From Burkholderiales bacterium (GTDB taxonomy: Bacteria > Pseudomonadota > Gammaproteobacteria > Burkholderiales > JAEUOS01), in contig JAEUOR010000010.1 of assembly GCA_016790635.1 (NCBI GenBank), positions 186,001 to 250,000 of the forward strand: a DNA stretch of 64,000 nucleotides. The letters run 5' to 3'. Made by a program: the position numbers and the translations under genes. Positions 1 to 64,000 of the stretch are shown in pieces; position 1 is the first letter of the stretch, and every line of letters starts with the position of its first letter. Under the pieces are notes generated by a model. It was not told the DNA's origin. It searched no databases and was given only the letters and a program-made list of their open reading frames with translations.

Positions 1-14
1 ATGCCGATCCGCTT

Positions 15-42
15 AAGCCCGCCCTAGTGGCGGGCTTTTTTT
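15..42 (+). terminator. Rho-independent terminator
   Basis: A 9-bp G/C-rich stem (AAGCCCGCC pairing with GGCGGGCTT) with a five-base loop runs straight into a T tract. It must end a transcript that starts left of the window, whose gene is not visible here. Confidence 0.85.
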
Positions 43-756
43 GCCTAACTTTCAGTCTAGGCGCCGGCGCCAAAAGATTGAACCAACCCGAACGCCAGCG
101 CACCATAATAACTCATGACGCCCGCAAGTACAAGTTCCATGCGGTCAGCTTGGTTGCCGCCGGCGCGACGATGCTGCCGACAAGCGGGAGAATAGTCGAT
201 GCACGCATCGTGCAAGCGCGTACCGTTTGGTGCCCATGAAGTGCGGCCGCATATTCAAGCCGCTCATCCGGCAAGAATGGTCTCAATGTACTCAGTCGAA
301 GTCCGCTGTCCTCAGCTTCGGAGTGAGTACACCTGAAGTCTCACGCATCAAGGGTTTCCGGGCGATTGGTGGGCTTGCCCTCAGTGTCCTCAGTCGAAAA
401 ACCCTGAGGCGGCATTGCTTAGGCCGCGAGTGGTTGCGAAATGCCCGGGCCTGGCTGGGTGTAAGCGCCCGACGTGGCTTATGTAGTTGCTCACCTGTTG
501 TGCGACAGAAAAATGGTTCAAGCGAAGCCACGGGGGGCGGGTGATTCTCTCGGACCGAAAGCCGATGGACCGTAGTCCAAGGCAAATTTTCCTGCGCGGG
601 AGTTTCAGGGGGTGGGGGTCACGATCGATTGGCGAACGTACTCGGTGCGCACCTTTGGCTGCGGAGGTCGACCTAAGTCAGGCCCACCCTGGGGATCGAG
701 CCCCAATTTGACGAAAGATGAATGAGGTTGGAAGGATCTGAACGGCATAATCAGGC
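43..756. other. Intergenic stretch without a supportable gene
   Basis: About 700 bases lie between the terminator and the nuclease gene. Short open frames exist on both strands, but none has a ribosome binding site, a recognisable domain or plausible composition. Two partly similar segments containing CCTCAGTC and CTCAGTCGAA occur near 290-310 and 385-400. A small hairpin (TGGGG/CCCCA) lies near 690-706. The stretch sits on the presumed island side of the tRNA-Ser fragment at 3758, so it may be decayed mobile DNA. I see no integrase or transposase remnant. Confidence 0.5.
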
Positions 757-1269
757 ATGCCCACTCGAATCGCGGTTCCCCTGCTGCTCGCAGCACTCAC
801 CGCACCCGCCTGGGCCGACATCACCGGAAAGGTCGTCGCAGTCGCGGATGGCGACACGATCACCGTCCTGCAAGGCAGGGAGCAGGTCAAGGTCCGCCTG
901 TCCGGCATCGACGCACCGGAACGGAAGCAGCCGTTCGGCGAGCGTGCCCGGGCGAACATGTCTCGCCTTGTGTTTGGCAAGGAGGTCCTAGTCGCGGGTC
1001 GCAAGCGGGACCGCTTCGGGAGTGTCGTCGGCCGCGTCTTGGTGGCCTCAGACGACTGCAAACAAGCAGACTGCCCCAAGACCCTTGACGCTAGTCTCGC
1101 GCAGCTGAAACTCGGCCTAGCGTGGCACTACAAACGTTTCGAGCACGAACAGCCGGAATACGAGCGCGGCCAGTATGTGTTCGCCGAGGGCGAGGCGAGG
1201 GCCAAACGGGCCGGACTGTGGCAGGATGCAGATGCGGTGCCACCGTGGGTGTGGAGGAGTTCAAAGTAG
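757..1269 (+). CDS. Exported thermonuclease-fold (SNase-like) protein
   Basis: The 170-residue product starts with a signal peptide (hydrophobic residues 5-19, AWA cleavage site before Asp21) followed by one staphylococcal-nuclease OB-fold domain. Calcium-ligand and catalytic positions are visible: DGD at 31-33, Arg47 in VRLSGIDAPE, and Asp52/Glu55. The family hallmark GLW and PPWVW close the C terminus. Oddly, the position matching the second catalytic arginine (normally in a YGR motif after Asp-Arg) reads FGS at 87-89, so activity may be weak or lost. It would act on nucleic acid outside the cytoplasm. It is 130 bases upstream of the KAP NTPase and probably transcribed separately. Confidence 0.88.
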   Translation: MPTRIAVPLLLAALTAPAWADITGKVVAVADGDTITVLQGREQVKVRLSGIDAPERKQPFGERARANMSRLVFGKEVLVAGRKRDRFGSVVGRVLVASDDCKQADCPKTLDASLAQLKLGLAWHYKRFEHEQPEYERGQYVFAEGEARAKRAGLWQDADAVPPWVWRSSK

Positions 1270-1399
1270 CAATTGAAAGGCGCGATTCAGACACAAGCTA
1301 CGCGCCGATGAGGAACTGTGCGAGAAAGAGTATGGTTGCATTCGAAAGGGCTGCGAAGCCGCGTGTCTCCGAAGTTGTCATATCCAAGGTGATATTTAG

Positions 1400-3694
1400 A
1401 TGAACGCGAAATCGGATGGCCCCGATTACTTGGGCTCCGCATCGACTGAAGCCGGGCATGACGCGCCAGTTCTCGATCGTACCGGAGATCACTATGACCG
1501 CTGGCCAATTGCAACTGCAATTTCGCGAGTGATCCAGGAATCGCCCCGAACCTGGTCGACGAGGATCGGGTTATTTGGGAGCTGGGGAGACGGGAAGACG
1601 ACAGTCTTAAACTTCTTGCAGGAACAGCAACGGTCCGCTGGAAACATCGTAATCAGGTTTAGTCCGTGGGGCGTTTCGACTGAAAAGGAGGTTTGGAAAG
1701 AGTTTGGAAATGCACTTACTGAAGGTCTACGCGAATGCGGTATCGGGACGGGTGCGTGGAGATCGACAGTCGTGTTTCTAAGGCGCAATTGGTCGTGGCT
1801 CTCGTCAGGTTCTGAGGGTGTAGCAAAAGCCGCACAGGCAAGCGGCTATGCGCCTGGCGCAGAAGCCGGTGCCAAGTTGGCGAATAGCTGGATCGCCGGA
1901 CAACTTCAGCTGAACCGAAAGAAGATTGAATCGATCGTCAATCAATTGGGTAGCCGCCGAGTGGTCGTATTTATCGACGACTTGGATCGGGCTGATCCCA
2001 GTCTTGTTCCCAAACTGTTGCTTGCGCTCCGAGAGTTGCTGGACGTCGCACAATTCGCATTTGTGCTGGCGTTCGACAGGAAGATTGTCGCAAAGTCACT
2101 TGAGACCTATAACCCTGCTTGGGGGCACGCGGGGGCTGACTTCCTCGACAAGGTCATTGATTTTTCGTTTGATCTACCATCCCCGACCCAAGAACAAATC
2201 CAGAAGCTTGCGATGGTGCAGTTCCGTTCGCTTTGCGCGTTTGTGCCCCCTCCAGCGTTCGAAGAAGTGCTGCCATTGCTCCCAAGTAATCCAAGGAAAA
2301 TCAAACTGTTCGCACGAATGATTGCGAGCACGAAAGATGAGGCGATCCGTCATAACGAAGATGAGTTGGATTGGGTGCTTGTTGTTCTGTTTTCGTTGCT
2401 GAAACTGGAAAGTGAGGACTTTGCTAGCGAAATTCGAGATCTAGCGGTTGGTTACCAAGAATTCGATTGGTTAACATGGGCGACTGGGCGCAATAGCGAA
2501 GAGGCGCGGGCCAAGCAGTCGGAAGCGATCAATGCGCTGATCGACAAGTTTCCACGGATTGCAGGGGAAAGAGTGCGTGTTGTCGATCTGGTCAAGGCCT
2601 TCTTGAAGCGCTGTTCGGTGCTGGCAGAGGGGAAGCTCAAGTACCAGACGAAGTTTGCTCTTTCTCCTGACTGCATTACGTGGGGAGAATTTAACCGCTT
2701 CTTCGAAGATTGGCGGGTTGACAAAGCGGTTTCAAAGGTCAAGTCTTTTGTACAGACTCGTGCGTCTCGAATGCGGTGTGATTCGGACCGCGTTGAGGAT
2801 GAACTGCTGGACACACTTGTCCAGTTTTGTGCCGAAGTTTTGGAAGAAGCGTCACATGTTTCAGGTGCCAGCCGCCACTCAGAGTTGCTGATTCGAGCCA
2901 ATGACAATCTTGACCTAATCTGTCAATGCCTTGTTGGAGAGAACAGGGCGTGCGAGTTGCCTCAGCTTCGTTTGCTGAAAGTGTGGAAGCTGCTATTGGA
3001 AGTGTTTGGGCCTTGGCAGCACTTTACGGCGAACAAAGGAGAGCCTGAACTAAGAGGTCGAGAGTGCCAGGTACTGATCAACCTAGCCGCTGAAATTAAT
3101 GATGGTCTCGCGCTTTTTGATATCGTCAGGCCGTGGGATCGAGAGGAGAGGGTACTAGGGGCTCGTTTCGGCAAAGAGGGTGTATTTTTGCTCGATCGAA
3201 TCCGTGAAGAAATTGAACCTCGGGCGATTCCGGAGGCTCTTCAAATCGTGGAGCACCCAGGGCGGCTGAAGAAACTTCGATTGCAGGATGAAGCGCTGGC
3301 AGCTAAATTTCTGCTTACTTCGCCAAGAAGCCCTTGCTTTCAGCAACCAATACTCGGCCAATTGCTAGAGCTTGTTCGAAGGCGAAAGGGGTCGACAGAC
3401 GCACGGGACGACGCACTCGTGTGGCTCGACTTCTTCTTGAAAGCATTTGCGCATGGCGACAGATTCTGTCCGATTGACGCGAGAAAGGCGTTCCTGAGCG
3501 AGCGATCCGACTTGATCACGATTCTGTGGGACTTGGCCACTGAGGTCCCAACCCAATACCGGTTTCTTTCTGAGCTGATGGAGCGTCGCGACCAGTTGGT
3601 TAAGGGCGGAGTGTCAAATGCGGCCCTTCCGCTACCCGAATGGCTTTTGGTCGCTACAAAAGATGCGCAGCAAGCAGAGCAGGGGGCATTTTAG
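1400..3694 (+). CDS. KAP-family P-loop NTPase
   Basis: The 764-residue protein carries the KAP signature: Walker A GSWGDGKTT (residues 60-68), the family RFSPW motif (86-90), and Walker B with sensor region VVVFIDDLDR (188-197). The roughly 450 C-terminal residues are not recognised. I see no convincing membrane helices between Walker A and B, although many KAP proteins have them. The start has a good Shine-Dalgarno (AAGGTGAT) 8 bases upstream. Base use is unlike the rest of the window: positions 2161-2220 hold 28 G+C of 60, against 43 of 60 at 60001-60060. Some KAP proteins act in anti-phage systems (QatA, PifA), so a defence role is possible but not shown. The gene lies just inside the tRNA-Ser fragment at 3758 and is probably horizontally acquired. 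Confidence 0.88.
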   Translation: MNAKSDGPDYLGSASTEAGHDAPVLDRTGDHYDRWPIATAISRVIQESPRTWSTRIGLFGSWGDGKTTVLNFLQEQQRSAGNIVIRFSPWGVSTEKEVWKEFGNALTEGLRECGIGTGAWRSTVVFLRRNWSWLSSGSEGVAKAAQASGYAPGAEAGAKLANSWIAGQLQLNRKKIESIVNQLGSRRVVVFIDDLDRADPSLVPKLLLALRELLDVAQFAFVLAFDRKIVAKSLETYNPAWGHAGADFLDKVIDFSFDLPSPTQEQIQKLAMVQFRSLCAFVPPPAFEEVLPLLPSNPRKIKLFARMIASTKDEAIRHNEDELDWVLVVLFSLLKLESEDFASEIRDLAVGYQEFDWLTWATGRNSEEARAKQSEAINALIDKFPRIAGERVRVVDLVKAFLKRCSVLAEGKLKYQTKFALSPDCITWGEFNRFFEDWRVDKAVSKVKSFVQTRASRMRCDSDRVEDELLDTLVQFCAEVLEEASHVSGASRHSELLIRANDNLDLICQCLVGENRACELPQLRLLKVWKLLLEVFGPWQHFTANKGEPELRGRECQVLINLAAEINDGLALFDIVRPWDREERVLGARFGKEGVFLLDRIREEIEPRAIPEALQIVEHPGRLKKLRLQDEALAAKFLLTSPRSPCFQQPILGQLLELVRRRKGSTDARDDALVWLDFFLKAFAHGDRFCPIDARKAFLSERSDLITILWDLATEVPTQYRFLSELMERRDQLVKGGVSNAALPLPEWLLVATKDAQQAEQGAF

Positions 3695-3757
3695 GGGGCA
3701 TTCACTGACGATTCACGAGAAATGGTGTTTTTAATCAACGAGATAATCTGATGATTG

Positions 3758-3777
3758 GAATCCCTCCGTCTCCGCCA
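3758..3777 (+). other. tRNA-Ser 3'-end fragment, probable attachment site (att)
   Basis: GAATCCCTCCGTCTCCGCCA matches the T-loop 3' half, acceptor arm and CCA of a betaproteobacterial tRNA-Ser of the GGAGACG acceptor type. No D-arm, anticodon arm or variable arm precedes it, so it is not a tRNA gene. A short duplicated tRNA 3' end is what site-specific integration into a tRNA gene leaves at the far side of an island. The following terminator is probably the original tRNA terminator. The intact tRNA-Ser and the integrase would lie left of the window. Confidence 0.7.
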
Positions 3778-3786
3778 GAACATCAG

Positions 3787-3819
3787 AAAAAACGGGCCGT
3801 CTCGGCCCGTTTTTCTTTT
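3787..3819. terminator. Bidirectional terminator
   Basis: A 12-bp stem (AAAAACGGGCCG pairing with CGGCCCGTTTTT) with a TCT loop has an A tract on one side and a T tract on the other. It can stop transcripts from both sides. It separates the KAP gene and tRNA-Ser fragment from the convergent transporter gene. Confidence 0.9.
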
Positions 3820-3848
3820 CTGCCCGCGTTTCTGCAATAGGCGACAGG

Positions 3849-4754
3849 TCAGGCGGCTACACCTACCTTGGCTGCATCCCGCGCCAGCGCTTCTCGCGTC
3901 GCATTGTTGCGATACCAGATCGTGATGGCAGAACTCGTGAGGACGATGAAAAGGCTATAGAGCACCGGAACCAACAAGACCTGCTGCTGCATCTGGTCCT
4001 TGAAAGTAAGCGTCACGATCAGTATCGCCAGCGGCCCGTTCTGAATGCCGGTCTCCAGGCTGATGGTGCGAGCGCGGTTGCTGTCCTGCTTGAGCAGGCG
4101 CGCGAGCCAGTAGCCCAGGAACATGCCGAATAGACCGACGCCGATCGCGGCAAAGAAGACGTACCAAGGAGTGGACAGGAGCAACTGGTAGTTGCGCGGC
4201 ACCCAAGAGACGATCAGGAACAGGATCACGAACACTCCCAGCATGGAGCCGATCAGTTCGATCGTGGCACCCGTGTTCGGGTTGGTCTTGCGCAGGATCA
4301 TGCCGATGATGGTCGGCACGAGGAGCACGACCAGCACCTGTGCCACGTTGGAGGCCGGAATCGCAAACTCACCCGTGACGCCGGCCAGCTTGCTGTAGAA
4401 GGCGATCAAGGCCGGCACGGCAGCCACCGCGACCAAGGTGGAAACGCTGGTCATCATGATCGACAGGGCCAGCGCCCCCTTGCTGAAGTAGGTGAATATG
4501 TTCGAGGTGGTGCCGCCCGGCATGCAGGCAATCAGGATCAGGCCCACCGCCAGCGGCGGCGGCAAGCCCAACAGAACGGCGAGCAGGTAGCCAAGAAAAG
4601 GCATGATGCCGTACTGGCAAAGAATGCCCACCAATACCCCCTTGGGCTTCTTGAAGGCGATCAGGAAGTCGCGAAATGTTAGCGACGCGCCCATGCCCAG
4701 CATGATCACCATCATCATCACGCCCAGAAGCTTGGTTTCGAGTTCGGTCAACAC
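3849..4754 (-). CDS. BASS-family sodium-dependent transporter
   Basis: The 301-residue, strongly hydrophobic protein is a member of the bile acid:sodium symporter (SBF/BASS) family. The signature CMPGGTTSNIFTYFSKG lies near residues 78-95, and roughly nine to ten membrane helices can be traced. It should import an organic anion with sodium across the inner membrane. The start is GTG, with AAGGAGA eight bases upstream that overlaps the stop of the acyl-CoA ligase (11-base gap). The two genes are therefore one operon and probably translationally coupled, which suggests the substrate is an acid that the ligase activates. The substrate cannot be read from sequence. Confidence 0.9.
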   Translation of the reverse strand: MLTELETKLLGVMMMVIMLGMGASLTFRDFLIAFKKPKGVLVGILCQYGIMPFLGYLLAVLLGLPPPLAVGLILIACMPGGTTSNIFTYFSKGALALSIMMTSVSTLVAVAAVPALIAFYSKLAGVTGEFAIPASNVAQVLVVLLVPTIIGMILRKTNPNTGATIELIGSMLGVFVILFLIVSWVPRNYQLLLSTPWYVFFAAIGVGLFGMFLGYWLARLLKQDSNRARTISLETGIQNGPLAILIVTLTFKDQMQQQVLLVPVLYSLFIVLTSSAITIWYRNNATREALARDAAKVGVAA

Positions 4755-4765
4755 GACAGGTCTCC

Positions 4766-6514
4766 TTACTTCTTGTTGAACTCGGCCTTGACTTCGGCCT
4801 TGAGGTCTTTGCGCAGGATCTTTCCGACCGGAGACTTGGGCAGCTCATCGCGGAAGACGATGGATTTCGGGATCTTGTAGTCGGTCAGGAGGGTGCGACA
4901 GTGGGCCAGAACTTCGTCCTTGCTGAGCGAGCCCGCGAAATCAGGGTTCTTCACCACGTAGGCGCGCACGGCCTCGCCGGACTTGGCATCGGGCACGCCG
5001 ACCACCGCCGCCTCGAGAATGGCGTCCATCTTGGCCAGTGCGTCTTCGATTTCGTTGGGGTAGACGTTGAAGCCGGAGACCAGCACCAGATCCTTCTTGC
5101 GATCCACGATCTTGAAGTAGCCTTGCTCGTCCATCACCGCGACGTCGCCCGTGTACAGCCATCCGTCTTTGAGGATCGCCGCAGTCTCCTCGGGCCGTTG
5201 CCAGTAGCCCTTCATGGTTTGCGGGCCGCGCACAATCAGCTCGCCCGGTTCGCCCAGCGCCACGGGCGCACCCGCATCATCGACCAGCCGCACCTCGGTC
5301 CCGGGTGCCGGAATGCCGATGCTGTCCACCTTCGCCACGCCGCTCAAGGGGTTGAAACTCACGCACGGCGAGCATTCGGTCAGGCCGAAACCCTCGGCAA
5401 TGCGTGTGCCGGTGATCGTCTGCCAGCGCGCGGCTACCGCGTGATGCAGCGCGGTGCCACCGGCAATGGCAGCCTTGAGGTGCTTGGGCGGAAACGCGGT
5501 GAACCACTCCTCGTTCATCAAGCCGTTGAAGAGCGTGTTCACACCGGTGATCCACGTGATCGGATAGTTTTCGATCGCGCGCTGCAGGTTTTGCACGGGG
5601 CGCGGGCTGGGGATCAGGATGTTGCGCCCGCCGATATCCAAGAAGCAGAGCAGGTTCGCGGTGAAGGCGAAGATGTGATACAGGGGCAGCGCGGTGAGCA
5701 CCACCTCGTTCTCCCCCATGTGCGACCTGCCCATCGCCAGCACCTGGTCCACGTTGACCAGCAGGTTGGCGTGGGTGAGCATGGCCCCCTTGCTCACGCC
5801 GGTGGTGCCGCCGGTGTATTGCAGTGCCACGATGTTGGTGGAAGCGATGCCGTCCCAATAAGCCTTGACCTTTTCGCGGGCTCCGGCCGCTCGTCCGGCG
5901 GCGAGCGCGGCGCTCAGGCGTTCGATCGTCTGGGGCAGCTGTGGAATCGCCGGCAAGACCTGGCTCCATACCTTTTGCACGCCTCGCACGATCATGTTGG
6001 GGATGGCGGGGAACATCTCGGACACCCCCGCCAGCACCACACGCTCGACCTTGACCTTGGGAATCACGTCGGCGAGCTTGTCGGCAAACATGTCCACGAT
6101 TACCAGCACGCGTGCGCCGGAGTCGTTGAACTGGTGAATCATCTCGCTCGGGGTGTACAGAGGGTTGGTATTGACCAGGACGCAACCGGCCTTGAAGATT
6201 CCAAACGCCACCACCGGGTAGGCCAGGCCATTGGGCAGCTGCACCGCAACCCGATCGCCGGCTTTCAGGCCACAGACCTCGCGCAGGTACAGCGCAAAGG
6301 CGTCGGAGAGGTCACCCAGCTGGCTGTAGCTCAGACTGCCGTTCATGCCGTTGGGCACCACGGCGGTGAACGCAGTCTGCTTGGCATAGCGCTCGCAGGC
6401 GCTGTGCACCCTGTGCGCGACGTTCTTGTATTGGGGAGGAGGCAGCAGCGGCGCAATGGCGGTGCCGTAGGCGGCCAGCCACGGCTTGCTGTCGTAGAGG
6501 GAGGCGTCGGCCAT
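4766..6514 (-). CDS. Long-chain-type acyl-CoA ligase (AMP-forming, FadD-like)
   Basis: The 582-residue ANL-superfamily enzyme activates a carboxylic acid through an acyl-adenylate to the CoA thioester. The phosphate loop YTGGTTGVSKGAML, the YTGDVAVMDEQGY hinge region and the C-terminal lysine motif PKSPVGKILRK are all present. The frame stays open much further upstream, but ATG 6514 has GGAG nine bases before it and gives the normal FadD-like N terminus. An in-frame ATG at 6529 is the alternative. The gene is the first of a two-gene operon with the BASS transporter. FadD-like is the best family label; chain-length preference is unknown. Confidence 0.9.
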   Translation of the reverse strand: MADASLYDSKPWLAAYGTAIAPLLPPPQYKNVAHRVHSACERYAKQTAFTAVVPNGMNGSLSYSQLGDLSDAFALYLREVCGLKAGDRVAVQLPNGLAYPVVAFGIFKAGCVLVNTNPLYTPSEMIHQFNDSGARVLVIVDMFADKLADVIPKVKVERVVLAGVSEMFPAIPNMIVRGVQKVWSQVLPAIPQLPQTIERLSAALAAGRAAGAREKVKAYWDGIASTNIVALQYTGGTTGVSKGAMLTHANLLVNVDQVLAMGRSHMGENEVVLTALPLYHIFAFTANLLCFLDIGGRNILIPSPRPVQNLQRAIENYPITWITGVNTLFNGLMNEEWFTAFPPKHLKAAIAGGTALHHAVAARWQTITGTRIAEGFGLTECSPCVSFNPLSGVAKVDSIGIPAPGTEVRLVDDAGAPVALGEPGELIVRGPQTMKGYWQRPEETAAILKDGWLYTGDVAVMDEQGYFKIVDRKKDLVLVSGFNVYPNEIEDALAKMDAILEAAVVGVPDAKSGEAVRAYVVKNPDFAGSLSKDEVLAHCRTLLTDYKIPKSIVFRDELPKSPVGKILRKDLKAEVKAEFNKK

Positions 6515-6679
6515 GTGGGGGTACTCCATTCGGGCGCTAAGCGCCAATGTCTCGAATTTGGTGGTGTTGTTGTTCTGACAGGATCGGTTCCGCTCGCACC
6601 TTCTCTTGTACATGCGAGTGCCGTGGGAAACCGACAGGAAGGCGCCGCATTTTCCAGCGACCCGAGGGTAGCCGGCAAT

Positions 6680-6724
6680 CAGGGTTTCTTCGGGGACGCT
6701 CGCGCATTGCGTTATGCGGCGATC
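6680..6724. repeat. Dispersed 45-bp repeat, copy 1
   Basis: This segment matches 9682-9726 at 40 of 45 positions by hand alignment, in the same orientation. The shared core includes GACGCTCGCGCAT and ATGCGGCGATC. Both copies lie between genes. What follows both copies is also loosely similar, so the element may be longer and decayed. Confidence 0.7.
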
Positions 6725-7024
6725 TCTAAAATGAAGGTGCCAAGGGAAACCGACGGCACTCTGAAACGTTCTCGAGCCCTCAAACCGATTGATGAATTCG
6801 AGACATTGTCGGCGGCATGGAAGCGTTGCTCCGCATGCGCGCGGAGAGCACGCACAGGAGCCGAAACCGTTGCCTACATATGGATTGCGTCTGATGCTCA
6901 CGTATCGCTCATGCGACGATCATCTCGAGCAAGCAGCGTGGAGAGTGAAAGCAGGACGAGCTGCAATTCGAGCCCCGGAGGTTTTTACTCTCACCGGCCG
7001 GAACCTTTGAAGCGTCAAATGACA

Positions 7025-7050
7025 ACGGCGTCCGCTAACGCGGACGCCGT
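7025..7050 (-). terminator. Terminator-like hairpin after the fasciclin gene
   Basis: A perfect 11-bp stem, ACGGCGTCCGC pairing with GCGGACGCCGT around a TAAC loop, lies about 55 bases past the stop of the fasciclin gene. The leftward reading has no T run after it, so it may only stabilise the transcript end. Confidence 0.55.
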
Positions 7051-7103
7051 CGGGACTACAGCCAAGCAAATGTCTGCGGCGAAGCCCGCTCGCAGAGAGG
7101 TGC

Positions 7104-7559
7104 TTAGTTTGGCAGCACTACGGTGTCGATGACGTGAATCACGCCGTTGTCGGCAACGATATCGACCGCTGTGACGGTGGCATTGTTGACTTTCACGCCC
7201 CCGGTTGTGCTGACGTTAAGAGCCGAACCCTGGACCGTCTTTACCGCGCCGGCCTTGACGTCCTTGGACATCACCTTGCCGGGGACGACGTGATAGGTCA
7301 ACACCGAGGTCAACTTGGCCTTGTCAGCCAACAGTGCATCGAGTTGCGCTTTCGGGATCTTCGCGAAGGCGGCATCCGTGGGTGCGAACACCGTGAACGG
7401 TCCCTTGCCCTTGAGGGTGTCAATCAGGCCGGCGGCCTGCAGGGCGGTCGCTAGCGTCTTGAAATTGCCAGCGGAGACGGCGGTGTCGACGATGTCCTTG
7501 GCATTCGCGGTGGACATCAGGCAGATCGAGATAGCAGCGGCAGATAAGAGTTTTTTCAT
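7104..7559 (-). CDS. Secreted fasciclin (FAS1) domain protein
   Basis: The 151-residue protein has a signal peptide ([20 protein letters not shown], cleavage near residue 20) and a single FAS1 domain. FAS1 marks include [17 protein letters not shown] and the [10 protein letters not shown] segment, with [14 protein letters not shown] as the last strand. Such proteins are small extracytoplasmic adhesion or stress-related proteins of uncertain biochemical role. AGGAA lies eight bases before the ATG. It is divergent from a MerR-type regulator across a 171-base, relatively AT-rich gap, which suggests regulation by that protein. Confidence 0.93.
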
Positions 7560-7693
7560 GTTCGGTTCCTAAGAAGAGAGGGGAGGGTAAATGAACTCGA
7601 AATGTACCTTTAAAATGAGTTCATTAGCACCACATTACTAGATCAATTTGAGTTTGTACAGGGATATTTCTGCTTTTGTCCTCGTATTTTGTG

Positions 7694-7699
7694 TATAAT
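7694..7699 (+). promoter_or_regulatory. Probable -10 element of the merR-type gene
   Basis: A consensus TATAAT lies 32 bases before the start codon in an AT-rich stretch. The -35 region about 17 bases upstream (CTGCTT/TTTTGT) is poor, as is common for regulated promoters. TTGTACA (7655-7661) and ATGTACC (7602-7608) in the same gap are possible regulator half-sites. Confidence 0.5.
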
Positions 7700-7730
7700 G
7701 CGTTCAATTCGAGGTCAATAGGGGAATTCC

Positions 7731-8720
7731 ATGGCATCTGCCCGAAAACCGGTTTCCGACGCTCCCCTCTATCGCAGCGGCGCGGCGGCAAGACTCACAG
7801 GCATCCCTGTGCAAACGCTGCGGGTCTGGGAGCGGCGCTACAAGATCGTCGGGCCGCAACAGAGCGCGACGGGCCAACGCCAGTACTCTCCGGCGGATGT
7901 GGTGCGTCTCGCGGTCATCAAGCAGCTTGTCGACCTCGGGCACGCGATTGGCTCGATTGCCGCGCTTGACTTGGAAAAGCTTCAATCCATGCTTGAGACG
8001 GCATCGCGCGTGCCTTCAGCACTGCCTCGTCCTGCTGGACCAATTGCTGGAGGCGTGATGCCTCGGACGCGTGTTGCAATCGTTGGCGAGGCGCTCTCGA
8101 TTCGAGTCGAGCACTATCGACTGCCCTGGCTCGATCTTGCAGTGGCAACGCCTGACCTCGAGCTGGCGTTCCACGCGCTTAGGGATGTCGCGGCCGACGT
8201 CATGCTGATCGAGGTGCCGACCTTGCAGCGGGGATCAGCGCGGGACATCCGTGCATTGGCCAGGCAGATCGGGGCGCAGCGCATCATCGTAGAGTACGGC
8301 TATGGTCCGCAACGCGTTGAGCAAGAGTTGCGCGCAGCAGGGTTCAGCCTTGTGCGTGCGCCCCTGGATATCGGCCAACTGGAGGCGCTTTGCCTCTTGC
8401 CAGCCTCAGGCGTGGCTAGCGGGATCCCAGCTGTCGTTTCGCCGGCCTCGCCGCCCGCGCCGCGACTTTTCGACAACAAGACGCTCGCGGCGATTTCCGT
8501 GGCTGCAGTGCCACTGGACTGCGAGTGCCCGCACCACCTGTCCGACCTGTTGCTGCGATTGGGCAACTTCGAGACCTACAGCGCCGAATGCGAAAGCCGC
8601 GGTCCGGCCGACGCGGCTCTGCACCGCTACCTGAAGGAGACCACCGGCACCGCGCGCGCCTTGCTCGAGACGGCCATGCAGCGCGTTATCGAGGCGGAAG
8701 GCATTTCCCTTCCGGCCTGA
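7731..8720 (+). CDS. MerR-family regulator with a cobalamin-domain-like C terminus
   Basis: The 329-residue protein opens with a MerR winged helix (about residues 13-80; PVQTLRVWERRYKIV holds the recognition helix and wing). Residues about 105-225 alternate strand and helix like a B12-binding fold, in the layout of CarH/LitR regulators. The DxHxxG cobalamin-ligand motif is absent, so a light-sensing B12 function is not supported. The C-terminal region resembles the helical end seen in such regulators (SDLLLRLGNFETYSAECES). It is divergent from the fasciclin gene, and an SDR follows 30 bases later. It probably controls both; the signal is unknown. Confidence 0.85.
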   Translation: MASARKPVSDAPLYRSGAAARLTGIPVQTLRVWERRYKIVGPQQSATGQRQYSPADVVRLAVIKQLVDLGHAIGSIAALDLEKLQSMLETASRVPSALPRPAGPIAGGVMPRTRVAIVGEALSIRVEHYRLPWLDLAVATPDLELAFHALRDVAADVMLIEVPTLQRGSARDIRALARQIGAQRIIVEYGYGPQRVEQELRAAGFSLVRAPLDIGQLEALCLLPASGVASGIPAVVSPASPPAPRLFDNKTLAAISVAAVPLDCECPHHLSDLLLRLGNFETYSAECESRGPADAALHRYLKETTGTARALLETAMQRVIEAEGISLPA

Positions 8721-8750
8721 TCGCGGATGTTGCCAGGAAGGGGCCAGTTC

Positions 8751-9494
8751 TTGACTATTACATACTCGACGGAGACGCCGGCGTCCCTTGCCACGCCGTT
8801 TCCGCCAGGCGGCATCGCCGTGGTTTTTGGGGCCAGCGGAGGGATCGGCAGCGCCCTCGTGAGTCGGCTCGGTGCGCAGTCGGGATTCTCGATGGTGGCG
8901 GGCTATTCCCGCTCGAGCGCAGTTGCGCTTGATCTCGGCGACGAGTCAAGCATCGAAGCGGTCGCGGCGGATGTGCGCCGCTCGGGGCTGGAACCGCGGT
9001 TGCTGATCGACGCGACCGGCATCCTCGAAGGCGAAGGCTGCATCGCCGAGAAATCGTGGCGCCAGCTCGATCCCGCCGCGATGGCGCGCGCGTTCGCGGT
9101 GAACGCGATCGGGCCTGCGCTCCTCATGAAGCATTTCCTGCCGATGTTGCCGCGCTTGGGCAAGTCTGTTTTCGCCACCTTGTCCGCTCGTGTCGGCAGC
9201 ATCGGCGACAACCGGCTCGGTGGCTGGTACAGCTACCGCGCGTCCAAGTCCGCGCTGAACCAGATCGTGCGCACCGCCTCGATTGAATTGCGCCGCAGCA
9301 GGCCCGACGCCATCTGTGTCGCATTACATCCGGGAACGGTTGCCACGCCCCTATCAGCGCGTTTTGCGAAGTCCGGGCTTGAGGTCCAGTCCCCGGATAC
9401 CGCGGCGACGCGCATTCTGGCGGTGTTGGACTCGCTTCAGGCGGAGTCCTCGGGGGAATTCTTCGACCAGCAGGGCCGGTCGATTCAGTGGTAG
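8751..9494 (+). CDS. Short-chain dehydrogenase/reductase (CsgA/C-factor-like)
   Basis: This Rossmann-fold oxidoreductase has the cofactor loop FGASGGIG and the catalytic YxxxK (YSYRASK), with a serine in the TLSARVG segment. I chose TTG 8751 because GGAAGGGG lies seven bases before it. The upstream ATG at 8727 has no ribosome site, but it would add eight residues in frame. The product is about 247 residues. It lies 30 bases after the MerR-type gene and is probably co-transcribed with it. The substrate is unknown; C-factor-like SDRs are often linked to stress or signalling loci. Confidence 0.88.
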   Translation: MTITYSTETPASLATPFPPGGIAVVFGASGGIGSALVSRLGAQSGFSMVAGYSRSSAVALDLGDESSIEAVAADVRRSGLEPRLLIDATGILEGEGCIAEKSWRQLDPAAMARAFAVNAIGPALLMKHFLPMLPRLGKSVFATLSARVGSIGDNRLGGWYSYRASKSALNQIVRTASIELRRSRPDAICVALHPGTVATPLSARFAKSGLEVQSPDTAATRILAVLDSLQAESSGEFFDQQGRSIQW

Positions 9495-9795
9495 CAAACG
9501 CGGCAGCGGTTTCGCAGATTGCGTCGGAATCGGCCTAGCCGTTCGAAAGCCAGGCCAGCACGGTTGCGTGCTTCCACAGGCTTGCTGACCGGCGGCGCTA
9601 AAAAACGACCTTGCGAGGTTTGGCGCCACGAGCTCTGAAAAGAACGGGGCGCTTGCGCGGCGATGGCAAGGCATACTGGATCAGGGCTTCTTCGGCGACG
9701 CTCGCGCATCGCTGTATGCGGCGATCGTGCGCAAGCCGGCGGCACCGAAAACCGTGCGTACCTCCCTGGCGAATGTCTTGAACGGCTCGTCAGCC
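9495..9795. other. Convergent intergenic region, no gene
   Basis: This 301-base gap separates the SDR from the convergent membrane-protein gene. Apart from the second copy of the 45-bp repeat, I see no gene, tRNA or clear terminator in it. Confidence 0.5.
9682..9726. repeat. Dispersed 45-bp repeat, copy 2
   Basis: This is the second copy of the repeat at 6680-6724 (40 of 45 identical, five substitutions, no gap). A loosely similar tail containing GCACCGAAAACCG follows it, comparable to the sequence after copy 1. Confidence 0.7.
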
Positions 9796-10464
9796 CTAAG
9801 GAGTGCGCCCATGCGCGCGAATCAGCTCGGCAGGGATTTCCAAGGGCGTGATCCAACCCGCCAGGAGAGTGACCAGTCCGAGAGCGAGCCCTGTGCTCGC
9901 CAACACGAGCATGCGGGCCATCCCCGGATTGCGACGTCCAAGGGGAACGGACAGGTGCATACCGAACGCCAGCACCGCCAAGCCGTAGTACGGCGCAAAG
10001 AAAAACTTCCATGCGCCGGCATGCAGGCCCGCGGCAGCAAAGGCCAGATCGGTATCGATTCCGCCCAGGCGCGCCTGCAGCACCGCGAACACGTGGATCG
10101 CCAGGAAGGCTGCCAGGTACGCCCCGCTCAGGGGTTGCAGCGCGCTTGACCAGGCGATAGACCGGCGCAGCCAGATCAGGCGCAGGCCGGTGGCGATCTG
10201 GATGGCGCAGGCGGCCAGCAAGACAGGCTCAGGCCAACCCCGGTACAGCCAGCGCAAGGCCAGCTGCACGCTGCGGTGCACATCTTGCCCGGCGAAGCCT
10301 GCCACATGGTTGCCCAGATGCAGAAGGACGAAGCCCCCGAGGACCATTGCTGAACTTCGATGGATACGCCGCAACAGGCGAGTCCTGGCCGCTGGTTTCC
10401 CGGGGCCTGTCATCGGCGCCGTGCCTGCGGAGGGCGCCAAGTCTTGAGGTGAGGGTGGGGTCAT
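9796..10464 (-). CDS. Five-helix membrane protein resembling SdhC/FrdC cytochrome b
   Basis: The 222-residue protein has about five transmembrane segments. Histidines sit where haem ligands are expected: HRSS and HLGNH around helix 1, AIHVF in helix 3 and GMHLS in helix 4. This resembles the one-subunit cytochrome b anchor of succinate dehydrogenase/fumarate reductase, but no flavoprotein or iron-sulfur partner is nearby. A quinone-linked electron-transfer role is therefore inference. ATG 10464 lies only ten bases from a TetR operator and lacks a clear ribosome site; ATG 10413 is an alternative start. It is divergent from the TetR gene and very likely repressed by it. Confidence 0.72.
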   Translation of the reverse strand: MTPPSPQDLAPSAGTAPMTGPGKPAARTRLLRRIHRSSAMVLGGFVLLHLGNHVAGFAGQDVHRSVQLALRWLYRGWPEPVLLAACAIQIATGLRLIWLRRSIAWSSALQPLSGAYLAAFLAIHVFAVLQARLGGIDTDLAFAAAGLHAGAWKFFFAPYYGLAVLAFGMHLSVPLGRRNPGMARMLVLASTGLALGLVTLLAGWITPLEIPAELIRAHGRTP

Positions 10465-10474
10465 GCGCCGAACT

Positions 10475-10498
10475 TTACCATACCGTAAAGTATGTTAA
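10475..10498. promoter_or_regulatory. TetR-type operator 1
   Basis: The inverted repeat TTACCATAC-n6-GTATGTTAA (arms match at 8 of 9) lies between the divergent membrane-protein and TetR genes. The arm sequence and six-base spacer match operator 2 at 11163. The 10-base distance to the membrane-protein start fits direct repression. Confidence 0.75.
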
Positions 10499-10537
10499 GA
10501 TCCTTTCAGCTGCGACCTGACGACCCAACTCAACGAC

Positions 10538-11161
10538 ATGCGTCGACGTGCCACCACTTCACCCCGGTCGGATGCCGCGCGCAAGCGCCTGCGGCCGGCC
10601 GACTGGGTTGCGGCCGGGTTTCGTACGCTGGCGCAGAGCGGTGCTCATGCCGTGGGCGTGGACGCTCTTGCGCGGGAGTTGGGCGCGACCAAGGGTTCGT
10701 TCTATTGGCACTTCGATGATCTCGCGGCGCTTAAATCGGCCATGCTGCAAGCCTGGGAGCAACTGGCCACCACTGACATCACTGCGGCGGTCCGCAGCGC
10801 GCCGCTGGCACCGCAGGATCGGCTCTTTCTGCTCATGGAGAAGGTGTCGGTCACGCCTGGCGATGAGTTCGGCGGCCTTGCGATTGAACCGGCCATTCGC
10901 GAATGGGGCCGCGCCGAGCCGCTGGCGCGCGCCGCCGTGGAGCGGGTGGATCGACAGCGGCTGGCCGACCTGCGCGACTTCCTGCGCGCCGCTGGCCTTG
11001 CGCCCCTGGCCATCAGCCAGGCGGCGGTGGTGATTTATGCCGCCGTGATCGGGCTGGAGAGCCTGCGCCTCTCGGCCGGTGTGGGTATGCGCGAGCCGCT
11101 GCTGGCATTGGTGGAACAGATCCTGACGACCGCGCCGCGCGCAGATACCGGCGCGGATTGA
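10538..11161 (+). CDS. TetR/AcrR-family transcriptional repressor
   Basis: The 207-residue protein has an N-terminal TetR helix-turn-helix (about residues 20-65), including the typical VDALARELGATKGSFYWHF recognition segment. A helical ligand-binding domain follows. The ligand is unknown. The gene lies between two copies of the same palindrome (10475 and 11163). This indicates autoregulation and control of the divergent membrane protein and of the downstream 168-residue protein. No strong ribosome site precedes ATG 10538. Confidence 0.92.
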   Translation: MRRRATTSPRSDAARKRLRPADWVAAGFRTLAQSGAHAVGVDALARELGATKGSFYWHFDDLAALKSAMLQAWEQLATTDITAAVRSAPLAPQDRLFLLMEKVSVTPGDEFGGLAIEPAIREWGRAEPLARAAVERVDRQRLADLRDFLRAAGLAPLAISQAAVVIYAAVIGLESLRLSAGVGMREPLLALVEQILTTAPRADTGAD

Positions 11162-11162
11162 A

Positions 11163-11186
11163 ATAACGTACCAAAAGGTATGTTTT
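11163..11186. promoter_or_regulatory. TetR-type operator 2
   Basis: ATAACGTAC-n6-GTATGTTTT has the same geometry as operator 1 and an identical GTATGTT right arm. It begins two bases after the TetR stop codon and lies 22 bases before the next gene. A separate promoter for that gene under TetR control is therefore likely. Confidence 0.7.
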
Positions 11187-11207
11187 GATTCGAATGAAAG
11201 GCTGGCG

Positions 11208-11714
11208 ATGCCGGTGCTACAAACACCTCTCCCGTCCTACACCTTGCTGGCAAGCCAGGCTGGACACTCGCTGGACTGCTTCATCCTGGAGGTGCCCGTG
11301 TCGGTCGACCTCGCAAAGTACGTGGCCGCGTTCTACAGCACCTGGCTCTTCCGGCTGGAGCGGCTGGTGTTGCGGATGGCGGGATACCCATCCTCGGACG
11401 CCGAGGCATGTGCCCTCGGCCAAGGCATGTCGCAGTCCTTTGCCGCCTGGACCATGCAGGCACGCACGAACGATCAACTGCTGATGCGTGACGTGACGGG
11501 AGCGACCTGTTCCTGGCTGATGGTGCAGCCGCTGGCGGGTGGGACGCGGTTGTACTTCGGCTCCGGCGTGCGTCTTCGCGCCAAGCGGGACGGTGGCGAC
11601 GCATGCCTGCCTTGGACGTACAGGGCGCTGATGGGTTTGCACCTTCTTTACTCACGCGCGCTGCTCGCTGCAGTTGGAGGCAGGCTGGCGCGCGAACGAA
11701 CCTCCGCCGCCTGA
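11208..11714 (+). CDS. Conserved-looking protein of unknown function
   Basis: I do not recognise the 168-residue product with confidence. It has no signal peptide or clear membrane segment. It contains a YSTWLFRLERLVLRMAG segment and an acidic/aromatic centre (MRDVTGATCSWLMVQPLAGG) that looks like a small alpha/beta fold; a DUF2867-like relation is a guess. GAAAGG lies six bases before the ATG. TetR operator 2 just upstream makes it part of the TetR regulon together with the divergent haem-type membrane protein. Confidence 0.75.
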   Translation: MPVLQTPLPSYTLLASQAGHSLDCFILEVPVSVDLAKYVAAFYSTWLFRLERLVLRMAGYPSSDAEACALGQGMSQSFAAWTMQARTNDQLLMRDVTGATCSWLMVQPLAGGTRLYFGSGVRLRAKRDGGDACLPWTYRALMGLHLLYSRALLAAVGGRLARERTSAA

Positions 11715-11933
11715 CGCACGTTCAACGAGAGTTGAAATGAACATGGGAATATTGACGCTGTCCAACGGCGCTGCTAACTTCCGGCACCGCCGTGGCTGAC
11801 CCTCACGGGTGACCGAGACGGGTATCGTTGCCGATCCGTACTTCGCGCCCACCCTGGCGCGTGGCCTGGTGTTGTCGTGCGCGTTCACGCTGGCAGAAGA
11901 ATCACGAAGCAAATTTGGAGTAAGGAGCTTGAA

Positions 11934-14069
11934 TTGCAGGGCCAGAACAAGTCGGGGCTCGATGCCCTTTTCAACCCCGCCTCCGTGGCGGTGGTCGGCG
12001 CCACCAACGATGTCGGCCGCATCGGCGGCGTGCCGCTCGAACTGATGATCCGGCGCGGCTATCGCGGCCGCATCCTGCCGATCAATCCCAAGTACGCCGA
12101 GATCCAGGGTCTGAAGGCCTATCCCAGCTTGGCCGCAGTGGGGGCGCCGGTCGACCTGGTGGTCGTCGCGGTCAACGCCGCCCTCGTGCCGCAGACCCTG
12201 GAGGACGCGATCGCCGCCGGCGCCAAGGGCATGGTGCTGTTCTCTTCCGGCTTTGCCGAGGCCGACGACGCCGGCCGTGCCGCGCAGGAGGCCGTGGCGG
12301 CGCGCGCCCGCGCGGCCGGCGTGCGCCTGCTCGGGCCCAACTGCCTGGGCATGATGGCCTTCGCAAGCAACGTCTATGCGACCTTTTCGCCTGCGGCGCG
12401 CGCGGGCGAGACCAAGCTGGGCGACATCGCCATCGTCAGCCAGTCGGGCGCCTTCGGCGCTTTCGCCTATTCGCTGGCGCGCATCAAGGGCCTGGGCATG
12501 TCCTACTGGCTCACCACGGGCAACGAGGCCGACATCGAGTTCGCCGACTGTGTCGAGTGGCTGGCCAACGACAGCGCCACGCGCGTGATTCTGGGTTACA
12601 TGGAAGGCTGCCGCGACGGCGAGAAACTGAAGCGCGCACTGGCCGCCGCGCGCGCGGCTGGCAAGCGCGTGGTCATCACCAAGGTCGGCCGCACGGCGCT
12701 GGGCAGCGCGGCCGCCGCCTCGCACACCGCCGCGTTGACCGGCGAGGACGCGGTCTACGATGCCATGTTCCGCCAGTACGGCGTCTGGCGCGCGCGCACC
12801 GTCGACGAACTTTTTACCGTCGGCTACGCGGCCGCGATGTGCCCGGCACCCGCCTCGCGGCGCATCGGGCTGCTCACCACCTCCGGCGGGGTGGGCGTAC
12901 TGATGGCTGACGAGGCGGTCGAGTGCGGGCTCGATGTCGCGGAAATGCCGGCTGCCGCGCAGGCCGCCCTGCGCGCCAAGGTGTCCTTTGCCGGGCCGCG
13001 CAATCCGGTCGACATCACCGGCCAGCACCAGAACCATCCCGAACTCTTGGGCGAGACCCTGGAGAACATGCTGGGCCGCGGCCCTGAGCAGGGGCGCTAC
13101 GACAGCCTCCTGTTCTTTCCGGCCGCGGCGCTGCTCGGTTCGCCGCGCGCGCAGGTCGTGGTCGACGCATTGATCGAGGCGCATCGGCGCCATCCCGACA
13201 TCCCGCTGGGCGTGAATGGCCTGACGCGCCCGGAGCAGCGTGCGCAGTTCGAGGCGGCAGGCATCCCGGTGCTTGAGGAACCCAGCGGTGCGGTGCGCGC
13301 CTTCGGGGCACTGGCCTTCATGGCCGAGAGCGCGCGCCTGGCCGCGCAGCGCGCACCGATCGCATTGCCGGCGGTGGCGCCGCTGCCTGCGCATGCCCTG
13401 ACCGAGCACGAGGCCCTGGGCCTCATGCGCGCGGCCGGGCTGCCGGTGATGCCGTGCGCGCATGCGGCGAGCGCGGAGGCGGCCGTCGCCGCCGCCGAAA
13501 AGCTGGGCTACCCGGTCGTGGCCAAGCTGTCCTCGCGCACCATCACCCACAAAAGCGATGTCGGCGGGGTCAAGCTCAACCTGGCCGACGCAGCCGCGGT
13601 GCGCGCCGCGTTCGACGCCATCATGGCCTCGGCGCGCGAGGCCGAAGCGCAGGCGCACATCGACGGCGTCCTCGTCGCGCCCATGATTCGCGGCGGTGTC
13701 GAATGCATTCTCGGCGTGCAGCGCGACCCGGTATTCGGTCCGGTGGTGATGTTCGGCCTGGGTGGCGTGTTGGTCGAGGCGCTCAAGGATGTGAGCTTTC
13801 GCTTGGCCCCGATCGACCTGACCGAAGCGCGCGCGATGATCGACGAGATCCGCGCGCGGCGCGTGCTCGACGGCATGCGCGGCGCGCCGCCGGCCGATGT
13901 CGATGCGCTCTCTGCCGCCATCGCGGCGCTGTCGCGCTTCGCGGCCGCCCATGCCGACCGTCTGCAAAGCCTCGACCTCAATCCCTTCGTGGTCATGCCG
14001 CGTGACGGCGCGGGCGTCGGCGGGGTCAAGGCGCTGGCGCTCGACGCTGTGCTCATCGCGCGCACCTGA
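11934..14069 (+). CDS. Acyl-CoA synthetase, NDP-forming (ACD/Acs fusion type)
   Basis: This 711-residue enzyme joins the alpha and beta parts of an ADP-forming acyl-CoA synthetase. In order it has an N-terminal CoA-binding Rossmann domain (PASVAVVGAT), succinyl-CoA-ligase-like domains with the phosphohistidine motif SHTAALTG, and a C-terminal ATP-grasp domain (YPVVAKLSSRTITHKSDVGG). It interconverts an acyl-CoA and acid with ATP. I chose TTG 11934 because AAGGAG lies six bases upstream; an ATG at 11877 has no such site. A nitronate-monooxygenase-like gene follows 22 bases later, then a Bug protein. The three look like one operon for an organic acid of unknown identity. Confidence 0.9.
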   Translation: MQGQNKSGLDALFNPASVAVVGATNDVGRIGGVPLELMIRRGYRGRILPINPKYAEIQGLKAYPSLAAVGAPVDLVVVAVNAALVPQTLEDAIAAGAKGMVLFSSGFAEADDAGRAAQEAVAARARAAGVRLLGPNCLGMMAFASNVYATFSPAARAGETKLGDIAIVSQSGAFGAFAYSLARIKGLGMSYWLTTGNEADIEFADCVEWLANDSATRVILGYMEGCRDGEKLKRALAAARAAGKRVVITKVGRTALGSAAAASHTAALTGEDAVYDAMFRQYGVWRARTVDELFTVGYAAAMCPAPASRRIGLLTTSGGVGVLMADEAVECGLDVAEMPAAAQAALRAKVSFAGPRNPVDITGQHQNHPELLGETLENMLGRGPEQGRYDSLLFFPAAALLGSPRAQVVVDALIEAHRRHPDIPLGVNGLTRPEQRAQFEAAGIPVLEEPSGAVRAFGALAFMAESARLAAQRAPIALPAVAPLPAHALTEHEALGLMRAAGLPVMPCAHAASAEAAVAAAEKLGYPVVAKLSSRTITHKSDVGGVKLNLADAAAVRAAFDAIMASAREAEAQAHIDGVLVAPMIRGGVECILGVQRDPVFGPVVMFGLGGVLVEALKDVSFRLAPIDLTEARAMIDEIRARRVLDGMRGAPPADVDALSAAIAALSRFAAAHADRLQSLDLNPFVVMPRDGAGVGGVKALALDAVLIART

Positions 14070-14091
14070 CCCTCGTCCCTCCAAGGCATTC

Positions 14092-15201
14092 ATGACCAGC
14101 ACACGCCGCCGCATCGCTTTTCGCACTCCGCTGTGCGACCGCCTTGGCATCGACATCCCGATCTTTTCCTTCGCGCACAGCCTGGAGGTGACCGCCGCGG
14201 TCAGCCGCGCCGGCGGCTACGGCGTCTATGGCGCGACCCACGAGGAACCGCACGAAATCCTGGAGAGCGCGCGCGCATTGAAGGACATGTGCCAGGGCCG
14301 CCCGTTCGGCCTGGACATCCTCCTGCCTACGGTCACCGTCGACCGCGACGACAAGGCCGCCGCCGATGCCGAGATCCCGGTTGCTCACCGGCAGTTCATC
14401 GATCACCTGCGCGACAAGTACCAGGTGCCACCAGCGACCCGCCAGCACCTCTTCATGAAGCATGTGCGCTCGCAGGAACTGTTCGCCGCGCAGGCCGACG
14501 CGGTGATCCGCTCGGGCGCCAACATGTTCGCGATGGCGGTGGGAACGCCCGCCGACGTGGTGGCGCGCGCCAAGGCCGCGGGCCAGGTGACGCTATCCCT
14601 GATCGGCTCGCCGCGCCACGCCGCGCGCGTCAAGGCCACCGGGGTCGACCTGCTGGTCGCGCAGGGCTACGATGCCGGCGCCCATACCGGCACCGTGGGC
14701 ACGCTCTCGCTGGTCCCGCAGGTGGTCGACATCGTCGGCGACCTGCCGGTGATCGCAGCCGGAGGCATCGCCACCGGGCGCCAGATCGCCGCCGCGCTGG
14801 CCATGGGGGCGCAAGGCGTGTGGACCGGCACCATCTGGCTCGCCACGCAGGAGCACGAGGTCGACAAGATCATCACCGACCATCTGATTGCCGCCGGCAG
14901 CGAGGACACCGTGATCTCGCGCTCGTGGAGTGGCAAGACCCTGCGCATGCTGCGCACCGCCTGGAGCGACGAGTGGTCGGCGCCCGGCGCGCCGCAGCCG
15001 CTCAAGATGCCCTACCAGCAGGTGCTGGTCGGCGAGATCATGGAGGCAGTCAAGGAGCATCGCATTGCGCCGCTCCTGTGGTCGGCCGCCGGCCAGAGCG
15101 TCGCCTACGTGCGCGGCATTTCCAGCGTCGAGGACACCATGCGGCGCCTGGTGGAGGAAACCGAGGAGTCCCTCGCGCGCCTCGCGGCGCTCAAACAATG
15201 A
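14092..15201 (+). CDS. Nitronate monooxygenase-family (NPD-like) FMN protein
   Basis: The 369-residue TIM-barrel flavoprotein carries the family's phosphate-binding stretch (AAGGIATGRQIAAALAMGAQ) and the substrate-side AQGYDAGAHTGTVG segment. Family members oxidise nitronates, and several are really enoyl-reductase-like, so the substrate is open. ATG 14092 follows a weak CAAGG site. The reading frame extends upstream only inside the preceding synthetase gene. The gene lies between the NDP-forming synthetase and a Bug protein whose ribosome site overlaps this stop codon, which implies a joint catabolic role. Confidence 0.88.
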   Translation: MTSTRRRIAFRTPLCDRLGIDIPIFSFAHSLEVTAAVSRAGGYGVYGATHEEPHEILESARALKDMCQGRPFGLDILLPTVTVDRDDKAAADAEIPVAHRQFIDHLRDKYQVPPATRQHLFMKHVRSQELFAAQADAVIRSGANMFAMAVGTPADVVARAKAAGQVTLSLIGSPRHAARVKATGVDLLVAQGYDAGAHTGTVGTLSLVPQVVDIVGDLPVIAAGGIATGRQIAAALAMGAQGVWTGTIWLATQEHEVDKIITDHLIAAGSEDTVISRSWSGKTLRMLRTAWSDEWSAPGAPQPLKMPYQQVLVGEIMEAVKEHRIAPLLWSAAGQSVAYVRGISSVEDTMRRLVEETEESLARLAALKQ

Positions 15202-15212
15202 GGAGGCAGCAC

Positions 15213-16199
15213 ATGAACACGCGTCGTCGCATGCTTGGCGCAGCCGCGGTCGCACCGCTCATCCATGCTCCGCGCGGCTTCGCGCAGGGCGCGTTTCCGA
15301 CGCGTTCGATTCGCATGATCGTTCCCTTCACTCCGGGCGGTGCGCTCGACACGGTCGCGCGCGCAGTCGCGCCGATCGCCGGCGAGCGCCTCGGCCAGCA
15401 GATCGTGATCGAGAATCGGCCCGGGGCCTTCACCGTCATCGGCAGCGAGATGGTCGCCAAGGCGTCGCCGGACGGCCACACGCTGCTTTTCGCACCGGCG
15501 CCGATCGCCTTCAACACCGCACTGGGCCTGAAGCTGCCCTACGACCCGCTGACCGATTTCGAGTATGTGAGCCTGGTCGCGAGTATTCCCGGCATCCTGA
15601 TCGTTCATCCGTCGGTGCCCGCCAGAACCCTCAAGGAACTGGTCGAGTACGCACGGAAGGAAAGTGCCGAGAAGGGTAGTTTCCAGTACGCGACAGCCGG
15701 CGTCGGCACCATGGGACACCTGCTGGGCGAGTACTTTTTCACCGAGCAGGGCATCAAGCCCGCGCACATCGGCTACAAGGGTTCGGCGCCGGCGCTGCAA
15801 GACCTGGTCGGCGGGCAGACCCGGGTTCTGATCGACGCCTACATTCCCAGCGGGCCGCAGATCCTCTCCGGCCGGGTGCGCGGCATCGCGCTCGCCTCCT
15901 CGCGCCGCACCCCGGTGCTGCCCGATATCCCCACCTTCGCCGAGTCGGGCTTTGCGGGCTTCCAGGCCTCCGGCTTTTACGGTGTTGCCGCGCCGCGCGG
16001 GACGCCGAAAGCCATTGTCGACAAGGTGAGCGCCGCTTTCGTCGCCTCGGCTACCGACCGCAAGGTGCTGGCCGGTCTGATTTCGTCAGGCTACGAGGTC
16101 CACGCCAGCGGCCCGGCGGAGTATCGTGCCTTCGTCAAGCGCCAGATCGACCTGTGGACGCCGGTAGTGAAGAAGTCGAACATCAAGGTGCAGCAGTAG
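15213..16199 (+). CDS. Bug/TctC-type periplasmic solute-binding protein
   Basis: The 328-residue protein has a twin-arginine-like signal (MNTRRRMLGAAAVAPLIHAP, cleavage after GFAQ) and the Bug fold. Family marks are PTRSIRMIVPFTPGGALDT, ENRPGA and the GYKGSAPALQDLVGG segment. Such proteins bind carboxylic acids in the periplasm. GAGGAGG overlaps the stop of the NPD-like gene and sets the start at 15213. No TctA/TctB membrane partners are present, so it is an orphan Bug protein. It probably captures the acid processed by the two upstream enzymes. Confidence 0.92.
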   Translation: MNTRRRMLGAAAVAPLIHAPRGFAQGAFPTRSIRMIVPFTPGGALDTVARAVAPIAGERLGQQIVIENRPGAFTVIGSEMVAKASPDGHTLLFAPAPIAFNTALGLKLPYDPLTDFEYVSLVASIPGILIVHPSVPARTLKELVEYARKESAEKGSFQYATAGVGTMGHLLGEYFFTEQGIKPAHIGYKGSAPALQDLVGGQTRVLIDAYIPSGPQILSGRVRGIALASSRRTPVLPDIPTFAESGFAGFQASGFYGVAAPRGTPKAIVDKVSAAFVASATDRKVLAGLISSGYEVHASGPAEYRAFVKRQIDLWTPVVKKSNIKVQQ

Positions 16200-16208
16200 G
16201 GCCGCGGC

Positions 16209-16634
16209 CTACTTGGCAAGCCGCGCCGCTGCTTCCCGCTTGCCGATGTTGCGCACCGCGGCGATGGACGGCAACTGGCTGGCGCGCGGGCGCGCCTTGC
16301 CGGACTCCCAGTGGTAGATCGACTGGCCGGACACGCCGACCAATTTGCCCATCTGCTCGGCCGACAGTCCGAGTTTCTTGCGCAAGGTCGCGAACCCGGC
16401 GGCGCGAAAGCGCAGCTTTTCCTCGGGTGCCTTCTCCGTCGGGCGGGCCTCGGCGGGAGCGCCCTTGGCCAGTCGCTTGAGCGCGGATTCCAGGCTCGCG
16501 AGCCGGCGCTTGAGGGTCGCGATTTCGGAACGATACTGGGCCGATGATTTCTTGAGTTGTTTGGTCTCGTTGCGGATTTCCCGTCGCGAAAGGCGGGAAA
16601 TTTCTGACTTTAGTTGTACCGCGAGGTTGGGCAT
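16209..16634 (-). CDS. XRE-like helix-turn-helix protein with coiled-coil N terminus
   Basis: The 141-residue protein begins with a charged, heptad-like region (about residues 10-65, with SEIATLKRRLASLESALKRL). It ends with a Cro/C1-type helix-turn-helix (about 75-125; GLSAEQMGKLVGVSGQSIYHWE). It is probably a DNA-binding protein that dimerises through the coiled coil. ATG 16634 was chosen because the 20 extra residues of the longer frame look unlike protein. Targets are unknown. It converges on the Bug gene with a nine-base gap. Confidence 0.78.
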   Translation of the reverse strand: MPNLAVQLKSEISRLSRREIRNETKQLKKSSAQYRSEIATLKRRLASLESALKRLAKGAPAEARPTEKAPEEKLRFRAAGFATLRKKLGLSAEQMGKLVGVSGQSIYHWESGKARPRASQLPSIAAVRNIGKREAAARLAK

Positions 16635-16733
16635 GGATCTCGGCCAGGATGAAAACATGGATATTACCCGCTGATTCAAAACCGGGCCTTCCACCGGGCC
16701 CAGTCTGGCTGGCAGATGCTGCGCCCGCCCCTG

Positions 16734-17966
16734 TCATGCGCGCCGCAGCGGTATCGTGCCAAAGGAAGCCAGGGCTGCCGCGAAAAGCTGCAGGACGATC
16801 GAGAGCAGGAGGACTGCGCTGTAGCCGGCGCTGTCCCAGCCGCCTGAGGGCGTGCGCGGCCAGAGGTCGAGGATGGCGCCGATCGCGGTCTGCAGCAGGA
16901 ATGCGCTGCCCAGGGTCAGGGAGTTGATCGCGGTCGAGACGCGGCTGGTCTGCTCGAGTGGAAACATCTGCGTGATCACGATATAGCCGGCCGGGCCGCC
17001 CGAGGCGCAAAAGCCGAACAGCAGCCACAGGCCGGTGACGACCGCCGGGGTACTCGGTCCGCAGGCAAGCCCTGCCTGGGCCGCCAGGAGCCCAAGGGTG
17101 CACAGACCAGGGACCAGGCGTGCCGACATGCCGCGTGTCTGCGCGCGGCTTGCAGCCCAGCCGACGACGTAGCCGCCGGCCATGAGTGCCAGGGTATAGA
17201 TGAAGAGCGTCTGCGCGAGTCGCGGGCCATCGTAGCCGGCCACGTCGCGCAGCCACGGCCCGGCCCACAGGCCCAGGTAGGTGAAGTTGAGCACCGAGAG
17301 CATCGAGGCGGCGGGAGCAAAGCGCCAGAAGCGGCCCGAGCTCAGGATCTGCCACACCACGGCGGCTTCGCCGGCCGCACGGTACCGCGCAGCGGGTGCG
17401 GGCTTGTCGCCAACCGAGAACCACACCCATGCCGCGTTGGCAAGCGCACAGGCGCAGAGCAGCCAGAAGATGCCGCGCCAGCCGAGCAGAGGCATCGCGG
17501 CTTGTGCCGGCGCGGTGGTGAGCACGCTGCCCAGGGCGCCGACCACCATCGCAATGCCGGTCATGTTGGCGACCTGTGACGGGCCACACCACAGGCTGTG
17601 CGCCTTGATGATGGCCATCAGCGCGGCCGAGATGCCGATGCCCACGATGATGCGCGCGATCGCCAGGCCGGCGAGCGAATGCGACTGCGCAAATAGCGCG
17701 AACCCGGCCGCGGTCAGTAGCGCCAGCACGGTCTGGATGCGTCGCGGCCCCCATCGGTCCAGCGCGATACCCACCGGCAGCTGGGCGCCGGCGTAGGCGG
17801 CGAACATGCAGGCTGCCAGGAGGCCCAGCGCGCTGGCCGACAGTGACAGCTCCGTCGCCAGCCCGGGGCCGATGATCGCCATGACGGTGCGCGAGGCCTG
17901 ATTGATCGCACCGAACGCGGCCAGGGGCAGGGTGATGACCAGAAAGAGGCGAAGGGAAGGGCTCAA
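16734..17966 (-). CDS. Major facilitator superfamily transporter
   Basis: The 410-residue protein has about 12 hydrophobic helices and the MFS loop 2-3 motif (GIALDRWGPRRIQ near residues 66-78). The central loop is short. The substrate cannot be inferred; the neighbours do not form a pathway. The start codon on this frame is TTG 17966 with no clear ribosome site, so the exact N terminus is uncertain. Confidence 0.88.
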   Translation of the reverse strand: MSPSLRLFLVITLPLAAFGAINQASRTVMAIIGPGLATELSLSASALGLLAACMFAAYAGAQLPVGIALDRWGPRRIQTVLALLTAAGFALFAQSHSLAGLAIARIIVGIGISAALMAIIKAHSLWCGPSQVANMTGIAMVVGALGSVLTTAPAQAAMPLLGWRGIFWLLCACALANAAWVWFSVGDKPAPAARYRAAGEAAVVWQILSSGRFWRFAPAASMLSVLNFTYLGLWAGPWLRDVAGYDGPRLAQTLFIYTLALMAGGYVVGWAASRAQTRGMSARLVPGLCTLGLLAAQAGLACGPSTPAVVTGLWLLFGFCASGGPAGYIVITQMFPLEQTSRVSTAINSLTLGSAFLLQTAIGAILDLWPRTPSGGWDSAGYSAVLLLSIVLQLFAAALASFGTIPLRRA

Positions 17967-18075
17967 GAAGCTGCGGGTTCGGCGGCGCGTCGCGCAGGAA
18001 CCGCCATTGTCGCCGCATGTGCCGGTCGGCGCCTTGCGTCCGCGCAGTTGCGCTCAAGCGTGGCATCATCGCGCC

Positions 18076-18783
18076 ATGTGCGGACGCTACGTTTCCCCCG
18101 AGCAGGCCGACATCGAGCGCGAATGGAACCTGGTGCGCGCGCCCAGTCCGTTTGCGCGCATCAACTACAACGTCGCGCCGACCCACCAGGTGCCGGCGCT
18201 GCGCGCCGCGGCGCAGGGCGGGGTCGAGCTGGTGCCGCTGCGCTGGGGCCTGGTGCCGTTCTGGGCCAAGGGCGTGCCGCCCAAGTACGGCACCATCAAC
18301 GCGACCGTCGAGCGCATGGCGGATGCGCCGACCTACCGCGGACCCTGGCGCCGCGGCCAGCGGGTGATCGTGCCGGCGCTCGGCTTCTATGAGTGGCAGC
18401 ACGGCCCCGGCGGCACTAAACAGCCGTACTACATCCGCATCGGCGACCAGGCGGTCTTCGGCATGGCGGGCCTGTGGGACCGTTCCGTGACCGACGACGG
18501 ACATGCGGTCGAGTCGCTGACCCTCATTACCATGCCAGCCAACGCGGTCTTGGCGCGCATCCACAACGCGCGCGCGCGCATGCCGGCCATCCTGGCGCGC
18601 GAGGATCATGCCGCGTGGCTGGCCGGGGACGCTGCCGATGCACTCGGCTGCATCAGGCCTTACGCGGATGAACTCATGATCACGCACAAGGTTTCTGCGC
18701 GGGTCAACACGCCGAAAAACAACGACGCCGCGTTGATCGAACCCCTGCGCGAGTCGGTTCAGGAGCCCGGCGCGGGAAGATGA
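18076..18783 (+). CDS. SOS response-associated peptidase-like protein (YedK/HMCES family)
   Basis: The 235-residue SRAP protein forms a thiazolidine DNA-protein crosslink with abasic sites in single-stranded DNA. All four key residues are present in typical spacing: Cys2 (MCGRY, exposed after removal of Met1), Asn75, Glu106 (GFYEW) and His163 (RIHNARARMP). ATG 18076 is required for Cys2; the frame extends upstream without function. The gene stands alone between the MFS transporter and the phasin. Confidence 0.94.
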   Translation: MCGRYVSPEQADIEREWNLVRAPSPFARINYNVAPTHQVPALRAAAQGGVELVPLRWGLVPFWAKGVPPKYGTINATVERMADAPTYRGPWRRGQRVIVPALGFYEWQHGPGGTKQPYYIRIGDQAVFGMAGLWDRSVTDDGHAVESLTLITMPANAVLARIHNARARMPAILAREDHAAWLAGDAADALGCIRPYADELMITHKVSARVNTPKNNDAALIEPLRESVQEPGAGR

Positions 18784-18870
18784 CTCGCGCGGCATGCGAC
18801 GCAGGACTCGATTGCACCCCGCGTGGCGCCGGCGTATGCTTCCGGCCATCCCCACGTCATGGAGAAACCG

Positions 18871-19422
18871 ATGGCCACCGCCCGCAAAGCCCCCGCGAAG
18901 TCCGCCCGCAAGTCGCCGCGCAAGGCGGCTCCCAAGTCTGCACCCAAGGCAGCCCCGAAATCCGCCCCCAAGACTGAGTCCGCGGGCGGAGCCGGCGCCC
19001 GGGACGCGCAGGCGGCAGCGTCGACCTTCGCCGACGTCGCCAGCATGCTCAAGGGGTTCAAGGTGCCGGGTGTCGACATCGCTGCCCTGATCGAGTCACA
19101 GAAGAAGGACGTGCAGGCGCTGGTCTCCGCCAACAAGGCGGCCTACCAGGGCATGCAGTCGCTGGCCAAGCGCCAGACCGAAATGCTGCAGGAGGCGGCG
19201 GCCGCCTGGCGTGCCGCTGCTGCGGAACTGACCACCAAAGGGCTCGCCGGATCGATGGAGGAGCGCACCGAGCTGGCGCGCAAGGCCTTCTCGACGGCGG
19301 TGGGCAACATGCGCGAATTGGCCGAGATGGCGACGCGCTCGCAGACCGAAGTGTTCGACCTGATACGCAGGCGTGCGGAGGAGAACCTGGCTGCGTTGAA
19401 AAGCATGATGGGCCAGAAGTAG
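18871..19422 (+). CDS. Phasin-family protein with Lys/Ala/Pro-rich N-terminal tail
   Basis: The 183-residue protein has a phasin domain (about residues 60-180; FKVPGVDIAALIESQKKDVQ and the amphipathic helices after it). Phasins coat polyhydroxyalkanoate granules. The first 36 or so residues are an unusual basic tail of repeated AAPKS/SAPK units, like histone H1 tails or the DNA-binding end of PhaM. It may tether granules to the nucleoid. ATG 18871 has GGAGAA four bases upstream; ATG 18859 is the alternative. No other PHA genes are in the window. Confidence 0.88.
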   Translation: MATARKAPAKSARKSPRKAAPKSAPKAAPKSAPKTESAGGAGARDAQAAASTFADVASMLKGFKVPGVDIAALIESQKKDVQALVSANKAAYQGMQSLAKRQTEMLQEAAAAWRAAAAELTTKGLAGSMEERTELARKAFSTAVGNMRELAEMATRSQTEVFDLIRRRAEENLAALKSMMGQK

Positions 19423-19458
19423 GCGCGAGCCCCCCGCACCCTGGGGCGCACTCTGCCT

Positions 19459-21099
19459 TCAGGTGCCGGCGCGGGCGATCGCGTGTGCCAGGAGCGGCGC
19501 GGGAGGTGCGTCGGCCGTGCCGCGCCATGCGACATGGTGATCGGGCCGGATCAACACGCGCTCGGCTGCGTAGAGGGCGTGTGCGGCCGCATCTCTGACC
19601 GGCAGCACGGTGAGGCCGAGTCCCAGCGCGCGCGCGGCATCGGTCCATGGACTTGCATCGCCGCTGTCGAAACAGAGCAGCGTGAAGTCGCGACCGAAAC
19701 TGTCGAAAAGGGGCCTGTCCCCGACGAGGACATGCGGGGCGCGCGCGCCCGGCCGCGCGGTCGGCACGTAGTGGTTGGGCAGGTCGGGGGGCAGGGGGGA
19801 TGCCTCGGCGGCGACGATGGGGCTGCCGGCGTAGTTGAGCCCCAGTTGCAGGCCCGGGATGTTGAATTCGTTGCGCACATGTTCGGCGAGCGCCTGGCCG
19901 AGCTTTGCGCGCGCCGCCGCGCCTGCCGCGTCGTCGGCCTCGATCCCGTCAGGGATCGTGATGCCGCCGATCGAATCAGCCATGCGCTTCGAGAAGGCGG
20001 TATTGCGCGCGGCGATGGGCCGGCGCTCGGCTTCGTAGCTGTCCAGGAGCGCGTCACCTGCAGTGCCACGCACCAGGAGCGCGAGCTTCCAGCCCAGGTT
20101 GACCGCGTCGTCGATGCTGGTGTTGTAGCCCATGCCGCCGGTGGGAGTGAAGAGATGCGCGGCGTCGCCGGCAATGGCGAGCCTGCCGGCGCGAAAGCGG
20201 TCCGCCACCAGCGCGTGGCCGGCGGTCCAGGGCGATGCGCCGATGATCTCGAATTCAAAGGGCCGGCCCACGACCGCCTCGACGAAGGCGCGCTGTCCGG
20301 CATGGTCGAGCTCCTCGTTCTCGCGCAACTGGATCAGGAACGCGAAGGTGTCGACGCCATTGACGGCGAGCATGAGGCCGCGACGATGGCGATTGACCGC
20401 CCAGTACTGCCAGGCCCGCGTGCCGCCCAACGCCGAATACATCGCTGAAGAGCGCACGTAGAGGGTCAGCATGGGGCCGCCGAAAAAGTCGCGCTTGACC
20501 GCGCTGGTCCCGCCATACCCTGCGCCGATGGCGCGGCGCACGATGCTGCGCGGCCCGTCGCAGCCGACCACATAGCGCGCGCGCACCGTCGTCTGCGTGC
20601 CGGGCGTCGCCAGCGTCACCAGCGCGTGGTCGCCTGCATCGAGGGCTTCCAGCGCCTCGTCCCCGTAGCGGCGCGCGACGCTCGGGTAGCGCGCGACCTC
20701 CTCGCGCAGCACAGGCTCGATCAGCATCTGCTGGGCGCGGTGCGGCAACTCCGGCGTGGGCCAGTTGTCGGCGCCGTAGTCGCCGAAAGCGGCCTGGCGC
20801 TCCGCGTCGCGCCGCGACGGGATGCGAAAGTGCGTCAGGTCAGCGCCGGAGAGCGTGGTACGGTAGACGATGTCCTGCGGGTAGTCGGGCGGCATGCCGA
20901 CTGCGCGCACGCGTTGGGCAAAACCGCGTCGGCGGTAGTGCTCCATGGTGCGCGCCGAGGTAGCGTTGGCCTTGGGGAACGCCGGCGCCTCGAGGTGGCG
21001 ATCGATCAGGACGCAAGGGATGTCGCGGCAGCCCAGTTCGATCGCCAGCATGAGTCCTGCGGGGCCGGCGCCGACGATGGCGATTTCGGTATCGAGCAT
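19459..21099 (-). CDS. FAD-dependent aromatic monooxygenase (PheA/TfdB/MhpA class)
   Basis: The 546-residue class A flavin monooxygenase has the FAD dinucleotide fold GAGPAGL near the N terminus, the DG motif CDGPRSIVRR and the GDAAHLFTP motif. The C-terminal thioredoxin-like part is typical of phenol and hydroxyphenylpropionate hydroxylases. It would hydroxylate an aromatic ring with NAD(P)H and O2. The start is set at ATG 21099, where the FAD fold begins; the longer frame runs antisense to the next gene. It is divergent from an IlvD/Edd dehydratase with a 57-base gap and may share control with it. Confidence 0.92.
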   Translation of the reverse strand: MLDTEIAIVGAGPAGLMLAIELGCRDIPCVLIDRHLEAPAFPKANATSARTMEHYRRRGFAQRVRAVGMPPDYPQDIVYRTTLSGADLTHFRIPSRRDAERQAAFGDYGADNWPTPELPHRAQQMLIEPVLREEVARYPSVARRYGDEALEALDAGDHALVTLATPGTQTTVRARYVVGCDGPRSIVRRAIGAGYGGTSAVKRDFFGGPMLTLYVRSSAMYSALGGTRAWQYWAVNRHRRGLMLAVNGVDTFAFLIQLRENEELDHAGQRAFVEAVVGRPFEFEIIGASPWTAGHALVADRFRAGRLAIAGDAAHLFTPTGGMGYNTSIDDAVNLGWKLALLVRGTAGDALLDSYEAERRPIAARNTAFSKRMADSIGGITIPDGIEADDAAGAAARAKLGQALAEHVRNEFNIPGLQLGLNYAGSPIVAAEASPLPPDLPNHYVPTARPGARAPHVLVGDRPLFDSFGRDFTLLCFDSGDASPWTDAARALGLGLTVLPVRDAAAHALYAAERVLIRPDHHVAWRGTADAPPAPLLAHAIARAGT

Positions 21100-21156
21100 G
21101 CGGTTATTATCGCCGCCACCGGCGCCCGCGCGCGACCACAGACTCCTTTTGATCCC

Positions 21157-22914
21157 ATGAGTGACCGCCCTGAAGACAAAAACCAAGACCAGGCCACGCC
21201 GCAGGGCGGCATGTCCAAGGGGCTCACTAGTTATGGCGATGCCGGCTTTTCGCTTTTCCTGCGCAAGGCCTTCATCAAGGGAGCGGGCTTCACTGATCGC
21301 GCGCTGGATCGCCCGGTGATCGGTATCGCCGCCACCGGCAGCGCCTACAACCCCTGCCACGGCAACGCGCCGCAGCTGATCGAGGCGCTGCGGCGCGGCA
21401 TCCTGATGGCCGGCGGACTGCCGATGGAGTTCCCGACCATTTCGCTGCACGAGAGTTTTGCCGCGCCGACGTCGATGTACCTGCGCAACCTGATGTCGAT
21501 CGACACCGAGGAGATGATCCGCGCCCAGCCGATGGACGCGGTGGTGCTGATCGGCGGCTGCGACAAGACCGTGCCGGCGCAGTTGATGGGCGCGGCCTCC
21601 GCCGGGCTGCCGGCGGTGCAGCTGATCACCGGGTCCATGCTGACCGGATCGCACCGCTCGGAGCGTGTCGGCGCCTGCACCGACTGCCGGCGCTACTGGG
21701 CGAAGTTCCGCGCCGAGGAAATCGACGCGGCCGAGGTGGCGGACGTCAACAACCAGCTCGTCGCGTCCGTCGGCACCTGCTCGGTCATGGGCACCGCCTC
21801 GACCATGGCCTGCATCGCCGAGGCGCTGGGCCTAACCGTGGCGGGCGGTGCGTCGCCGCCCGCGGTGACTGCCGACCGCATGCGTGTGGCCGAGGAGAGC
21901 GGAGCGGCCGCGGTCGGCGCCGCGCGCGCGCGCCTGACCATTGACCGCATCCTCACCGCGCGGGCGTTCGAGAACGCGATGCGCGTGCTGCTCGCGATCG
22001 GCGGCTCGACCAATGCCATCGTGCACCTGGCCGCGATCGCCGGGCGCATGGGCTTCTCGCTCGACCTGAAGGCTCTGGACCGCATGGGCCGCGACACGCC
22101 AGTGCTGCTGGACCTGAAACCGTCGGGCCAGCACTACATGGAGGATTTTCACCACGCCGGCGGCATGGCCACGCTGCTGCGTGAACTGAAGCCTCTCCTG
22201 CACCTGGATGCCCTCACGATCAGCGGCTGGACGCTGGGTGAGCAGATCGAGCGCGCCGGCCCCGGCTTCCGCCAGGACGTGGTGCGCTCGCGCGCGAACC
22301 CGATCTACCGCGAGGGCGGCATCGCCGTGCTGCAGGGCAATCTCGCTCCCGGCGGCGCGATCATCAAGCAGTCGGCCGCCAATCCCGAACTGATGGAGCA
22401 CGAAGGCCGCGCGGTCGTCTTCGAGAACGCCGCCGACCTCGCCGCGCGCATCGACGCTGCGGACCTGGATGTCACGGCCCAGGATATCCTGGTACTCAAG
22501 AACATCGGCCCCAAGGGCGCGCCGGGCATGCCCGAGGCCGGTTACCTGCCGATCCCCTTGAAGCTGGCGCGCGCCGGCGTCAAGGACATGGTGCGCATTT
22601 CGGACGGCCGCATGAGCGGCACCGCGTTCGGCACCATCGTCCTGCATGTGGTGCCGGAGGCGGCTGTCGGCGGGCCGCTGGCCCACGTGCGCAGCGGCGA
22701 TCGCATCCGCCTGTCCGTGACGCGGCGCGAACTGACGCTTCTGGTGAGTGACGCCGAACTGGCCGCGCGTGCACGCTCCGCGCCGGTGGTGTCGCCAACC
22801 GCCGAGCGAGGGTATCGCAAGCTGTTTCTGGACAACGTGTTGCAGGCGGACGAAGGGGCGGACTTCGCCTTCCTGCAACCTACGGCGTCGCGGCGGCCGG
22901 TGCCTGATTCATAG
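21157..22914 (+). CDS. IlvD/Edd-family dehydratase (aldonate or dihydroxy-acid type)
   Basis: The 585-residue protein belongs to the [Fe-S] IlvD/Edd dehydratases. The three cluster cysteines are Cys67 (NPCHG), Cys135 (GGCDK) and Cys208 (GTCSVMG), the pattern of [2Fe-2S] members such as L-arabonate dehydratase. The family C-terminal ISDGRMSGTAFGTIVLHV is present. A sugar-acid dehydratase is at least as likely as the valine/isoleucine enzyme. Start ATG 21157 begins with a short polar leader. Its 3' end overlaps the zeta-like toxin gene tail to tail by six bases. Confidence 0.9.
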   Translation: MSDRPEDKNQDQATPQGGMSKGLTSYGDAGFSLFLRKAFIKGAGFTDRALDRPVIGIAATGSAYNPCHGNAPQLIEALRRGILMAGGLPMEFPTISLHESFAAPTSMYLRNLMSIDTEEMIRAQPMDAVVLIGGCDKTVPAQLMGAASAGLPAVQLITGSMLTGSHRSERVGACTDCRRYWAKFRAEEIDAAEVADVNNQLVASVGTCSVMGTASTMACIAEALGLTVAGGASPPAVTADRMRVAEESGAAAVGAARARLTIDRILTARAFENAMRVLLAIGGSTNAIVHLAAIAGRMGFSLDLKALDRMGRDTPVLLDLKPSGQHYMEDFHHAGGMATLLRELKPLLHLDALTISGWTLGEQIERAGPGFRQDVVRSRANPIYREGGIAVLQGNLAPGGAIIKQSAANPELMEHEGRAVVFENAADLAARIDAADLDVTAQDILVLKNIGPKGAPGMPEAGYLPIPLKLARAGVKDMVRISDGRMSGTAFGTIVLHVVPEAAVGGPLAHVRSGDRIRLSVTRRELTLLVSDAELAARARSAPVVSPTAERGYRKLFLDNVLQADEGADFAFLQPTASRRPVPDS

Positions 22915-23562
22915 CCGACCGAGCTTCATCGCTGACGCGGCGATGGGTTTGGCCCAGACTGGACAGGTCTTGAGGTCTTCCGGATTGAGGATCCTCTTGT
23001 CCTCCATGTGCAGCACCAGTCGAAGGTGCGGCGCCTGTCCTTCCGCAGGCGCTGCCGACACGGTGTTGTCGTACAGGCGCAAGGACTCGAGCACGGGCAG
23101 CAAGGCGATGAGATTCAGCCGGCTATGTTCAAACCGGCGGCGAATGTCGGCTTCGTCAATGGCGTGTCCGCCCAAGGCGACCCGCGCTGCGACGCGCGCG
23201 ATGTGGTGCTCCGGCGTTGCCAGGCCGACGAAACGCACACGCACCGCAAAGCCCTGGTTGGCTGCCTCCGCCAGCAAGCGCGGAATCGTTGCTGCTCCCA
23301 AAGTCGTCTCGAAGGCGTAGTCCTTGCGGGACGCAATGGCCTTTTCCAGCAAGCGGCGGCCATGCTGCCAGGCAGCGGCATTCGCTTCGGTTTGCGTCAT
23401 GCCGGGGCGGCGCAGCATCAGCGACCGCGCGACCTCGTCGGGGTTGTAGTACTCGCCGCCCGATTCGCGAATCGAGCTGCCCAGAACACTGCTCTTGCCC
23501 GCGCCGTTGACGCCCGCGAGGACGTAAATCGTCGGCGGCGGGTCGGCTTGCCTGGGCGGCAC
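22909..23562 (-). CDS. Zeta-type P-loop toxin of a toxin-antitoxin pair
   Basis: The 217-residue protein is a small P-loop kinase of the zeta-toxin type. It has Walker A GVNGAGKSS (17-25), the NPDEVARS segment and the FETTLG motif typical of zeta and related kinases. Zeta toxins phosphorylate UDP-N-acetylglucosamine; whether this one does is unknown. It starts six bases after the stop of a Phd/YefM-type antitoxin gene, in one operon. This pairing differs from the classical epsilon antitoxin. Confidence 0.85.
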   Translation of the reverse strand: MPPRQADPPPTIYVLAGVNGAGKSSVLGSSIRESGGEYYNPDEVARSLMLRRPGMTQTEANAAAWQHGRRLLEKAIASRKDYAFETTLGAATIPRLLAEAANQGFAVRVRFVGLATPEHHIARVAARVALGGHAIDEADIRRRFEHSRLNLIALLPVLESLRLYDNTVSAAPAEGQAPHLRLVLHMEDKRILNPEDLKTCPVWAKPIAASAMKLGRL

Positions 23563-23568
23563 CGCCTG

Positions 23569-23973
23569 CTATGCGGCGACGCGCTTGGCCCTGACTGAGC
23601 GCTTTGCGCCTGCCGCGCGACCGTTCACTCCACTGCGGGCGGCTCGCACTGCCGCGGCACCCATCTGTTCGGGGGTGGCGTCGTATGCCGTTGCGTTGGC
23701 CCGCCGCACGGCTGGCTCCTGCATCCGTTCGAGCATGGCATCGAACTCGGCGCCGAGGTCATCCAAAGCCGGCGAGCGCAGCTTGGCAAGCGCCGCGAAC
23801 TCGTCGTAGGAAATCAGCACCGCCTTCGGCGCGTCGTGGCGCGATATTGCCACCGCCCCACCACGCGCGACCTGTTCGAACAAGGTCCCGAACTCGGTCT
23901 TCAATCGCGTGGCCGAGACGACCGGGACATCGACAAGATCACCGAGGCGATTGCGGAAGTTGGTCAAGGACAT
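23569..23973 (-). CDS. Phd/YefM-type antitoxin
   Basis: The 134-residue protein has a Phd/YefM domain at residues about 15-70 (VSATRLKTEFGTLFEQVARGG and AVLISYDEFAALAKL). An extended basic tail rich in Ala, Arg and Lys probably neutralises the toxin and/or binds nucleic acid. AGG lies upstream of ATG 23973, and an inverted repeat over the presumed promoter (23992-24018) suggests autoregulation. It is the first gene of the two-gene module. Confidence 0.87.
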   Translation of the reverse strand: MSLTNFRNRLGDLVDVPVVSATRLKTEFGTLFEQVARGGAVAISRHDAPKAVLISYDEFAALAKLRSPALDDLGAEFDAMLERMQEPAVRRANATAYDATPEQMGAAAVRAARSGVNGRAAGAKRSVRAKRVAA

Positions 23974-23991
23974 GCGTAACCTGCGAAATAA

Positions 23992-24018
23992 ACGATTCGC
24001 ACAATATATACGAATCGT
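23992..24018 (-). promoter_or_regulatory. Autoregulatory operator of the toxin-antitoxin operon
   Basis: A perfect 8-bp inverted repeat, ACGATTCG-n11-CGAATCGT, lies 18 bases upstream of the antitoxin ATG. The 11-base spacer is AT-rich and on the minus strand contains TATATATTG, a plausible -10. Binding of the Phd-type protein here would cover the promoter. Confidence 0.75.
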
Positions 24019-24063
24019 TCGAAACAGGCAATATGGCGCAAGTCATGCAGGTTGAGAGACCCC

Positions 24064-25647
24064 TTAGCGCGCCCGCACAAAATGCGCGAACGTGAACTCG
24101 TCGGTGCGCCCGTCGTAGGCCAGTCCGCGCTTCATGGCCCAGGTGGCGATCTGATGGTGCACCGGGATCACGCCGTAATTGCGCAGCGCCAGGGTGGCGG
24201 CCTCGACGGCGTTGGCTTCGCGCGCCTTCTCGTCAGTCATCTGGAAGCCACGGTCGAGCAACTCGTCAACCTTGGGCAGCGAATGCCGGCCCCAGTTCCA
24301 CGACCCGTAGCCCTTGGCCGGATCCGGGGTCGCCAGGAGCGAACGCAGCGCCAGGTCGCCGGAAAAGCTGCCCCAGCCGAGCATGGCGAAGGCGAACTCG
24401 CCCGCGCGCGCCTTGGTGAAGTAGGTGGCGGCAGGGTGGGTCTCAAGCTTGGTCGCAATCCCGATGCGCGACAGCATCTGGGCGACCGTCTGCGCGACCT
24501 GGTCGTCATTGACGTAGCGATTGTTGGGCGCCGCCAGCACCATGGCAAAGCCGTCCGGGAAGCCGGCTTCGGCCAGCAGCTTGCGCGCCGCATCGGGCTC
24601 GAAGGCGTCCGGGCGCAGGGCACTGGCGTGGCCGAAGACCGGCGGGGCGACGACGTTGGCGGCGGGGATTGCCAGGTTCTCCATGACCCGCTCCGCGATC
24701 GCGGTCCGGTTGATGGCGCGCGAGATCGCCTGGCGCACGCGGATGTCCTTGAACGGGTTGCGACCCAGGGGCTTGCCGTCCTTGGCGGTGAGGCCGGGCG
24801 GGTTGTCGCGCGCCTGGTCCATGTGAAAGAAGATGGTGCGCCACGAGACCTTCTGGCCGAGCGTGAAATTCTGGTTCGTGCGCAGCTTGGCCGCGTCCGC
24901 CGTCGGGATGTTCTCGATCATGTCGACGTCGCCTGCCAGAAGCGCGGCGATGCGCGGGCCGTCGTTGGGCAGGAGGCGCAGCGAAACATTGGCGAATGCC
25001 GGCGTGCCGGCCCAGTAACCCTGGTTGCGCGTGAGTTCGATGCGGTCGCCGCGGCGGAAGGCGAGCAGGCGAAACGGTCCGGTGCCCGGGTGGACCGGTT
25101 TGCCCTCGGCACCGCCGCGCCCGCTGTTGAAGTCTTCGGTCGTGGCAGCCAGCGAGCGGCGGCTGATGATGAAGATCGAATTCAGGTCGTAGGGCAGCAT
25201 CGCGTAGGGCGTCGCCGTCGTGAAGCGCACCGTATGGCGGTCGACCGCGCGCATCGCCGTGATCGCCTTGGTGAAGACGCCGAACTGCCCGCCGGTTTTC
25301 TCGGTGGCGCGCGCGCGTTCGATCGACGCGATCACGTCCTCGGCCGCGAATTCCTGGCCGTCGTGAAAGCGCACGCCGTGGCGCAGCTTGAACTCCCATA
25401 CCGTCGGCTCGACCGCACGCCAGCTTTCGGCCAGGCCGGGCACCAGGCGCGCGTCCGAACCCACGTGGGTCAGCGCGTCATAGACGTGCCACAGCGCATT
25501 GTTGTTCGAGCCGATGTTGAGGTGGTGCGGGTCCATCGAGGTGACGTCGGCACCGAGCCCGATGCGCAGGTCCTGCGCGAGCGCAGCAGTCCCCGCCAGA
25601 AGAGCGGCAACCACGAGCAGGAGGCGGGCGGAAAGTCGTTGCAGCAT
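24064..25647 (-). CDS. ABC transporter family 5 (peptide/nickel-type) binding protein
   Basis: The 527-residue protein has a cleavable signal peptide (AQDLRIG start of the mature part, after residue 24). It has the SBP_bac_5 architecture: DVTSMDPHH near the N terminus and WEFKLRHGVRFHDGQEF. It binds an oligopeptide-like or other solute in the periplasm for an ABC importer. No permease or ATPase gene is adjacent, so it depends on a transporter elsewhere. GAGGAT precedes the ATG. It is divergent from nadK with an 87-base gap. Confidence 0.92.
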   Translation of the reverse strand: MLQRLSARLLLVVAALLAGTAALAQDLRIGLGADVTSMDPHHLNIGSNNNALWHVYDALTHVGSDARLVPGLAESWRAVEPTVWEFKLRHGVRFHDGQEFAAEDVIASIERARATEKTGGQFGVFTKAITAMRAVDRHTVRFTTATPYAMLPYDLNSIFIISRRSLAATTEDFNSGRGGAEGKPVHPGTGPFRLLAFRRGDRIELTRNQGYWAGTPAFANVSLRLLPNDGPRIAALLAGDVDMIENIPTADAAKLRTNQNFTLGQKVSWRTIFFHMDQARDNPPGLTAKDGKPLGRNPFKDIRVRQAISRAINRTAIAERVMENLAIPAANVVAPPVFGHASALRPDAFEPDAARKLLAEAGFPDGFAMVLAAPNNRYVNDDQVAQTVAQMLSRIGIATKLETHPAATYFTKARAGEFAFAMLGWGSFSGDLALRSLLATPDPAKGYGSWNWGRHSLPKVDELLDRGFQMTDEKAREANAVEAATLALRNYGVIPVHHQIATWAMKRGLAYDGRTDEFTFAHFVRAR

Positions 25648-25734
25648 GATGGCGTGAATCCTCGGCGGTGGAACTTCGATTTTGGCATACGCAATCTCGC
25701 CACGCGCTGCCGCACGCGCGGGCCCTGTGATCTA

Positions 25735-26640
25735 ATGCACGCCATGCCGTCCGCTTTCAAGACCGTCGCCATCGTCGGCAAGTACCAGACGCAGGGCATG
25801 GCTGAACCCTTGGCCGGCATCGCGGCATTTCTCAAGGCCGGCGGCTTCACACCCCTGATCGAAGCCGAGACTGCGGCCAACATCGGGCTCGGCGGCTACG
25901 CCACCGCTTCCATAGAGTCACTTGGCGAGGCTGCCGACCTGGCCGTGGTGGTGGGCGGCGACGGCACCATGCTGTCGGTGGCGCGCCTCTTGGCGCCCTA
26001 CGAGGTGCCGCTGGTGGGCGTCAACCAGGGGCGCCTGGGATTCATGACCGACATTGCGCTCAAGGACACCCACAAGGCCCTGGGTGCGATCCTGGCTGGC
26101 GAATACGACGCCGAGGATCGCCACATCCTGCGCGGCACCGTGACCCGCAACGGCGTGACGCAACTCGACACGCTGGCGTTGAACGACGTGGTGGTGAGTC
26201 GTGGCGCCATTGGCGGCATGATCGAACTGACCGTCAACGTCGACGGTCGTTTCGTCTACAACCAGCGCGCCGACGGGCTCATCATTGCTACCCCGACTGG
26301 ATCAACCGCGTATTCACTGTCCGCCAATGGCCCGATCCTGCACCCCCACCAGCCGGCCATCGTGCTGGTGCCGGTGGCGCCGCACGCGCTGACCAATCGC
26401 CCGATCGTCCTGTCAGACCGGTGCGAGGTCGAGATGACGTTGACGCGCGGGCGTGACGCAGGCGCGCACTTCGACGGCCAGGCGCATTGTTCGCTGCAGG
26501 ATCGCGACAAGATCTTCGTGCGGCGCTCGCAGCACGCGATCCGCTTCCTGCACCCGCGCGGCTACGATTACTTTCGCATGCTGCGCGAAAAGCTGCACTG
26601 GAGTGCGCTGCCGCCGGCCGACGCGGCGCCGCCTGGCTGA
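25735..26640 (+). CDS. nadK: NAD kinase
   Basis: This enzyme phosphorylates NAD to NADP with ATP or polyphosphate. The catalytic GGDGT motif (VVVGGDGTMLS), the NQGRLGFMTD segment and ATPTGSTAYSLSANGPI of the second domain are all intact. Length is about 300 residues, normal for the family. Start ATG 25735 or ATG 25744 (MPSAFK) cannot be decided; neither has a strong ribosome site. recN starts five bases after its stop, the usual betaproteobacterial pair. Confidence 0.96.
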   Translation: MHAMPSAFKTVAIVGKYQTQGMAEPLAGIAAFLKAGGFTPLIEAETAANIGLGGYATASIESLGEAADLAVVVGGDGTMLSVARLLAPYEVPLVGVNQGRLGFMTDIALKDTHKALGAILAGEYDAEDRHILRGTVTRNGVTQLDTLALNDVVVSRGAIGGMIELTVNVDGRFVYNQRADGLIIATPTGSTAYSLSANGPILHPHQPAIVLVPVAPHALTNRPIVLSDRCEVEMTLTRGRDAGAHFDGQAHCSLQDRDKIFVRRSQHAIRFLHPRGYDYFRMLREKLHWSALPPADAAPPG

Positions 26641-26645
26641 GTGCA

Positions 26646-28298
26646 ATGCTGCGGCACCTGTCGATACGCGACTTTGTCATCGTCGAGAGGCTCGAACTCG
26701 ACCTCGCGGCCGGCTTCACGGTCCTGACCGGCGAGACCGGCGCCGGCAAGTCGATCCTGGTCGACGCGCTTGCGCTGGTGCTGGGCGGACGCGGGGATGC
26801 CGACGTGGTGCGCCCGGGTGCGAAGCAAGCCGAGATCGGCGTCGAGTTCCAGGCGCCACCGGCAACGCTTTTGGAATGGCTTGCCCGGCACGGCCTGGAA
26901 GGCGACGACGGTTCCTGCCTCTTGCGCCGCGTGATCGAGGCGGGTGGCCGTTCGCGCGGTTTCATCAACGGTCGCGCGGCGACGCTCACCCAGTTGCGCG
27001 AGGCGGGCGAGTTCCTGCTCGACATCCACGGCCAGCATGCCCACCAGTCGCTGGTCCGAGCCGATGCGCAGCGCAGCGTCCTCGATGCGCACGGCGGGCT
27101 CGAATCCGTGGTCGCGCGGGTGCGCGCGGCGTGGAGTCACCTGCGGCAGTGTCGTGACGCGCTTGCCGAGGCGCGCGAGCATGCCGACCGCCTGGGCGCG
27201 GAGCGCGAGCGCATCGACTTCGCCCTGGAGGAACTCGATCGACTGGCGCCGGCGACCGGCGAGTGGGAGACGGTCGAGCGCGAGCATACACGCCTGTCGC
27301 ATGCGGCCACGCTGCTGGCGGGCGCGCAGGCGGCGCTGGGCGAACTGCAGGACGACGACGGCGCCTTGCTCGGCCGGCTGGCGGGCGTCGTGGCCCGGCT
27401 GCAAGGGCTCCGCGACATCGATGCGGGCCTGGGAGAGGCGGTCACGGCACTCGAACCTGCCAGCATCCACATCCAGGAAGCGGCACGCGAACTGTCGCAG
27501 TACCTGCGCCGCGCCGACCTCGACCCAGCGCGCCTGGCAGCCGTATCGAGTCGCCTCGAGGTCCTGCACGGCGCCGCGCGCCGCGCCAAGGTGGCCCCCG
27601 GGATGCTGCCCGCCGAACACGCACGCCTGCGCGCGCGCCGCGAGGAATTGCGCCTGGCTGCCGACCTGGAGGCGCTGGCGCGGCGCGAGGCCGAAGCCCT
27701 GGCCGCCTGGACGACGGCAGCGGCGACCTTGAGCGCCGGACGCGCCAAGGCCGCCAAGTCCTTCGGCCGCGCTGTCACCGCGGCCATGCAGACCCTGGCC
27801 ATGTCCGGCGGCCGGCTCGAGGTCGCACTTGAACCCGCGGAAGGGCCGGGCCCGCATGGCGCCGAGCGCGTCGAGTTCCTGATCGCCGCGCACGCAGGCA
27901 CGCCGCCGCGGCCCCTGGGCAAGGTGGCTTCCGGTGGCGAACTCTCGCGCATCGGCCTGGCCATCCAGGTCATCGCCAGCCGCGCGGCCCTGGTCCCCAC
28001 CCTGGTCTTCGACGAGGTCGATAGCGGTATCGGCGGTGCGGTCGCGGCTACCGTCGGGCGCCTGCTGGGCGAACTCGGTCAAGAGCACCAGGTGCTGTGC
28101 GTGACCCACCTGGCGCAGGTGGCGGCCCGCGCCGGCACGCAATGGCAGGTCACCAAGGCGTCAGCCGGCGGCGCGCCGGTATCTTCGCTCAAGGTGCTGT
28201 CCACGGCAGAGCGTGTCGACGAGATCGCGCGCATGCTGGGCGGCACGCCGATCACGCCGACGACGCGCAAGGCCGCGCGCGAGCTGCTGGCCGCCTGA
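26646..28298 (+). CDS. recN: DNA repair protein RecN
   Basis: The 550-residue SMC-like ATPase acts in recombinational repair of double-strand breaks. It has Walker A GETGAGKS (29-36), the ABC signature region KVASGGELSRIGLAIQ and Walker B with DEVDSGIGG near residue 460. The central coiled-coil region is Ala/Arg/Glu rich. Start ATG 26646 gives the standard MLRHLSIRDFVIVE opening and lies five bases after nadK. Confidence 0.97.
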   Translation: MLRHLSIRDFVIVERLELDLAAGFTVLTGETGAGKSILVDALALVLGGRGDADVVRPGAKQAEIGVEFQAPPATLLEWLARHGLEGDDGSCLLRRVIEAGGRSRGFINGRAATLTQLREAGEFLLDIHGQHAHQSLVRADAQRSVLDAHGGLESVVARVRAAWSHLRQCRDALAEAREHADRLGAERERIDFALEELDRLAPATGEWETVEREHTRLSHAATLLAGAQAALGELQDDDGALLGRLAGVVARLQGLRDIDAGLGEAVTALEPASIHIQEAARELSQYLRRADLDPARLAAVSSRLEVLHGAARRAKVAPGMLPAEHARLRARREELRLAADLEALARREAEALAAWTTAAATLSAGRAKAAKSFGRAVTAAMQTLAMSGGRLEVALEPAEGPGPHGAERVEFLIAAHAGTPPRPLGKVASGGELSRIGLAIQVIASRAALVPTLVFDEVDSGIGGAVAATVGRLLGELGQEHQVLCVTHLAQVAARAGTQWQVTKASAGGAPVSSLKVLSTAERVDEIARMLGGTPITPTTRKAARELLAA

Positions 28299-28340
28299 TC
28301 GTGGCGGGTGGCACGCAACGAGGACCCAGCCCAAAGTTGC

Positions 28341-28346
28341 TAAAAT
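28341..28346 (+). promoter_or_regulatory. Probable -10 of tRNA-Thr
   Basis: TAAAAT lies ten bases before the tRNA and is followed by a GC-rich discriminator (CCGCG), as expected for a stable-RNA promoter. No clear -35 was found. Confidence 0.45.
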
Positions 28347-28355
28347 CCGCGTCTC

Positions 28356-28431
28356 GCCGCTTTAGCTCAGTTGGTAGAGCAACGCACTCGTAACGCGTAG
28401 GTCGTCTGTTCGATTCAGACAAGCGGCACCA
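28356..28431 (+). tRNA. tRNA-Thr (anticodon CGT)
   Basis: This 76-base cloverleaf has its CCA encoded. The acceptor is GCCGCTT pairing with AAGCGGC, the D-arm GCTC-AGTTGGTA-GAGC, the anticodon loop CTCGTAA (CGT) and the T-arm GTCTG-TTCGATT-CAGAC. There is one A-C mismatch next to the anticodon loop. It reads ACG threonine codons. Confidence 0.96.
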
Positions 28432-28444
28432 AGAATGCTCGAAA

Positions 28445-28474
28445 GCAAAAGCCCGCCGATTGGCGGGCTTTTGC
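28445..28474. terminator. Terminator after tRNA-Thr
   Basis: The hairpin GCAAAAGCCCGCC/GGCGGGCTTTTGC around a short GATT loop has an A tract before and a T tract after. It can serve tRNA-Thr and the convergent TRAP operon. Confidence 0.9.
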
Positions 28475-28493
28475 ATTGATGGGCAGGCGCCGC

Positions 28494-29762
28494 TCAAAAC
28501 TTGCCGGTCACCCAGTACATCCCGATCCATGGTTGCCACGCGACCAGGAACAGCGCGAAGAGCATGATGCAGATGAACGGGATCGCCGCGCGGCACAGGG
28601 TGGCGAAATTCTGCTTGAAGGCGGTCATCGCGACGATCAGGTTGAGACCCACCGGCGGGGTCAGGAACCCGATCTCCAGGTTCAGGATCATGATGAGGCC
28701 GAAGATGACCTTGTCGTATCCATAGGCTGCGGCCATCGGTGTGAGCAGCGGGGCCAGCACCAGGATGGCCTCGCCGGTGGTCATGAGGCAGCCTACCCCC
28801 AGGAGCAGGATGTTGACCAGGAGCATGAACATGGCCGGGCTGGAAATGTAACCCTGCACCCACTCGACCAGCTGGCCCGGCACGCGGTGTTCGATCAGGA
28901 TGATGTTGAGCGAGAGCGCGATGGCCAGCAGCGGAAACAGCGAGCCGCCCAGCTTGGAGGCGTCCAGCACGACCTCGTAGAACACCCGGAACTTGAGCTC
29001 GCGGTGCACGAAGATCTCGATGAGCATCGCGTACCCGAGGGCCACGGCGGCGGCCTCGGTGGCGGTGAAGTAGCCGCTGTAGATGCCGCCCAGGAGGATG
29101 ACCGGCATGAGCGCCGCCCAGAATCCCTCGCGCAACGCCGTGCCCAGTTCGCCCAAGTCCAGGCGCTCGGTCGGCTTGTGGCGGTTGAACCAGACCGCGT
29201 AGATGGAGAACAGCACTGTCAGCAGGAGCCCCGGGCCGACGCCCGCCTTGAACAGGTCGACCACCGACGTCTCGGTGACCAGCCCGTAGATGATCATCGG
29301 GATCGAGGGCGGGATGATGATGCCCAGGGTGCCACCGGACATGATCGCGCCCAAGGCGAAGCGGTTGTCGTAGTTGGCTGCGCGCATGGCCGGATACATG
29401 ACCGAGCCGATCGCCAGCATGGTGACGATCGACGATCCCGAGATCGCCGCGAACACGGCGCACGAGAGGATGCATGCCACGCCCAGTCCGCCCGGGATCG
29501 GCCGGGTCAGGGCCGCCATGATGCGGATCAGGCGCCTGGCGGTCGTGCCCTTGGTCATGATCGCGCCGCACAGGATGAACATGGGGATCGACAGGATCAC
29601 TTCCTTGTCGAGCGCAACCCACATGTCCTCGATGATGTAATCGAGTTGCCCGCGCCCCCACACCAGGTGCACATAGGCCGCCACTGCCAGGAGGATGATC
29701 AGTAGCGACTGGCGCAGCACCAGGAGGAGCAGCACCACGCCGACCAGGAGGAGGGCCATCAT
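28494..29762 (-). CDS. TRAP transporter large permease (DctM-type)
   Basis: The 422-residue protein has about 12 membrane helices. DctM-family marks include GSSIVTMLAIGSVMYPAM, GGTLGIIIPPSIPMI and the C-terminal LEIGFLTPPVGLNL. It forms the ion-driven channel of a tripartite ATP-independent periplasmic transporter for an organic acid. ATG 29762 overlaps the stop of the small permease by four bases (ATGA), so translation is coupled. The open frame extends upstream, but only antisense-like in character. Confidence 0.95.
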   Translation of the reverse strand: MMALLLVGVVLLLLVLRQSLLIILLAVAAYVHLVWGRGQLDYIIEDMWVALDKEVILSIPMFILCGAIMTKGTTARRLIRIMAALTRPIPGGLGVACILSCAVFAAISGSSIVTMLAIGSVMYPAMRAANYDNRFALGAIMSGGTLGIIIPPSIPMIIYGLVTETSVVDLFKAGVGPGLLLTVLFSIYAVWFNRHKPTERLDLGELGTALREGFWAALMPVILLGGIYSGYFTATEAAAVALGYAMLIEIFVHRELKFRVFYEVVLDASKLGGSLFPLLAIALSLNIILIEHRVPGQLVEWVQGYISSPAMFMLLVNILLLGVGCLMTTGEAILVLAPLLTPMAAAYGYDKVIFGLIMILNLEIGFLTPPVGLNLIVAMTAFKQNFATLCRAAIPFICIMLFALFLVAWQPWIGMYWVTGKF

Positions 29763-30346
29763 TCCTGGAACTCCGGCGGCAACGGTCGCAATGCCGGCCA
29801 GATCGCATAGAGCAGGTAACGCCCGGCGGCCGACGCGAAGCCGATCGGCAGCGCCAGCTGGATCGGCCAGACCTTGACGCCGAGCATGGGCACGACCAGT
29901 CCGGCGGTTTTGGTCGACATCACGAAAGTCCAGGCCACCCAGGCGACGTAGGACAGCGCGACGAAGGCGATGACGTCGGCCAGCCGGTTCATGCCGGCGT
30001 CCCACGACTTCGGAACCCAGCCGAAGGCCACGCGCGGCGTCAGGTGGCTGGCGGTCGCGGTGGCGATACCGATGCCCAGGAAGCTGCCGATGACCAGCGC
30101 GAATACCGAAAGCTTCTGCGAACCCTGTACCCCAAGCGCCCCGACGGTCATGCCCGACGCGCGCAACAGGGGTGCCAGGATCTCACGCCCGACGACATCG
30201 ACCAGGAGGAGAATGGCGATGAAGGCGAAGCACGCGACCGCCCCCCAACACTCGGTCTTGTGCCAGATCTCCGTGAGCGCACGCGCGAACGCCGGCGCAG
30301 GCGTCCCCGGCGCGGCGGCGGGTGGGCCCGCCGAATGATCGGTCAT
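29759..30346 (-). CDS. TRAP transporter small permease (DctQ-type)
   Basis: The 195-residue protein has four membrane helices in the DctQ pattern (CFAFIAILLLVDVVGREI opening helix). It pairs with the large permease in the inner membrane. The gene starts four bases after the binding-protein stop and overlaps the large-permease start, in the common P-Q-M order. Confidence 0.92.
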   Translation of the reverse strand: MTDHSAGPPAAAPGTPAPAFARALTEIWHKTECWGAVACFAFIAILLLVDVVGREILAPLLRASGMTVGALGVQGSQKLSVFALVIGSFLGIGIATATASHLTPRVAFGWVPKSWDAGMNRLADVIAFVALSYVAWVAWTFVMSTKTAGLVVPMLGVKVWPIQLALPIGFASAAGRYLLYAIWPALRPLPPEFQE

Positions 30347-30350
30347 CGGA

Positions 30351-31379
30351 TCAGGAGCGGCCTTCGCAGCCCTTGCGCGCCGTTTCGATCTGGCGGAAGA
30401 AGGACTCCGACTCGCCGCCGATTTCCTTGATCATCTGCGGCCAGGACGGCGCCAGCGCGCGGCGCCACTCGTCGCGTTGCGCGGGAGTGACGTTCGCCAC
30501 TTGCCCACCTGCTTTTTCGTGCAGGCTGCGGATCATGGTTTCAAAGGCGCGCGCCTCCTTGCGCGCCATGGCAGCGGTTTCGCGTCCGGCGGCGCGGCGC
30601 AGCGCGTCCTGGTGATCCTTGGACAGCTTGTCGAAGACGCCCTTGTTCATGATCGTGAACGAAGGCGATGACCACAACTCGACCCTGGAGAGGACCGGCG
30701 CGACCTTGTTCAGGCCCGAAGGGACATAGAAGGTCGACGGCGTGCCGACCGCATCGAGCGCGCCCGTCTGGAACGAAGGCGCCCACTCGGTGACGCCCAG
30801 CGGCGAGGAGTTGGCGCCCAGCGCATTCCACATGACCGTGTACATCTTGCTGCCGTATGAGCCGGCCTTGATGCCCTTCACATCGGCGGGTACCACGAAT
30901 GGCTTCTTGCCCACCAGGTCGATGGTGCCGACGTCGCTGTTGCCGAATAAGACGACGCCGCGCTTGGCGAACAGGTCCGCGATCGGCTGTTGCAGGGCAT
31001 CGACAGTGCAGTCCGACTCGGCGACTGAGCGAAAGTAGAACGGCATGATGAGCGCCGCCATCTCGGGGGCAACGATGGCCGCGGCCCCGGTGGCGAAGCC
31101 GCCCATGTCGATGCGCCCGCGTGCGACCTGCTGCACAGCGTCCTGTTCATTTCCCAGCTGCGAGGAAATGAAGGCCTCGATCTTCAAGGTGCCCTTGCTT
31201 TCCTCTTCGACCGCCTGCGCGAAGCGCCCGATCTGCGCGACCCACGGCGTCTTGGGCGGGGCCGAGGAGGCATAGCGCAGAGAAACCGGCTTGGCCTGCG
31301 GCAAGGCGGGCGTGGCCACCGCCGCCAGAATGGCGGCCGTCAGGGTGGTGATGACTGTGGACGGGATGCGGCGCGACAT
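30351..31379 (-). CDS. TRAP transporter substrate-binding protein (DctP-type)
   Basis: The 342-residue periplasmic protein has a signal peptide ending near ALPQA and the DctP fold (VSLRYASSAPPKTPWVAQ; GRIDMGGFATGAAAIV; FYVPSGLNK). The strong site GGAGGAG precedes ATG 31379. It delivers the substrate to the two permeases that follow. The promoter region upstream holds GTTGC/GCAAC palindromes, so the operon is probably regulated. The substrate is unknown; no catabolic enzyme is in this operon. Confidence 0.95.
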   Translation of the reverse strand: MSRRIPSTVITTLTAAILAAVATPALPQAKPVSLRYASSAPPKTPWVAQIGRFAQAVEEESKGTLKIEAFISSQLGNEQDAVQQVARGRIDMGGFATGAAAIVAPEMAALIMPFYFRSVAESDCTVDALQQPIADLFAKRGVVLFGNSDVGTIDLVGKKPFVVPADVKGIKAGSYGSKMYTVMWNALGANSSPLGVTEWAPSFQTGALDAVGTPSTFYVPSGLNKVAPVLSRVELWSSPSFTIMNKGVFDKLSKDHQDALRRAAGRETAAMARKEARAFETMIRSLHEKAGGQVANVTPAQRDEWRRALAPSWPQMIKEIGGESESFFRQIETARKGCEGRS

Positions 31380-31463
31380 GGTTGTCTCCTCCTGAAATTG
31401 AACGGCCTTTTTGTGGACCGGCGAGTTTTAGCAGACTTGCGCAGACACAACCGGAAGTTTCGA

Positions 31464-31509
31464 TGTTGCGACGCAACAGATGAAGTTGCGCGAAGGGGGG
31501 CAACGCAAC
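31464..31509. promoter_or_regulatory. Clustered GTTGC/GCAAC palindromes, probable operators
   Basis: TGTTGCGACGCAACA (31464-31478) is a perfect 6-bp inverted repeat. A second GTTGC (31485-31489) pairs with GCAACGCAAC (31500-31509). They lie between the divergent TRAP operon and DMT permease gene, 85-130 bases before the TRAP start. No regulator gene is adjacent. Confidence 0.55.
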
Positions 31510-31568
31510 GCAGTTCGCCCCGCGCGCTTGAGAGCGTGGGTGCGCCGGCTAGAATGCACCCCGATCTC

Positions 31569-32507
31569 ATGCCCAACAAACGCCTGTGGCCAAGAGGCCT
31601 GGCCGCCCGGGTCGGGCGCCGCTTCGCGGCACTCGACCCGGTCCCGCGCGCAATGATCTGGTCGGCGCTGGCCGGTTTCCAGTTCTGCGTGCTCAACGCG
31701 CTCCTGCGCGTGCTCACCGAGACCCTCGACCCGTTCGTGGCCCAATGCCTGCGCTACGCCGCCGGCTTTCTGGTCATGTGGCCCTTGATCCTGCGCGCCG
31801 GTCCGGCCGCATACATGCCGCGTCGCATCGGCGGGCAGTTCGCGCGCGGACTGGTCCACGCCTTCGGCCTGTGCCTGTGGTTCATTGCGCTGCCGCGCAT
31901 TCCGTTAGCCGACACCACCGCGATCGGTTTCACCGGCCCCATTTTCATGATGATCGGTGCCTGGCTGGTTTTCGGTGAAGCGATGCGGCGCGACCGCTGG
32001 CTGGCGACCGCAGCCGGATTTGCCGGTGTCCTGATCGTGGTCGGGCCGCAACTGTCCGGCAGCGGCGGGGTGTGGCACCTGGTGATGCTGGCCTCCTGCC
32101 CGGTGTTCGCTGCCTCGTTTTTGATCACCAAGGCGCTGACTCGCTATGAGTCCGCCGGGGTGATCGTGGTCTGGCAGGCCATCACGGTCACGCTTTTCAG
32201 CCTGCCGCTGGCCTGGCTCAACTGGAGCATGCCGCAGCCGTGGCAGTGGCTGCTGTTCGTCTTGTGCGGCCTCTTGGGCAGCGGCGGGCATTTCTGCCTC
32301 ACCCGGTCACTCGCCGTGGCGCCGGTCTCGTCTACCCAGTCGGTCAAGTTCCTCGATCTGGTCTGGTCAACCTTCATGGGCTGGGTCCTGTTCGCCGAGC
32401 CGGCTTCGGCCACCACCTTGGCCGGCGGCGCGGTGATCAGCGTCGCGACTGTATGGATCGCACGACGCGAGGCGCGTGCGGTGACTCGCGCTAAGATCGG
32501 CCAGTAG
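31569..32507 (+). CDS. DMT-superfamily (EamA) permease
   Basis: The 312-residue protein has ten helices in two EamA repeats. The first repeat includes LRYAAGFLVMWPLIL and IPLADTTAIGFTGPIFMMIGA; the second VAPVSSTQSVKFLDLVWSTFMG. It is probably a metabolite exporter; the substrate is unknown. ATG 31569 or the in-frame ATG 31554 may be used. It is divergent from the TRAP operon across a 189-base regulatory gap. Confidence 0.9.
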   Translation: MPNKRLWPRGLAARVGRRFAALDPVPRAMIWSALAGFQFCVLNALLRVLTETLDPFVAQCLRYAAGFLVMWPLILRAGPAAYMPRRIGGQFARGLVHAFGLCLWFIALPRIPLADTTAIGFTGPIFMMIGAWLVFGEAMRRDRWLATAAGFAGVLIVVGPQLSGSGGVWHLVMLASCPVFAASFLITKALTRYESAGVIVVWQAITVTLFSLPLAWLNWSMPQPWQWLLFVLCGLLGSGGHFCLTRSLAVAPVSSTQSVKFLDLVWSTFMGWVLFAEPASATTLAGGAVISVATVWIARREARAVTRAKIGQ

Positions 32508-32557
32508 TGAAAAAAATCTCGGGCGTCTGACCCGACCCAATCGACAAAGGAGACAAC

Positions 32558-33529
32558 ATGCATCGACTCTTGGCGCTGCGTGCGCTGTGCGTGATCCTGG
32601 CCATCGCGCCCGCCAGTGCGTTCGCGCAAACTTTCCCCAGCAAGCCCGTGCGCGTGGTCATCACGGTGCAGCCCGGCAACGTCGGCGATACGCGCATGCG
32701 CCAGATCGCCGAAAAGCTGGGCCCGCTCCTGGGCCAGTCGGTGATCGTCGACAACCGCCCCGGCGCCTCGGGCAACATCGCAACCGAGTTCGTCATGCGC
32801 GCGCCTGCCGACGGCTATACGCTGCTGCTGGGCCACACTTTCAACATGACCTGGAATCCGGCGCTGCTCAAGATGGCCTTCGAGCCGGTCAAGGTCCTGA
32901 CCGGCGTGACCATGATCTCCAAGGGGCCGCCGCTCCTGGTGGCGCACCCGAGCATGCCTTTCAACTCGGTAGGCGAGATGATCGCGTTCGCCAAGGCCAA
33001 CCCGGGCAAGCTCAACATGGGTGGGACCACCGCCGGCACGGCGCACGTGGCGCTGGAACTCCTCAAGCAGCGCACCGGGGTCGACATCACCTTCGTGCCG
33101 TACAAGGCAGCCGGCGGGCAGCTCATCACCGATGCTGTCTCCAACGTCATCAATGTCTACTTCGACTACACGGTCACCCTGCAACAACTCATCAATACCG
33201 GTCGTCTGAAGCCCTTGGGCGTGGCCAGCACCAAGCGCATGGCAGTGTGGCCCAACGTGCCGACCTTCCGCGAAGCGGGCTTTCCCGGCGAGTTCGACAT
33301 CGCCTCCTGGCAAGGCCTGTACGCGCCGGCCGGCACGCCGCGCGACGTGCTGGTGCGCATCGCCACCGAGACGGCCAAGGTGTTGAACATGCCCGACATC
33401 AAGAACTCGTTCGAATCCACCGGCGGGGAGATCGGCGGCGATACGCCGGACCAGTTCCAGGCCTTTTCCTTGGCCGAGCACGCCAAGTGGGGCAAGGTCA
33501 TCCGCGACGCCGGCATCAAGCTGGAGTAG
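32558..33529 (+). CDS. Bug/TctC-type periplasmic solute-binding protein
   Basis: The 323-residue protein has a signal peptide (cleavage after ASAFAQ near residue 24) and Bug motifs (FPSKPVRVVITVQPG, DNRPGASGN, FVPYKAAGG). AAAGGAG lies eight bases before the ATG. It binds a carboxylate in the periplasm. No TctAB partner is near. An SDR starts three bases after its stop, so the two are co-transcribed. Confidence 0.92.
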   Translation: MHRLLALRALCVILAIAPASAFAQTFPSKPVRVVITVQPGNVGDTRMRQIAEKLGPLLGQSVIVDNRPGASGNIATEFVMRAPADGYTLLLGHTFNMTWNPALLKMAFEPVKVLTGVTMISKGPPLLVAHPSMPFNSVGEMIAFAKANPGKLNMGGTTAGTAHVALELLKQRTGVDITFVPYKAAGGQLITDAVSNVINVYFDYTVTLQQLINTGRLKPLGVASTKRMAVWPNVPTFREAGFPGEFDIASWQGLYAPAGTPRDVLVRIATETAKVLNMPDIKNSFESTGGEIGGDTPDQFQAFSLAEHAKWGKVIRDAGIKLE

Positions 33530-33532
33530 GTC

Positions 33533-34336
33533 GTGCCCGGCGTCGCCCGCCGACCAATCGCGCTCATCACCGGCGCCTCCGCCGGCATCGGCGCGGCCTT
33601 GGCCGAGCGCTTCGCGCAAGGCGGCCATGACCTGGTGCTCGTCGCGCGCAGCACCGACAAGCTGCACGCCCTCGCGGCGCGACTGGCCAAGGCTTACGGG
33701 GTGCGCTCGCGCGTCGAGCCTGCCGACCTGGCGGAGCCCGGCGCAGCCTCACGCCTGGCGGCCAGGCTCAAGCGTGCCAGGTGCGCCATCGACGTGCTGG
33801 TCAACAACGCCGGCGTGCTGGAGCAGGGTGCATTCACCGCGATCACCCCGGCGCGCCACCAGCAGCTCATCGACCTGAACGTTTCCGGGCTGACCGCGAT
33901 GCTCGCCGCGTTCGTGCCGCCCATGGTCGCTCGCGGGCAGGGGCGCGTGCTCAACGTCGCTTCGATCGCGGCCTTCCAGCCGGTCCCCGCGCTGGCCACC
34001 TATGCCGCGACCAAGGCCTACGTGCTGTCCCTGTCCGAGTCCCTGGCCGAGGAATTGCGCCCAAGCGGCGTCAGCGTGACGGCGCTGTGCCCGGGCATCA
34101 CCGCGACCGACATGTTGGCCAAGGCCGCCGGCGCCAACGACAAGTTGCGGCGCGTGCCGGCGTTTGTCGTCGGACGCGTCGAGGATGTCGCCGAAGATGG
34201 CTATGCAGCCTGCATGAAAGGCACCGCCATTTGCGTGCCTGGCCTCCTCAACCGCGCGGGGACGCTGGCCTCGCGCGCCACGCCCAAGTGGCTGCTGCGC
34301 CGCGTGAGCGGCGCGCTGGCGCGCAAGGCCATGTAG
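33533..34336 (+). CDS. Short-chain dehydrogenase
   Basis: The 267-residue classical SDR has the cofactor motif TGASAGIG, the NNAG motif (LVNNAGVLEQG), catalytic Ser in NVASIAAF and YAATKAY for YxxxK. It starts with GTG three bases after the Bug gene and is translated from the same message. It oxidises or reduces an unknown alcohol or ketone. Confidence 0.9.
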   Translation: MPGVARRPIALITGASAGIGAALAERFAQGGHDLVLVARSTDKLHALAARLAKAYGVRSRVEPADLAEPGAASRLAARLKRARCAIDVLVNNAGVLEQGAFTAITPARHQQLIDLNVSGLTAMLAAFVPPMVARGQGRVLNVASIAAFQPVPALATYAATKAYVLSLSESLAEELRPSGVSVTALCPGITATDMLAKAAGANDKLRRVPAFVVGRVEDVAEDGYAACMKGTAICVPGLLNRAGTLASRATPKWLLRRVSGALARKAM

Positions 34337-34357
34337 GGTCAGGACGCCCGCGGAGTT

Positions 34358-34750
34358 CTACCGGATCGACGGTGTTCCTGTGCCGGCGTCGGCGCCGCGC
34401 TGACCCCGCTTTCCTCTCTGACCTTTGTGGGCCTGGCGCGCGGTGCGCATTTCTTCCCGCGTGACGCGACCGTCCTTGTTGCTGTCGATGACGTCGAAGC
34501 GCTTGGCGATGCCCTTGAGCCCGGCCGCGTCGGCTTCGGCGCGGCTGAGCGCACCGTCGCCGTTGGTGTCAGCCGCTTTGAAGCGTGCCTGGCGCTCGGC
34601 CTTGCGGGCCTGACGATCGGCACGGCCGGCGTCGCGGTTCTGGGGTGACGCGGTGGCGCTGCCCGGGACGGAGCCCGGCGCCTGGGCCATGGCGAGTGAC
34701 GGCGCCAGGGCGATCAGGCCGACGAGGAGGGTGGATTTGAGAGCGTGCAT
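34358..34750 (-). CDS. Secreted EF-hand protein
   Basis: The 130-residue protein has a signal peptide (LVGLIALAPSLAMA) and then two calcium-binding loops, DTNGDGALSRAE and DSNKDGRVTREE, with standard ligand positions. The C-terminal tail is basic. AAAGGAA precedes the ATG. The role is unknown; periplasmic EF-hand proteins of this type may sense or buffer calcium. It converges with the SDR gene. Confidence 0.9.
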   Translation of the reverse strand: MHALKSTLLVGLIALAPSLAMAQAPGSVPGSATASPQNRDAGRADRQARKAERQARFKAADTNGDGALSRAEADAAGLKGIAKRFDVIDSNKDGRVTREEMRTARQAHKGQRGKRGQRGADAGTGTPSIR

Positions 34751-34857
34751 GGCAGGTTCCTTTCCGAGGTCAAGGGCCCGGGGCGGGCCGATACCTGCCA
34801 GAACGCCCGCGCCCTTGCGTGGGTGGACGCGCCTTACACGTCGTTACACCTGCGCGG

Positions 34858-35850
34858 TCAGTCGAGCGAGACGCCGAGCTCGCGTGCCATGTTGTTCCAG
34901 ATCGGACCGATTTCGCGGTTCAGGCGCTCGAACTCATCCGCCGTCCAGGGCTTCTCGCGCAGGCCGAAATTGGTGTTGATCTGGCGAATGCGTTCGCTGC
35001 CGGCGCCTTCCTGCACCAGTTGCGAGATGCGCTGGATGATCTCGCGCGGGGTCTTGGCTGGCGCGAACATGCCGATCCAGCCCTGCAGCTTGAAGATCTC
35101 GTCCTTGAAGCCCTGTTCCTCGAAGGTCGGCACGTCCGGCAGGCGCGGGGAACGGGTCGAAGTCGGCACGGCAATGACGCGGATCTTGCCTGCCTGCAGG
35201 TGCGGCAACAGCGCCGAGATGCTGCCGACCGCGGCGGTGATCTGTCCGGACGCCAGATCCACCCACATCGGGGCCTCGCCCTTGTAGGGGACCGGCTCCA
35301 CCTTGGCGCCATGATTCTTGTTCAACTGCTGCGCGATCATGTGGGGGAACGAACCGGCCGAATAGTTCCCGAGAGTGACACGCTCGCGACGTGCCAGGTC
35401 GACAAATTCGCGCGCGGTGCGGATCGGCGAGGCGCTGTTGACTGCCAGCGGCAGATGGCCGGCATCGAACCCGGATACATAGGCGAAATCGCGGTCCGGG
35501 TCGTAGGCCATCTTCTTGTACAGGATCCGGTTCTGGTTGATGGTCGTCGAGATCGTGAACATGAAGGTATAGCCGTCCGGCGCGGCGCGCGCCACCTCGG
35601 CAGCGGCAATCATGCCGCTGGCCCCCGCCTTGTTCTCGACCGTGAACGGCTGGCCCAGGCGTTGCGACAGCTGGTCGCAATGAGCGCGTGCCAGCGCATC
35701 GGTCAGTCCGCCGGCGGGAAAGCCGACCACCACGCGCACCGGCTTGGCCGGCCAGGCCTGGGCGTGCGAGCGCAACGGCCATGCCAACGAACCTAGCGCG
35801 CCAAGGGAAGTCGCGCCCAGCAGGCGGCGACGGGTATTGGACTGGTTCAT
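34858..35850 (-). CDS. Bug/TctC-type periplasmic solute-binding protein
   Basis: The 330-residue protein has a Tat-like signal (TRRRLLGATSLGALGSLAWP, mature part from HAQAWP). Bug motifs are WPAKPVRVVVGFPAGG and ENKAGASGM. GGAGGAG upstream sets the start at ATG 35850; the longer frame has no site. It is divergent from the dienelactone-hydrolase gene, so it may serve the catabolic block to its right. No membrane partners are nearby. Confidence 0.92.
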   Translation of the reverse strand: MNQSNTRRRLLGATSLGALGSLAWPLRSHAQAWPAKPVRVVVGFPAGGLTDALARAHCDQLSQRLGQPFTVENKAGASGMIAAAEVARAAPDGYTFMFTISTTINQNRILYKKMAYDPDRDFAYVSGFDAGHLPLAVNSASPIRTAREFVDLARRERVTLGNYSAGSFPHMIAQQLNKNHGAKVEPVPYKGEAPMWVDLASGQITAAVGSISALLPHLQAGKIRVIAVPTSTRSPRLPDVPTFEEQGFKDEIFKLQGWIGMFAPAKTPREIIQRISQLVQEGAGSERIRQINTNFGLREKPWTADEFERLNREIGPIWNNMARELGVSLD

Positions 35851-35981
35851 GGACTTGTCTCCTCCCGGGCTGTTATAGGTACTGTCCGTAGCGCACAAGG
35901 CGCTGCGACCATCCGGCAGCATAATGCGCGCTCGCGCCGGCCACCTATTGGCGTCAACCCTTAGTCTCAGGAGCCAGGAAC

Positions 35982-36899
35982 ATGAGCGAAACCGCCGAAC
36001 TCGAGCGAGCGCCGCTGCGCCCGATCACCCAGCAGGAGATCGACCAGCGCGTCTACGATTTGTATGACGAATACTGTCATGGCGGCATCGACCGGCGCAC
36101 CTTCCTGGCGCGGTCGGCGGCCATCGTCGGCATCGCCGGTCTGGCGATGGCGCAGGCGCTCCTGCCTCGCTACGCGCAGGCGCAGACCATATCTTTCACC
36201 GATAGCCGCATCAAGGCCACCTACGTCAACTATCCCTCGCCGGGTGGAAACTCCGGCAACATGCGCGGCTATCTCGTGCAACCTGCAGGCAGTGGCCCGT
36301 TCCCGGCCGTGCTGGTGATCCACGAGAACCGTGGCCTGAACCCCTACATCGAGGATGTGGCGCGGCGTCTCGCAGTCGATGGCTTCCTGGCCTTCGCACC
36401 GGACGGCCTGTTCCCGGTTGGCGGCTACCCCGGCAACGACGACGACGGCCGCACCCTGCAGGCCGGACTGGACCAGGCCAAGCTGCGCACCGATTTGTTG
36501 AACGGCGCGCGCTTCGTAAAGGCGCACAAGCTTTCCTCGGGCAAGCTGGGCGCCACCGGCTTTTGTTTCGGCGGCGGCGTGGTCAACTTCCTCGCAGCCA
36601 GCCTGGGTGCGGACATGCAGGCCGGCGTTCCGTATTACGGGGTCGCGGCCGACACCGCCAGCGCGGCGCGCATCAAGGCGCCGCTGGTCTGCCACCTGGC
36701 CGAGAACGACGAACGCATCAACTCGACCTATCCGGCCTTCGAGGCGGCCTTGAAGGCCGCCGGCGTCGCGCACCAGGTGCATATCTATCCGGGCACGCAG
36801 CACGGCTTTCACAACAACTCGACGCCGCGCTTCCAGGAAGCCGCGGCCAAGCTTTCCTGGGAGCGCACCATCGCGCACTTCAAGAAGCACCTTGCCTGA
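35982..36899 (+). CDS. Dienelactone hydrolase-family protein, probably exported
   Basis: The 305-residue alpha/beta hydrolase has the catalytic triad Cys195 (GFCFGGG), Asp243 (ENDERIN) and His274 (QHGFH), plus the family HENRG motif. A Tat-like segment, DRRTFLARSAAIVGIAGLAM, sits at residues 37-56 behind a soluble 36-residue leader. It is therefore probably exported or anchored, which is unusual for a ring-cleavage hydrolase. It is the first gene of a same-strand block that continues with a glutathione transferase two bases later. Confidence 0.9.
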   Translation: MSETAELERAPLRPITQQEIDQRVYDLYDEYCHGGIDRRTFLARSAAIVGIAGLAMAQALLPRYAQAQTISFTDSRIKATYVNYPSPGGNSGNMRGYLVQPAGSGPFPAVLVIHENRGLNPYIEDVARRLAVDGFLAFAPDGLFPVGGYPGNDDDGRTLQAGLDQAKLRTDLLNGARFVKAHKLSSGKLGATGFCFGGGVVNFLAASLGADMQAGVPYYGVAADTASAARIKAPLVCHLAENDERINSTYPAFEAALKAAGVAHQVHIYPGTQHGFHNNSTPRFQEAAAKLSWERTIAHFKKHLA

Positions 36900-36901
36900 G
36901 C

Positions 36902-37549
36902 ATGCCGGTCCTGCACTACCACCCGGGCGACGCGAGCATGATTGCGCACATCGTGCTCGAGGAGTGCGGGGCGCCGTTCGCGCTCGAATTCGTCGACCGG
37001 GCGCAGGCCGCGCACAAGTCGCCCGAGTACCTGAAGCTCAACCCCAACGGCTTGATCCCGGTCTTGATCGATGGCGACCTGGTGCTCTACGAGACCGCCG
37101 CCATCTGCCTGCACCTCGCGGATGCGAATCCGTCGGCAGCCCTGATCGCAGCGCCGGGCACGCCGCTGCGGGCGCAGGTCACCAAGTGGCTGGTGTGGAT
37201 GTCGAGTACCCTGCAATCGACGTTGCTGCTGTATTTCTATCCGGAGCGCTGGGTGAACCCGGGAAATTCAGGTGCCGCTGACGAGGTTCGTGCCCGTGCC
37301 GAAGCGCGCGTCGGCGAACTACTCGAGCAACTCGATGCGCAGGTTGCCGCCGCGGGCGGGCCGTGGCTCCTGGGCGAACGCTATTCGATTGCAGATGCCT
37401 ATGCCCTGGTGCTGTGCCGCTGGACGCGCGGCTTCGGTCGGCCGGCGCGCACCTATGCCCACCTTGGGCCGTACCTGCAACGAATGCTCGCACGACCGGC
37501 AGTAAAACGTGTGCTGGCCACCGAGAAGATAGGAGCGCCGCTTGTCTGA
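36902..37549 (+). CDS. Glutathione S-transferase
   Basis: The 215-residue protein has the N-terminal thioredoxin fold (cis-Pro in NGLIPVLIDG and ETAAICLHLAD glutathione-binding segment) and a helical C-terminal domain (LLGERYSIADAYALVL). It would conjugate or reductively process an electrophile with glutathione. It starts two bases after the hydrolase stop and overlaps the CoA-transferase start by eight bases. Confidence 0.9.
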   Translation: MPVLHYHPGDASMIAHIVLEECGAPFALEFVDRAQAAHKSPEYLKLNPNGLIPVLIDGDLVLYETAAICLHLADANPSAALIAAPGTPLRAQVTKWLVWMSSTLQSTLLLYFYPERWVNPGNSGAADEVRARAEARVGELLEQLDAQVAAAGGPWLLGERYSIADAYALVLCRWTRGFGRPARTYAHLGPYLQRMLARPAVKRVLATEKIGAPLV

Positions 37550-38756
37550 ATCCACCCATGACACGGGAGCGCGCGCGTTCGCCGGTGTGCGCATCCTCGA
37601 CTTCACCCACTACCTGGCAGGACCGGTAGGGACGTTTCAATTGGGCATGCAAGGCGCGGAGGTCATCAAGGTCGAGCCGCACGGCGGCGAGGGCATGCGT
37701 GTCACCGGCTCGGCGGCCGACTGGAATGCGCGCGGCATGGGCCCGGGATGGATGGCGGCCAACGCGGGCAAACGCTGCATGACACTCGACATCTCCAGGC
37801 CCGCCGGCGTGGAAGTGGCAAGACGCCTGGCTGCGCAAGCCGATGTGCTGTGTGAGAACTTCCGGCCCGGGGTCATGGAGCGCCGGGGACTGGGGTGGAA
37901 GCAATTGAAGGAGGTGAATGCGCGGCTCATCTACTGCTCGGTGTCCGGCTTTGGTGCCACCGGGCCGGATGCTGCCGAGCCCGCGTTCGACGGCAAGGTC
38001 CAGGCGATGTCCGGGCTCATGTCCCTGACCGGGGAGCCGGCGCAGGGGCCGATGCGCGCCGGCCTGGCGGTGGCCGACATGTCGACCGGCATGATGACCG
38101 CCTTTGCGATCGCAACCGCGCTCTACCAGCGCACCCACACCGGACGCGGGCAGTTCGTCGACGTGTCCATGCTCGACACCATGCTGAACCTGCTGTCCTG
38201 CCAGGCGGCCGAGACCACCGTGGCCGGCGTGAAGCACACCCAGATCGGCAATCGATCCATCAGCCGCAAGCCGACCGCCGATCGCTTTCGGGCCGGCGAT
38301 GGCTATGTCGTTCTGGCGGTGATGACCGAACCATCCTTTGCCGCGCTGATGCGTGCCTTGGGGCGTGAAGACGTTCTCGGCGACGCGCGCTTCGCCGACT
38401 GGCCGCTGCGCACCGCCAACCAGGACGCCTTGCGCGACATCATCGAGACCGCGATGCGGGGCGGCACCGCCCACGAATGGGAGCGTCGCCTCACTGCCGC
38501 CGATGTTCCCTGTGGCAAGGTGCATACCTTGGACGAGATCCTCGCCCACCGGCAGGTCGTGCAGCGCGGCCTGGTGCGCGAGGCCGACACACCGCATGGC
38601 CCGGTGCCGCTGATCGGACCGGCGTTCCGGCTGGAACACGGCGACGGGCAACTGGGCACGGTGCCCGCACTCGGCGAGCACACCGACGCGATCCTCGCTG
38701 AGGCGGGCTACAGCGCCGCGGAGATTGCGGCGCTGCGTGCAGACCGCATCGTTTGA
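37542..38756 (+). CDS. Class III CoA transferase (CaiB/BaiF family)
   Basis: The 404-residue protein moves CoA between an acyl-CoA and a free acid. The N-terminal GVRILDFTHYLAGP, the EVIKVEPHGGE segment and the VADMSTG motif holding the catalytic Asp are present. The start is TTG 37542 with AGGAG seven bases upstream, inside the end of the transferase gene before it. Position in the block suggests activation of a ring-derived acid or recycling of CoA. Confidence 0.9.
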   Translation: MSESTHDTGARAFAGVRILDFTHYLAGPVGTFQLGMQGAEVIKVEPHGGEGMRVTGSAADWNARGMGPGWMAANAGKRCMTLDISRPAGVEVARRLAAQADVLCENFRPGVMERRGLGWKQLKEVNARLIYCSVSGFGATGPDAAEPAFDGKVQAMSGLMSLTGEPAQGPMRAGLAVADMSTGMMTAFAIATALYQRTHTGRGQFVDVSMLDTMLNLLSCQAAETTVAGVKHTQIGNRSISRKPTADRFRAGDGYVVLAVMTEPSFAALMRALGREDVLGDARFADWPLRTANQDALRDIIETAMRGGTAHEWERRLTAADVPCGKVHTLDEILAHRQVVQRGLVREADTPHGPVPLIGPAFRLEHGDGQLGTVPALGEHTDAILAEAGYSAAEIAALRADRIV

Positions 38757-38773
38757 CGAAAGGACGAGTTCGC

Positions 38774-39514
38774 ATGGAGAAAGTACTGGTCAGCAACCAC
38801 GACGACGGCACGACGGTGATCGCGATCAACCGTCCCGAGCGGCGCAACGCCATCTGCGCGCGTACCGCCGTCGAATTGCAGCAGGCATTCGCGGAATTCG
38901 ACGCCTCGCCGCAAAAGGTCGCGATCTATACCGGGGTCGGCGACGAGGCATTCTCGGGTGGTGCGGATGTGACCAACCTGCCGGAACTGTGGCGCTGCAT
39001 ACCGACGGTGGGGATCACCACCGAAAAGCCGGTCATCGCCGCGGTAGGTGGCTGGTGCGTCGGCGGCGCCCTGGTGGCGACCATGATGTGCGACCTCATG
39101 GTGGCGGCCGACAACGCGAAGTTCTCCTATCCCGAGGCCAAGCTGGGGTTCACCGGCGGACTCATCTCCGGGCTGGCGACGCGCATTCCGCACAAGTTGG
39201 CCATGGAGCTGATCCTCCTGTGCCGCACCTGGGACGCCCAGCGCGCCTACTCGGCCGGGCTCGTCAACCAGATCGTCCCGGTCGGACAGCAGGTCGAGGC
39301 GGCGCGCGCCATGGGCCGGGAGCTGGCCGAGATGTCGCCGATGGTCTTGAAGACCCTCAAGCGCTTCATCACCGAAGGGGTGCTGGTGCAGGGCCCGTCG
39401 GAGAAAATGGCGCGCGCCGGGCGTGATCTGGGCCTGGTGCGCGACAGCGAGGACGCCAAGGAGGCGCTGTCGGCGTTCAAGGAAAAGCGCCGGCCACGCT
39501 TTACCGGCAAGTGA
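38774..39514 (+). CDS. Enoyl-CoA hydratase/isomerase-family protein
   Basis: The 246-residue crotonase-fold protein has the oxyanion-hole region FSGGAD and GGWCVGGALVATMMCD. Both catalytic-type glutamates are present, in YPEAKLGF and AMELILL. It probably hydrates an enoyl-CoA. ATG 38774 was chosen because AAAGGA lies upstream. A TTG at 38753 is possible. It follows the CoA transferase by 17 bases. Confidence 0.9.
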   Translation: MEKVLVSNHDDGTTVIAINRPERRNAICARTAVELQQAFAEFDASPQKVAIYTGVGDEAFSGGADVTNLPELWRCIPTVGITTEKPVIAAVGGWCVGGALVATMMCDLMVAADNAKFSYPEAKLGFTGGLISGLATRIPHKLAMELILLCRTWDAQRAYSAGLVNQIVPVGQQVEAARAMGRELAEMSPMVLKTLKRFITEGVLVQGPSEKMARAGRDLGLVRDSEDAKEALSAFKEKRRPRFTGK

Positions 39515-39531
39515 GTAGATCCGGGGGGTTC

Positions 39532-40494
39532 ATGCGTACTGTTCGCGATTGCTTTCGTGTCCTGGCGCTGGTGACGGCGATCATGGCGGCGCCGGCGTTT
39601 GCGCAGGCCTGGCCGGCGCAGCCGCCGCGGCTCATCGTGCCTTACCCGGCGGGCGGCAACGCCGATGCGATCGGGCGCCTGATCGCCAATCGCGTCGGGC
39701 CGCTGCTCGGCCAGACGATCGTGGTCGAGAACCGCGCCGGCGCCGGCGGCACCATCGGCGCGCAGGCGGTCGCGCGCGCTCCTGGCGACGGCTATACCCT
39801 GCTGCTCGCGCCGGTCGCGATCCTCGCGATCACGCCGCATCTGCGCAAGGTTCCATATGACCCCGAGACCGAGCTGGTCCCGGTGGCGATGCTGTCGTCG
39901 AGCTACGGCCTGATGGCGGCGCGGCGCGACCTGCCGGCCAATACGCTGCAGGAATTCGTCGCGCTGGCGCGCAAGGACCCGGGCAAGTACACCTTCGGTT
40001 CGGCCGGGGCGGCCACGGCTACCCACATCACCGGCGAGATCGTCCACCTGAAGGCGGGGATTCGCCTGCTGCACGTGCCCTTCAAGGGTTCCGCGGACGC
40101 GCTCAATGATCTGCTGGGCGGGCGCATCGACCTGATCTACGACCCGGTGGCGCTGGCGCAGGTGAAGGCGGGCAACCTCAAGGCGCTCGCGGTCACCAGC
40201 GGCGTGCGTCATCCCGAACTGCCGGCGGTGCCGACCTTGCGCCAGGCGGGCATCGACGTGCCGGGCGGCAGCTGGTTCGGCGTATTCGCCTCGCGCGGCA
40301 CGCCCGCAGCGGTGGTCAGTCGCCTGGCAGCCGAGATCGAGAAGGTCGTGATCGCCGCGGATGCGCGCGAGCAGATGCTCAAGTTCAGCCAGTATCCCGA
40401 CTTCAAGGCCCCGCAGGCGTTCGCCCGGCAGGTGGCTGACGACCGGGCGTTCTACCGCGAACTGATCGACAAGGCGGGTATCAAGGTCGACTAG
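39532..40494 (+). CDS. Bug/TctC-type periplasmic solute-binding protein
   Basis: The 320-residue protein has a signal peptide (cleavage near APAFAQAWP) and Bug motifs (PPRLIVPYPAGGNADAIG; ENRAGAGG; VPFKGSADALNDLLGG). GGGGGG lies just before ATG 39532. It stands inside the catabolic block between hydratase and reductase, so it likely captures the block's substrate. Confidence 0.92.
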   Translation: MRTVRDCFRVLALVTAIMAAPAFAQAWPAQPPRLIVPYPAGGNADAIGRLIANRVGPLLGQTIVVENRAGAGGTIGAQAVARAPGDGYTLLLAPVAILAITPHLRKVPYDPETELVPVAMLSSSYGLMAARRDLPANTLQEFVALARKDPGKYTFGSAGAATATHITGEIVHLKAGIRLLHVPFKGSADALNDLLGGRIDLIYDPVALAQVKAGNLKALAVTSGVRHPELPAVPTLRQAGIDVPGGSWFGVFASRGTPAAVVSRLAAEIEKVVIAADAREQMLKFSQYPDFKAPQAFARQVADDRAFYRELIDKAGIKVD

Positions 40495-40565
40495 GCGCGC
40501 CCGGCCCGGCCGGACCGATAGGACCGATCGAGTAGACCTTGCCAGACCGAACCAGAGCAACCCGT

Positions 40566-42022
<1,457 letters not shown>

Positions 42023-42026
<4 letters not shown>

Positions 42027-43687
42027 TCCCCGCTCCGGACGCGCCGCTGTCGCCGAGCGGTCACACCGACCCGTTCGCGCGCGAGCACCTGCCGCCGCGC
42101 GATCAGTGGCCGGAGTTCCTGTTCGAGCTGCCGCAGCTCGACTATGCCGAACGCTTCAATTGCGCTGACGCCTTCATCGATGCGCACGTCGCGGCCGGGC
42201 AGGGCGACGCAGTGGCCCTGATCGGCTCCAGCGAGACGCTCAGCTATGCAGCGCTCAAGTCGCGCGCCGAACGCATCGCGCGCCTGCTGCGCGAGGAACT
42301 GCGCCTGCCGACCGGCGCGCGCGTGCTCCTGCGCGGCGCCAACAGCCCGGCATTGGCGGCCGCGTGGCTGGGTGTGGTCAAGGCCGGCATGATCGCGGTG
42401 ACGACCATGCCGCTTTTGCGCGCGCGCGAACTCTCGGCGATCGTCGTCAAGGCCAGGGTCGCCGCGGCCCTGTGCGATCACGCCCTGGCCGAGGAGATGC
42501 AAAAGACGCAACAGACGTCGGAGGGCTTGCTGCAGCAAGTGCTGTTCTTCAATGCCCCGGACGGCGAACCGGACGGCCTCGAGACGCGCATCGCGGGCCT
42601 GCCCGACGGGTTTGCATCGGCCGACACGGCGGCCGACGATGTTGCGCTGATCGCCTTCACCTCGGGCACCACGGGGGTGCCCAAGGGCACCATGCACTTT
42701 CACCGTGACGTGCTGGCGATCTGCGACGTGCTCTCGCGCCAGGTGATCGCGCCGCGCGCCGACGATGTCTTCATCGGCACGCCGCCGCTCGCCTTCACCT
42801 TCGGCCTGGGTGGCTTGTTCCTGTTTCCGTTGCGCGTCGGCGCGGCCGCGGTGCTGGTCGAATCCTGGACCCCCGAGAGCCTCCTGGCCGGGATTGCGCG
42901 GCATCGCGCCACCATCCTCTTCACCGCGCCGACTTTCTACCGGCGCATGGCGCCGCTCGCCACCGAATACGACCTGGGCAGCCTGCGCATCACGGTCTCG
43001 TCGGGTGAAATGCTGCCGGCCGACACGCGCCGCATCTGGCGCGAGGCCAGCGGCATCGAGATGACCGAGTGCCTGGGCTCGACCGAACTCCTGCACGCCT
43101 TCATTGCCTGCACGCCGGCCGATGTGCGCCCAGGTGCGACCGGGCGCGTTGTGCCGGGTTATCGCGCTTGCGTGCTCGACCACGAGGGGCGCGAGGCGCC
43201 GGTAGGCGAGATCGGCCGCCTCGCGATCAAGGGACCGACCGGCTGCCGCTACCTGGACGACGCGCGCCAGCGCGACTACGTGCAGGACGGCTGGAACCTG
43301 ACCGGTGACGCCTACCGCCGGGACGCCGATGGCTATTTCTGGTACCAGTCGCGCACCGACGACATGATCATTTCCGCGGGCTACAACATCGCCGGGCCCG
43401 AGGTCGAGGATGTACTGCTGACCCACGCGGCGGTGGCCGAGTGCGGCGTGGTCGGCGTGCCGGATGAGGCGCGCGGGCAGATCGTCAAGGCCTTCGTCGT
43501 CGTGCGCGCAGGGCATGTCGCCGACGCCGCGCTGGCGGCCGAGCTGCAGCAGCTGGTCAAGGATACGCTGGCACCCTACAAGTACCCGCGCGCCGTCGAG
43601 TTCGTGGAGGCCCTGCCGCGCACCGAGAACGGCAAGATCCAGCGTTTCAAGCTGCGCGCATCGGCGCCCGCTGGCCGAGCATATTGA
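42023..43687 (+). CDS. Benzoate/2-aminobenzoate-CoA ligase-like enzyme
   Basis: The 554-residue ANL enzyme has phosphate loop FTSGTTGVPKGTMHFH and the benzoate-ligase-like core FIGTPPLAFTFGLGGL. The YFWYQSRTDDMIISAGYNI hinge and the catalytic lysine in PRTENGKIQRFKL are also present. It would activate an aromatic or alicyclic acid to its CoA thioester. The ATG overlaps the reductase stop (ATGA). It is the last gene of the block. Confidence 0.9.
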
Positions 43688-43710
43688 AGGGCCTGCCGGA
43701 GCCGCCAGCG

Positions 43711-45750
43711 CTACGCGGAAACCACCTGAACGCGCGCCTGAAAACTGGATTGACCCGCCGAAACTCCGCAAGCGTCAACGGCGGCATCGGGTAAGACTGC
43801 ACGTGAATCGGTCAGCGTGTTGAGTCCCGCCCAGCCGTCGCGCATCCACAGCGTGCCGGCGGGGATGCGCGTGGTGACATGGGCGCGGGCGCGCATCTCG
43901 CCGCGTGGGTTGAAGATGCGCAGCCACTCGCCCTCGAGGATGCCGCGCTCGGCGGCGTCCTGGGTCGAAATCCACAACCGCGGCTCGGGCTCGCGCCGGG
44001 CCAGGGTCGGCAGCTCGCGACCGTGGTTGTAGAAGCCGTGGAAATGCGCCAGGGTACGACCCTGGGTCAGGGTCAGCGGGAAGGCGGGATCGGCGGCCTC
44101 GGGTGCCGCCCAGTCCGGCAGCGCCGGCAGCCCCAGGCGCGCGGCCCGCTCCGACAGGAACTCGATCTTGCGCGACGGCGTGTCGAATTCGAGCCTCGGG
44201 TTGGCGACGTGCGAGATCCTGAGTTCGCCGATGCCGCCCTGGGCGCGCAACGACGCCACGCTCGCGTGACCCGTGGCCGGGTGATCCAGCACCGCGTCGA
44301 ACATGGCTTCTTCCGAGGCCCACGGAAAGAACCCGTCGAGGCCCAGGCGCGCGGCCAGTTCGCGCATGAGCCAGGTCGAGTTGCGCGCCTCGCCGGCGGG
44401 CTCGAGCGCCGGAGGCATCAGGTACAGATGCGTAAACGCCGACTTGCAGCCCAGCTCTTCCAGCCAGGCGGTGGCGGGCAGGACCACGTCGGCGTGCTCG
44501 CGCGCGGTGTCGGTGAGGAACAGGTCGTAGCTGACGACAAGCCGCGTGCGCGCCAGGCCGCTGGCGACGCGGCGGGTGTCGGCGAACGAGGACAGCATGT
44601 TGGTGCCGAGCAGCAGCAGGTTCGACAGACGCCCATCGTTGAGCGCGTCGAGGAAGAGTGACATCTGGTTGGGCAGCGCGGTCCCGGGCAGACGCTTTTC
44701 GGGGGCGATGATGCTGCCCAGCGCGCGGCCGTGCGCGCCGGCGCCGTGGCGCGGGCCGAAACCTGCACCGGGAATGCCGACGTTGCCGGTCAGGCCAGGC
44801 AGGCAGGCGATCGCGCGGCTCGCCTGCCAGCCGTTGCCGCCCTTGTGCATGGAACTGCCGCCCAGGACGATCGTCGCCGGACGGGTGCGCGCGTAGTCGC
44901 GCGCGAGCGCGACGATGGCCTCGACCGGCAGGCCGGTGATGTCGGCCGCCCAGGCGGGCGTGAAGCGGCTGACGTGCGCGGCGAGCGCGTCGAAACCCAC
45001 GGCATGGCGCGCGATGAAGGCAGCGTCGTGCAATCCTTCGGCACAAATGACGTGCATGAGCGCCAGGGCCAGGGCCGCATCGCTGCCCGGGCGCAGGATC
45101 AGCGCGCTGTCGGCCTTGGCGGTGGCCTCGGTGTGGCGCACGTCGATCGCGACGACGCGCGCGCCGCGCTCGCGTGCCATGCCGACAAAGCGCGCGGTGT
45201 TGGGCTGGCTGGCGAAATTGGCGCCCCACAGGACGATCAGGCGCGAATTCGCACCCATGTCCTCCTTGGTGTGGACTTCCAGCATGCCGGTCAGTGCCAG
45301 TCCGAACGCGCCCAGGCCCCAGCAGATCATCGGCGGGGAGAAGAACTGGCTGCCGTGGAAATTGGCGAAGCGTGCAAAGAGCTGTGCGGACACGCGCGTG
45401 CCGTAGTTGGTCGCGAAGGTGCCATGGCCGGGCCACAGCGCGGTGGCAGCAGGCGGGACGGCGGCGATGTCGGCCGCGATGCGGTCCAGCGCGACGTCCC
45501 ACGACACCTGCTCGAAGGGCTGGTCGCGGCGCGCGCGCATGAGTGGGTGCTTGAGGCGGTTGGAGCTGTCGAAGATCTCGCGCGACGCCTGTCCGCGGAT
45601 GCACAGGAAGCCCTCGCTGTCGGGATTGGCCGGGTCGCCGCGCACGGAAAGCACGCGCCCATCCTTGACCTCGGCCAGCATGCCGCACAAGGTCGGGTGG
45701 CAGTTCATCGGGCACATGGTGCGCACGGTGGTGGAGGAGGGCGTTGACAT
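43711..45750 (-). CDS. Molybdopterin oxidoreductase (DMSO-reductase family)
   Basis: The 679-residue protein binds an N-terminal [4Fe-4S] cluster through Cys13, Cys17, Cys22 and Cys50. It then shows the molybdopterin domains (GGSSMHKGGNGWQASRA; DLFLTDTAREHADVVLPA) and the C-terminal dinucleotide-binding domain. No Tat signal is seen, so it is probably cytoplasmic, of the assimilatory or hydroxylase-like type. Start ATG 45750 lacks a ribosome site but gives the usual short leader before the cluster. It converges on the ligase with a 23-base gap. The reaction is unknown. Confidence 0.9.
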   Translation of the reverse strand: MSTPSSTTVRTMCPMNCHPTLCGMLAEVKDGRVLSVRGDPANPDSEGFLCIRGQASREIFDSSNRLKHPLMRARRDQPFEQVSWDVALDRIAADIAAVPPAATALWPGHGTFATNYGTRVSAQLFARFANFHGSQFFSPPMICWGLGAFGLALTGMLEVHTKEDMGANSRLIVLWGANFASQPNTARFVGMARERGARVVAIDVRHTEATAKADSALILRPGSDAALALALMHVICAEGLHDAAFIARHAVGFDALAAHVSRFTPAWAADITGLPVEAIVALARDYARTRPATIVLGGSSMHKGGNGWQASRAIACLPGLTGNVGIPGAGFGPRHGAGAHGRALGSIIAPEKRLPGTALPNQMSLFLDALNDGRLSNLLLLGTNMLSSFADTRRVASGLARTRLVVSYDLFLTDTAREHADVVLPATAWLEELGCKSAFTHLYLMPPALEPAGEARNSTWLMRELAARLGLDGFFPWASEEAMFDAVLDHPATGHASVASLRAQGGIGELRISHVANPRLEFDTPSRKIEFLSERAARLGLPALPDWAAPEAADPAFPLTLTQGRTLAHFHGFYNHGRELPTLARREPEPRLWISTQDAAERGILEGEWLRIFNPRGEMRARAHVTTRIPAGTLWMRDGWAGLNTLTDSRAVLPDAAVDACGVSAGQSSFQARVQVVSA

Positions 45751-45845
45751 GGGCTGAGAGGTCGTGGCAATGACGGCGTCGGAACCGGTTGCGCCAAGCG
45801 GAAGGACGCCCGGCAAGGGTCAGGTATGGGCTAGCATTCGTGCCC

Positions 45846-46481
45846 ATGAACACCGCATCCTACCGCGCGGACTGCCGCGCCTGCCCGCGCCTGGCGGCTT
45901 TTCTGGACAACGTCAAGCGCGAACATCCGACCTACTTCTGCAAGCCGGTGGCGCCGTTCGGCGCGGTTGATGCGCGCCTGGTGATCGTCGGCCTGGCGCC
46001 GGGCATGCACGGCGCCAACCGTACCGGACGGCCCTTCACCGGCGACTATGCCGGGCACCTGCTCTATGCGACGCTGGCGAAGTACGGCTTCTCGCGCGGG
46101 CGCTTCTCACCGGACCGCGACGACGACCTGACCTTGGTAGACACGCGCATCAGCAACGCGGTCAAGTGCCTGCCGCCGGACAACAAGCCTGACACCAGCG
46201 AGATCCGTGAGTGCAACCGCTACCTGGCCGCCGACTTGGCGCAACCCGGCGCGCGGGTGATCGTCGCGCTGGGCTTGATCGCACATGGTGCGCTCCTCAC
46301 TGCCCTGGGTCAACGCAAGTCCTTCGCCAGGTTCGCGCACGGCGCGGAGCACGCGCTGCCGGGCGGCGCGACGCTGATCGACAGCTACCACTGCAGCCGC
46401 TACAACACGAATACCGGACGCCTCACGGCACCGATGTTCGAGGAGATATTCGCGCGAGCTCGCGTAATCGTTGATAGGTGA
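45846..46481 (+). CDS. Iron-sulfur uracil-DNA glycosylase (family 4/5, UDGb-like)
   Basis: The 211-residue protein has catalytic motif GLAPGMHGANRTGRPFTGD (49-67) and the second motif HCSRYNTNTGRLT. Cys10, Cys13, Cys108 and Cys123 are spaced as in [4Fe-4S] glycosylases. The GLAPG-HG motif favours family 5 over family 4. It removes uracil (and perhaps other deaminated bases) from DNA. ATG 45846 gives the cluster at the N terminus. Confidence 0.9.
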   Translation: MNTASYRADCRACPRLAAFLDNVKREHPTYFCKPVAPFGAVDARLVIVGLAPGMHGANRTGRPFTGDYAGHLLYATLAKYGFSRGRFSPDRDDDLTLVDTRISNAVKCLPPDNKPDTSEIRECNRYLAADLAQPGARVIVALGLIAHGALLTALGQRKSFARFAHGAEHALPGGATLIDSYHCSRYNTNTGRLTAPMFEEIFARARVIVDR

Positions 46482-46579
46482 TCAGCCCGCCGCACCAAAT
46501 CCACGATCGGGACGACGGAGGTACGTGTGCTGAGGAATGCCGCCCGGTTTTTGACTGGGTTGCATTCCCTGATCACCTA
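46475..46579. repeat. 11-bp inverted repeat with 83-base spacer
   Basis: TAGGTGATCAG (46475-46485) and CTGATCACCTA (46569-46579) are perfect inverted copies. The left arm overlaps the glycosylase stop codon. The spacer has no gene. It may be the edge of a small insertion or a long-range stem between the two convergent genes. Confidence 0.6.
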
Positions 46580-46593
46580 GGCCGGGCGCAGCC

Positions 46594-47160
46594 CTACTTG
46601 CCGGTCGCGCGTACAAAGTCAGGGTCGGAAAACAGGCTTCGCATCAGTTTCTGAATCGTCGCAATGTACTGATCTAGAGCGCGTGGAATCGCGATCGCGC
46701 CCAAAAACGCGGACTCCCACTGATGCTCCGCGGAAACTAGCTTGTCGTATGTGACTTTTGTTCCCTCTGCGAGCTTGAAGCGCACTTGCAATGCCGCATC
46801 GTTGGTGTTCAATCCTGCGGCGCTCAAGTGGTTTTTGATGAGCGTGCCTGTCAATGCCTTGGGGGAGGCAGCGTCAAACTTGCCGGCGGCTCGCAGCTCC
46901 TTCATGGCGGCATCAGCAAAGTAGTCTGCATAAGATCCGTTAACCGGTGATGGAAAGTTGCTGGCCCTTGCACCGACTTCGTTTAGTTCGCTCTCCTTAC
47001 CTTTGTCGAACTCGAACTTGCCGACCGAAATTGCACTTCCGAGCTTCGCGGTGACTTCGACGTTGGAAACCGAAGCGGCGTATGGCGGTGCGGGCGTAGT
47101 GCACGCAGCAAGCCAAGCGCATAGCACGCCGACACCGAGAATTTTGACGGTTCGAATCAT
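46594..47160 (-). CDS. Lipoprotein of unknown function
   Basis: The 188-residue protein has a lipoprotein signal with lipobox LAAC (Cys near residue 20). It then has a small mixed fold without a recognised domain. AAAGGAG upstream sets the start at ATG 47160. It follows another lipoprotein gene by 13 bases, and both are less G+C-rich than their neighbours. The role is unknown; outer-membrane or envelope function is inferred only from the lipobox. Confidence 0.82.
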   Translation of the reverse strand: MIRTVKILGVGVLCAWLAACTTPAPPYAASVSNVEVTAKLGSAISVGKFEFDKGKESELNEVGARASNFPSPVNGSYADYFADAAMKELRAAGKFDAASPKALTGTLIKNHLSAAGLNTNDAALQVRFKLAEGTKVTYDKLVSAEHQWESAFLGAIAIPRALDQYIATIQKLMRSLFSDPDFVRATGK

Positions 47161-47173
47161 GTGGTCCGCTCCT

Positions 47174-47767
47174 TTAAAGGGCTTTTGATTTTGAGATGTC
47201 ACGCATGATTGACCAGACCAGCTGTTGGATCATCTTGGTGATTGCTTCTTCGACCGAAGGTTCCGGCGTCATGCCGGGTGGGGGAGAGGTATTCCCGATG
47301 GTGGTGTGCAAGGCGTGCTTGTATTGAAATTCCATAGGCGGAGCACCGGGAACGCTGAGTATCGCCTTGCACTCGTACCCGTCGGTGACGGTCGTACCCA
47401 CCAGCCCAAATGTAAGTCCAACCCCGAAACCTTTGGATGCGGCGTCGTCGGTCAAAGGGAAGTTGTTGATGGTGATTGTCAGGCGGCGCTGATTCGCCTG
47501 TGGTTCTTCCGAAATGCTGGAGAACAATCCCGAATCACGGATCACGGTCATCACACGATCGCGCGTGCTCGCTGTCGCACGGGCATTTGGGGACGCTTTG
47601 GTCTGAAACTCGAACAACACCTGTACTGGCGCTGGCGCTGCAGGTGAAACAACATCTGCCTTGCTGGCCGGCGGAAGGGTGCGATCGACGTACATGGTGG
47701 GGGCGATACATCCCGACAACATGCTTGCGATCCAGAGCAGCAGGCCGAAGCGAAATACTGTTTTCAT
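47174..47767 (-). CDS. Lipoprotein of unknown function
   Basis: The 197-residue protein has a signal with lipobox LSGC (Cys20). The body contains VQVLFEFQTKASPNARATAS and a hydrophobic GFGVGLTFGLVGTTVTDGY segment. I do not recognise the family. It is the first gene of a two-lipoprotein operon. Confidence 0.82.
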   Translation of the reverse strand: MKTVFRFGLLLWIASMLSGCIAPTMYVDRTLPPASKADVVSPAAPAPVQVLFEFQTKASPNARATASTRDRVMTVIRDSGLFSSISEEPQANQRRLTITINNFPLTDDAASKGFGVGLTFGLVGTTVTDGYECKAILSVPGAPPMEFQYKHALHTTIGNTSPPPGMTPEPSVEEAITKMIQQLVWSIMRDISKSKAL

Positions 47768-48173
47768 GCAAAGCCCCCTTTAACGGATTCGGTAAGTTTG
47801 ATTCCGGATGCCCGGCACACACGCTCAAATCAGTCTACCCCAACTGGACGCCTGCTAGGTGGCCGGAATACATCCTCCGGCACGCAATCGCCCCGATTCA
47901 AGTTAGCAGGCATCCGAGGTTGGTGCCCGAGAAGGCTTTGCCGGAAAGCGATCGGGAATGTGCGACGAATCGGCACCTTTTCCTGATCGAATCATCGCCC
48001 TCGAGCAGCCGTTGTGTGCCTGTACTGCGCATGTGCGGATGCATGCGCGCCTTGCATGAGATGCGCGCGCCGATTGCACCTGCCCTCCCAAGGGTAGGCA
48101 CAGCACTCGCACAACGTGGCGCTGGTGTGTGTTGCCTTTTCCGGTTAAAGCGGCATGCATCTTTCTGCGTCGC
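47768..48173. other. Intergenic region, no gene
   Basis: This 406-base gap lies between the lipoprotein operon (whose promoter must be at its left edge) and the end of the Rieske oxygenase gene. A short stem, GCGCATG with CATGCGC around an 8-base loop (48027-48048), lies in the right half. I see no credible reading frame or RNA gene. Confidence 0.5.
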
Positions 48174-49232
48174 CTAGCGTGGCAGTGGCGACTCTTCGGC
48201 GATTCGCCGGCGCAGCAGCCGCAGCGCGGCCAACTGCCCGGCATCGGCGTTGACGTCCACGCGCGGCGCGTTGCGGTCCAGGTCGATCCACTTCTGCTGG
48301 TTCTCGAAGACTTCCCAGTCCTGGCGGAACGCGGTGTCAATCTGCTGGAACAGCATCTCGGTGACCTCGGGCTTGTCGAGCAGGAAGTTGTGCGCCTGCG
48401 CCCAGAAGTAGTGACAGGTGCTCGCGGTTTCCGGAGTGATCGCGTTCATGTTGCGCATTTCGATGCCGCCCGGCAATTGACCCTCGGCGGCGAAGGCCGC
48501 TGTCTTGCGCTCCGGTGCGCCGCGACCGGTGTCGGTGGCGCCCACATCCAGGCGCACGAAGCAGGGCGGGTCGAAGCGGATGAACTGCCAGCGGTCGACA
48601 TTGCCCGTGAATCCGCCGGCCTTGACGTAGGTCGGCGGCGGCGGGGTGTCGATCATCCAGCGCACCACGGTGACTTCTTCCTCGCTGCGCAGGGCACGCA
48701 CCCGCGCGGCCTCGGCGGTGGCGCTGTTGCCGATGGTCGACTGGTGGACGAAGGAGAGATGCGTCAGGTCGAGCAGGTTCTCGATCACGAGTTCGTAACT
48801 GCCCTTGACGTGGTAGACCGCGCCCTTGGCGCGCCACAGCGGGTCATCGAGCCAGTGGAAGTCCGTGATCCTGGCCGGGTCGGCCAGCGCCGGGTCACCC
48901 ATCCACACCCACACCCAGTGGTTGCGCTCGACTACGGGATAGCTCTTGACCCGCGCGCCAGGCGGGATCTCGGCCTGGCCGGGGATGCGCACGCAGCGGC
49001 CGCTGCCGTCGTAGGTGAAGCCGTGGTAGTGGCACTGGATGTCGTCGCCGACGATGCGCCCCTGGTGCAACGGGTAATGGCGATGGCAGCAGCGATCCTC
49101 GAGGGCCACGATGGAGCCGTCGCCGCGCCGGTACATGACCACCGGCTCGCCCAGCAGGATGCGGCCGAACGGCTTCGCGGCGCTGACCTCGTGATCCCAA
49201 GCTGCGACATACCAGGCATTGCGCATGAACAT
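48174..49232 (-). CDS. Rieske non-haem iron oxygenase, large subunit (VanA-like)
   Basis: The 352-residue protein has the Rieske [2Fe-2S] ligands Cys48/His50 and Cys67/His70. The catalytic iron segment is ENLLDLTHLSFVH. It resembles vanillate O-demethylase and related oxygenases that open with MFMRNAWYVAAW. It needs an electron-donating reductase, and none is adjacent. GAGGA lies nine bases before ATG 49232. The substrate is unknown. Confidence 0.92.
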   Translation of the reverse strand: MFMRNAWYVAAWDHEVSAAKPFGRILLGEPVVMYRRGDGSIVALEDRCCHRHYPLHQGRIVGDDIQCHYHGFTYDGSGRCVRIPGQAEIPPGARVKSYPVVERNHWVWVWMGDPALADPARITDFHWLDDPLWRAKGAVYHVKGSYELVIENLLDLTHLSFVHQSTIGNSATAEAARVRALRSEEEVTVVRWMIDTPPPPTYVKAGGFTGNVDRWQFIRFDPPCFVRLDVGATDTGRGAPERKTAAFAAEGQLPGGIEMRNMNAITPETASTCHYFWAQAHNFLLDKPEVTEMLFQQIDTAFRQDWEVFENQQKWIDLDRNAPRVDVNADAGQLAALRLLRRRIAEESPLPR

Positions 49233-49302
49233 GATGGGAGTCCTCGTCGCGGTGCTTGATCGCGGGTGTTCCGGATTGTAGGGCGCGGCTAGAATTTCGC
49301 GC

Positions 49303-51165
49303 ATGACAAGCGCACCAGCCGCGCCCGACAACAGCGAGCCGGCGCCGGCCTTCGACAGCAGCGCCTTCCTGCGCACCTGCCCTGGCCTGCCCGGGGTGTA
49401 CAGGCACATCGACGCCCAGGGCAGCGTGCTCTATGTCGGCAAGGCGCGCGACCTGAAAAAGCGTGTCACCTCGTACTTCCAGAAGAACCACTCCAGCCCG
49501 CGTATTGCGCACATGGTCGAGAAGATCGCGCGCGTCGAGGTGACAGTCACGCGCTCGGAAGGCGAGGCGCTGCTCCTGGAGAACAACCTCATCAAGGAGC
49601 TGGCGCCGCGCTACAACATCCTGTTTCGCGACGACAAGAGCTACCCCTATCTGATGGTGACCGGGCACGCGTATCCGCAGATCCGCTTTTATCGCGGCAG
49701 CCTGGACAAGAAGCACCAGTACTTCGGGCCGTTTCCCAACGCCTGGGCGGTGCGCGAGTCGATACAGATCCTGCAAAAGGTGTTTCGCCTGCGCACCTGC
49801 GACGATACTGTCTTTGCCAACCGTTCGCGGCCCTGCCTGCTGCATCAGATCCTGCGCTGCAGCGCGCCCTGTGTGGGGCTGGTCAGCGCAGACGACTACG
49901 CACGCGACGTGCGCGACGCGGCGCGCTTTCTGTCCGGCCGCCCGCAGGAGGTGCTCGATGAACTGCAGGCGGAGATGCTCAAGAAGGCCGAGGCGCTGGC
50001 CTTCGAGGAGGCCGCGGCGATCCGCGACCGCATCGGCGCGCTGTCGCGGGTGCTGCAGGCGCAGGGCGCCGAAGCGGCCGGCGAGTCCGATGTCGATGTC
50101 ATCGCCTGTGCGGTGCGCCAGGGGCACGCCTGCGTCAGCCTGGCGATGGTGCGCGGCGGGCGCCACCTGGGCGACAAGCAGTTCTTCCCGCAGCACGTCG
50201 AGGATGCGAGCGCTGCCGACGTGCTCTCGGCCTTCATGGTGCAGCACTACCCGGGGCGCTTCATCCCGCCGGCGATCGTGATCAACCAGGACTTTCCCGA
50301 GGTCGATGAACTGGCCGAGGCGCTCTCCGGCGACGCGGGGCGGCGCGTCGCGGTGATCCGTTTTCCGCAGGAGCAGCGCCGCCTGTGGCTGACCATGGCC
50401 GAGAAGAACGCCGGCATCGCGCTGGATCGCCTGCTGTCCGAGCGTGGCACCGCGCAGGCGCGTACCCGCCGCCTGGCCGAGGTGCTCGCGCTCGAGGAGC
50501 CCGCCGCCGGGTTCGAGACGCTGCGCATCGAGTGCTTCGACATCAGCCACACCATGGGCGAGGCGACCCAGGCTTCCTGCGTGGTCTACCACCATCACAA
50601 GATGCAGTCCGGCGACTACCGGCGTTTCAACATCACGGGCATCACACCCGGCGACGACTACGCGGCCATGCGGCAGGTATTGACGCGGCGCTACGAGAAG
50701 GTCGCCGCGGGTGACGGCGTCAAGCCGGACCTGGTGCTGATCGACGGCGGGCGTGGCCAGGTCGAGATCGCGCGCCAGGTGCTGGCCGAGGTCGGGATGA
50801 CCGAACCATTGATCGTTGGCGTCGCCAAGGGCGAGGAGCGCAAGCCCGGCCTGGAGACCCTGGTCTTCACCGACGGCCGACCCGAGGCGCACTTGACCCC
50901 GGACAACCCGGCGCTGCACCTGATCCAGACCGTGCGTGACGAGGCGCACCGCTTCGCCATCACCGGTCAGCGCGCCAAGCGCGACAAGGCGCGTGTCACT
51001 TCCACCCTGGAAGAGATCGAAGGCGTCGGACCGAAGCGGCGCCAGCGCCTGCTGGCGCGCTTCGGCGGCCTACAGGGCGTGCGCCGCGCGAGCGTCGAGG
51101 ATCTGGCGACCGTGGATGGCGTGAGCCACGAACTGGCCGAGCGGATTTACGCGCAGCTGCGCTGA
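49303..51165 (+). CDS. uvrC: UvrABC excinuclease subunit C
   Basis: The 620-residue nucleotide-excision repair nuclease makes both incisions around a lesion. Domains in order: GIY-YIG (residues about 24-105; [19 protein letters not shown]), UVR segment (about 205-240), RNase H-like 5' nuclease (with [10 protein letters not shown] and [11 protein letters not shown]) and two C-terminal helix-hairpin-helix motifs. The length is normal. The start at ATG 49303 has no strong ribosome site. Confidence 0.97.
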
Positions 51166-51187
51166 GGCGTGCGCCCGCGAAGGCCGG

Positions 51188-51535
51188 CTACTTCGCCGCC
51201 TGCACCATGATTTCGACATTGAGCCCCGGCGCGGCGAGCTTGGCCTCGACCGTGGCCCGCGCCGGCGTGTTGCCCGGCGACACCCACGCGTCCCACACTT
51301 CGTTCATCTGGCTCCAGGTGGCGATATCGGTCAACCAGATGTTGGCCGACAGGAGCTTGGACTTGTCGGTGCCGGCTTCGGCCAGGAACTTGTCGATCTT
51401 GGCCAGGATCTGACGGGTCTGGCCCTTGACGTCCAGCGTGCGGTCGTCGGCGGTCAGCCCTGCGAGGTAGACGGTGTTGCCGTGGACCACGGCCGAACTC
51501 ATGCGCGGGCCGGCATTGATGCGTTGAATCGACAT
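51188..51535 (-). CDS. RidA/YjgF-family protein
   Basis: The 115-residue protein has the RidA fold (VYLAGLTADDRTLDVKGQTRQILAKID; PARATVEAKLAAPGLNVEI) including the conserved arginine. Family members hydrolyse reactive enamines/imines; divergent ones act in catabolic pathways. It converges on uvrC and stands alone. Confidence 0.92.
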   Translation of the reverse strand: MSIQRINAGPRMSSAVVHGNTVYLAGLTADDRTLDVKGQTRQILAKIDKFLAEAGTDKSKLLSANIWLTDIATWSQMNEVWDAWVSPGNTPARATVEAKLAAPGLNVEIMVQAAK

Positions 51536-51655
51536 GGGGGTGTCTCCGTTTGATCGTATGGGGGCGGCAATGTAGCACGCCAGTGCGACGACGGAGCCGG
51601 GTGCTGCGAGGCTCGTAGAATCAGGGCTTACACTCCATCCGGACAAGAGATTGAC

Positions 51656-52438
51656 GTGACCGATAACCAGGACCTGCTGATCGAGCGCCGCGGCGCGGCG
51701 CTGTGGCTAACCATCAATCGCGAAGAGCGGCGCAATGCGATGAGCCCGGCGGCGCTGGCCGGCATCAACGCCGGCTTCTCGCAGGCCGAGGCCGACCCGA
51801 CCATCCGTGCCATCGTCATCACCGGCGTCGGCAGCAAGGCCTTTTGCGCCGGCGCCGACCTGGCCAAGGGTTCGGGATCGTTCCAGTATGACCCCTCGCA
51901 GCCGCACCTGGACTTCGCCGACCTCCTGCGCCGCGCCTGGGCCTTGACCATCCCGCTGATCGCGCGCGTCAACGGTCACTGCATGGCCGGCGGCATGGGC
52001 CTTTTCTCGATGTGCGACATGGGCGTGGCTGCTGATCACGCCACCTTCGGCCTGCCTGAGGTCAAGGTCGGTGTGTTCCCGGCGCAGGTGCTCGCGGTCA
52101 TGCAGCACCTGATCGGGCCAAGGCACTTGGCCGAGATGTGCCTGACCGGCGAGCCGATCACAGCCGGGCGGGCAGCCGACATCGGGCTGGTCAACTACGT
52201 CGTTCCGGCCGCCGAACTCGATGCGAAGACCGACTGGCTGGTGGCGCGCCTGGTCGACAAGTCGCCGACCGCGATCCGCCGCGGCAAGGCGATGATGAAG
52301 GCTGCCGCCGACATGACCTTCGAGCAGGCCATCTCCTTCCTCGAGTCCCAGATCATGATCTCCGCGCTGACCGAGGACGCGCGCGAAGGACGTGCCGCCT
52401 TCGCTGAAAAGCGCAAGCCCAACTGGACGGGCAAGTAA
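51656..52438 (+). CDS. Enoyl-CoA hydratase/isomerase-family protein
   Basis: The 260-residue crotonase-fold protein has FCAGADLAKG, the GHCMAGGMGLFSMCD oxyanion segment, and glutamates in LPEVKVGV and LAEMCLTG. The start is GTG 51656. A Bug protein follows 11 bases later, the same hydratase-Bug order as at 38774-40494. The substrate is unknown. Confidence 0.9.
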   Translation: MTDNQDLLIERRGAALWLTINREERRNAMSPAALAGINAGFSQAEADPTIRAIVITGVGSKAFCAGADLAKGSGSFQYDPSQPHLDFADLLRRAWALTIPLIARVNGHCMAGGMGLFSMCDMGVAADHATFGLPEVKVGVFPAQVLAVMQHLIGPRHLAEMCLTGEPITAGRAADIGLVNYVVPAAELDAKTDWLVARLVDKSPTAIRRGKAMMKAAADMTFEQAISFLESQIMISALTEDAREGRAAFAEKRKPNWTGK

Positions 52439-52449
52439 GGAAGAGTGCC

Positions 52450-53430
52450 ATGACCATCGCTTCTCCCGTACGTCGCCGCCTGCTTGCCGCCGGCGCTCTC
52501 GCGCCCCTGGCCGGCCTGTCCCGCGCGCAGGAAAACTGGCCGACGCGACCGATCCGCATCATCGTCGGATTCGCGCCCGGCAGCGGCAACGACATCATCG
52601 CGCGCCTGCTGGCGCCCAAGTTCGCCGATGCGCTTGGCCAGCCGGTCACCGTCGAGAATCGCGCCGGGGCCGGCGGGGTGATCGGCACCGAGGCGGTGGT
52701 CAAGGCGGCGGCGGACGGCACGGTTTTCGGCCTGGGTACCAGTTCGCAGCTGGTCATGAACCCCGCGCTGTACCGCAATTTGCCGTACGACGTCGAGCGC
52801 GACCTCGTGACCATCGGCCTGATCTCCTCGACTCCGCTGCTCCTGGTGTCGAAAAAGGGCGCGTGGAGCGACATGGCCGCGCTGCTCGCCGCGGCGCGCG
52901 CCAACCCCGGGCGCGTCACCTACGGTTCGGCCGGCAACGGATCGATCAGCCACATCGTGGGCGAGGCCTTCAAGCAGGCCGCTGGAGTGGATCTGCTGCA
53001 CGTGCCCTACAAGGGCAACGGACCGGCCATGGCCGACCTGCTGGCCGGCAACATCGACCTGGTCTTCGACGGCTTTCCGACCGCCGGGCCGCACCATCGC
53101 ACGGGCGCGATGCGCATCCTGGCCGTGCACGGCAAGCGCCACCCGGACTATCCCGACGTGCCGACCTTCGCCGAGGCAGGCGTGCCGAACTACGAGTCCT
53201 ACACCTGGAACTGCCTGGTCGCGCCGCGCGCGACGCCGCGCGCCATCGTGCAGCGCATGAATGTCGAACTCAATCGCGCGCTCAACGCGCCGGACGTGCG
53301 CGCGCGCATCGCGTCCTTCGGCGCCGAGCATCTGGGGGGCGCCAGCATCGAGGCGGCCGAGGCCTTCAGCGCGCAGCAGCGCGCGCGCTGGATCCCGGCG
53401 GTGCGCGCGATGAACATCAAGATCGAGTGA
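52450..53430 (+). CDS. Bug/TctC-type periplasmic solute-binding protein
   Basis: The 326-residue protein has a Tat-like signal (RRRLLAAGALAPLAGLSRAQ) and Bug motifs (WPTRPIRIIVGFAPGSGND; ENRAGAGGVIG; VPYKGNGPAMADLLAG). It is co-transcribed with the hydratase before it. Its stop overlaps the start of a DNA helicase gene, so an envelope binding protein and a repair helicase share one message. Confidence 0.92.
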   Translation: MTIASPVRRRLLAAGALAPLAGLSRAQENWPTRPIRIIVGFAPGSGNDIIARLLAPKFADALGQPVTVENRAGAGGVIGTEAVVKAAADGTVFGLGTSSQLVMNPALYRNLPYDVERDLVTIGLISSTPLLLVSKKGAWSDMAALLAAARANPGRVTYGSAGNGSISHIVGEAFKQAAGVDLLHVPYKGNGPAMADLLAGNIDLVFDGFPTAGPHHRTGAMRILAVHGKRHPDYPDVPTFAEAGVPNYESYTWNCLVAPRATPRAIVQRMNVELNRALNAPDVRARIASFGAEHLGGASIEAAEAFSAQQRARWIPAVRAMNIKIE

Positions 53431-55484
53431 ATAGCGACGGCCCGGACCTGGGCAGGCTCTTTGCCGCCGACGGGCCGCTCGCGTCGGCGATCCCGTCGTA
53501 TCGGCATCGCGCCCAGCAGGTCGAGATGGCCGAGGAGATCCTGGCGGCGATCCGCGCCGAGGGCGTGGCCGTGCTCGAGGCAGGGACGGGCACCGGCAAG
53601 ACCGTCGCCTATCTGGTGCCGGCGCTTCTGGCCGGCGGCAAGGTGATCATTTCGACCGGCACCAAGACGCTGCAGGACCAGCTCTTCCATCGCGACATTC
53701 CCGCGGTGCGCGCCGCGCTCAAGGCGCCGGTGAGCGTGGCGCTCCTCAAGGGGCGGGCCAACTATGTGTGCCACCACCACCTGGAACGCACCCTCGCCGC
53801 GGGCAGGCTGCCCTCGCGCGAGGACGCGCGCCTCCTGCACCTGATCGCGCGCGGCCATGCGGCGACGGCCTCGGGAGATCGTGCCGAATTCGCGCAGGTC
53901 CCGGAAAGCGCCGCGGTTTGGTCGCACGTCACCTCGACGCGCGAAAACTGTCTGGGCCAGAACTGCGCGCACTACAAGGACTGCTACGTGATGGCGGCGC
54001 GCCGCGACGCCTTCGAGGCCGATCTGGTGGTCGTCAACCACCATCTGTTTTTCGCCGACGTCATGCTCAAGGATGAAGGCATGGCCGAGCTCCTGCCACG
54101 CTGCAACACCGTGATCATGGACGAGGCGCACCAGCTGCCGGAGACGGCGCGACTCTTCTTCGGGCGCACCACCACCAGCGGGCAGCTGATGGACCTGGCG
54201 CGCGACGTGCTCGCCGAGGCGATGGGCGCGGCGCGCGAAGCCGCCGACTGGCCGTCCCTGACCCGCGCGCTGGAAACCGCGGTGCGCGACGCACGCCTGG
54301 CGTTGGGCGAAGGGCAGCAGCGTTCCGCCTTCCTGCGCCTGCGCTCGCGTGAAGCCCTGGCCGATGCGCTGGCGGGCGTCGAGCATAGGCTCGGCGTGCT
54401 CGCAGCCGCGCTGGCGGCGCAGGCCGAGCGCGCCGAAGGCATTGCCGCGGTCTGGCAGCGGACCCTGGCGGTGGCCGAAGAGCTGCGTGGCTGGATGGAG
54501 GCATCCGACGATCCGCCGCAGGCCGATCCGATCGCGACCGGTGAGAAAAAACCGGCCCACGCGGCAGGCGCGGAGAATTCCTCTCCCGCGGCGACCCCCG
54601 CAGGGGCGGCAGTGCGCTGGGTCGAGAGCTTCGGCCCCGGCTTCCAGTTGCATGTGACGCCGCTATCGGTGGCGCCGCTCTTCCGCGCCCAGATCGAGGC
54701 CGATCGGCGCGCCTGGGTCTTCACTTCCGCGACGCTCGCGGTAAAGGACGACTTTTCGCTTTACCTGGGCGAACTCGGGCTGGATGCACTGGCGGGTGCG
54801 CGGGCGCGCGTCTGGCCCAGCCCCTTCAACTACGAGCAGCAGGCGCTCCTGTACGTGCCGGCCGACATGCCCGAGGCGCTGGCGCCGGAATTCACCGAGC
54901 GCGTCGTCGAGGTGGCCTTGCCCTTGATCGAGGCTGGCGGCGGCGGTGCGTTCCTTCTCTTCACTACCCTGCGCGCCATGCGCCGTGCGCATGAACTGCT
55001 CGCCGAGCGCATGCCGCGTCTTGGCCTCGACCTGCCGCTGCTCCTGCAGGGCGAAGGCTCGCGCAGCGAACTGCTGGAACGGTTTCGCAAGCTCGGCAAT
55101 GCGGTGCTGGTCGCCAGCCAGTCGTTCTGGGAAGGCGTCGATGTACGTGGCGAGGCGCTCAAGCTGGTCGTCATCGACAAGCTGCCGTTCGCGCCGCCCG
55201 ACGACCCGGTGCTGGCGGCACGCATCGACGCCATGCGCGCTTCCGGGCGCAATCCCTTCATGGAGTATCAGGTCCCGCATGCCGCGATCGCGCTCAAGCA
55301 GGGAGCAGGGCGGCTGATCCGCGACGAGACCGACCGCGGAGTTCTGGTCATTTGCGATACGCGCATCACCGACAAGCCCTACGGCCGGCGCCTGTGGCAG
55401 GCGTTGCCACCGATGCGCCGCACGCGCGACGCCGGCACCGCGCGCGAATTCCTGGCGCAGCCGGCGCTTGCTCTAGAATCCTGA
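53427..55484 (+). CDS. DinG/YoaA-type ATP-dependent DNA helicase
   Basis: The 685-residue superfamily 2, XPD-like helicase has Walker A AGTGTGKT (52-59) and DEAH (232-235). The four iron-sulfur cysteines are Cys115, Cys175, Cys180 and Cys186. Helicase C motifs follow (SQSFWEGVDVRGEAL; QGAGRLIRDETDRG). It unwinds DNA 5'-3' in repair or replication restart; YoaA is the closer guess. GTG 53427 overlaps the Bug stop (GTGA). The frame is open far upstream, but only over the Bug gene. Residues about 365-395 are a low-complexity insert. Confidence 0.93.
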   Translation: MNSDGPDLGRLFAADGPLASAIPSYRHRAQQVEMAEEILAAIRAEGVAVLEAGTGTGKTVAYLVPALLAGGKVIISTGTKTLQDQLFHRDIPAVRAALKAPVSVALLKGRANYVCHHHLERTLAAGRLPSREDARLLHLIARGHAATASGDRAEFAQVPESAAVWSHVTSTRENCLGQNCAHYKDCYVMAARRDAFEADLVVVNHHLFFADVMLKDEGMAELLPRCNTVIMDEAHQLPETARLFFGRTTTSGQLMDLARDVLAEAMGAAREAADWPSLTRALETAVRDARLALGEGQQRSAFLRLRSREALADALAGVEHRLGVLAAALAAQAERAEGIAAVWQRTLAVAEELRGWMEASDDPPQADPIATGEKKPAHAAGAENSSPAATPAGAAVRWVESFGPGFQLHVTPLSVAPLFRAQIEADRRAWVFTSATLAVKDDFSLYLGELGLDALAGARARVWPSPFNYEQQALLYVPADMPEALAPEFTERVVEVALPLIEAGGGGAFLLFTTLRAMRRAHELLAERMPRLGLDLPLLLQGEGSRSELLERFRKLGNAVLVASQSFWEGVDVRGEALKLVVIDKLPFAPPDDPVLAARIDAMRASGRNPFMEYQVPHAAIALKQGAGRLIRDETDRGVLVICDTRITDKPYGRRLWQALPPMRRTRDAGTAREFLAQPALALES

Positions 55485-55520
55485 GCGCTTTTTTCCATCA
55501 TCTCTGCTCTTGGTAACCGC

Positions 55521-56507
55521 ATGAATATCCTGATCACCGGCGGCGCCGGATTCCTCGGGCAGCGCGTCGCGCGCGCCCTGCTGGCGCAAGGCGACTGCGT
55601 CGATGCCGACGGCCAGCGTCGCCCGATCAAGCGCATCACGCTGCTCGACGTGGCCCCGCCGGCCAAGGCGATCGAGGATTCGCGCATCCATTTTCTGCGC
55701 GGCGAGGTGACCAACCACGGCGCGGTCGCCGAGGCTCTGGGGCTGGACACTGACGGCGTGTTCCACCTGGCGGCCGTGGTCAGCGGGCAGGCGGAAGCCG
55801 ACTTCGAACTGGGCATGCGCGTCAATCTCGACGGCACGCGCCTTTTGCTGGAATCCTGCCGCAAGGCGGGCAACCGGCCACGGGTGGTCTTTGCCAGCTC
55901 GATCGCCGTCTTCGGCACGCCCCTGCCGGAGGTCCTTGACGACACGACCACGCCGACGCCGCAAGCCTCCTACGGTGCACAAAAGCTGATCGGCGAAGTG
56001 CTGGTTGCCGACTACAACCGGCGCAAGTTCATCGACGGCCGCGCGGTGCGCCTGCCGACGGTTTCGGTGCGCCCCGGCAAGCCCAACGCGGCGGCGTCCT
56101 CGTTTGCCAGCGCGGTGATCCGCGAGCCGCTCAACGGTGTCAGCTATGCCTGTCCGGTACCGCCGGAGACGCTCATGTGGATGTGTTCGCCCGCGCGTGT
56201 CGTGGCCAACCTCGTGCGCGCCTACGAATTGCCCAGCGAAGCCTTCGGCGACCTGCGTTCGCTGAGCCTGCCGGGAATTACCGTCAGCGTGGCGCAGATG
56301 GTCGATGCGCTGCGCCGGCACGGTGGCGATGCAGCCGCGGCGCGCGTGCGCTACTTCAAGGACGAACGCATCCAGGCGATCGTCAAGACCTGGGCAGCGC
56401 GGCTTTCCACGGCGCGCGCGCTGTCGATGGGATTCGAGCACGATGCGTCGATGGACGAGATCGTCCAGCAATACATTCGCGACGAGGGGATCACGGTCCC
56501 GGCCTGA
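55521..56507 (+). CDS. denD: D-erythronate dehydrogenase-like NAD-dependent epimerase
   Basis: The 328-residue extended SDR has the NAD motif GGAGFLG and the active-site YGAQK, with the serine in FASSIAVFG. It closely resembles DenD proteins that oxidise D-erythronate at C2 (RLPTVSVRPGKPN and WMCSPARVVANL are typical). The companion kinase and decarboxylase genes of that pathway are not in the window. It starts 36 bases after the helicase stop. Confidence 0.85.
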   Translation: MNILITGGAGFLGQRVARALLAQGDCVDADGQRRPIKRITLLDVAPPAKAIEDSRIHFLRGEVTNHGAVAEALGLDTDGVFHLAAVVSGQAEADFELGMRVNLDGTRLLLESCRKAGNRPRVVFASSIAVFGTPLPEVLDDTTTPTPQASYGAQKLIGEVLVADYNRRKFIDGRAVRLPTVSVRPGKPNAAASSFASAVIREPLNGVSYACPVPPETLMWMCSPARVVANLVRAYELPSEAFGDLRSLSLPGITVSVAQMVDALRRHGGDAAAARVRYFKDERIQAIVKTWAARLSTARALSMGFEHDASMDEIVQQYIRDEGITVPA

Positions 56508-56560
56508 ACTGCCGCGCTGTCAGGCGCGCGCGGGGCGGTCCGCGCCGGCCGGCCTGCCGG

Positions 56561-57388
56561 TTACCAGAGCTTCCACCAGGGTTCGGTGTTCTTCGGACCG
56601 TTGTTGCGCACGATTTCGCTGTTCGGGAAGTTGAGGTCGAGCACGCGTTTGGCCGAATCGCGCAGGTCGTTCATGCCCATCGCTTCATAGGCCTTGAACA
56701 TGACGAACAGCGCCTCCTCGTTGGCCGGCGTATTCGGGTAGTTCTGGATCAGGAACTGCGCCCGGTTGGCAGCGGCGACGAAGGCCCCGCGCCGCATGTA
56801 GTAGCGAGCGACATGGATCTCGTACTGGGCCAGCGCGTTGACCAGGTAGCGCAGCCTTAGGCGCGCGTCTTCCGAATACTTGCTGTCGGGAAAGCGGGTG
56901 ACCAGGTTCTTGAAGGTGTCGAAGGATTCGCGTGCGCCGCGGTTGTCGCGCTCGGTCTGGTCCTGGCGCGTGAACTTGCCCATGAAGCCCAGGTCTTCAT
57001 TGAAGTAGATCAGCCCGCGCAGGTACAGCACGTAGTCCAGGTGCTCGTGATTCGGATAGAGCTTGATGAAGCGGTCGCACGCCGCCACTGCCGAGGCCAG
57101 GTCGTTGTTCTTCCAGTACGAATAGGCGATGTCCAGCTGGGCCTGCTGCGCGAAGCGGCCGAACGGGTATTTGGACTCGAGCGCCTCGAGGAGCTTGATG
57201 GCACGCTCCCAGCTGCCGGAGCGCATTTCCTCGCGTGCGTCGGTATAGATCTTCTGCGCAGACCAGCCGGCCGTCTCGTCCCTGACCTCCGGGGACGAAC
57301 AGGCCGCGACCAGGAGCGCAGCCACCACCGTCGCGATGCGCACCCGCAGGCGCAGGGCACGCTGCCTTGGGCTAGGATTCGAACTCAT
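56561..57388 (-). CDS. bamD: Outer membrane assembly lipoprotein BamD
   Basis: The 275-residue lipoprotein (lipobox LVAAC near residue 30) has tetratricopeptide-like repeats. Examples are YTDAREEMRSGSWERAIKLL and QLDIAYSYWKNNDLASAV, with VLYLRGLIYFNED later. It works with BamA to insert beta-barrel proteins. It is divergent from rluD with overlapping start codons (CATG at 57386-57389), so the two promoters must lie inside the opposite gene or the starts are later than assigned. Confidence 0.95.
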   Translation of the reverse strand: MSSNPSPRQRALRLRVRIATVVAALLVAACSSPEVRDETAGWSAQKIYTDAREEMRSGSWERAIKLLEALESKYPFGRFAQQAQLDIAYSYWKNNDLASAVAACDRFIKLYPNHEHLDYVLYLRGLIYFNEDLGFMGKFTRQDQTERDNRGARESFDTFKNLVTRFPDSKYSEDARLRLRYLVNALAQYEIHVARYYMRRGAFVAAANRAQFLIQNYPNTPANEEALFVMFKAYEAMGMNDLRDSAKRVLDLNFPNSEIVRNNGPKNTEPWWKLW

Positions 57389-58361
57389 GGAAACACCCTC
57401 TGTGCCGGAGGATGCGAATTATAGCGGCGCGACCCCGGCTTCGACCTCGCTTCCGGTCCCCATGACCGCGGCGGGAGCGCGCCTGGATGCATGGCTTGCC
57501 GAGCGGCTGCCGGCGATTTCACGCAATCGCCTGAAGGCATGGATCGAGGGCGGACACGTCCAGGTCGACGCGGTCGCGGGAATGCCGGCGCGCCGCTTGC
57601 GAGGTGGCGAGACGGTCACGCTGCAACCGCAACCTGCCGCGGATGCGCGCGCCTACGCGCCCGAGGCGATCGCGCTTGCGATCGTGCACGAGGACGAGGC
57701 CCTGATCGTCGTCGACAAGCCCGCGGGGCTGGTAGTGCACCCGGCGGCCGGCAACTGGGACGGCACGCTCCTGAACGCGCTCCTGCATCACGCACCGCTG
57801 CTGGAAGGGGTGCCGCGCGCCGGCATCGTGCACCGGCTCGATCGCGACACCAGCGGCCTCATGGTGGTGGCCAAGACGCTGGCTGCCCATACGGCGTTGA
57901 CGCGCCAGTTGGCCGCGCGCAGCGTGCGCCGCGAGTACGAGGCGCTGGTGGCCGGCAGGGTGGCCAAGGCAGGCATCGTCGCGGCGGCGCTGGGGCGCGA
58001 TCCGCGGCAACGCACGCGCATCGCGGTGCGGCCGGAAAACGACAGCGGAGCACGCCCGGCGGTGACCCACTTTCGTGCCCTGCGCCACTACCTGCGCGAC
58101 AGCGTCGAGGCCACGCTCGTCGAATGCCGCCTGGAGACCGGCCGCACCCACCAGATTCGCGTCCACATGCAGCACCTGGGGCATCCGGTGGTGGGCGACC
58201 AGACCTATGGACGGGCGCCATGGAAGGCCTGGCTGCCGCGCCAGGCGCTGCATGCGCGCCGCCTCGCGCTGACCCATCCGGAGAGCGGGCGCCTGGTCGA
58301 GTGGAGTTCGCCGATGCCGGCCGACATCAAGGGCCTCATCGCCTCGCTGGAGCGTCTGTGA
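57387..58361 (+). CDS. rluD: 23S rRNA pseudouridine synthase RluD
   Basis: The 324-residue enzyme has an N-terminal S4 RNA-binding domain (RLDAWLAERLPAISRNRLKA) and the RluA-family catalytic motif HRLDRDTSG, plus RLETGRTHQIRVHM. It makes pseudouridines in helix 69 of 23S rRNA. ATG 57387 has AGGA nearby, but the first 25 residues are weakly conserved-looking and ATG 57462 is possible. pgeF overlaps its stop by four bases. Confidence 0.93.
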   Translation: METPSVPEDANYSGATPASTSLPVPMTAAGARLDAWLAERLPAISRNRLKAWIEGGHVQVDAVAGMPARRLRGGETVTLQPQPAADARAYAPEAIALAIVHEDEALIVVDKPAGLVVHPAAGNWDGTLLNALLHHAPLLEGVPRAGIVHRLDRDTSGLMVVAKTLAAHTALTRQLAARSVRREYEALVAGRVAKAGIVAAALGRDPRQRTRIAVRPENDSGARPAVTHFRALRHYLRDSVEATLVECRLETGRTHQIRVHMQHLGHPVVGDQTYGRAPWKAWLPRQALHARRLALTHPESGRLVEWSSPMPADIKGLIASLERL

Positions 58362-59104
58362 AGGTGCCGCATCCGGACTGGATCGTCCCGGACTGGCCCG
58401 CGCCGCCCGGGGTGCGTGGCTTCGTGACGACACGCTCGGGCGGGGTCAGCACCGGGCCGTACGCGAGCATGAACCTGGGCTCGCGCTCCGGCGACCTCGC
58501 GGACCACATCGCGCGCAACCGCGCGCTGCTGCGCGAATACCTGCCGGCCGACGCGGCCTGGCTGCGCCAGGTGCACGGCGCACAGGTCGTCGTGGCGCGA
58601 CCCGAGGGTGGCGAGGCCGAAGCGGACGCGTCGGTGGCACACGGCCCCGGCGCGGTCTGCGCCGTGCTGGTGGCCGACTGCATGCCGGTGTTCCTGGCTG
58701 ATCGCGACGGCGGCGTGGTCGGGCTGGCCCACGCGGGATGGCGCGGACTTTCGGGCGGCGTCATCGAGGCGACGGTGCGCGCCATGGGGACGGACCCCGC
58801 GCGCCTCATGGCCTGGCTGGGACCGGCGATCGGCCCCAGCCAGTTTGAAGTGGGCAATGATGTGCGTGACGCGTTCGTGGCGCGCGACGTGGCGGCCGGC
58901 GCGGCGTTCCGGCCCTATCCGCAGCGCCCGGGAAAATGGCTGGCCGACCTGGGACAGCTTGCTCGGCAGCGCCTGGCCGCCATCGGCGTGCCCGCGGTCG
59001 GCGGCGGCGGCATGTGCACGGTCGAGGACGCGCGCTTTTTTTCGCATCGACGCGACCGCGGCGTGAGCGGGCGCATGGCCGCGCTGCTGTGGATCGACGC
59101 GTGA
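58358..59104 (+). CDS. pgeF: Peptidoglycan editing factor PgeF (YfiH/laccase-domain family)
   Basis: The 248-residue protein carries the YfiH signature: QVHGAQVV, the VADCMPV cysteine motif, and HAGWRG with its metal-binding His. C-terminal CTVEDARFFSHRRDRGVSGR completes the site. It removes mis-incorporated amino acids (L-Ser in place of L-Ala) from muropeptide precursors. GTG 58358 overlaps the rluD stop (GTGA), and the next gene's GTG overlaps its own stop, so the three are translationally linked. Confidence 0.92.
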   Translation: MKVPHPDWIVPDWPAPPGVRGFVTTRSGGVSTGPYASMNLGSRSGDLADHIARNRALLREYLPADAAWLRQVHGAQVVVARPEGGEAEADASVAHGPGAVCAVLVADCMPVFLADRDGGVVGLAHAGWRGLSGGVIEATVRAMGTDPARLMAWLGPAIGPSQFEVGNDVRDAFVARDVAAGAAFRPYPQRPGKWLADLGQLARQRLAAIGVPAVGGGGMCTVEDARFFSHRRDRGVSGRMAALLWIDA

Positions 59105-60507
59105 CGAATGCACTGCACGGCGCAGTCGCAGCACTGGCTGCCGACTTAGGCGGGATCAGCCACGATGCCGACCCGCAACGACTGGCGGTGGCGAGTCGCG
59201 ACTATTACTGGTTCTCGCCCATCCTGGCTGCCGAACTCGACGGCTTGACCGCCGAACTCATCGTGACGCCGCGCGACCAGGACGAGGCACTCAAGACACT
59301 TGCCCTGTGCGCACGCCACCGCGTGCCGATCACGGCGCGCGGCTGCGGCACCGGCACGTTCGGCCAGGCGGTGCCTCTGGCCGGCGGGGTGATCCTCGAC
59401 ACCACCGCGCTGGATCGGCTCGTGTGGGTCGGCGGCGCGGGGCGCGGGGCGGCAGTGCGCGCCGAGGCCGGCATGCCCCTGGATCGTCTCGACGAAGAAT
59501 TGCGCCAGAGCGGTCGCGAACTGCGCATGCATCCGTCCACCAAGCGCGGCGCGACGCTCGGCGGCTTCATCGCCGGCGGGCACGCCGGGGTCGGTTCGGT
59601 GCAGTGGGGCATCCTGCGCGACCGCGGCAACATCCTCGGCCTCAAGCTCGCCACCGTCGAAGAGACCCCGCGCATACTGGAGATCCGCGGCAACGACCTG
59701 CCGACCGTGCACCACGCCTATGGGGTCAACGGCCTGATCCTCGAGGTCGAAATGCCGCTGGCGGCGGCCTTGCCGTGGCGTGACGTGATCGTGACCTTCG
59801 CCGATTTCATGGACGCAGCGCGCTTCGGCTGGGCCCTGGCAAGTGCCGACGGCATCGCCAAGAAACTGGTCGCGCCGATCGCGGCGCCCCTGGCGCGGCA
59901 CTTCCACGAACTGACCAGCGCCATCGGCGGCGCGCACGCGGTGCTGGCGATGGTGGCCGAGGAGGGCGGCGAGGCGCTGCGTGCGCTGGCGGACGAACAT
60001 GGCGGGCGCCTGGTGTTCGACCATGCCGAAGGCGGCTTCCGCGACCGGCCGCTGTACGAATACACCTGGGGCCACACCACGCTGGCGGTCAAGAACGATG
60101 TTCCGGAGGCCACCTACCTGATCTGCATCTTCCGCGGCGCCGACCCCCTGGAGCAGGTGCGTGCGGTACACCAGCAGTTCGGCGCGGAAGCGCCGCTCCA
60201 CCTGGAATACAAGCGCATCAACGGCGAACTGGCCGTCGAGGGCGTGCCGGTGATCCGCTATACCGGGCCGGAGCAGATCGAACGACTGACCCAGGGCTTC
60301 GAGTCCCTTGGCGTCAAGGTAGCCAATCCGCACACGTATTTCCTGCAGAACGGCGGCATGCACAAGATCGACGCCGCGCAGATCGCCTTCAAGCGCGCTG
60401 CCGACCCTTACGGCCTCATGAACCCCGGCAAGATCGCAGGCGTGGACGAGGTCGCCGGCGCGCCGGGCGGTGCGGGCCATCTGCGCGCCAGCGGCTGGGC
60501 CTATTGA
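59101..60507 (+). CDS. FAD-binding oxidase, VAO/GlcD type, first of a tandem pair
   Basis: The 468-residue flavoprotein has the PCMH-type FAD domain (RGCGTGTFGQAVPLAGGVIL; TLGGFIAGGHAGVG). A substrate-binding cap and the C-terminal FAD contact DPYGLMNPGKIAG follow. It probably oxidises a hydroxy acid or phenolic. GTG 59101 overlaps the pgeF stop. The next gene encodes a clear paralogue of identical length. No electron acceptor subunit (GlcF-like) is nearby. Confidence 0.9.
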   Translation: MTNALHGAVAALAADLGGISHDADPQRLAVASRDYYWFSPILAAELDGLTAELIVTPRDQDEALKTLALCARHRVPITARGCGTGTFGQAVPLAGGVILDTTALDRLVWVGGAGRGAAVRAEAGMPLDRLDEELRQSGRELRMHPSTKRGATLGGFIAGGHAGVGSVQWGILRDRGNILGLKLATVEETPRILEIRGNDLPTVHHAYGVNGLILEVEMPLAAALPWRDVIVTFADFMDAARFGWALASADGIAKKLVAPIAAPLARHFHELTSAIGGAHAVLAMVAEEGGEALRALADEHGGRLVFDHAEGGFRDRPLYEYTWGHTTLAVKNDVPEATYLICIFRGADPLEQVRAVHQQFGAEAPLHLEYKRINGELAVEGVPVIRYTGPEQIERLTQGFESLGVKVANPHTYFLQNGGMHKIDAAQIAFKRAADPYGLMNPGKIAGVDEVAGAPGGAGHLRASGWAY

Positions 60508-60538
60508 ATGCAATTTCCGTCGTACAACGCCAATCCGC

Positions 60539-61945
60539 ATGAGCGAAGTCATCGAACGCCTGGCCGCCGAACTGGCCGACATCACCCTGGTGCGTGACCC
60601 GGCGCAGGTCACGCGCCTGTCGCGCGACTTCTACTGGTTCTCGCCGATCCTGAAAAACCTGCTCGACGACAAGCGCGCCGACCTGGCCGCCGTGCCGGCG
60701 ACGCAGGACGAGGCGGTGCGCGTGGTGGCCGCCTGCGCGCGTGCCGGCGTACCCGTCACGCCACGCGGCCTGGGCTCCGGCAACTATGGGCAGGCCGTAC
60801 CTCTGGCGGGCGGCCTGGTGCTCGACACTTCGCGCCTGGACCGTGTGCTGTGGGTGCGCCCGGGTGCGGCGCGCGCCGAGGCCGGCACACGCATGTCGCT
60901 CCTGGACGACGCGGCGCGCGCCAGCGGCTGGGAACAGCGCATGCTGCCCTCGACCTTTCGCGGGTCATCGGTCGGCGGCTTTTATTGCGGCGGCGGCGTG
61001 GGCATCGGGTCGAACAACTACGGCATGTTGAAGGACCCCGGCAACATCCTGGGCGTCAAGGCCCTGTCGATGCATGCAGAGCCGCGCATCGTCGAACTGC
61101 GCGGACGCGACGCGGTGGACATGCATCACGCTTACGGGGTCAACGGCATCGTGCTCGAAGTCGAGCTGGCACTGGCGCCGGCGCTGCCCTGGATCGAATG
61201 CATGGCGAGCTTCGCCGACTTTGACGCCGCGGTCGCCTTCGCCCAGGCGCTGGGCGAGGCGGATGGCATCGCCAAGAAAGGCATCTCGGCGCACCAGTGG
61301 CCGCTGCCGCGCAGCTACCGCCCGCTCAAGGACGTGGTCGTGGCCGGCGAGAGCGTGGTCATGACGCTGGTCGCCGCCCACAACGAAGGGGCTTTCACCG
61401 ACCTGGTGGCGGCCATGGGCGGGCGCATCACCTGGCGCAACGACCCGGCGGCCGCCGGCGCCAAGCGCCTGACGCTGCGCGAATTCATGTGGAACCACGC
61501 CACCCTGCACGCGATCCGCGAGGCCGAGGCGCAGGGCGTGGCGCCGGGCATGGCCGGCGGCATCACCTATCTGCAGCTCGGCTATCCGGCGGGGCGCAAC
61601 CTGGAACTGGTGCGCCGCATCCACGAAATTTTTGGCGACGAGATCGTGCAGCACGTCGAATTCATTCGCGTCAAGGGCGCGATGACATGCAGTGGCCTGC
61701 CGATCGTACGCTGGTCAGACGAGGCACGCCTGCGCGAAGTCATGCGCCGGCTCGAGGAGGAGGGCGTCTACATCGCCGACCCGCACACCTGGGTAGTCGA
61801 GGATGGCGGCAAGAAGTCAATCAACCCGCGCCACGTCGAACTCAAGCTCGCCATGGACCCGGCCGGGCTCATCAATCCAGGCAAGCTGCGCGCCTGGGAT
61901 GAGCGCGGTGTTGCGCAGAAGAAGAGCGTGTTCTGGGATTCCTGA
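60539..61945 (+). CDS. FAD-binding oxidase, VAO/GlcD type, second of a tandem pair
   Basis: This 468-residue paralogue of the preceding protein has RGLGSGNYGQAVPLAGGLVL in the FAD domain, SVGGFYCGGGVGIGSNN after it and DPAGLINPGKLRAWDE at the end. Both keep the same domain order and length but differ in most substrate-domain residues. That points to an old duplication, with the two either forming a heteromer or acting on consecutive intermediates. It starts 31 bases after the first. Confidence 0.9.
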   Translation: MSEVIERLAAELADITLVRDPAQVTRLSRDFYWFSPILKNLLDDKRADLAAVPATQDEAVRVVAACARAGVPVTPRGLGSGNYGQAVPLAGGLVLDTSRLDRVLWVRPGAARAEAGTRMSLLDDAARASGWEQRMLPSTFRGSSVGGFYCGGGVGIGSNNYGMLKDPGNILGVKALSMHAEPRIVELRGRDAVDMHHAYGVNGIVLEVELALAPALPWIECMASFADFDAAVAFAQALGEADGIAKKGISAHQWPLPRSYRPLKDVVVAGESVVMTLVAAHNEGAFTDLVAAMGGRITWRNDPAAAGAKRLTLREFMWNHATLHAIREAEAQGVAPGMAGGITYLQLGYPAGRNLELVRRIHEIFGDEIVQHVEFIRVKGAMTCSGLPIVRWSDEARLREVMRRLEEEGVYIADPHTWVVEDGGKKSINPRHVELKLAMDPAGLINPGKLRAWDERGVAQKKSVFWDS

Positions 61946-62044
61946 CAAAGAATTGTGCGGGACCAGACGTCAAGCCCGGGCGACTGATTCGCCATTGCCG
62001 TTAAGCGGTGTCCCTGCGGCCGGCAGGGCTCAACGCGCTTGCGC

Positions 62045-63307
62045 TTATGCGTGCACGACCACCTGATTGCGCCCTGCGCGCTTGGCGGCGTAGCAGGCCT
62101 GGTCTGCGGCCTTCAGAACTGCCGCGCTGTCCGCGAAGCGCCCGTCGACGTGGACCAGCCCGATGCTCGCCCCGACGCTGTGCTCGTGACCCTCCCAGAC
62201 CAGGCGATAGGTCTCGATGGCAACCCGCATCTTCTCGGCGATCGTGCGGGCGTTTTCCAGCGGGCAGCGCTTGAGCAGGACAGCGAATTCGTCGCCGCCC
62301 AGGCGAGCGACGGTGTCGCTCTCGCGGACCGTGAGGGTCAGGCGCGCGGCCAGCTCGCGCAGCAGTGCGTCGCCTGCCGCATGTCCGGCCGTGTCGTTGA
62401 CCTGCTTGAAGCGGTCGAGATCGATGAACAGGGCGCTGTAGGGCTGCTCGCCGGCCCGTGCGGTCGCCTGGCCGATCAGGGTGTCGAAACCGGCGCGGTT
62501 GGTGAGTCCGGTGAGGGCGTCGTGGCTGGCCTCCCACGCCAGGCGTTTGCGCTGCTCGTAGGCGCGCGTGACGTCTTCGATGATCCATATGGTGCCGGCG
62601 TTGATGTCGCCGGGAAGCACGGCCTTGCCGCGCATGTGCGCCCAGAACTTTTCCCCGTTGCGCCGCATCAAGGTCAGCTCGCCTTCAAAAGCGCCGTTGT
62701 TCTCGAAGGCGGGCCGTGCCCTTTCAACCAGTGCGTCGCGGTCCGCGTCGGACGGGTACATGACGCGGGTCAGTTGGCCTTCGAGCGTGCCCCGTTCCCA
62801 GCCGAGGGTCTCATACAGGTTGCGGCTCACCATTTCCAGCTGGCTGTTGCGCGAGAAGGCGATACCGACCGAAGCGTTCTCGAGAACGGCTTCAAGGCGC
62901 GCCACGATCTGCCGCGTCTGCGCTTCGCGCTCGTTGCGTTTGCGTGCTCCGTCCTGGAGCAGGCGCGCCAGTGCGCTGATTTCGCCGGCGACCCGCGTCC
63001 AGTCCTCGCCGGCCAGTTCGTCACGCGAGAACCAGTTCTGCGCGCGCAGGCGAAGCCTGGCGAGCGGCGCCGTCATTCGGGCTGCCGCGAGCCAGCCGAC
63101 CACTCCAGCCGTGAGCACCATCGAGAGGAGAGGGGCCCACACAGCGACATGGCCGGGACTGACGGATCGAGCGCTGCCGCCGGTGTTACCGAATCCGGCC
63201 GTCGCGACCAGAATGGCGAACCATGCGGAGCCGAGGGCGACGAATGCGCAGAGGGCTGCGACCCTGAATTTGAACGATCGGGTCCAGGCAGGCATTGCAG
63301 GCATCAT
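62045..63307 (-). CDS. Membrane diguanylate cyclase with PAS domain
   Basis: The 420-residue protein has two membrane helices (about 15-37 and 56-78) around a short periplasmic loop. A HAMP-like linker, a PAS domain (about 140-250) and a GGDEF domain follow. The active site is intact (GGDEF 337-341). An inhibitory c-di-GMP site, RESD, lies five residues upstream at 328-331. It makes c-di-GMP under feedback control. ATG 63307 has GGAAAG six bases upstream. The TTG at 63340 is less likely. Confidence 0.93.
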   Translation of the reverse strand: MMPAMPAWTRSFKFRVAALCAFVALGSAWFAILVATAGFGNTGGSARSVSPGHVAVWAPLLSMVLTAGVVGWLAAARMTAPLARLRLRAQNWFSRDELAGEDWTRVAGEISALARLLQDGARKRNEREAQTRQIVARLEAVLENASVGIAFSRNSQLEMVSRNLYETLGWERGTLEGQLTRVMYPSDADRDALVERARPAFENNGAFEGELTLMRRNGEKFWAHMRGKAVLPGDINAGTIWIIEDVTRAYEQRKRLAWEASHDALTGLTNRAGFDTLIGQATARAGEQPYSALFIDLDRFKQVNDTAGHAAGDALLRELAARLTLTVRESDTVARLGGDEFAVLLKRCPLENARTIAEKMRVAIETYRLVWEGHEHSVGASIGLVHVDGRFADSAAVLKAADQACYAAKRAGRNQVVVHA

Positions 63308-63611
63308 GCGGTTCTTTCCAGCATTTTCTGAGGGGCACAATCACCTGGATCGCTGATCGTGGCAAGCAGCACGGTCAGCAACTTGACCGAAGCCCGAGCT
63401 TAGCTGTCCGCCCCCCCCTGCTATGGTGGATTAACGAGGCAAACCTCGACCATTTCCACCGAACGCGCCGGCAAGTGGGGCGCTACTTCAGGGTCAAGGC
63501 CAGCCGGACGCCTCACCTGGTCCGACTGGGTTGCCCGGACGGCAAAAGGCCCGCCGTCTCGGAGCGAGGGGCGGGCCTTGCAGGTGCTTCCGGTGCAACC
63601 GGGACGTTGTC
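63308..63611. other. Intergenic region with the tRNA-Val terminator
   Basis: No gene is supported here. The left part should carry the diguanylate cyclase promoter. At 63543-63579 a stem AAGGCCCGCC/GGCGGGCCTT with TTTT on the leftward reading forms the terminator of tRNA-Val. Confidence 0.6.
63543..63579 (-). terminator. Terminator of tRNA-Val
   Basis: Read leftward, a 10-bp GC-rich stem with a 14-base loop is followed by TTTTGCC. It lies 33 bases past the tRNA 3' end. Confidence 0.75.
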
Positions 63612-63686
63612 TGGTGGGCGGTACTGGGATCGAACCAGTGACTTCCACCGTGTGAAGGTGGCACTCTACCGCTGAGTTAACCGCCC
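63612..63686 (-). tRNA. tRNA-Val (anticodon CAC)
   Basis: This 75-base cloverleaf on the minus strand has CCA encoded. The acceptor is GGGCGGT pairing with ACCGCCC. The anticodon arm is CCACC-TTCACAC-GGTGG and the T-arm CTGG-TTCGATC-CCAG. It reads GUG valine codons. Confidence 0.96.
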
Positions 63687-63700
63687 GGGAGAGAGCGCGA

Positions 63701-63706
63701 ATTATA
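63701..63706 (-). promoter_or_regulatory. -10 element of tRNA-Val
   Basis: A consensus TATAAT on the minus strand lies 14 bases before the tRNA, with a GCGC discriminator. TTCTAA about 18 bases further upstream is a weak -35. Confidence 0.6.
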
Positions 63707-63767
63707 TCAAGCCGACAGCGCGCCTTAGAATGCCGCTCGGCTTTACACGACAACGACGGAGACGACA

Positions 63768-64000
63768 ATGGGCATGCATGTGCTCGACCGGGCGATCGGC
63801 GAGGCTTGGCCGTCGCTCGCGACAGCGACCGACCTGGCGGCCTTCGAGGCGGTCCCGTGGACCGAGCGCATTGCCGCCCGCTCCACGTTCGATGCGCTCA
63901 GGCTGGGCGCGGCGCGTGACCCGCAGTCTGCGGCGCTCAAGTTCCTGCCGCGTCCCGACCCTGCGATGGAACCCGTGGTCGTCAGTCACGCTGCTTTCCT
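63768..64000 (+). CDS. N terminus of a probable AMP-dependent acyl-CoA synthetase (cut by window end)
   Basis: Only 77 codons are visible. The opening (acidic, with PWTERIAARSTFDALRLGAA and DPAMEPVVVSHAAF) looks like the start of an ANL-superfamily synthetase, where a dimer or entry segment precedes the ATP domain. No catalytic motif is in view, so the call rests on resemblance only. ATG 63768 follows GGAGACGACA. Confidence 0.5.
   Translation, partial: MGMHVLDRAIGEAWPSLATATDLAAFEAVPWTERIAARSTFDALRLGAARDPQSAALKFLPRPDPAMEPVVVSHAAF

Follow-up and report, generated by a model that had tools for sequence, protein, structure and literature searches.

The 20 nt at positions 3758-3777 of the window (the whole 64,000-nt stretch analysed here, G000:C85:186001-250000) are most likely attR of a 12.5-kb genomic island lying beside an intact tRNA-Ser(GCU) gene and inserted by its own tyrosine integrase. 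From the sequence evidence we put the probability of this reading at about 0.9, a value that covers the island and its integration, not replication or defence. The 20-mer (GAATCCCTCCGTCTCCGCCA) matched a single place in the window at up to three mismatches (mean 0.01 in 100 shuffles), and ARAGORN found no tRNA-Ser in these 64 kb, in agreement with the first-pass annotation, which had described an exact-looking 20-bp tRNA-Ser 3' end with the rest of the tRNA missing. In the whole draft genome (5.57 Mb in 90 contigs, 89.8% complete, 5.6% estimated contamination), a search allowing up to one mismatch returned two copies on the same contig and strand, C85:177213-177232 and C85:189758-189777, which are in direct orientation and 12,545 bp apart. 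The left copy forms the 3' end of the intact tRNA-Ser(GCU) gene (L003:3139-3232; locus L003 is C85:174001-191000, and a window position equals the L003 position minus 12,000). Because the other copy of the 20-mer ends an intact tRNA-Ser, the fragment is genuine, and the gene from which it derives lies a short way to the left of the window. That annotation had proposed to look leftward for a full tRNA-Ser gene and an adjacent tyrosine recombinase; the tRNA gene was found 12,545 bp to the left with the integrase gene directly behind it. The duplicated core and the integrase beside the intact tRNA uphold its placing of the right edge of a genomic island at 3758-3777, as well as the direction it gave to the island. 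Two features of tRNA islands are thus present, namely an intact tRNA at one end with a displaced direct 3' fragment at the other, and a tyrosine integrase inside the island and adjoining the intact tRNA. The features of the island and its borders are as follows.

C85:177213-177232, plus strand: putative attL core, 3' end of the intact tRNA-Ser(GCU) gene
about L003:3263-3303: terminator-like hairpin after the intact tRNA, apparently the element's own (z -4.9)
L003:3337-3389: left arm-type repeats, four copies of GGGGGCAT, one pair beginning 114 nt after the tRNA
L003:3435-4688: integrase, starting 202 bp behind tRNA-Ser; Arm-DNA-bind_3, Phage_int_M and Phage_integrase, all above the Pfam cut-offs
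L003:4708, 4717, 4783 and 4794 (4708-4802), plus strand: cluster 1 of the 9-mer CTGAGGACA (at most one mismatch), behind the integrase gene
L003:5165-5233: int-alpA RNA (RF02996) between integrase and AlpA, 57.4 bits (cut-off 35.8)
L003:5973-6284: AlpA, Phage_AlpA 58.4 bits (cut-off 21)
L003:6932-9775: primase-helicase, 947 aa, with PriCT_2, Toprim_3 and DUF927
L003:10115-10720: HTH protein, 201 aa, HTH match below threshold, long predicted helix
L003:10712-11254, minus strand: sigma-factor-like gene, weak matches
1-3757: right part of the island (left part C85:177213-186000, equal to L003:3213-12000)
287-295, 307-315, 376-384 and 385-393, minus strand: cluster 2 of the 9-mer (at most one mismatch), candidate iterons
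757-1269, plus strand: SNase (staphylococcal-nuclease) homologue, 170 aa, cargo
1400-3694, plus strand: KAP-family P-loop NTPase, 764 aa, stop codon inside the right arm repeats
3682-3701 (L003:15682-15701), plus strand: right arm-type pair, two copies of GGGGGCAT 12 bp apart
3758-3777, plus strand: putative attR core, displaced tRNA-Ser(GCU) 3' end, matching the intact gene at 20/20 nt
3785-3816, plus strand: terminator-like hairpin after the fragment (-21.8 kcal/mol, z -4.1)
3849-4754, minus strand: SBF (sodium/bile acid symporter family) transporter, first gene of the right flank

The hairpin at 3785-3816 corresponds to the terminator noted earlier behind the fragment and is presumably the original terminator of tRNA-Ser, now severed from its gene. 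The integrase, AlpA and primase-helicase genes are uninterrupted open frames; further island proteins comprise one of 205 aa and two small ones, one of them with a sub-threshold HTH match. No relaxase or conjugation family was detected among the eleven island proteins scanned, and a conjugative or mobilisable element was rejected on the absence of a relaxase from these eleven. About 1.5 kb at 0.555 G+C without a recognised gene lies between the sigma-like and nuclease genes, and this part contains a 110-nt duplication at 86% identity (L003:11519-11764). The start of the AlpA gene carries a 48-nt in-frame tandem duplication (83%, L003:6022-6117). The int-alpA RNA was found in none of the seven relatives scanned. 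The C4 antisense RNA was detected in four of seven relatives or reference elements (L214:3957-4043, L215:2483-2570, L107:12335-12422 and L108:5607-5692) and was absent from the island itself among RNA matches up to E 1. Regarding composition, low-G+C genes had been described left of the fragment and ordinary high-G+C chromosome right of it. The break is real (0.627 for the island versus 0.671 for 3778-64000) but uneven on both sides: the right part of the island is low (KAP gene, 0.528; this gene stops 63 bp before the tRNA fragment, and the last 63 nt are at 0.397), but the integrase and primase genes reach 0.69-0.70, and the SBF transporter gene, the first right of the fragment, lies below average at 0.597.

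The attachment geometry provides a second line of evidence. A blind 8-mer search of the island identified clusters of ATGCCCCC at both ends (score reached by 0 of 40 shuffles) and placed GGGGGCAT clusters at the two ends only; from their position, we infer that these arm-type repeats are candidate integrase binding sites. Relatives were gathered via the integrase (80 loci in genomes and 44 in viral contigs), and 23 combinations of a tRNA and a right pair were picked by hand, 17 on one contig and six across contigs of one genome. Among the 17 same-contig elements, own island included, the distance from the right pair to the CCA end of the remnant was 76-78 nt in 16 (77 nt here) and 82 nt in the exception, L033. 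At the left end, 30 loci were compared, and in 29 of them the pair begins 112-116 nt downstream of the tRNA (114 nt here). The boundary at 3777 therefore fits, because the geometry of the family places the remnant there. In 15 of the 17 elements, no more than 3 of 200 shuffles fitted the element's own tRNA end as well as the remnant did; in L031 and L033, 30 of 200 did so. Compared with 21 other tRNA ends on the same remnants (20-nt ends), the own tRNA end was best in 11 elements, including this island, tied in three and lost in three; with shorter 16-nt ends it was best in only 7 of 17, other tRNA ends fitting nearly as well because tRNA 3' ends resemble one another.

We further asked how widely these repeats occur. 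When the loci were restricted to those with a tRNA upstream within 420 nt (71 of 124 kept, those without one omitted), at least two GGGGGYA sites in either orientation were present on the left in 51 of the 71 (a raw count), and a right pair lay within the examined DNA in eight; the left arm pattern is absent in L036, L037, L038, L040 and others. A search for the arm-pair pattern in 46 genomes found 79 places in 39 of them versus 13 for the reversed control. The attP-layout pattern matched 20 viral contigs, 11 of which have 191-194 nt between the pairs (two of these 11 share one sequence), and the spacing in the predicted attP of the island is 191 nt. In the blind repeat test of 12 elements, six yielded no score, 2 of 40 shuffles attained the score of L159, and five elements stood above all shuffles; the winner was the arm repeat in our island, L107 and L047, a scattered 24-copy repeat in L116, and iterons in L036. 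This geometry supplies a rule that can help to locate the right edges of related islands, including those with an imperfect tRNA remnant.

Many remnants of the relatives are best read as one base shorter than the end of their tRNA. The 17 same-contig remnants comprised two of exact length (own and L108), 11 with a one-base deletion, two ties (L055 and L053), one with a longer deletion (L041) and one degenerate (L033), and the six cross-contig remnants comprised one exact, three deletions, one tie and one degenerate. Among the 17, all 13 deletion and tie remnants are compatible with the absence of the seventh base, counted from CCA, across different tRNA genes (one-base-short elements: L032, L035, L047/L191, L050/L201, L052/L203, L073, L077/L193, L107, L031/L195, L198 and L045/L168; ties: L053/L180 and L055). 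One of the 11 one-base-short remnants, that of L031, did not stand above shuffles; repeating the 17 remnants with 20-nt ends left the deletion and exact assignments unchanged. We tentatively read the short copy as the element's own, with the crossover to its right.

Comparison with a relative lacking the insert, as had been suggested, gave a partial answer. In G002, of the same genus, lysC (90% protein identity) is followed by tRNA-Ser and no integrase in the 6.3 kb left on the contig, so this region is free of the island over that length, but its right flank differs: behind tRNA-Ser come a dehydrogenase, a transporter protein, nadK, recN and tRNA-Thr (named by eye), and the transporter-to-tRNA-Thr block, which starts 1.3 kb behind tRNA-Ser in G002, lies 20 kb behind attR in the window (24,073-28,431). 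A P-loop gene near this block (window 22909-23562, minus strand), by eye resembling a zeta-type toxin, perhaps has a small partner gene beside it. None of the genomes compared offered an exact empty site followed by this right flank. The contig of the congener G001 ends 48 bp behind tRNA-Ser, and at the DNA level lysC-tRNA-Ser matched nothing in G003 or G004, whose protein matches were weak (E 1.9e-5 and 2.6e-4). tRNA-Ser lies near lysC in 22 of 27 lysC loci, own included, and the start of our right flank was seen in 0 of 19 relatives when the 60 nt after tRNA-Ser at lysC were compared by eye. For the flank comparison, 40 candidates per genome were scored (27 in one of seven genomes). The SBF gene has no match in G001-G003 (two congeneric, one confamilial) and a 24% match in the confamilial G004. 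Among the matches listed, 3778-7560 is represented in the two congeners mainly by an acyl-CoA ligase gene (best 65-73%) with few short ones, and 7560-11,808 by none. From there outward, 11,958-16,199 matches G002 at 87%, about 21,208-22,876 at 83% and two more stretches at 74% and 79%; these congener matches are 0.7-4.2 kb long and lie on contigs other than that of tRNA-Ser. The claim of ordinary chromosome to the right is thus only partly supported: DNA from 11,958 on is shared with the genus, and the first 8 kb have no close match in two congeners.

Two other explanations of this border were weighed against these data. Short tRNA fragments can arise by other routes, and the 20-mer could in principle be a tRNA-Ser pseudogene, ancient or due to chance, that has nothing to do with the genes to its left. 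However, it matches the sole matching tRNA exactly over 20 nt and in direct orientation, an integrase gene adjoins that tRNA inside the island, both island ends carry repeats, and the remnant lies where the family geometry predicts it. This reading is negligibly probable and was rejected on the arrangement and attachment geometry. The other explanation concerns the right side, where window positions 3.8-12 kb may stem from an earlier, separate insertion that has lost its own ends, so that the strain-specific region would be longer than the island. We consider this rather unlikely. The G+C of 0.60 near the border, the partial acyl-CoA ligase and short matches that alone are listed for 3778-11,958 in the two congeners, and the change from 1.3 to 20 kb in the distance of the transporter-nadK-recN-tRNA-Thr block would suit it, but no further tRNA-Ser remnant occurs in the window (up to three mismatches), and the genes from 11,958 on are common to the genus, so rearrangement or loss in G002 accounts for part of the flank difference. 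The right flank is host-like further out and is not, by this comparison, the ancestral neighbour of the tRNA gene; loss, rearrangement or an older insertion are possible. Because the right flank differs between congeners, the comparison does not reconstruct the pre-insertion state. The island bounded by attR at 3758-3777 is retained as the preferred reading.

By its defining features, this is a tRNA island and a new example of tRNA-gene genomic islands. It shares the regenerated tRNA, displaced fragment and tyrosine integrase of Islander tRNA-gene islands, with no difference in principle from those described in the available text of PMC4383910. Its nearest studied relatives are phiAH14b and pHS87b. 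The first (KU708005), a putative satellite of AH14a, has an integrase 45% identical to ours and a DUF927 part at 35%, carries integrase, AlpA, Toprim and DUF927 in the same order along with iteron-like repeats, and its record begins with an apparent tRNA 3' end (by eye). Unlike our island, phiAH14b has Toprim and DUF927 as separate genes (fused here), a C4 RNA, many further genes and no annotated KAP gene. According to the part of its description available, it is packed into capsids like those of AH14a, which it seems to use, and its integrase is similar to that of P4 (PMC4936722). The domain make-up of our integrase fits the P4 family; the 45% identity is to the phiAH14b integrase, and the link to P4 runs through that source (PMC4936722). 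The Pseudomonas aeruginosa element pHS87b (NZ_KR106191, 11.2 kb) likewise has Toprim and DUF927 genes (DUF927 part 37%), and the portion of its report at hand describes a P4-family integrase and both a free circle and a form integrated in a tRNA gene 3' end (PMC4739549). It differs from our island in its distant integrase (25% over 187 aa), its insertion in tRNA-Thr and its annotated genes for a P2-type capsid protein and an ogr/delta-like protein.

An AlpA-type regulator, a P4-like feature, is present in the island. No D5-type helicase domain of a P4-alpha-type primase-helicase was found in it, PriCT_2, Toprim and DUF927 occurring instead. The P4 helicase, which we take to be of the alpha type with a D5-type make-up, is in this respect unlike the DUF927 helicase here. 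No psu, sid or delta was detected among eleven island proteins compared with Pfam and ten with PHROGs. With an integrase, an AlpA-type regulator, a primase-helicase and variable cargo, the island resembles P4-like satellites as portrayed in the available parts of PMC8628076 and PMC9122126, with the cargo placed behind the primase toward attR here and between psu and int in P4-like elements. It works like a P4-type element, but we do not file it as a P4-like satellite because of its different helicase type and because psu, sid, delta and C4 RNA were not found by these scans. The Cch of SCCmec and the Rep of SaPIs, in the accessible text of PMC7581432, provide a DUF927/MCM-like helicase of an integrated island, as here, but the SCC integration machinery differs, and our helicase is fused to primase domains and accompanied by candidate iterons in two inverted clusters. 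What began as an observation on 20 bases is now a mobile element mapped at both ends, with candidate sites for its integrase and a candidate origin.

The candidate origin consists of the two CTGAGGACA clusters, which are mutually inverted and accompanied by three more scattered copies. These iterons were found by a directed look, not by the blind repeat test; with the motif taken from cluster 1, four copies fall into a 150-nt stretch elsewhere in the island, and at most two did so in 300 shuffles. Two relatives have clusters at the same two positions as our island: L036 carries TGCGGACA 12 times in two clusters, behind the integrase and toward the right end, and L155 carries the same 9-mer twice behind the integrase and in four grouped copies behind the primase (positions converted to the orientation of the element). 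L108 has no copy of the 9-mer, and other elements are also without such iterons. In phiAH14b, GGGGAACA repeats lie directly behind the DUF927 gene. The DUF927 part of our primase-helicase has sequence matches to the solved chains 8tch and 5dgk. SaPI origins, in the portion of PMC7581432 that treats them, consist of iterons that the Rep C-terminus recognises, and they lie behind the helicase gene. The inverted 9-mer clusters suggest an origin of the P4 or SaPI type.

The gene content toward attR points to a predicted defence function. The KAP protein matched the PifA model with E 2.5e-33 (residues 16-268 on model positions 3-262 of 720), and the match was limited to the N-terminal part in this protein and in five of five sampled homologues. 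Of 7995 candidates scored, 237 were homologues of it at E 0.001 or better, the PDB sequences gave one chance-level match (E 0.29), and the literature search returned no paper combining PifA, KAP, NTPase and phage. We predict that the KAP NTPase is anti-phage cargo that guards the host from other phages. Six hand-picked relatives were scanned for genes between the replication gene or integrase and attR (L055 and L159 omitted); before attR they carry a type IIG-like restriction-methylase (L073), a HipA/HTH pair (L107), a partial match to a candidate defence model (L156), a phage capsid gene (L108) and a Mob_Pre gene (L041), and L047 has an SNase gene toward the right end, as in our island. In L155, the primase is followed by only about 0.6 kb of the element. 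Three of ten cargo proteins of relatives had no Pfam family, and two of seven had no PADLOC match. The E. coli P4-like elements offer a precedent for such a cargo stretch, being a hotspot for anti-phage systems, which their cargo includes according to the sections of PMC9122126 available. The stretch before attR is therefore a place to look for defence genes.

The HTH protein was considered as a possible packaging factor. Its structure model has a mean pLDDT of 74 and a pTM of 0.41 and no match in the PDB at E 0.001 or better; the best structure matches were an excisionase (E 0.05) and BldC, with a PICI packaging-redirection protein at rank 25 (E 1.0). At the sequence level, the terminase small-subunit profile phrog_57 was the top match in 9 of 10 proteins including the query and the second in P0010 (E 6e-5 to 1.7e-9), which weakly suggests a terminase small subunit.

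Taken as a working model, the integrase would have recombined a circular attP with the 3' end of tRNA-Ser. The tRNA would owe its last bases, and the terminator that now follows it, to the copy carried by the element, and the 3' end and terminator that the chromosome had before would have been displaced to 3758-3816. Excision may be aided by AlpA or the HTH protein; once free, the circle would be replicated by the primase-helicase starting at the iteron clusters, in the manner of P4 or SaPIs. The KAP NTPase, located where some relatives carry defence-type or toxin-antitoxin genes, is predicted to protect the host. How much of this activity persists can be read in three ways. The island might be a true phage satellite, induced and packaged by a helper phage, a possible reading that we hold to be less likely than not: the backbone of integrase, AlpA, Toprim and DUF927 is common with phiAH14b, which is packed in AH14a-like capsids in the available text of PMC4936722, four of the seven relatives or reference elements scanned have a C4 antisense RNA, and the HTH protein weakly matches a terminase small-subunit profile, but the proteins scanned yielded neither a capsid-redirecting nor an ogr/delta gene, C4 RNA was not found in our own island, and the structural comparison of the HTH model favours a packaging role little (no PDB match at E 0.001 or better, the PICI redirection protein ranking 25th at E 1.0). 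It is somewhat doubtful that the island is a fossil that integrated as described and is now unable to excise or replicate, with selection keeping the KAP and nuclease genes; the 1.5 kb of low-G+C DNA that lack a recognised gene, with their 110-nt duplication, and the lack of any excised or circular form seen speak for decay, but the open frames of integrase, AlpA and primase-helicase are uninterrupted and the att core is identical at 20/20 positions. The most far-reaching reading, which we hold to be improbable, makes the island a live P4-like satellite that replicates itself and belongs to a lineage hardly described so far; in it, the fused primase-DUF927 helicase would fire from the inverted clusters as an ori/crr pair, KAP would guard the host, and the family-wide one-base-short tRNA copy would mark attP versus attB, our island with its full end being an exception.

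The targets of related integrases are consistent with insertion at tRNA-Ser. Among the first 15 genome loci listed (L028-L042), 13 lie behind tRNA-Ser (CGA, GCU or GGA) and one behind tRNA-Leu, and the remaining one, L039, has a tRNA-Ser 3' fragment before the integrase. More distant integrase relatives have Leu, Arg, Thr, Asp, Cys, Pro, Met and other tRNA genes as targets. At L039 (in L162), an intact tRNA-Ser (807-896) is followed 6.8 kb on by a tRNA-Ser 3' fragment (7706-7725) directly before the integrase gene, and two elements may be in tandem at one tRNA. In Comamonas granuli (L163), the 3' end of tRNA-Ser(GGA) recurs as an exact 20-nt repeat (625 and 9829-9848, 9.2 kb apart) with no integrase of the island's family between both repeats, possibly representing another island with a different integrase.
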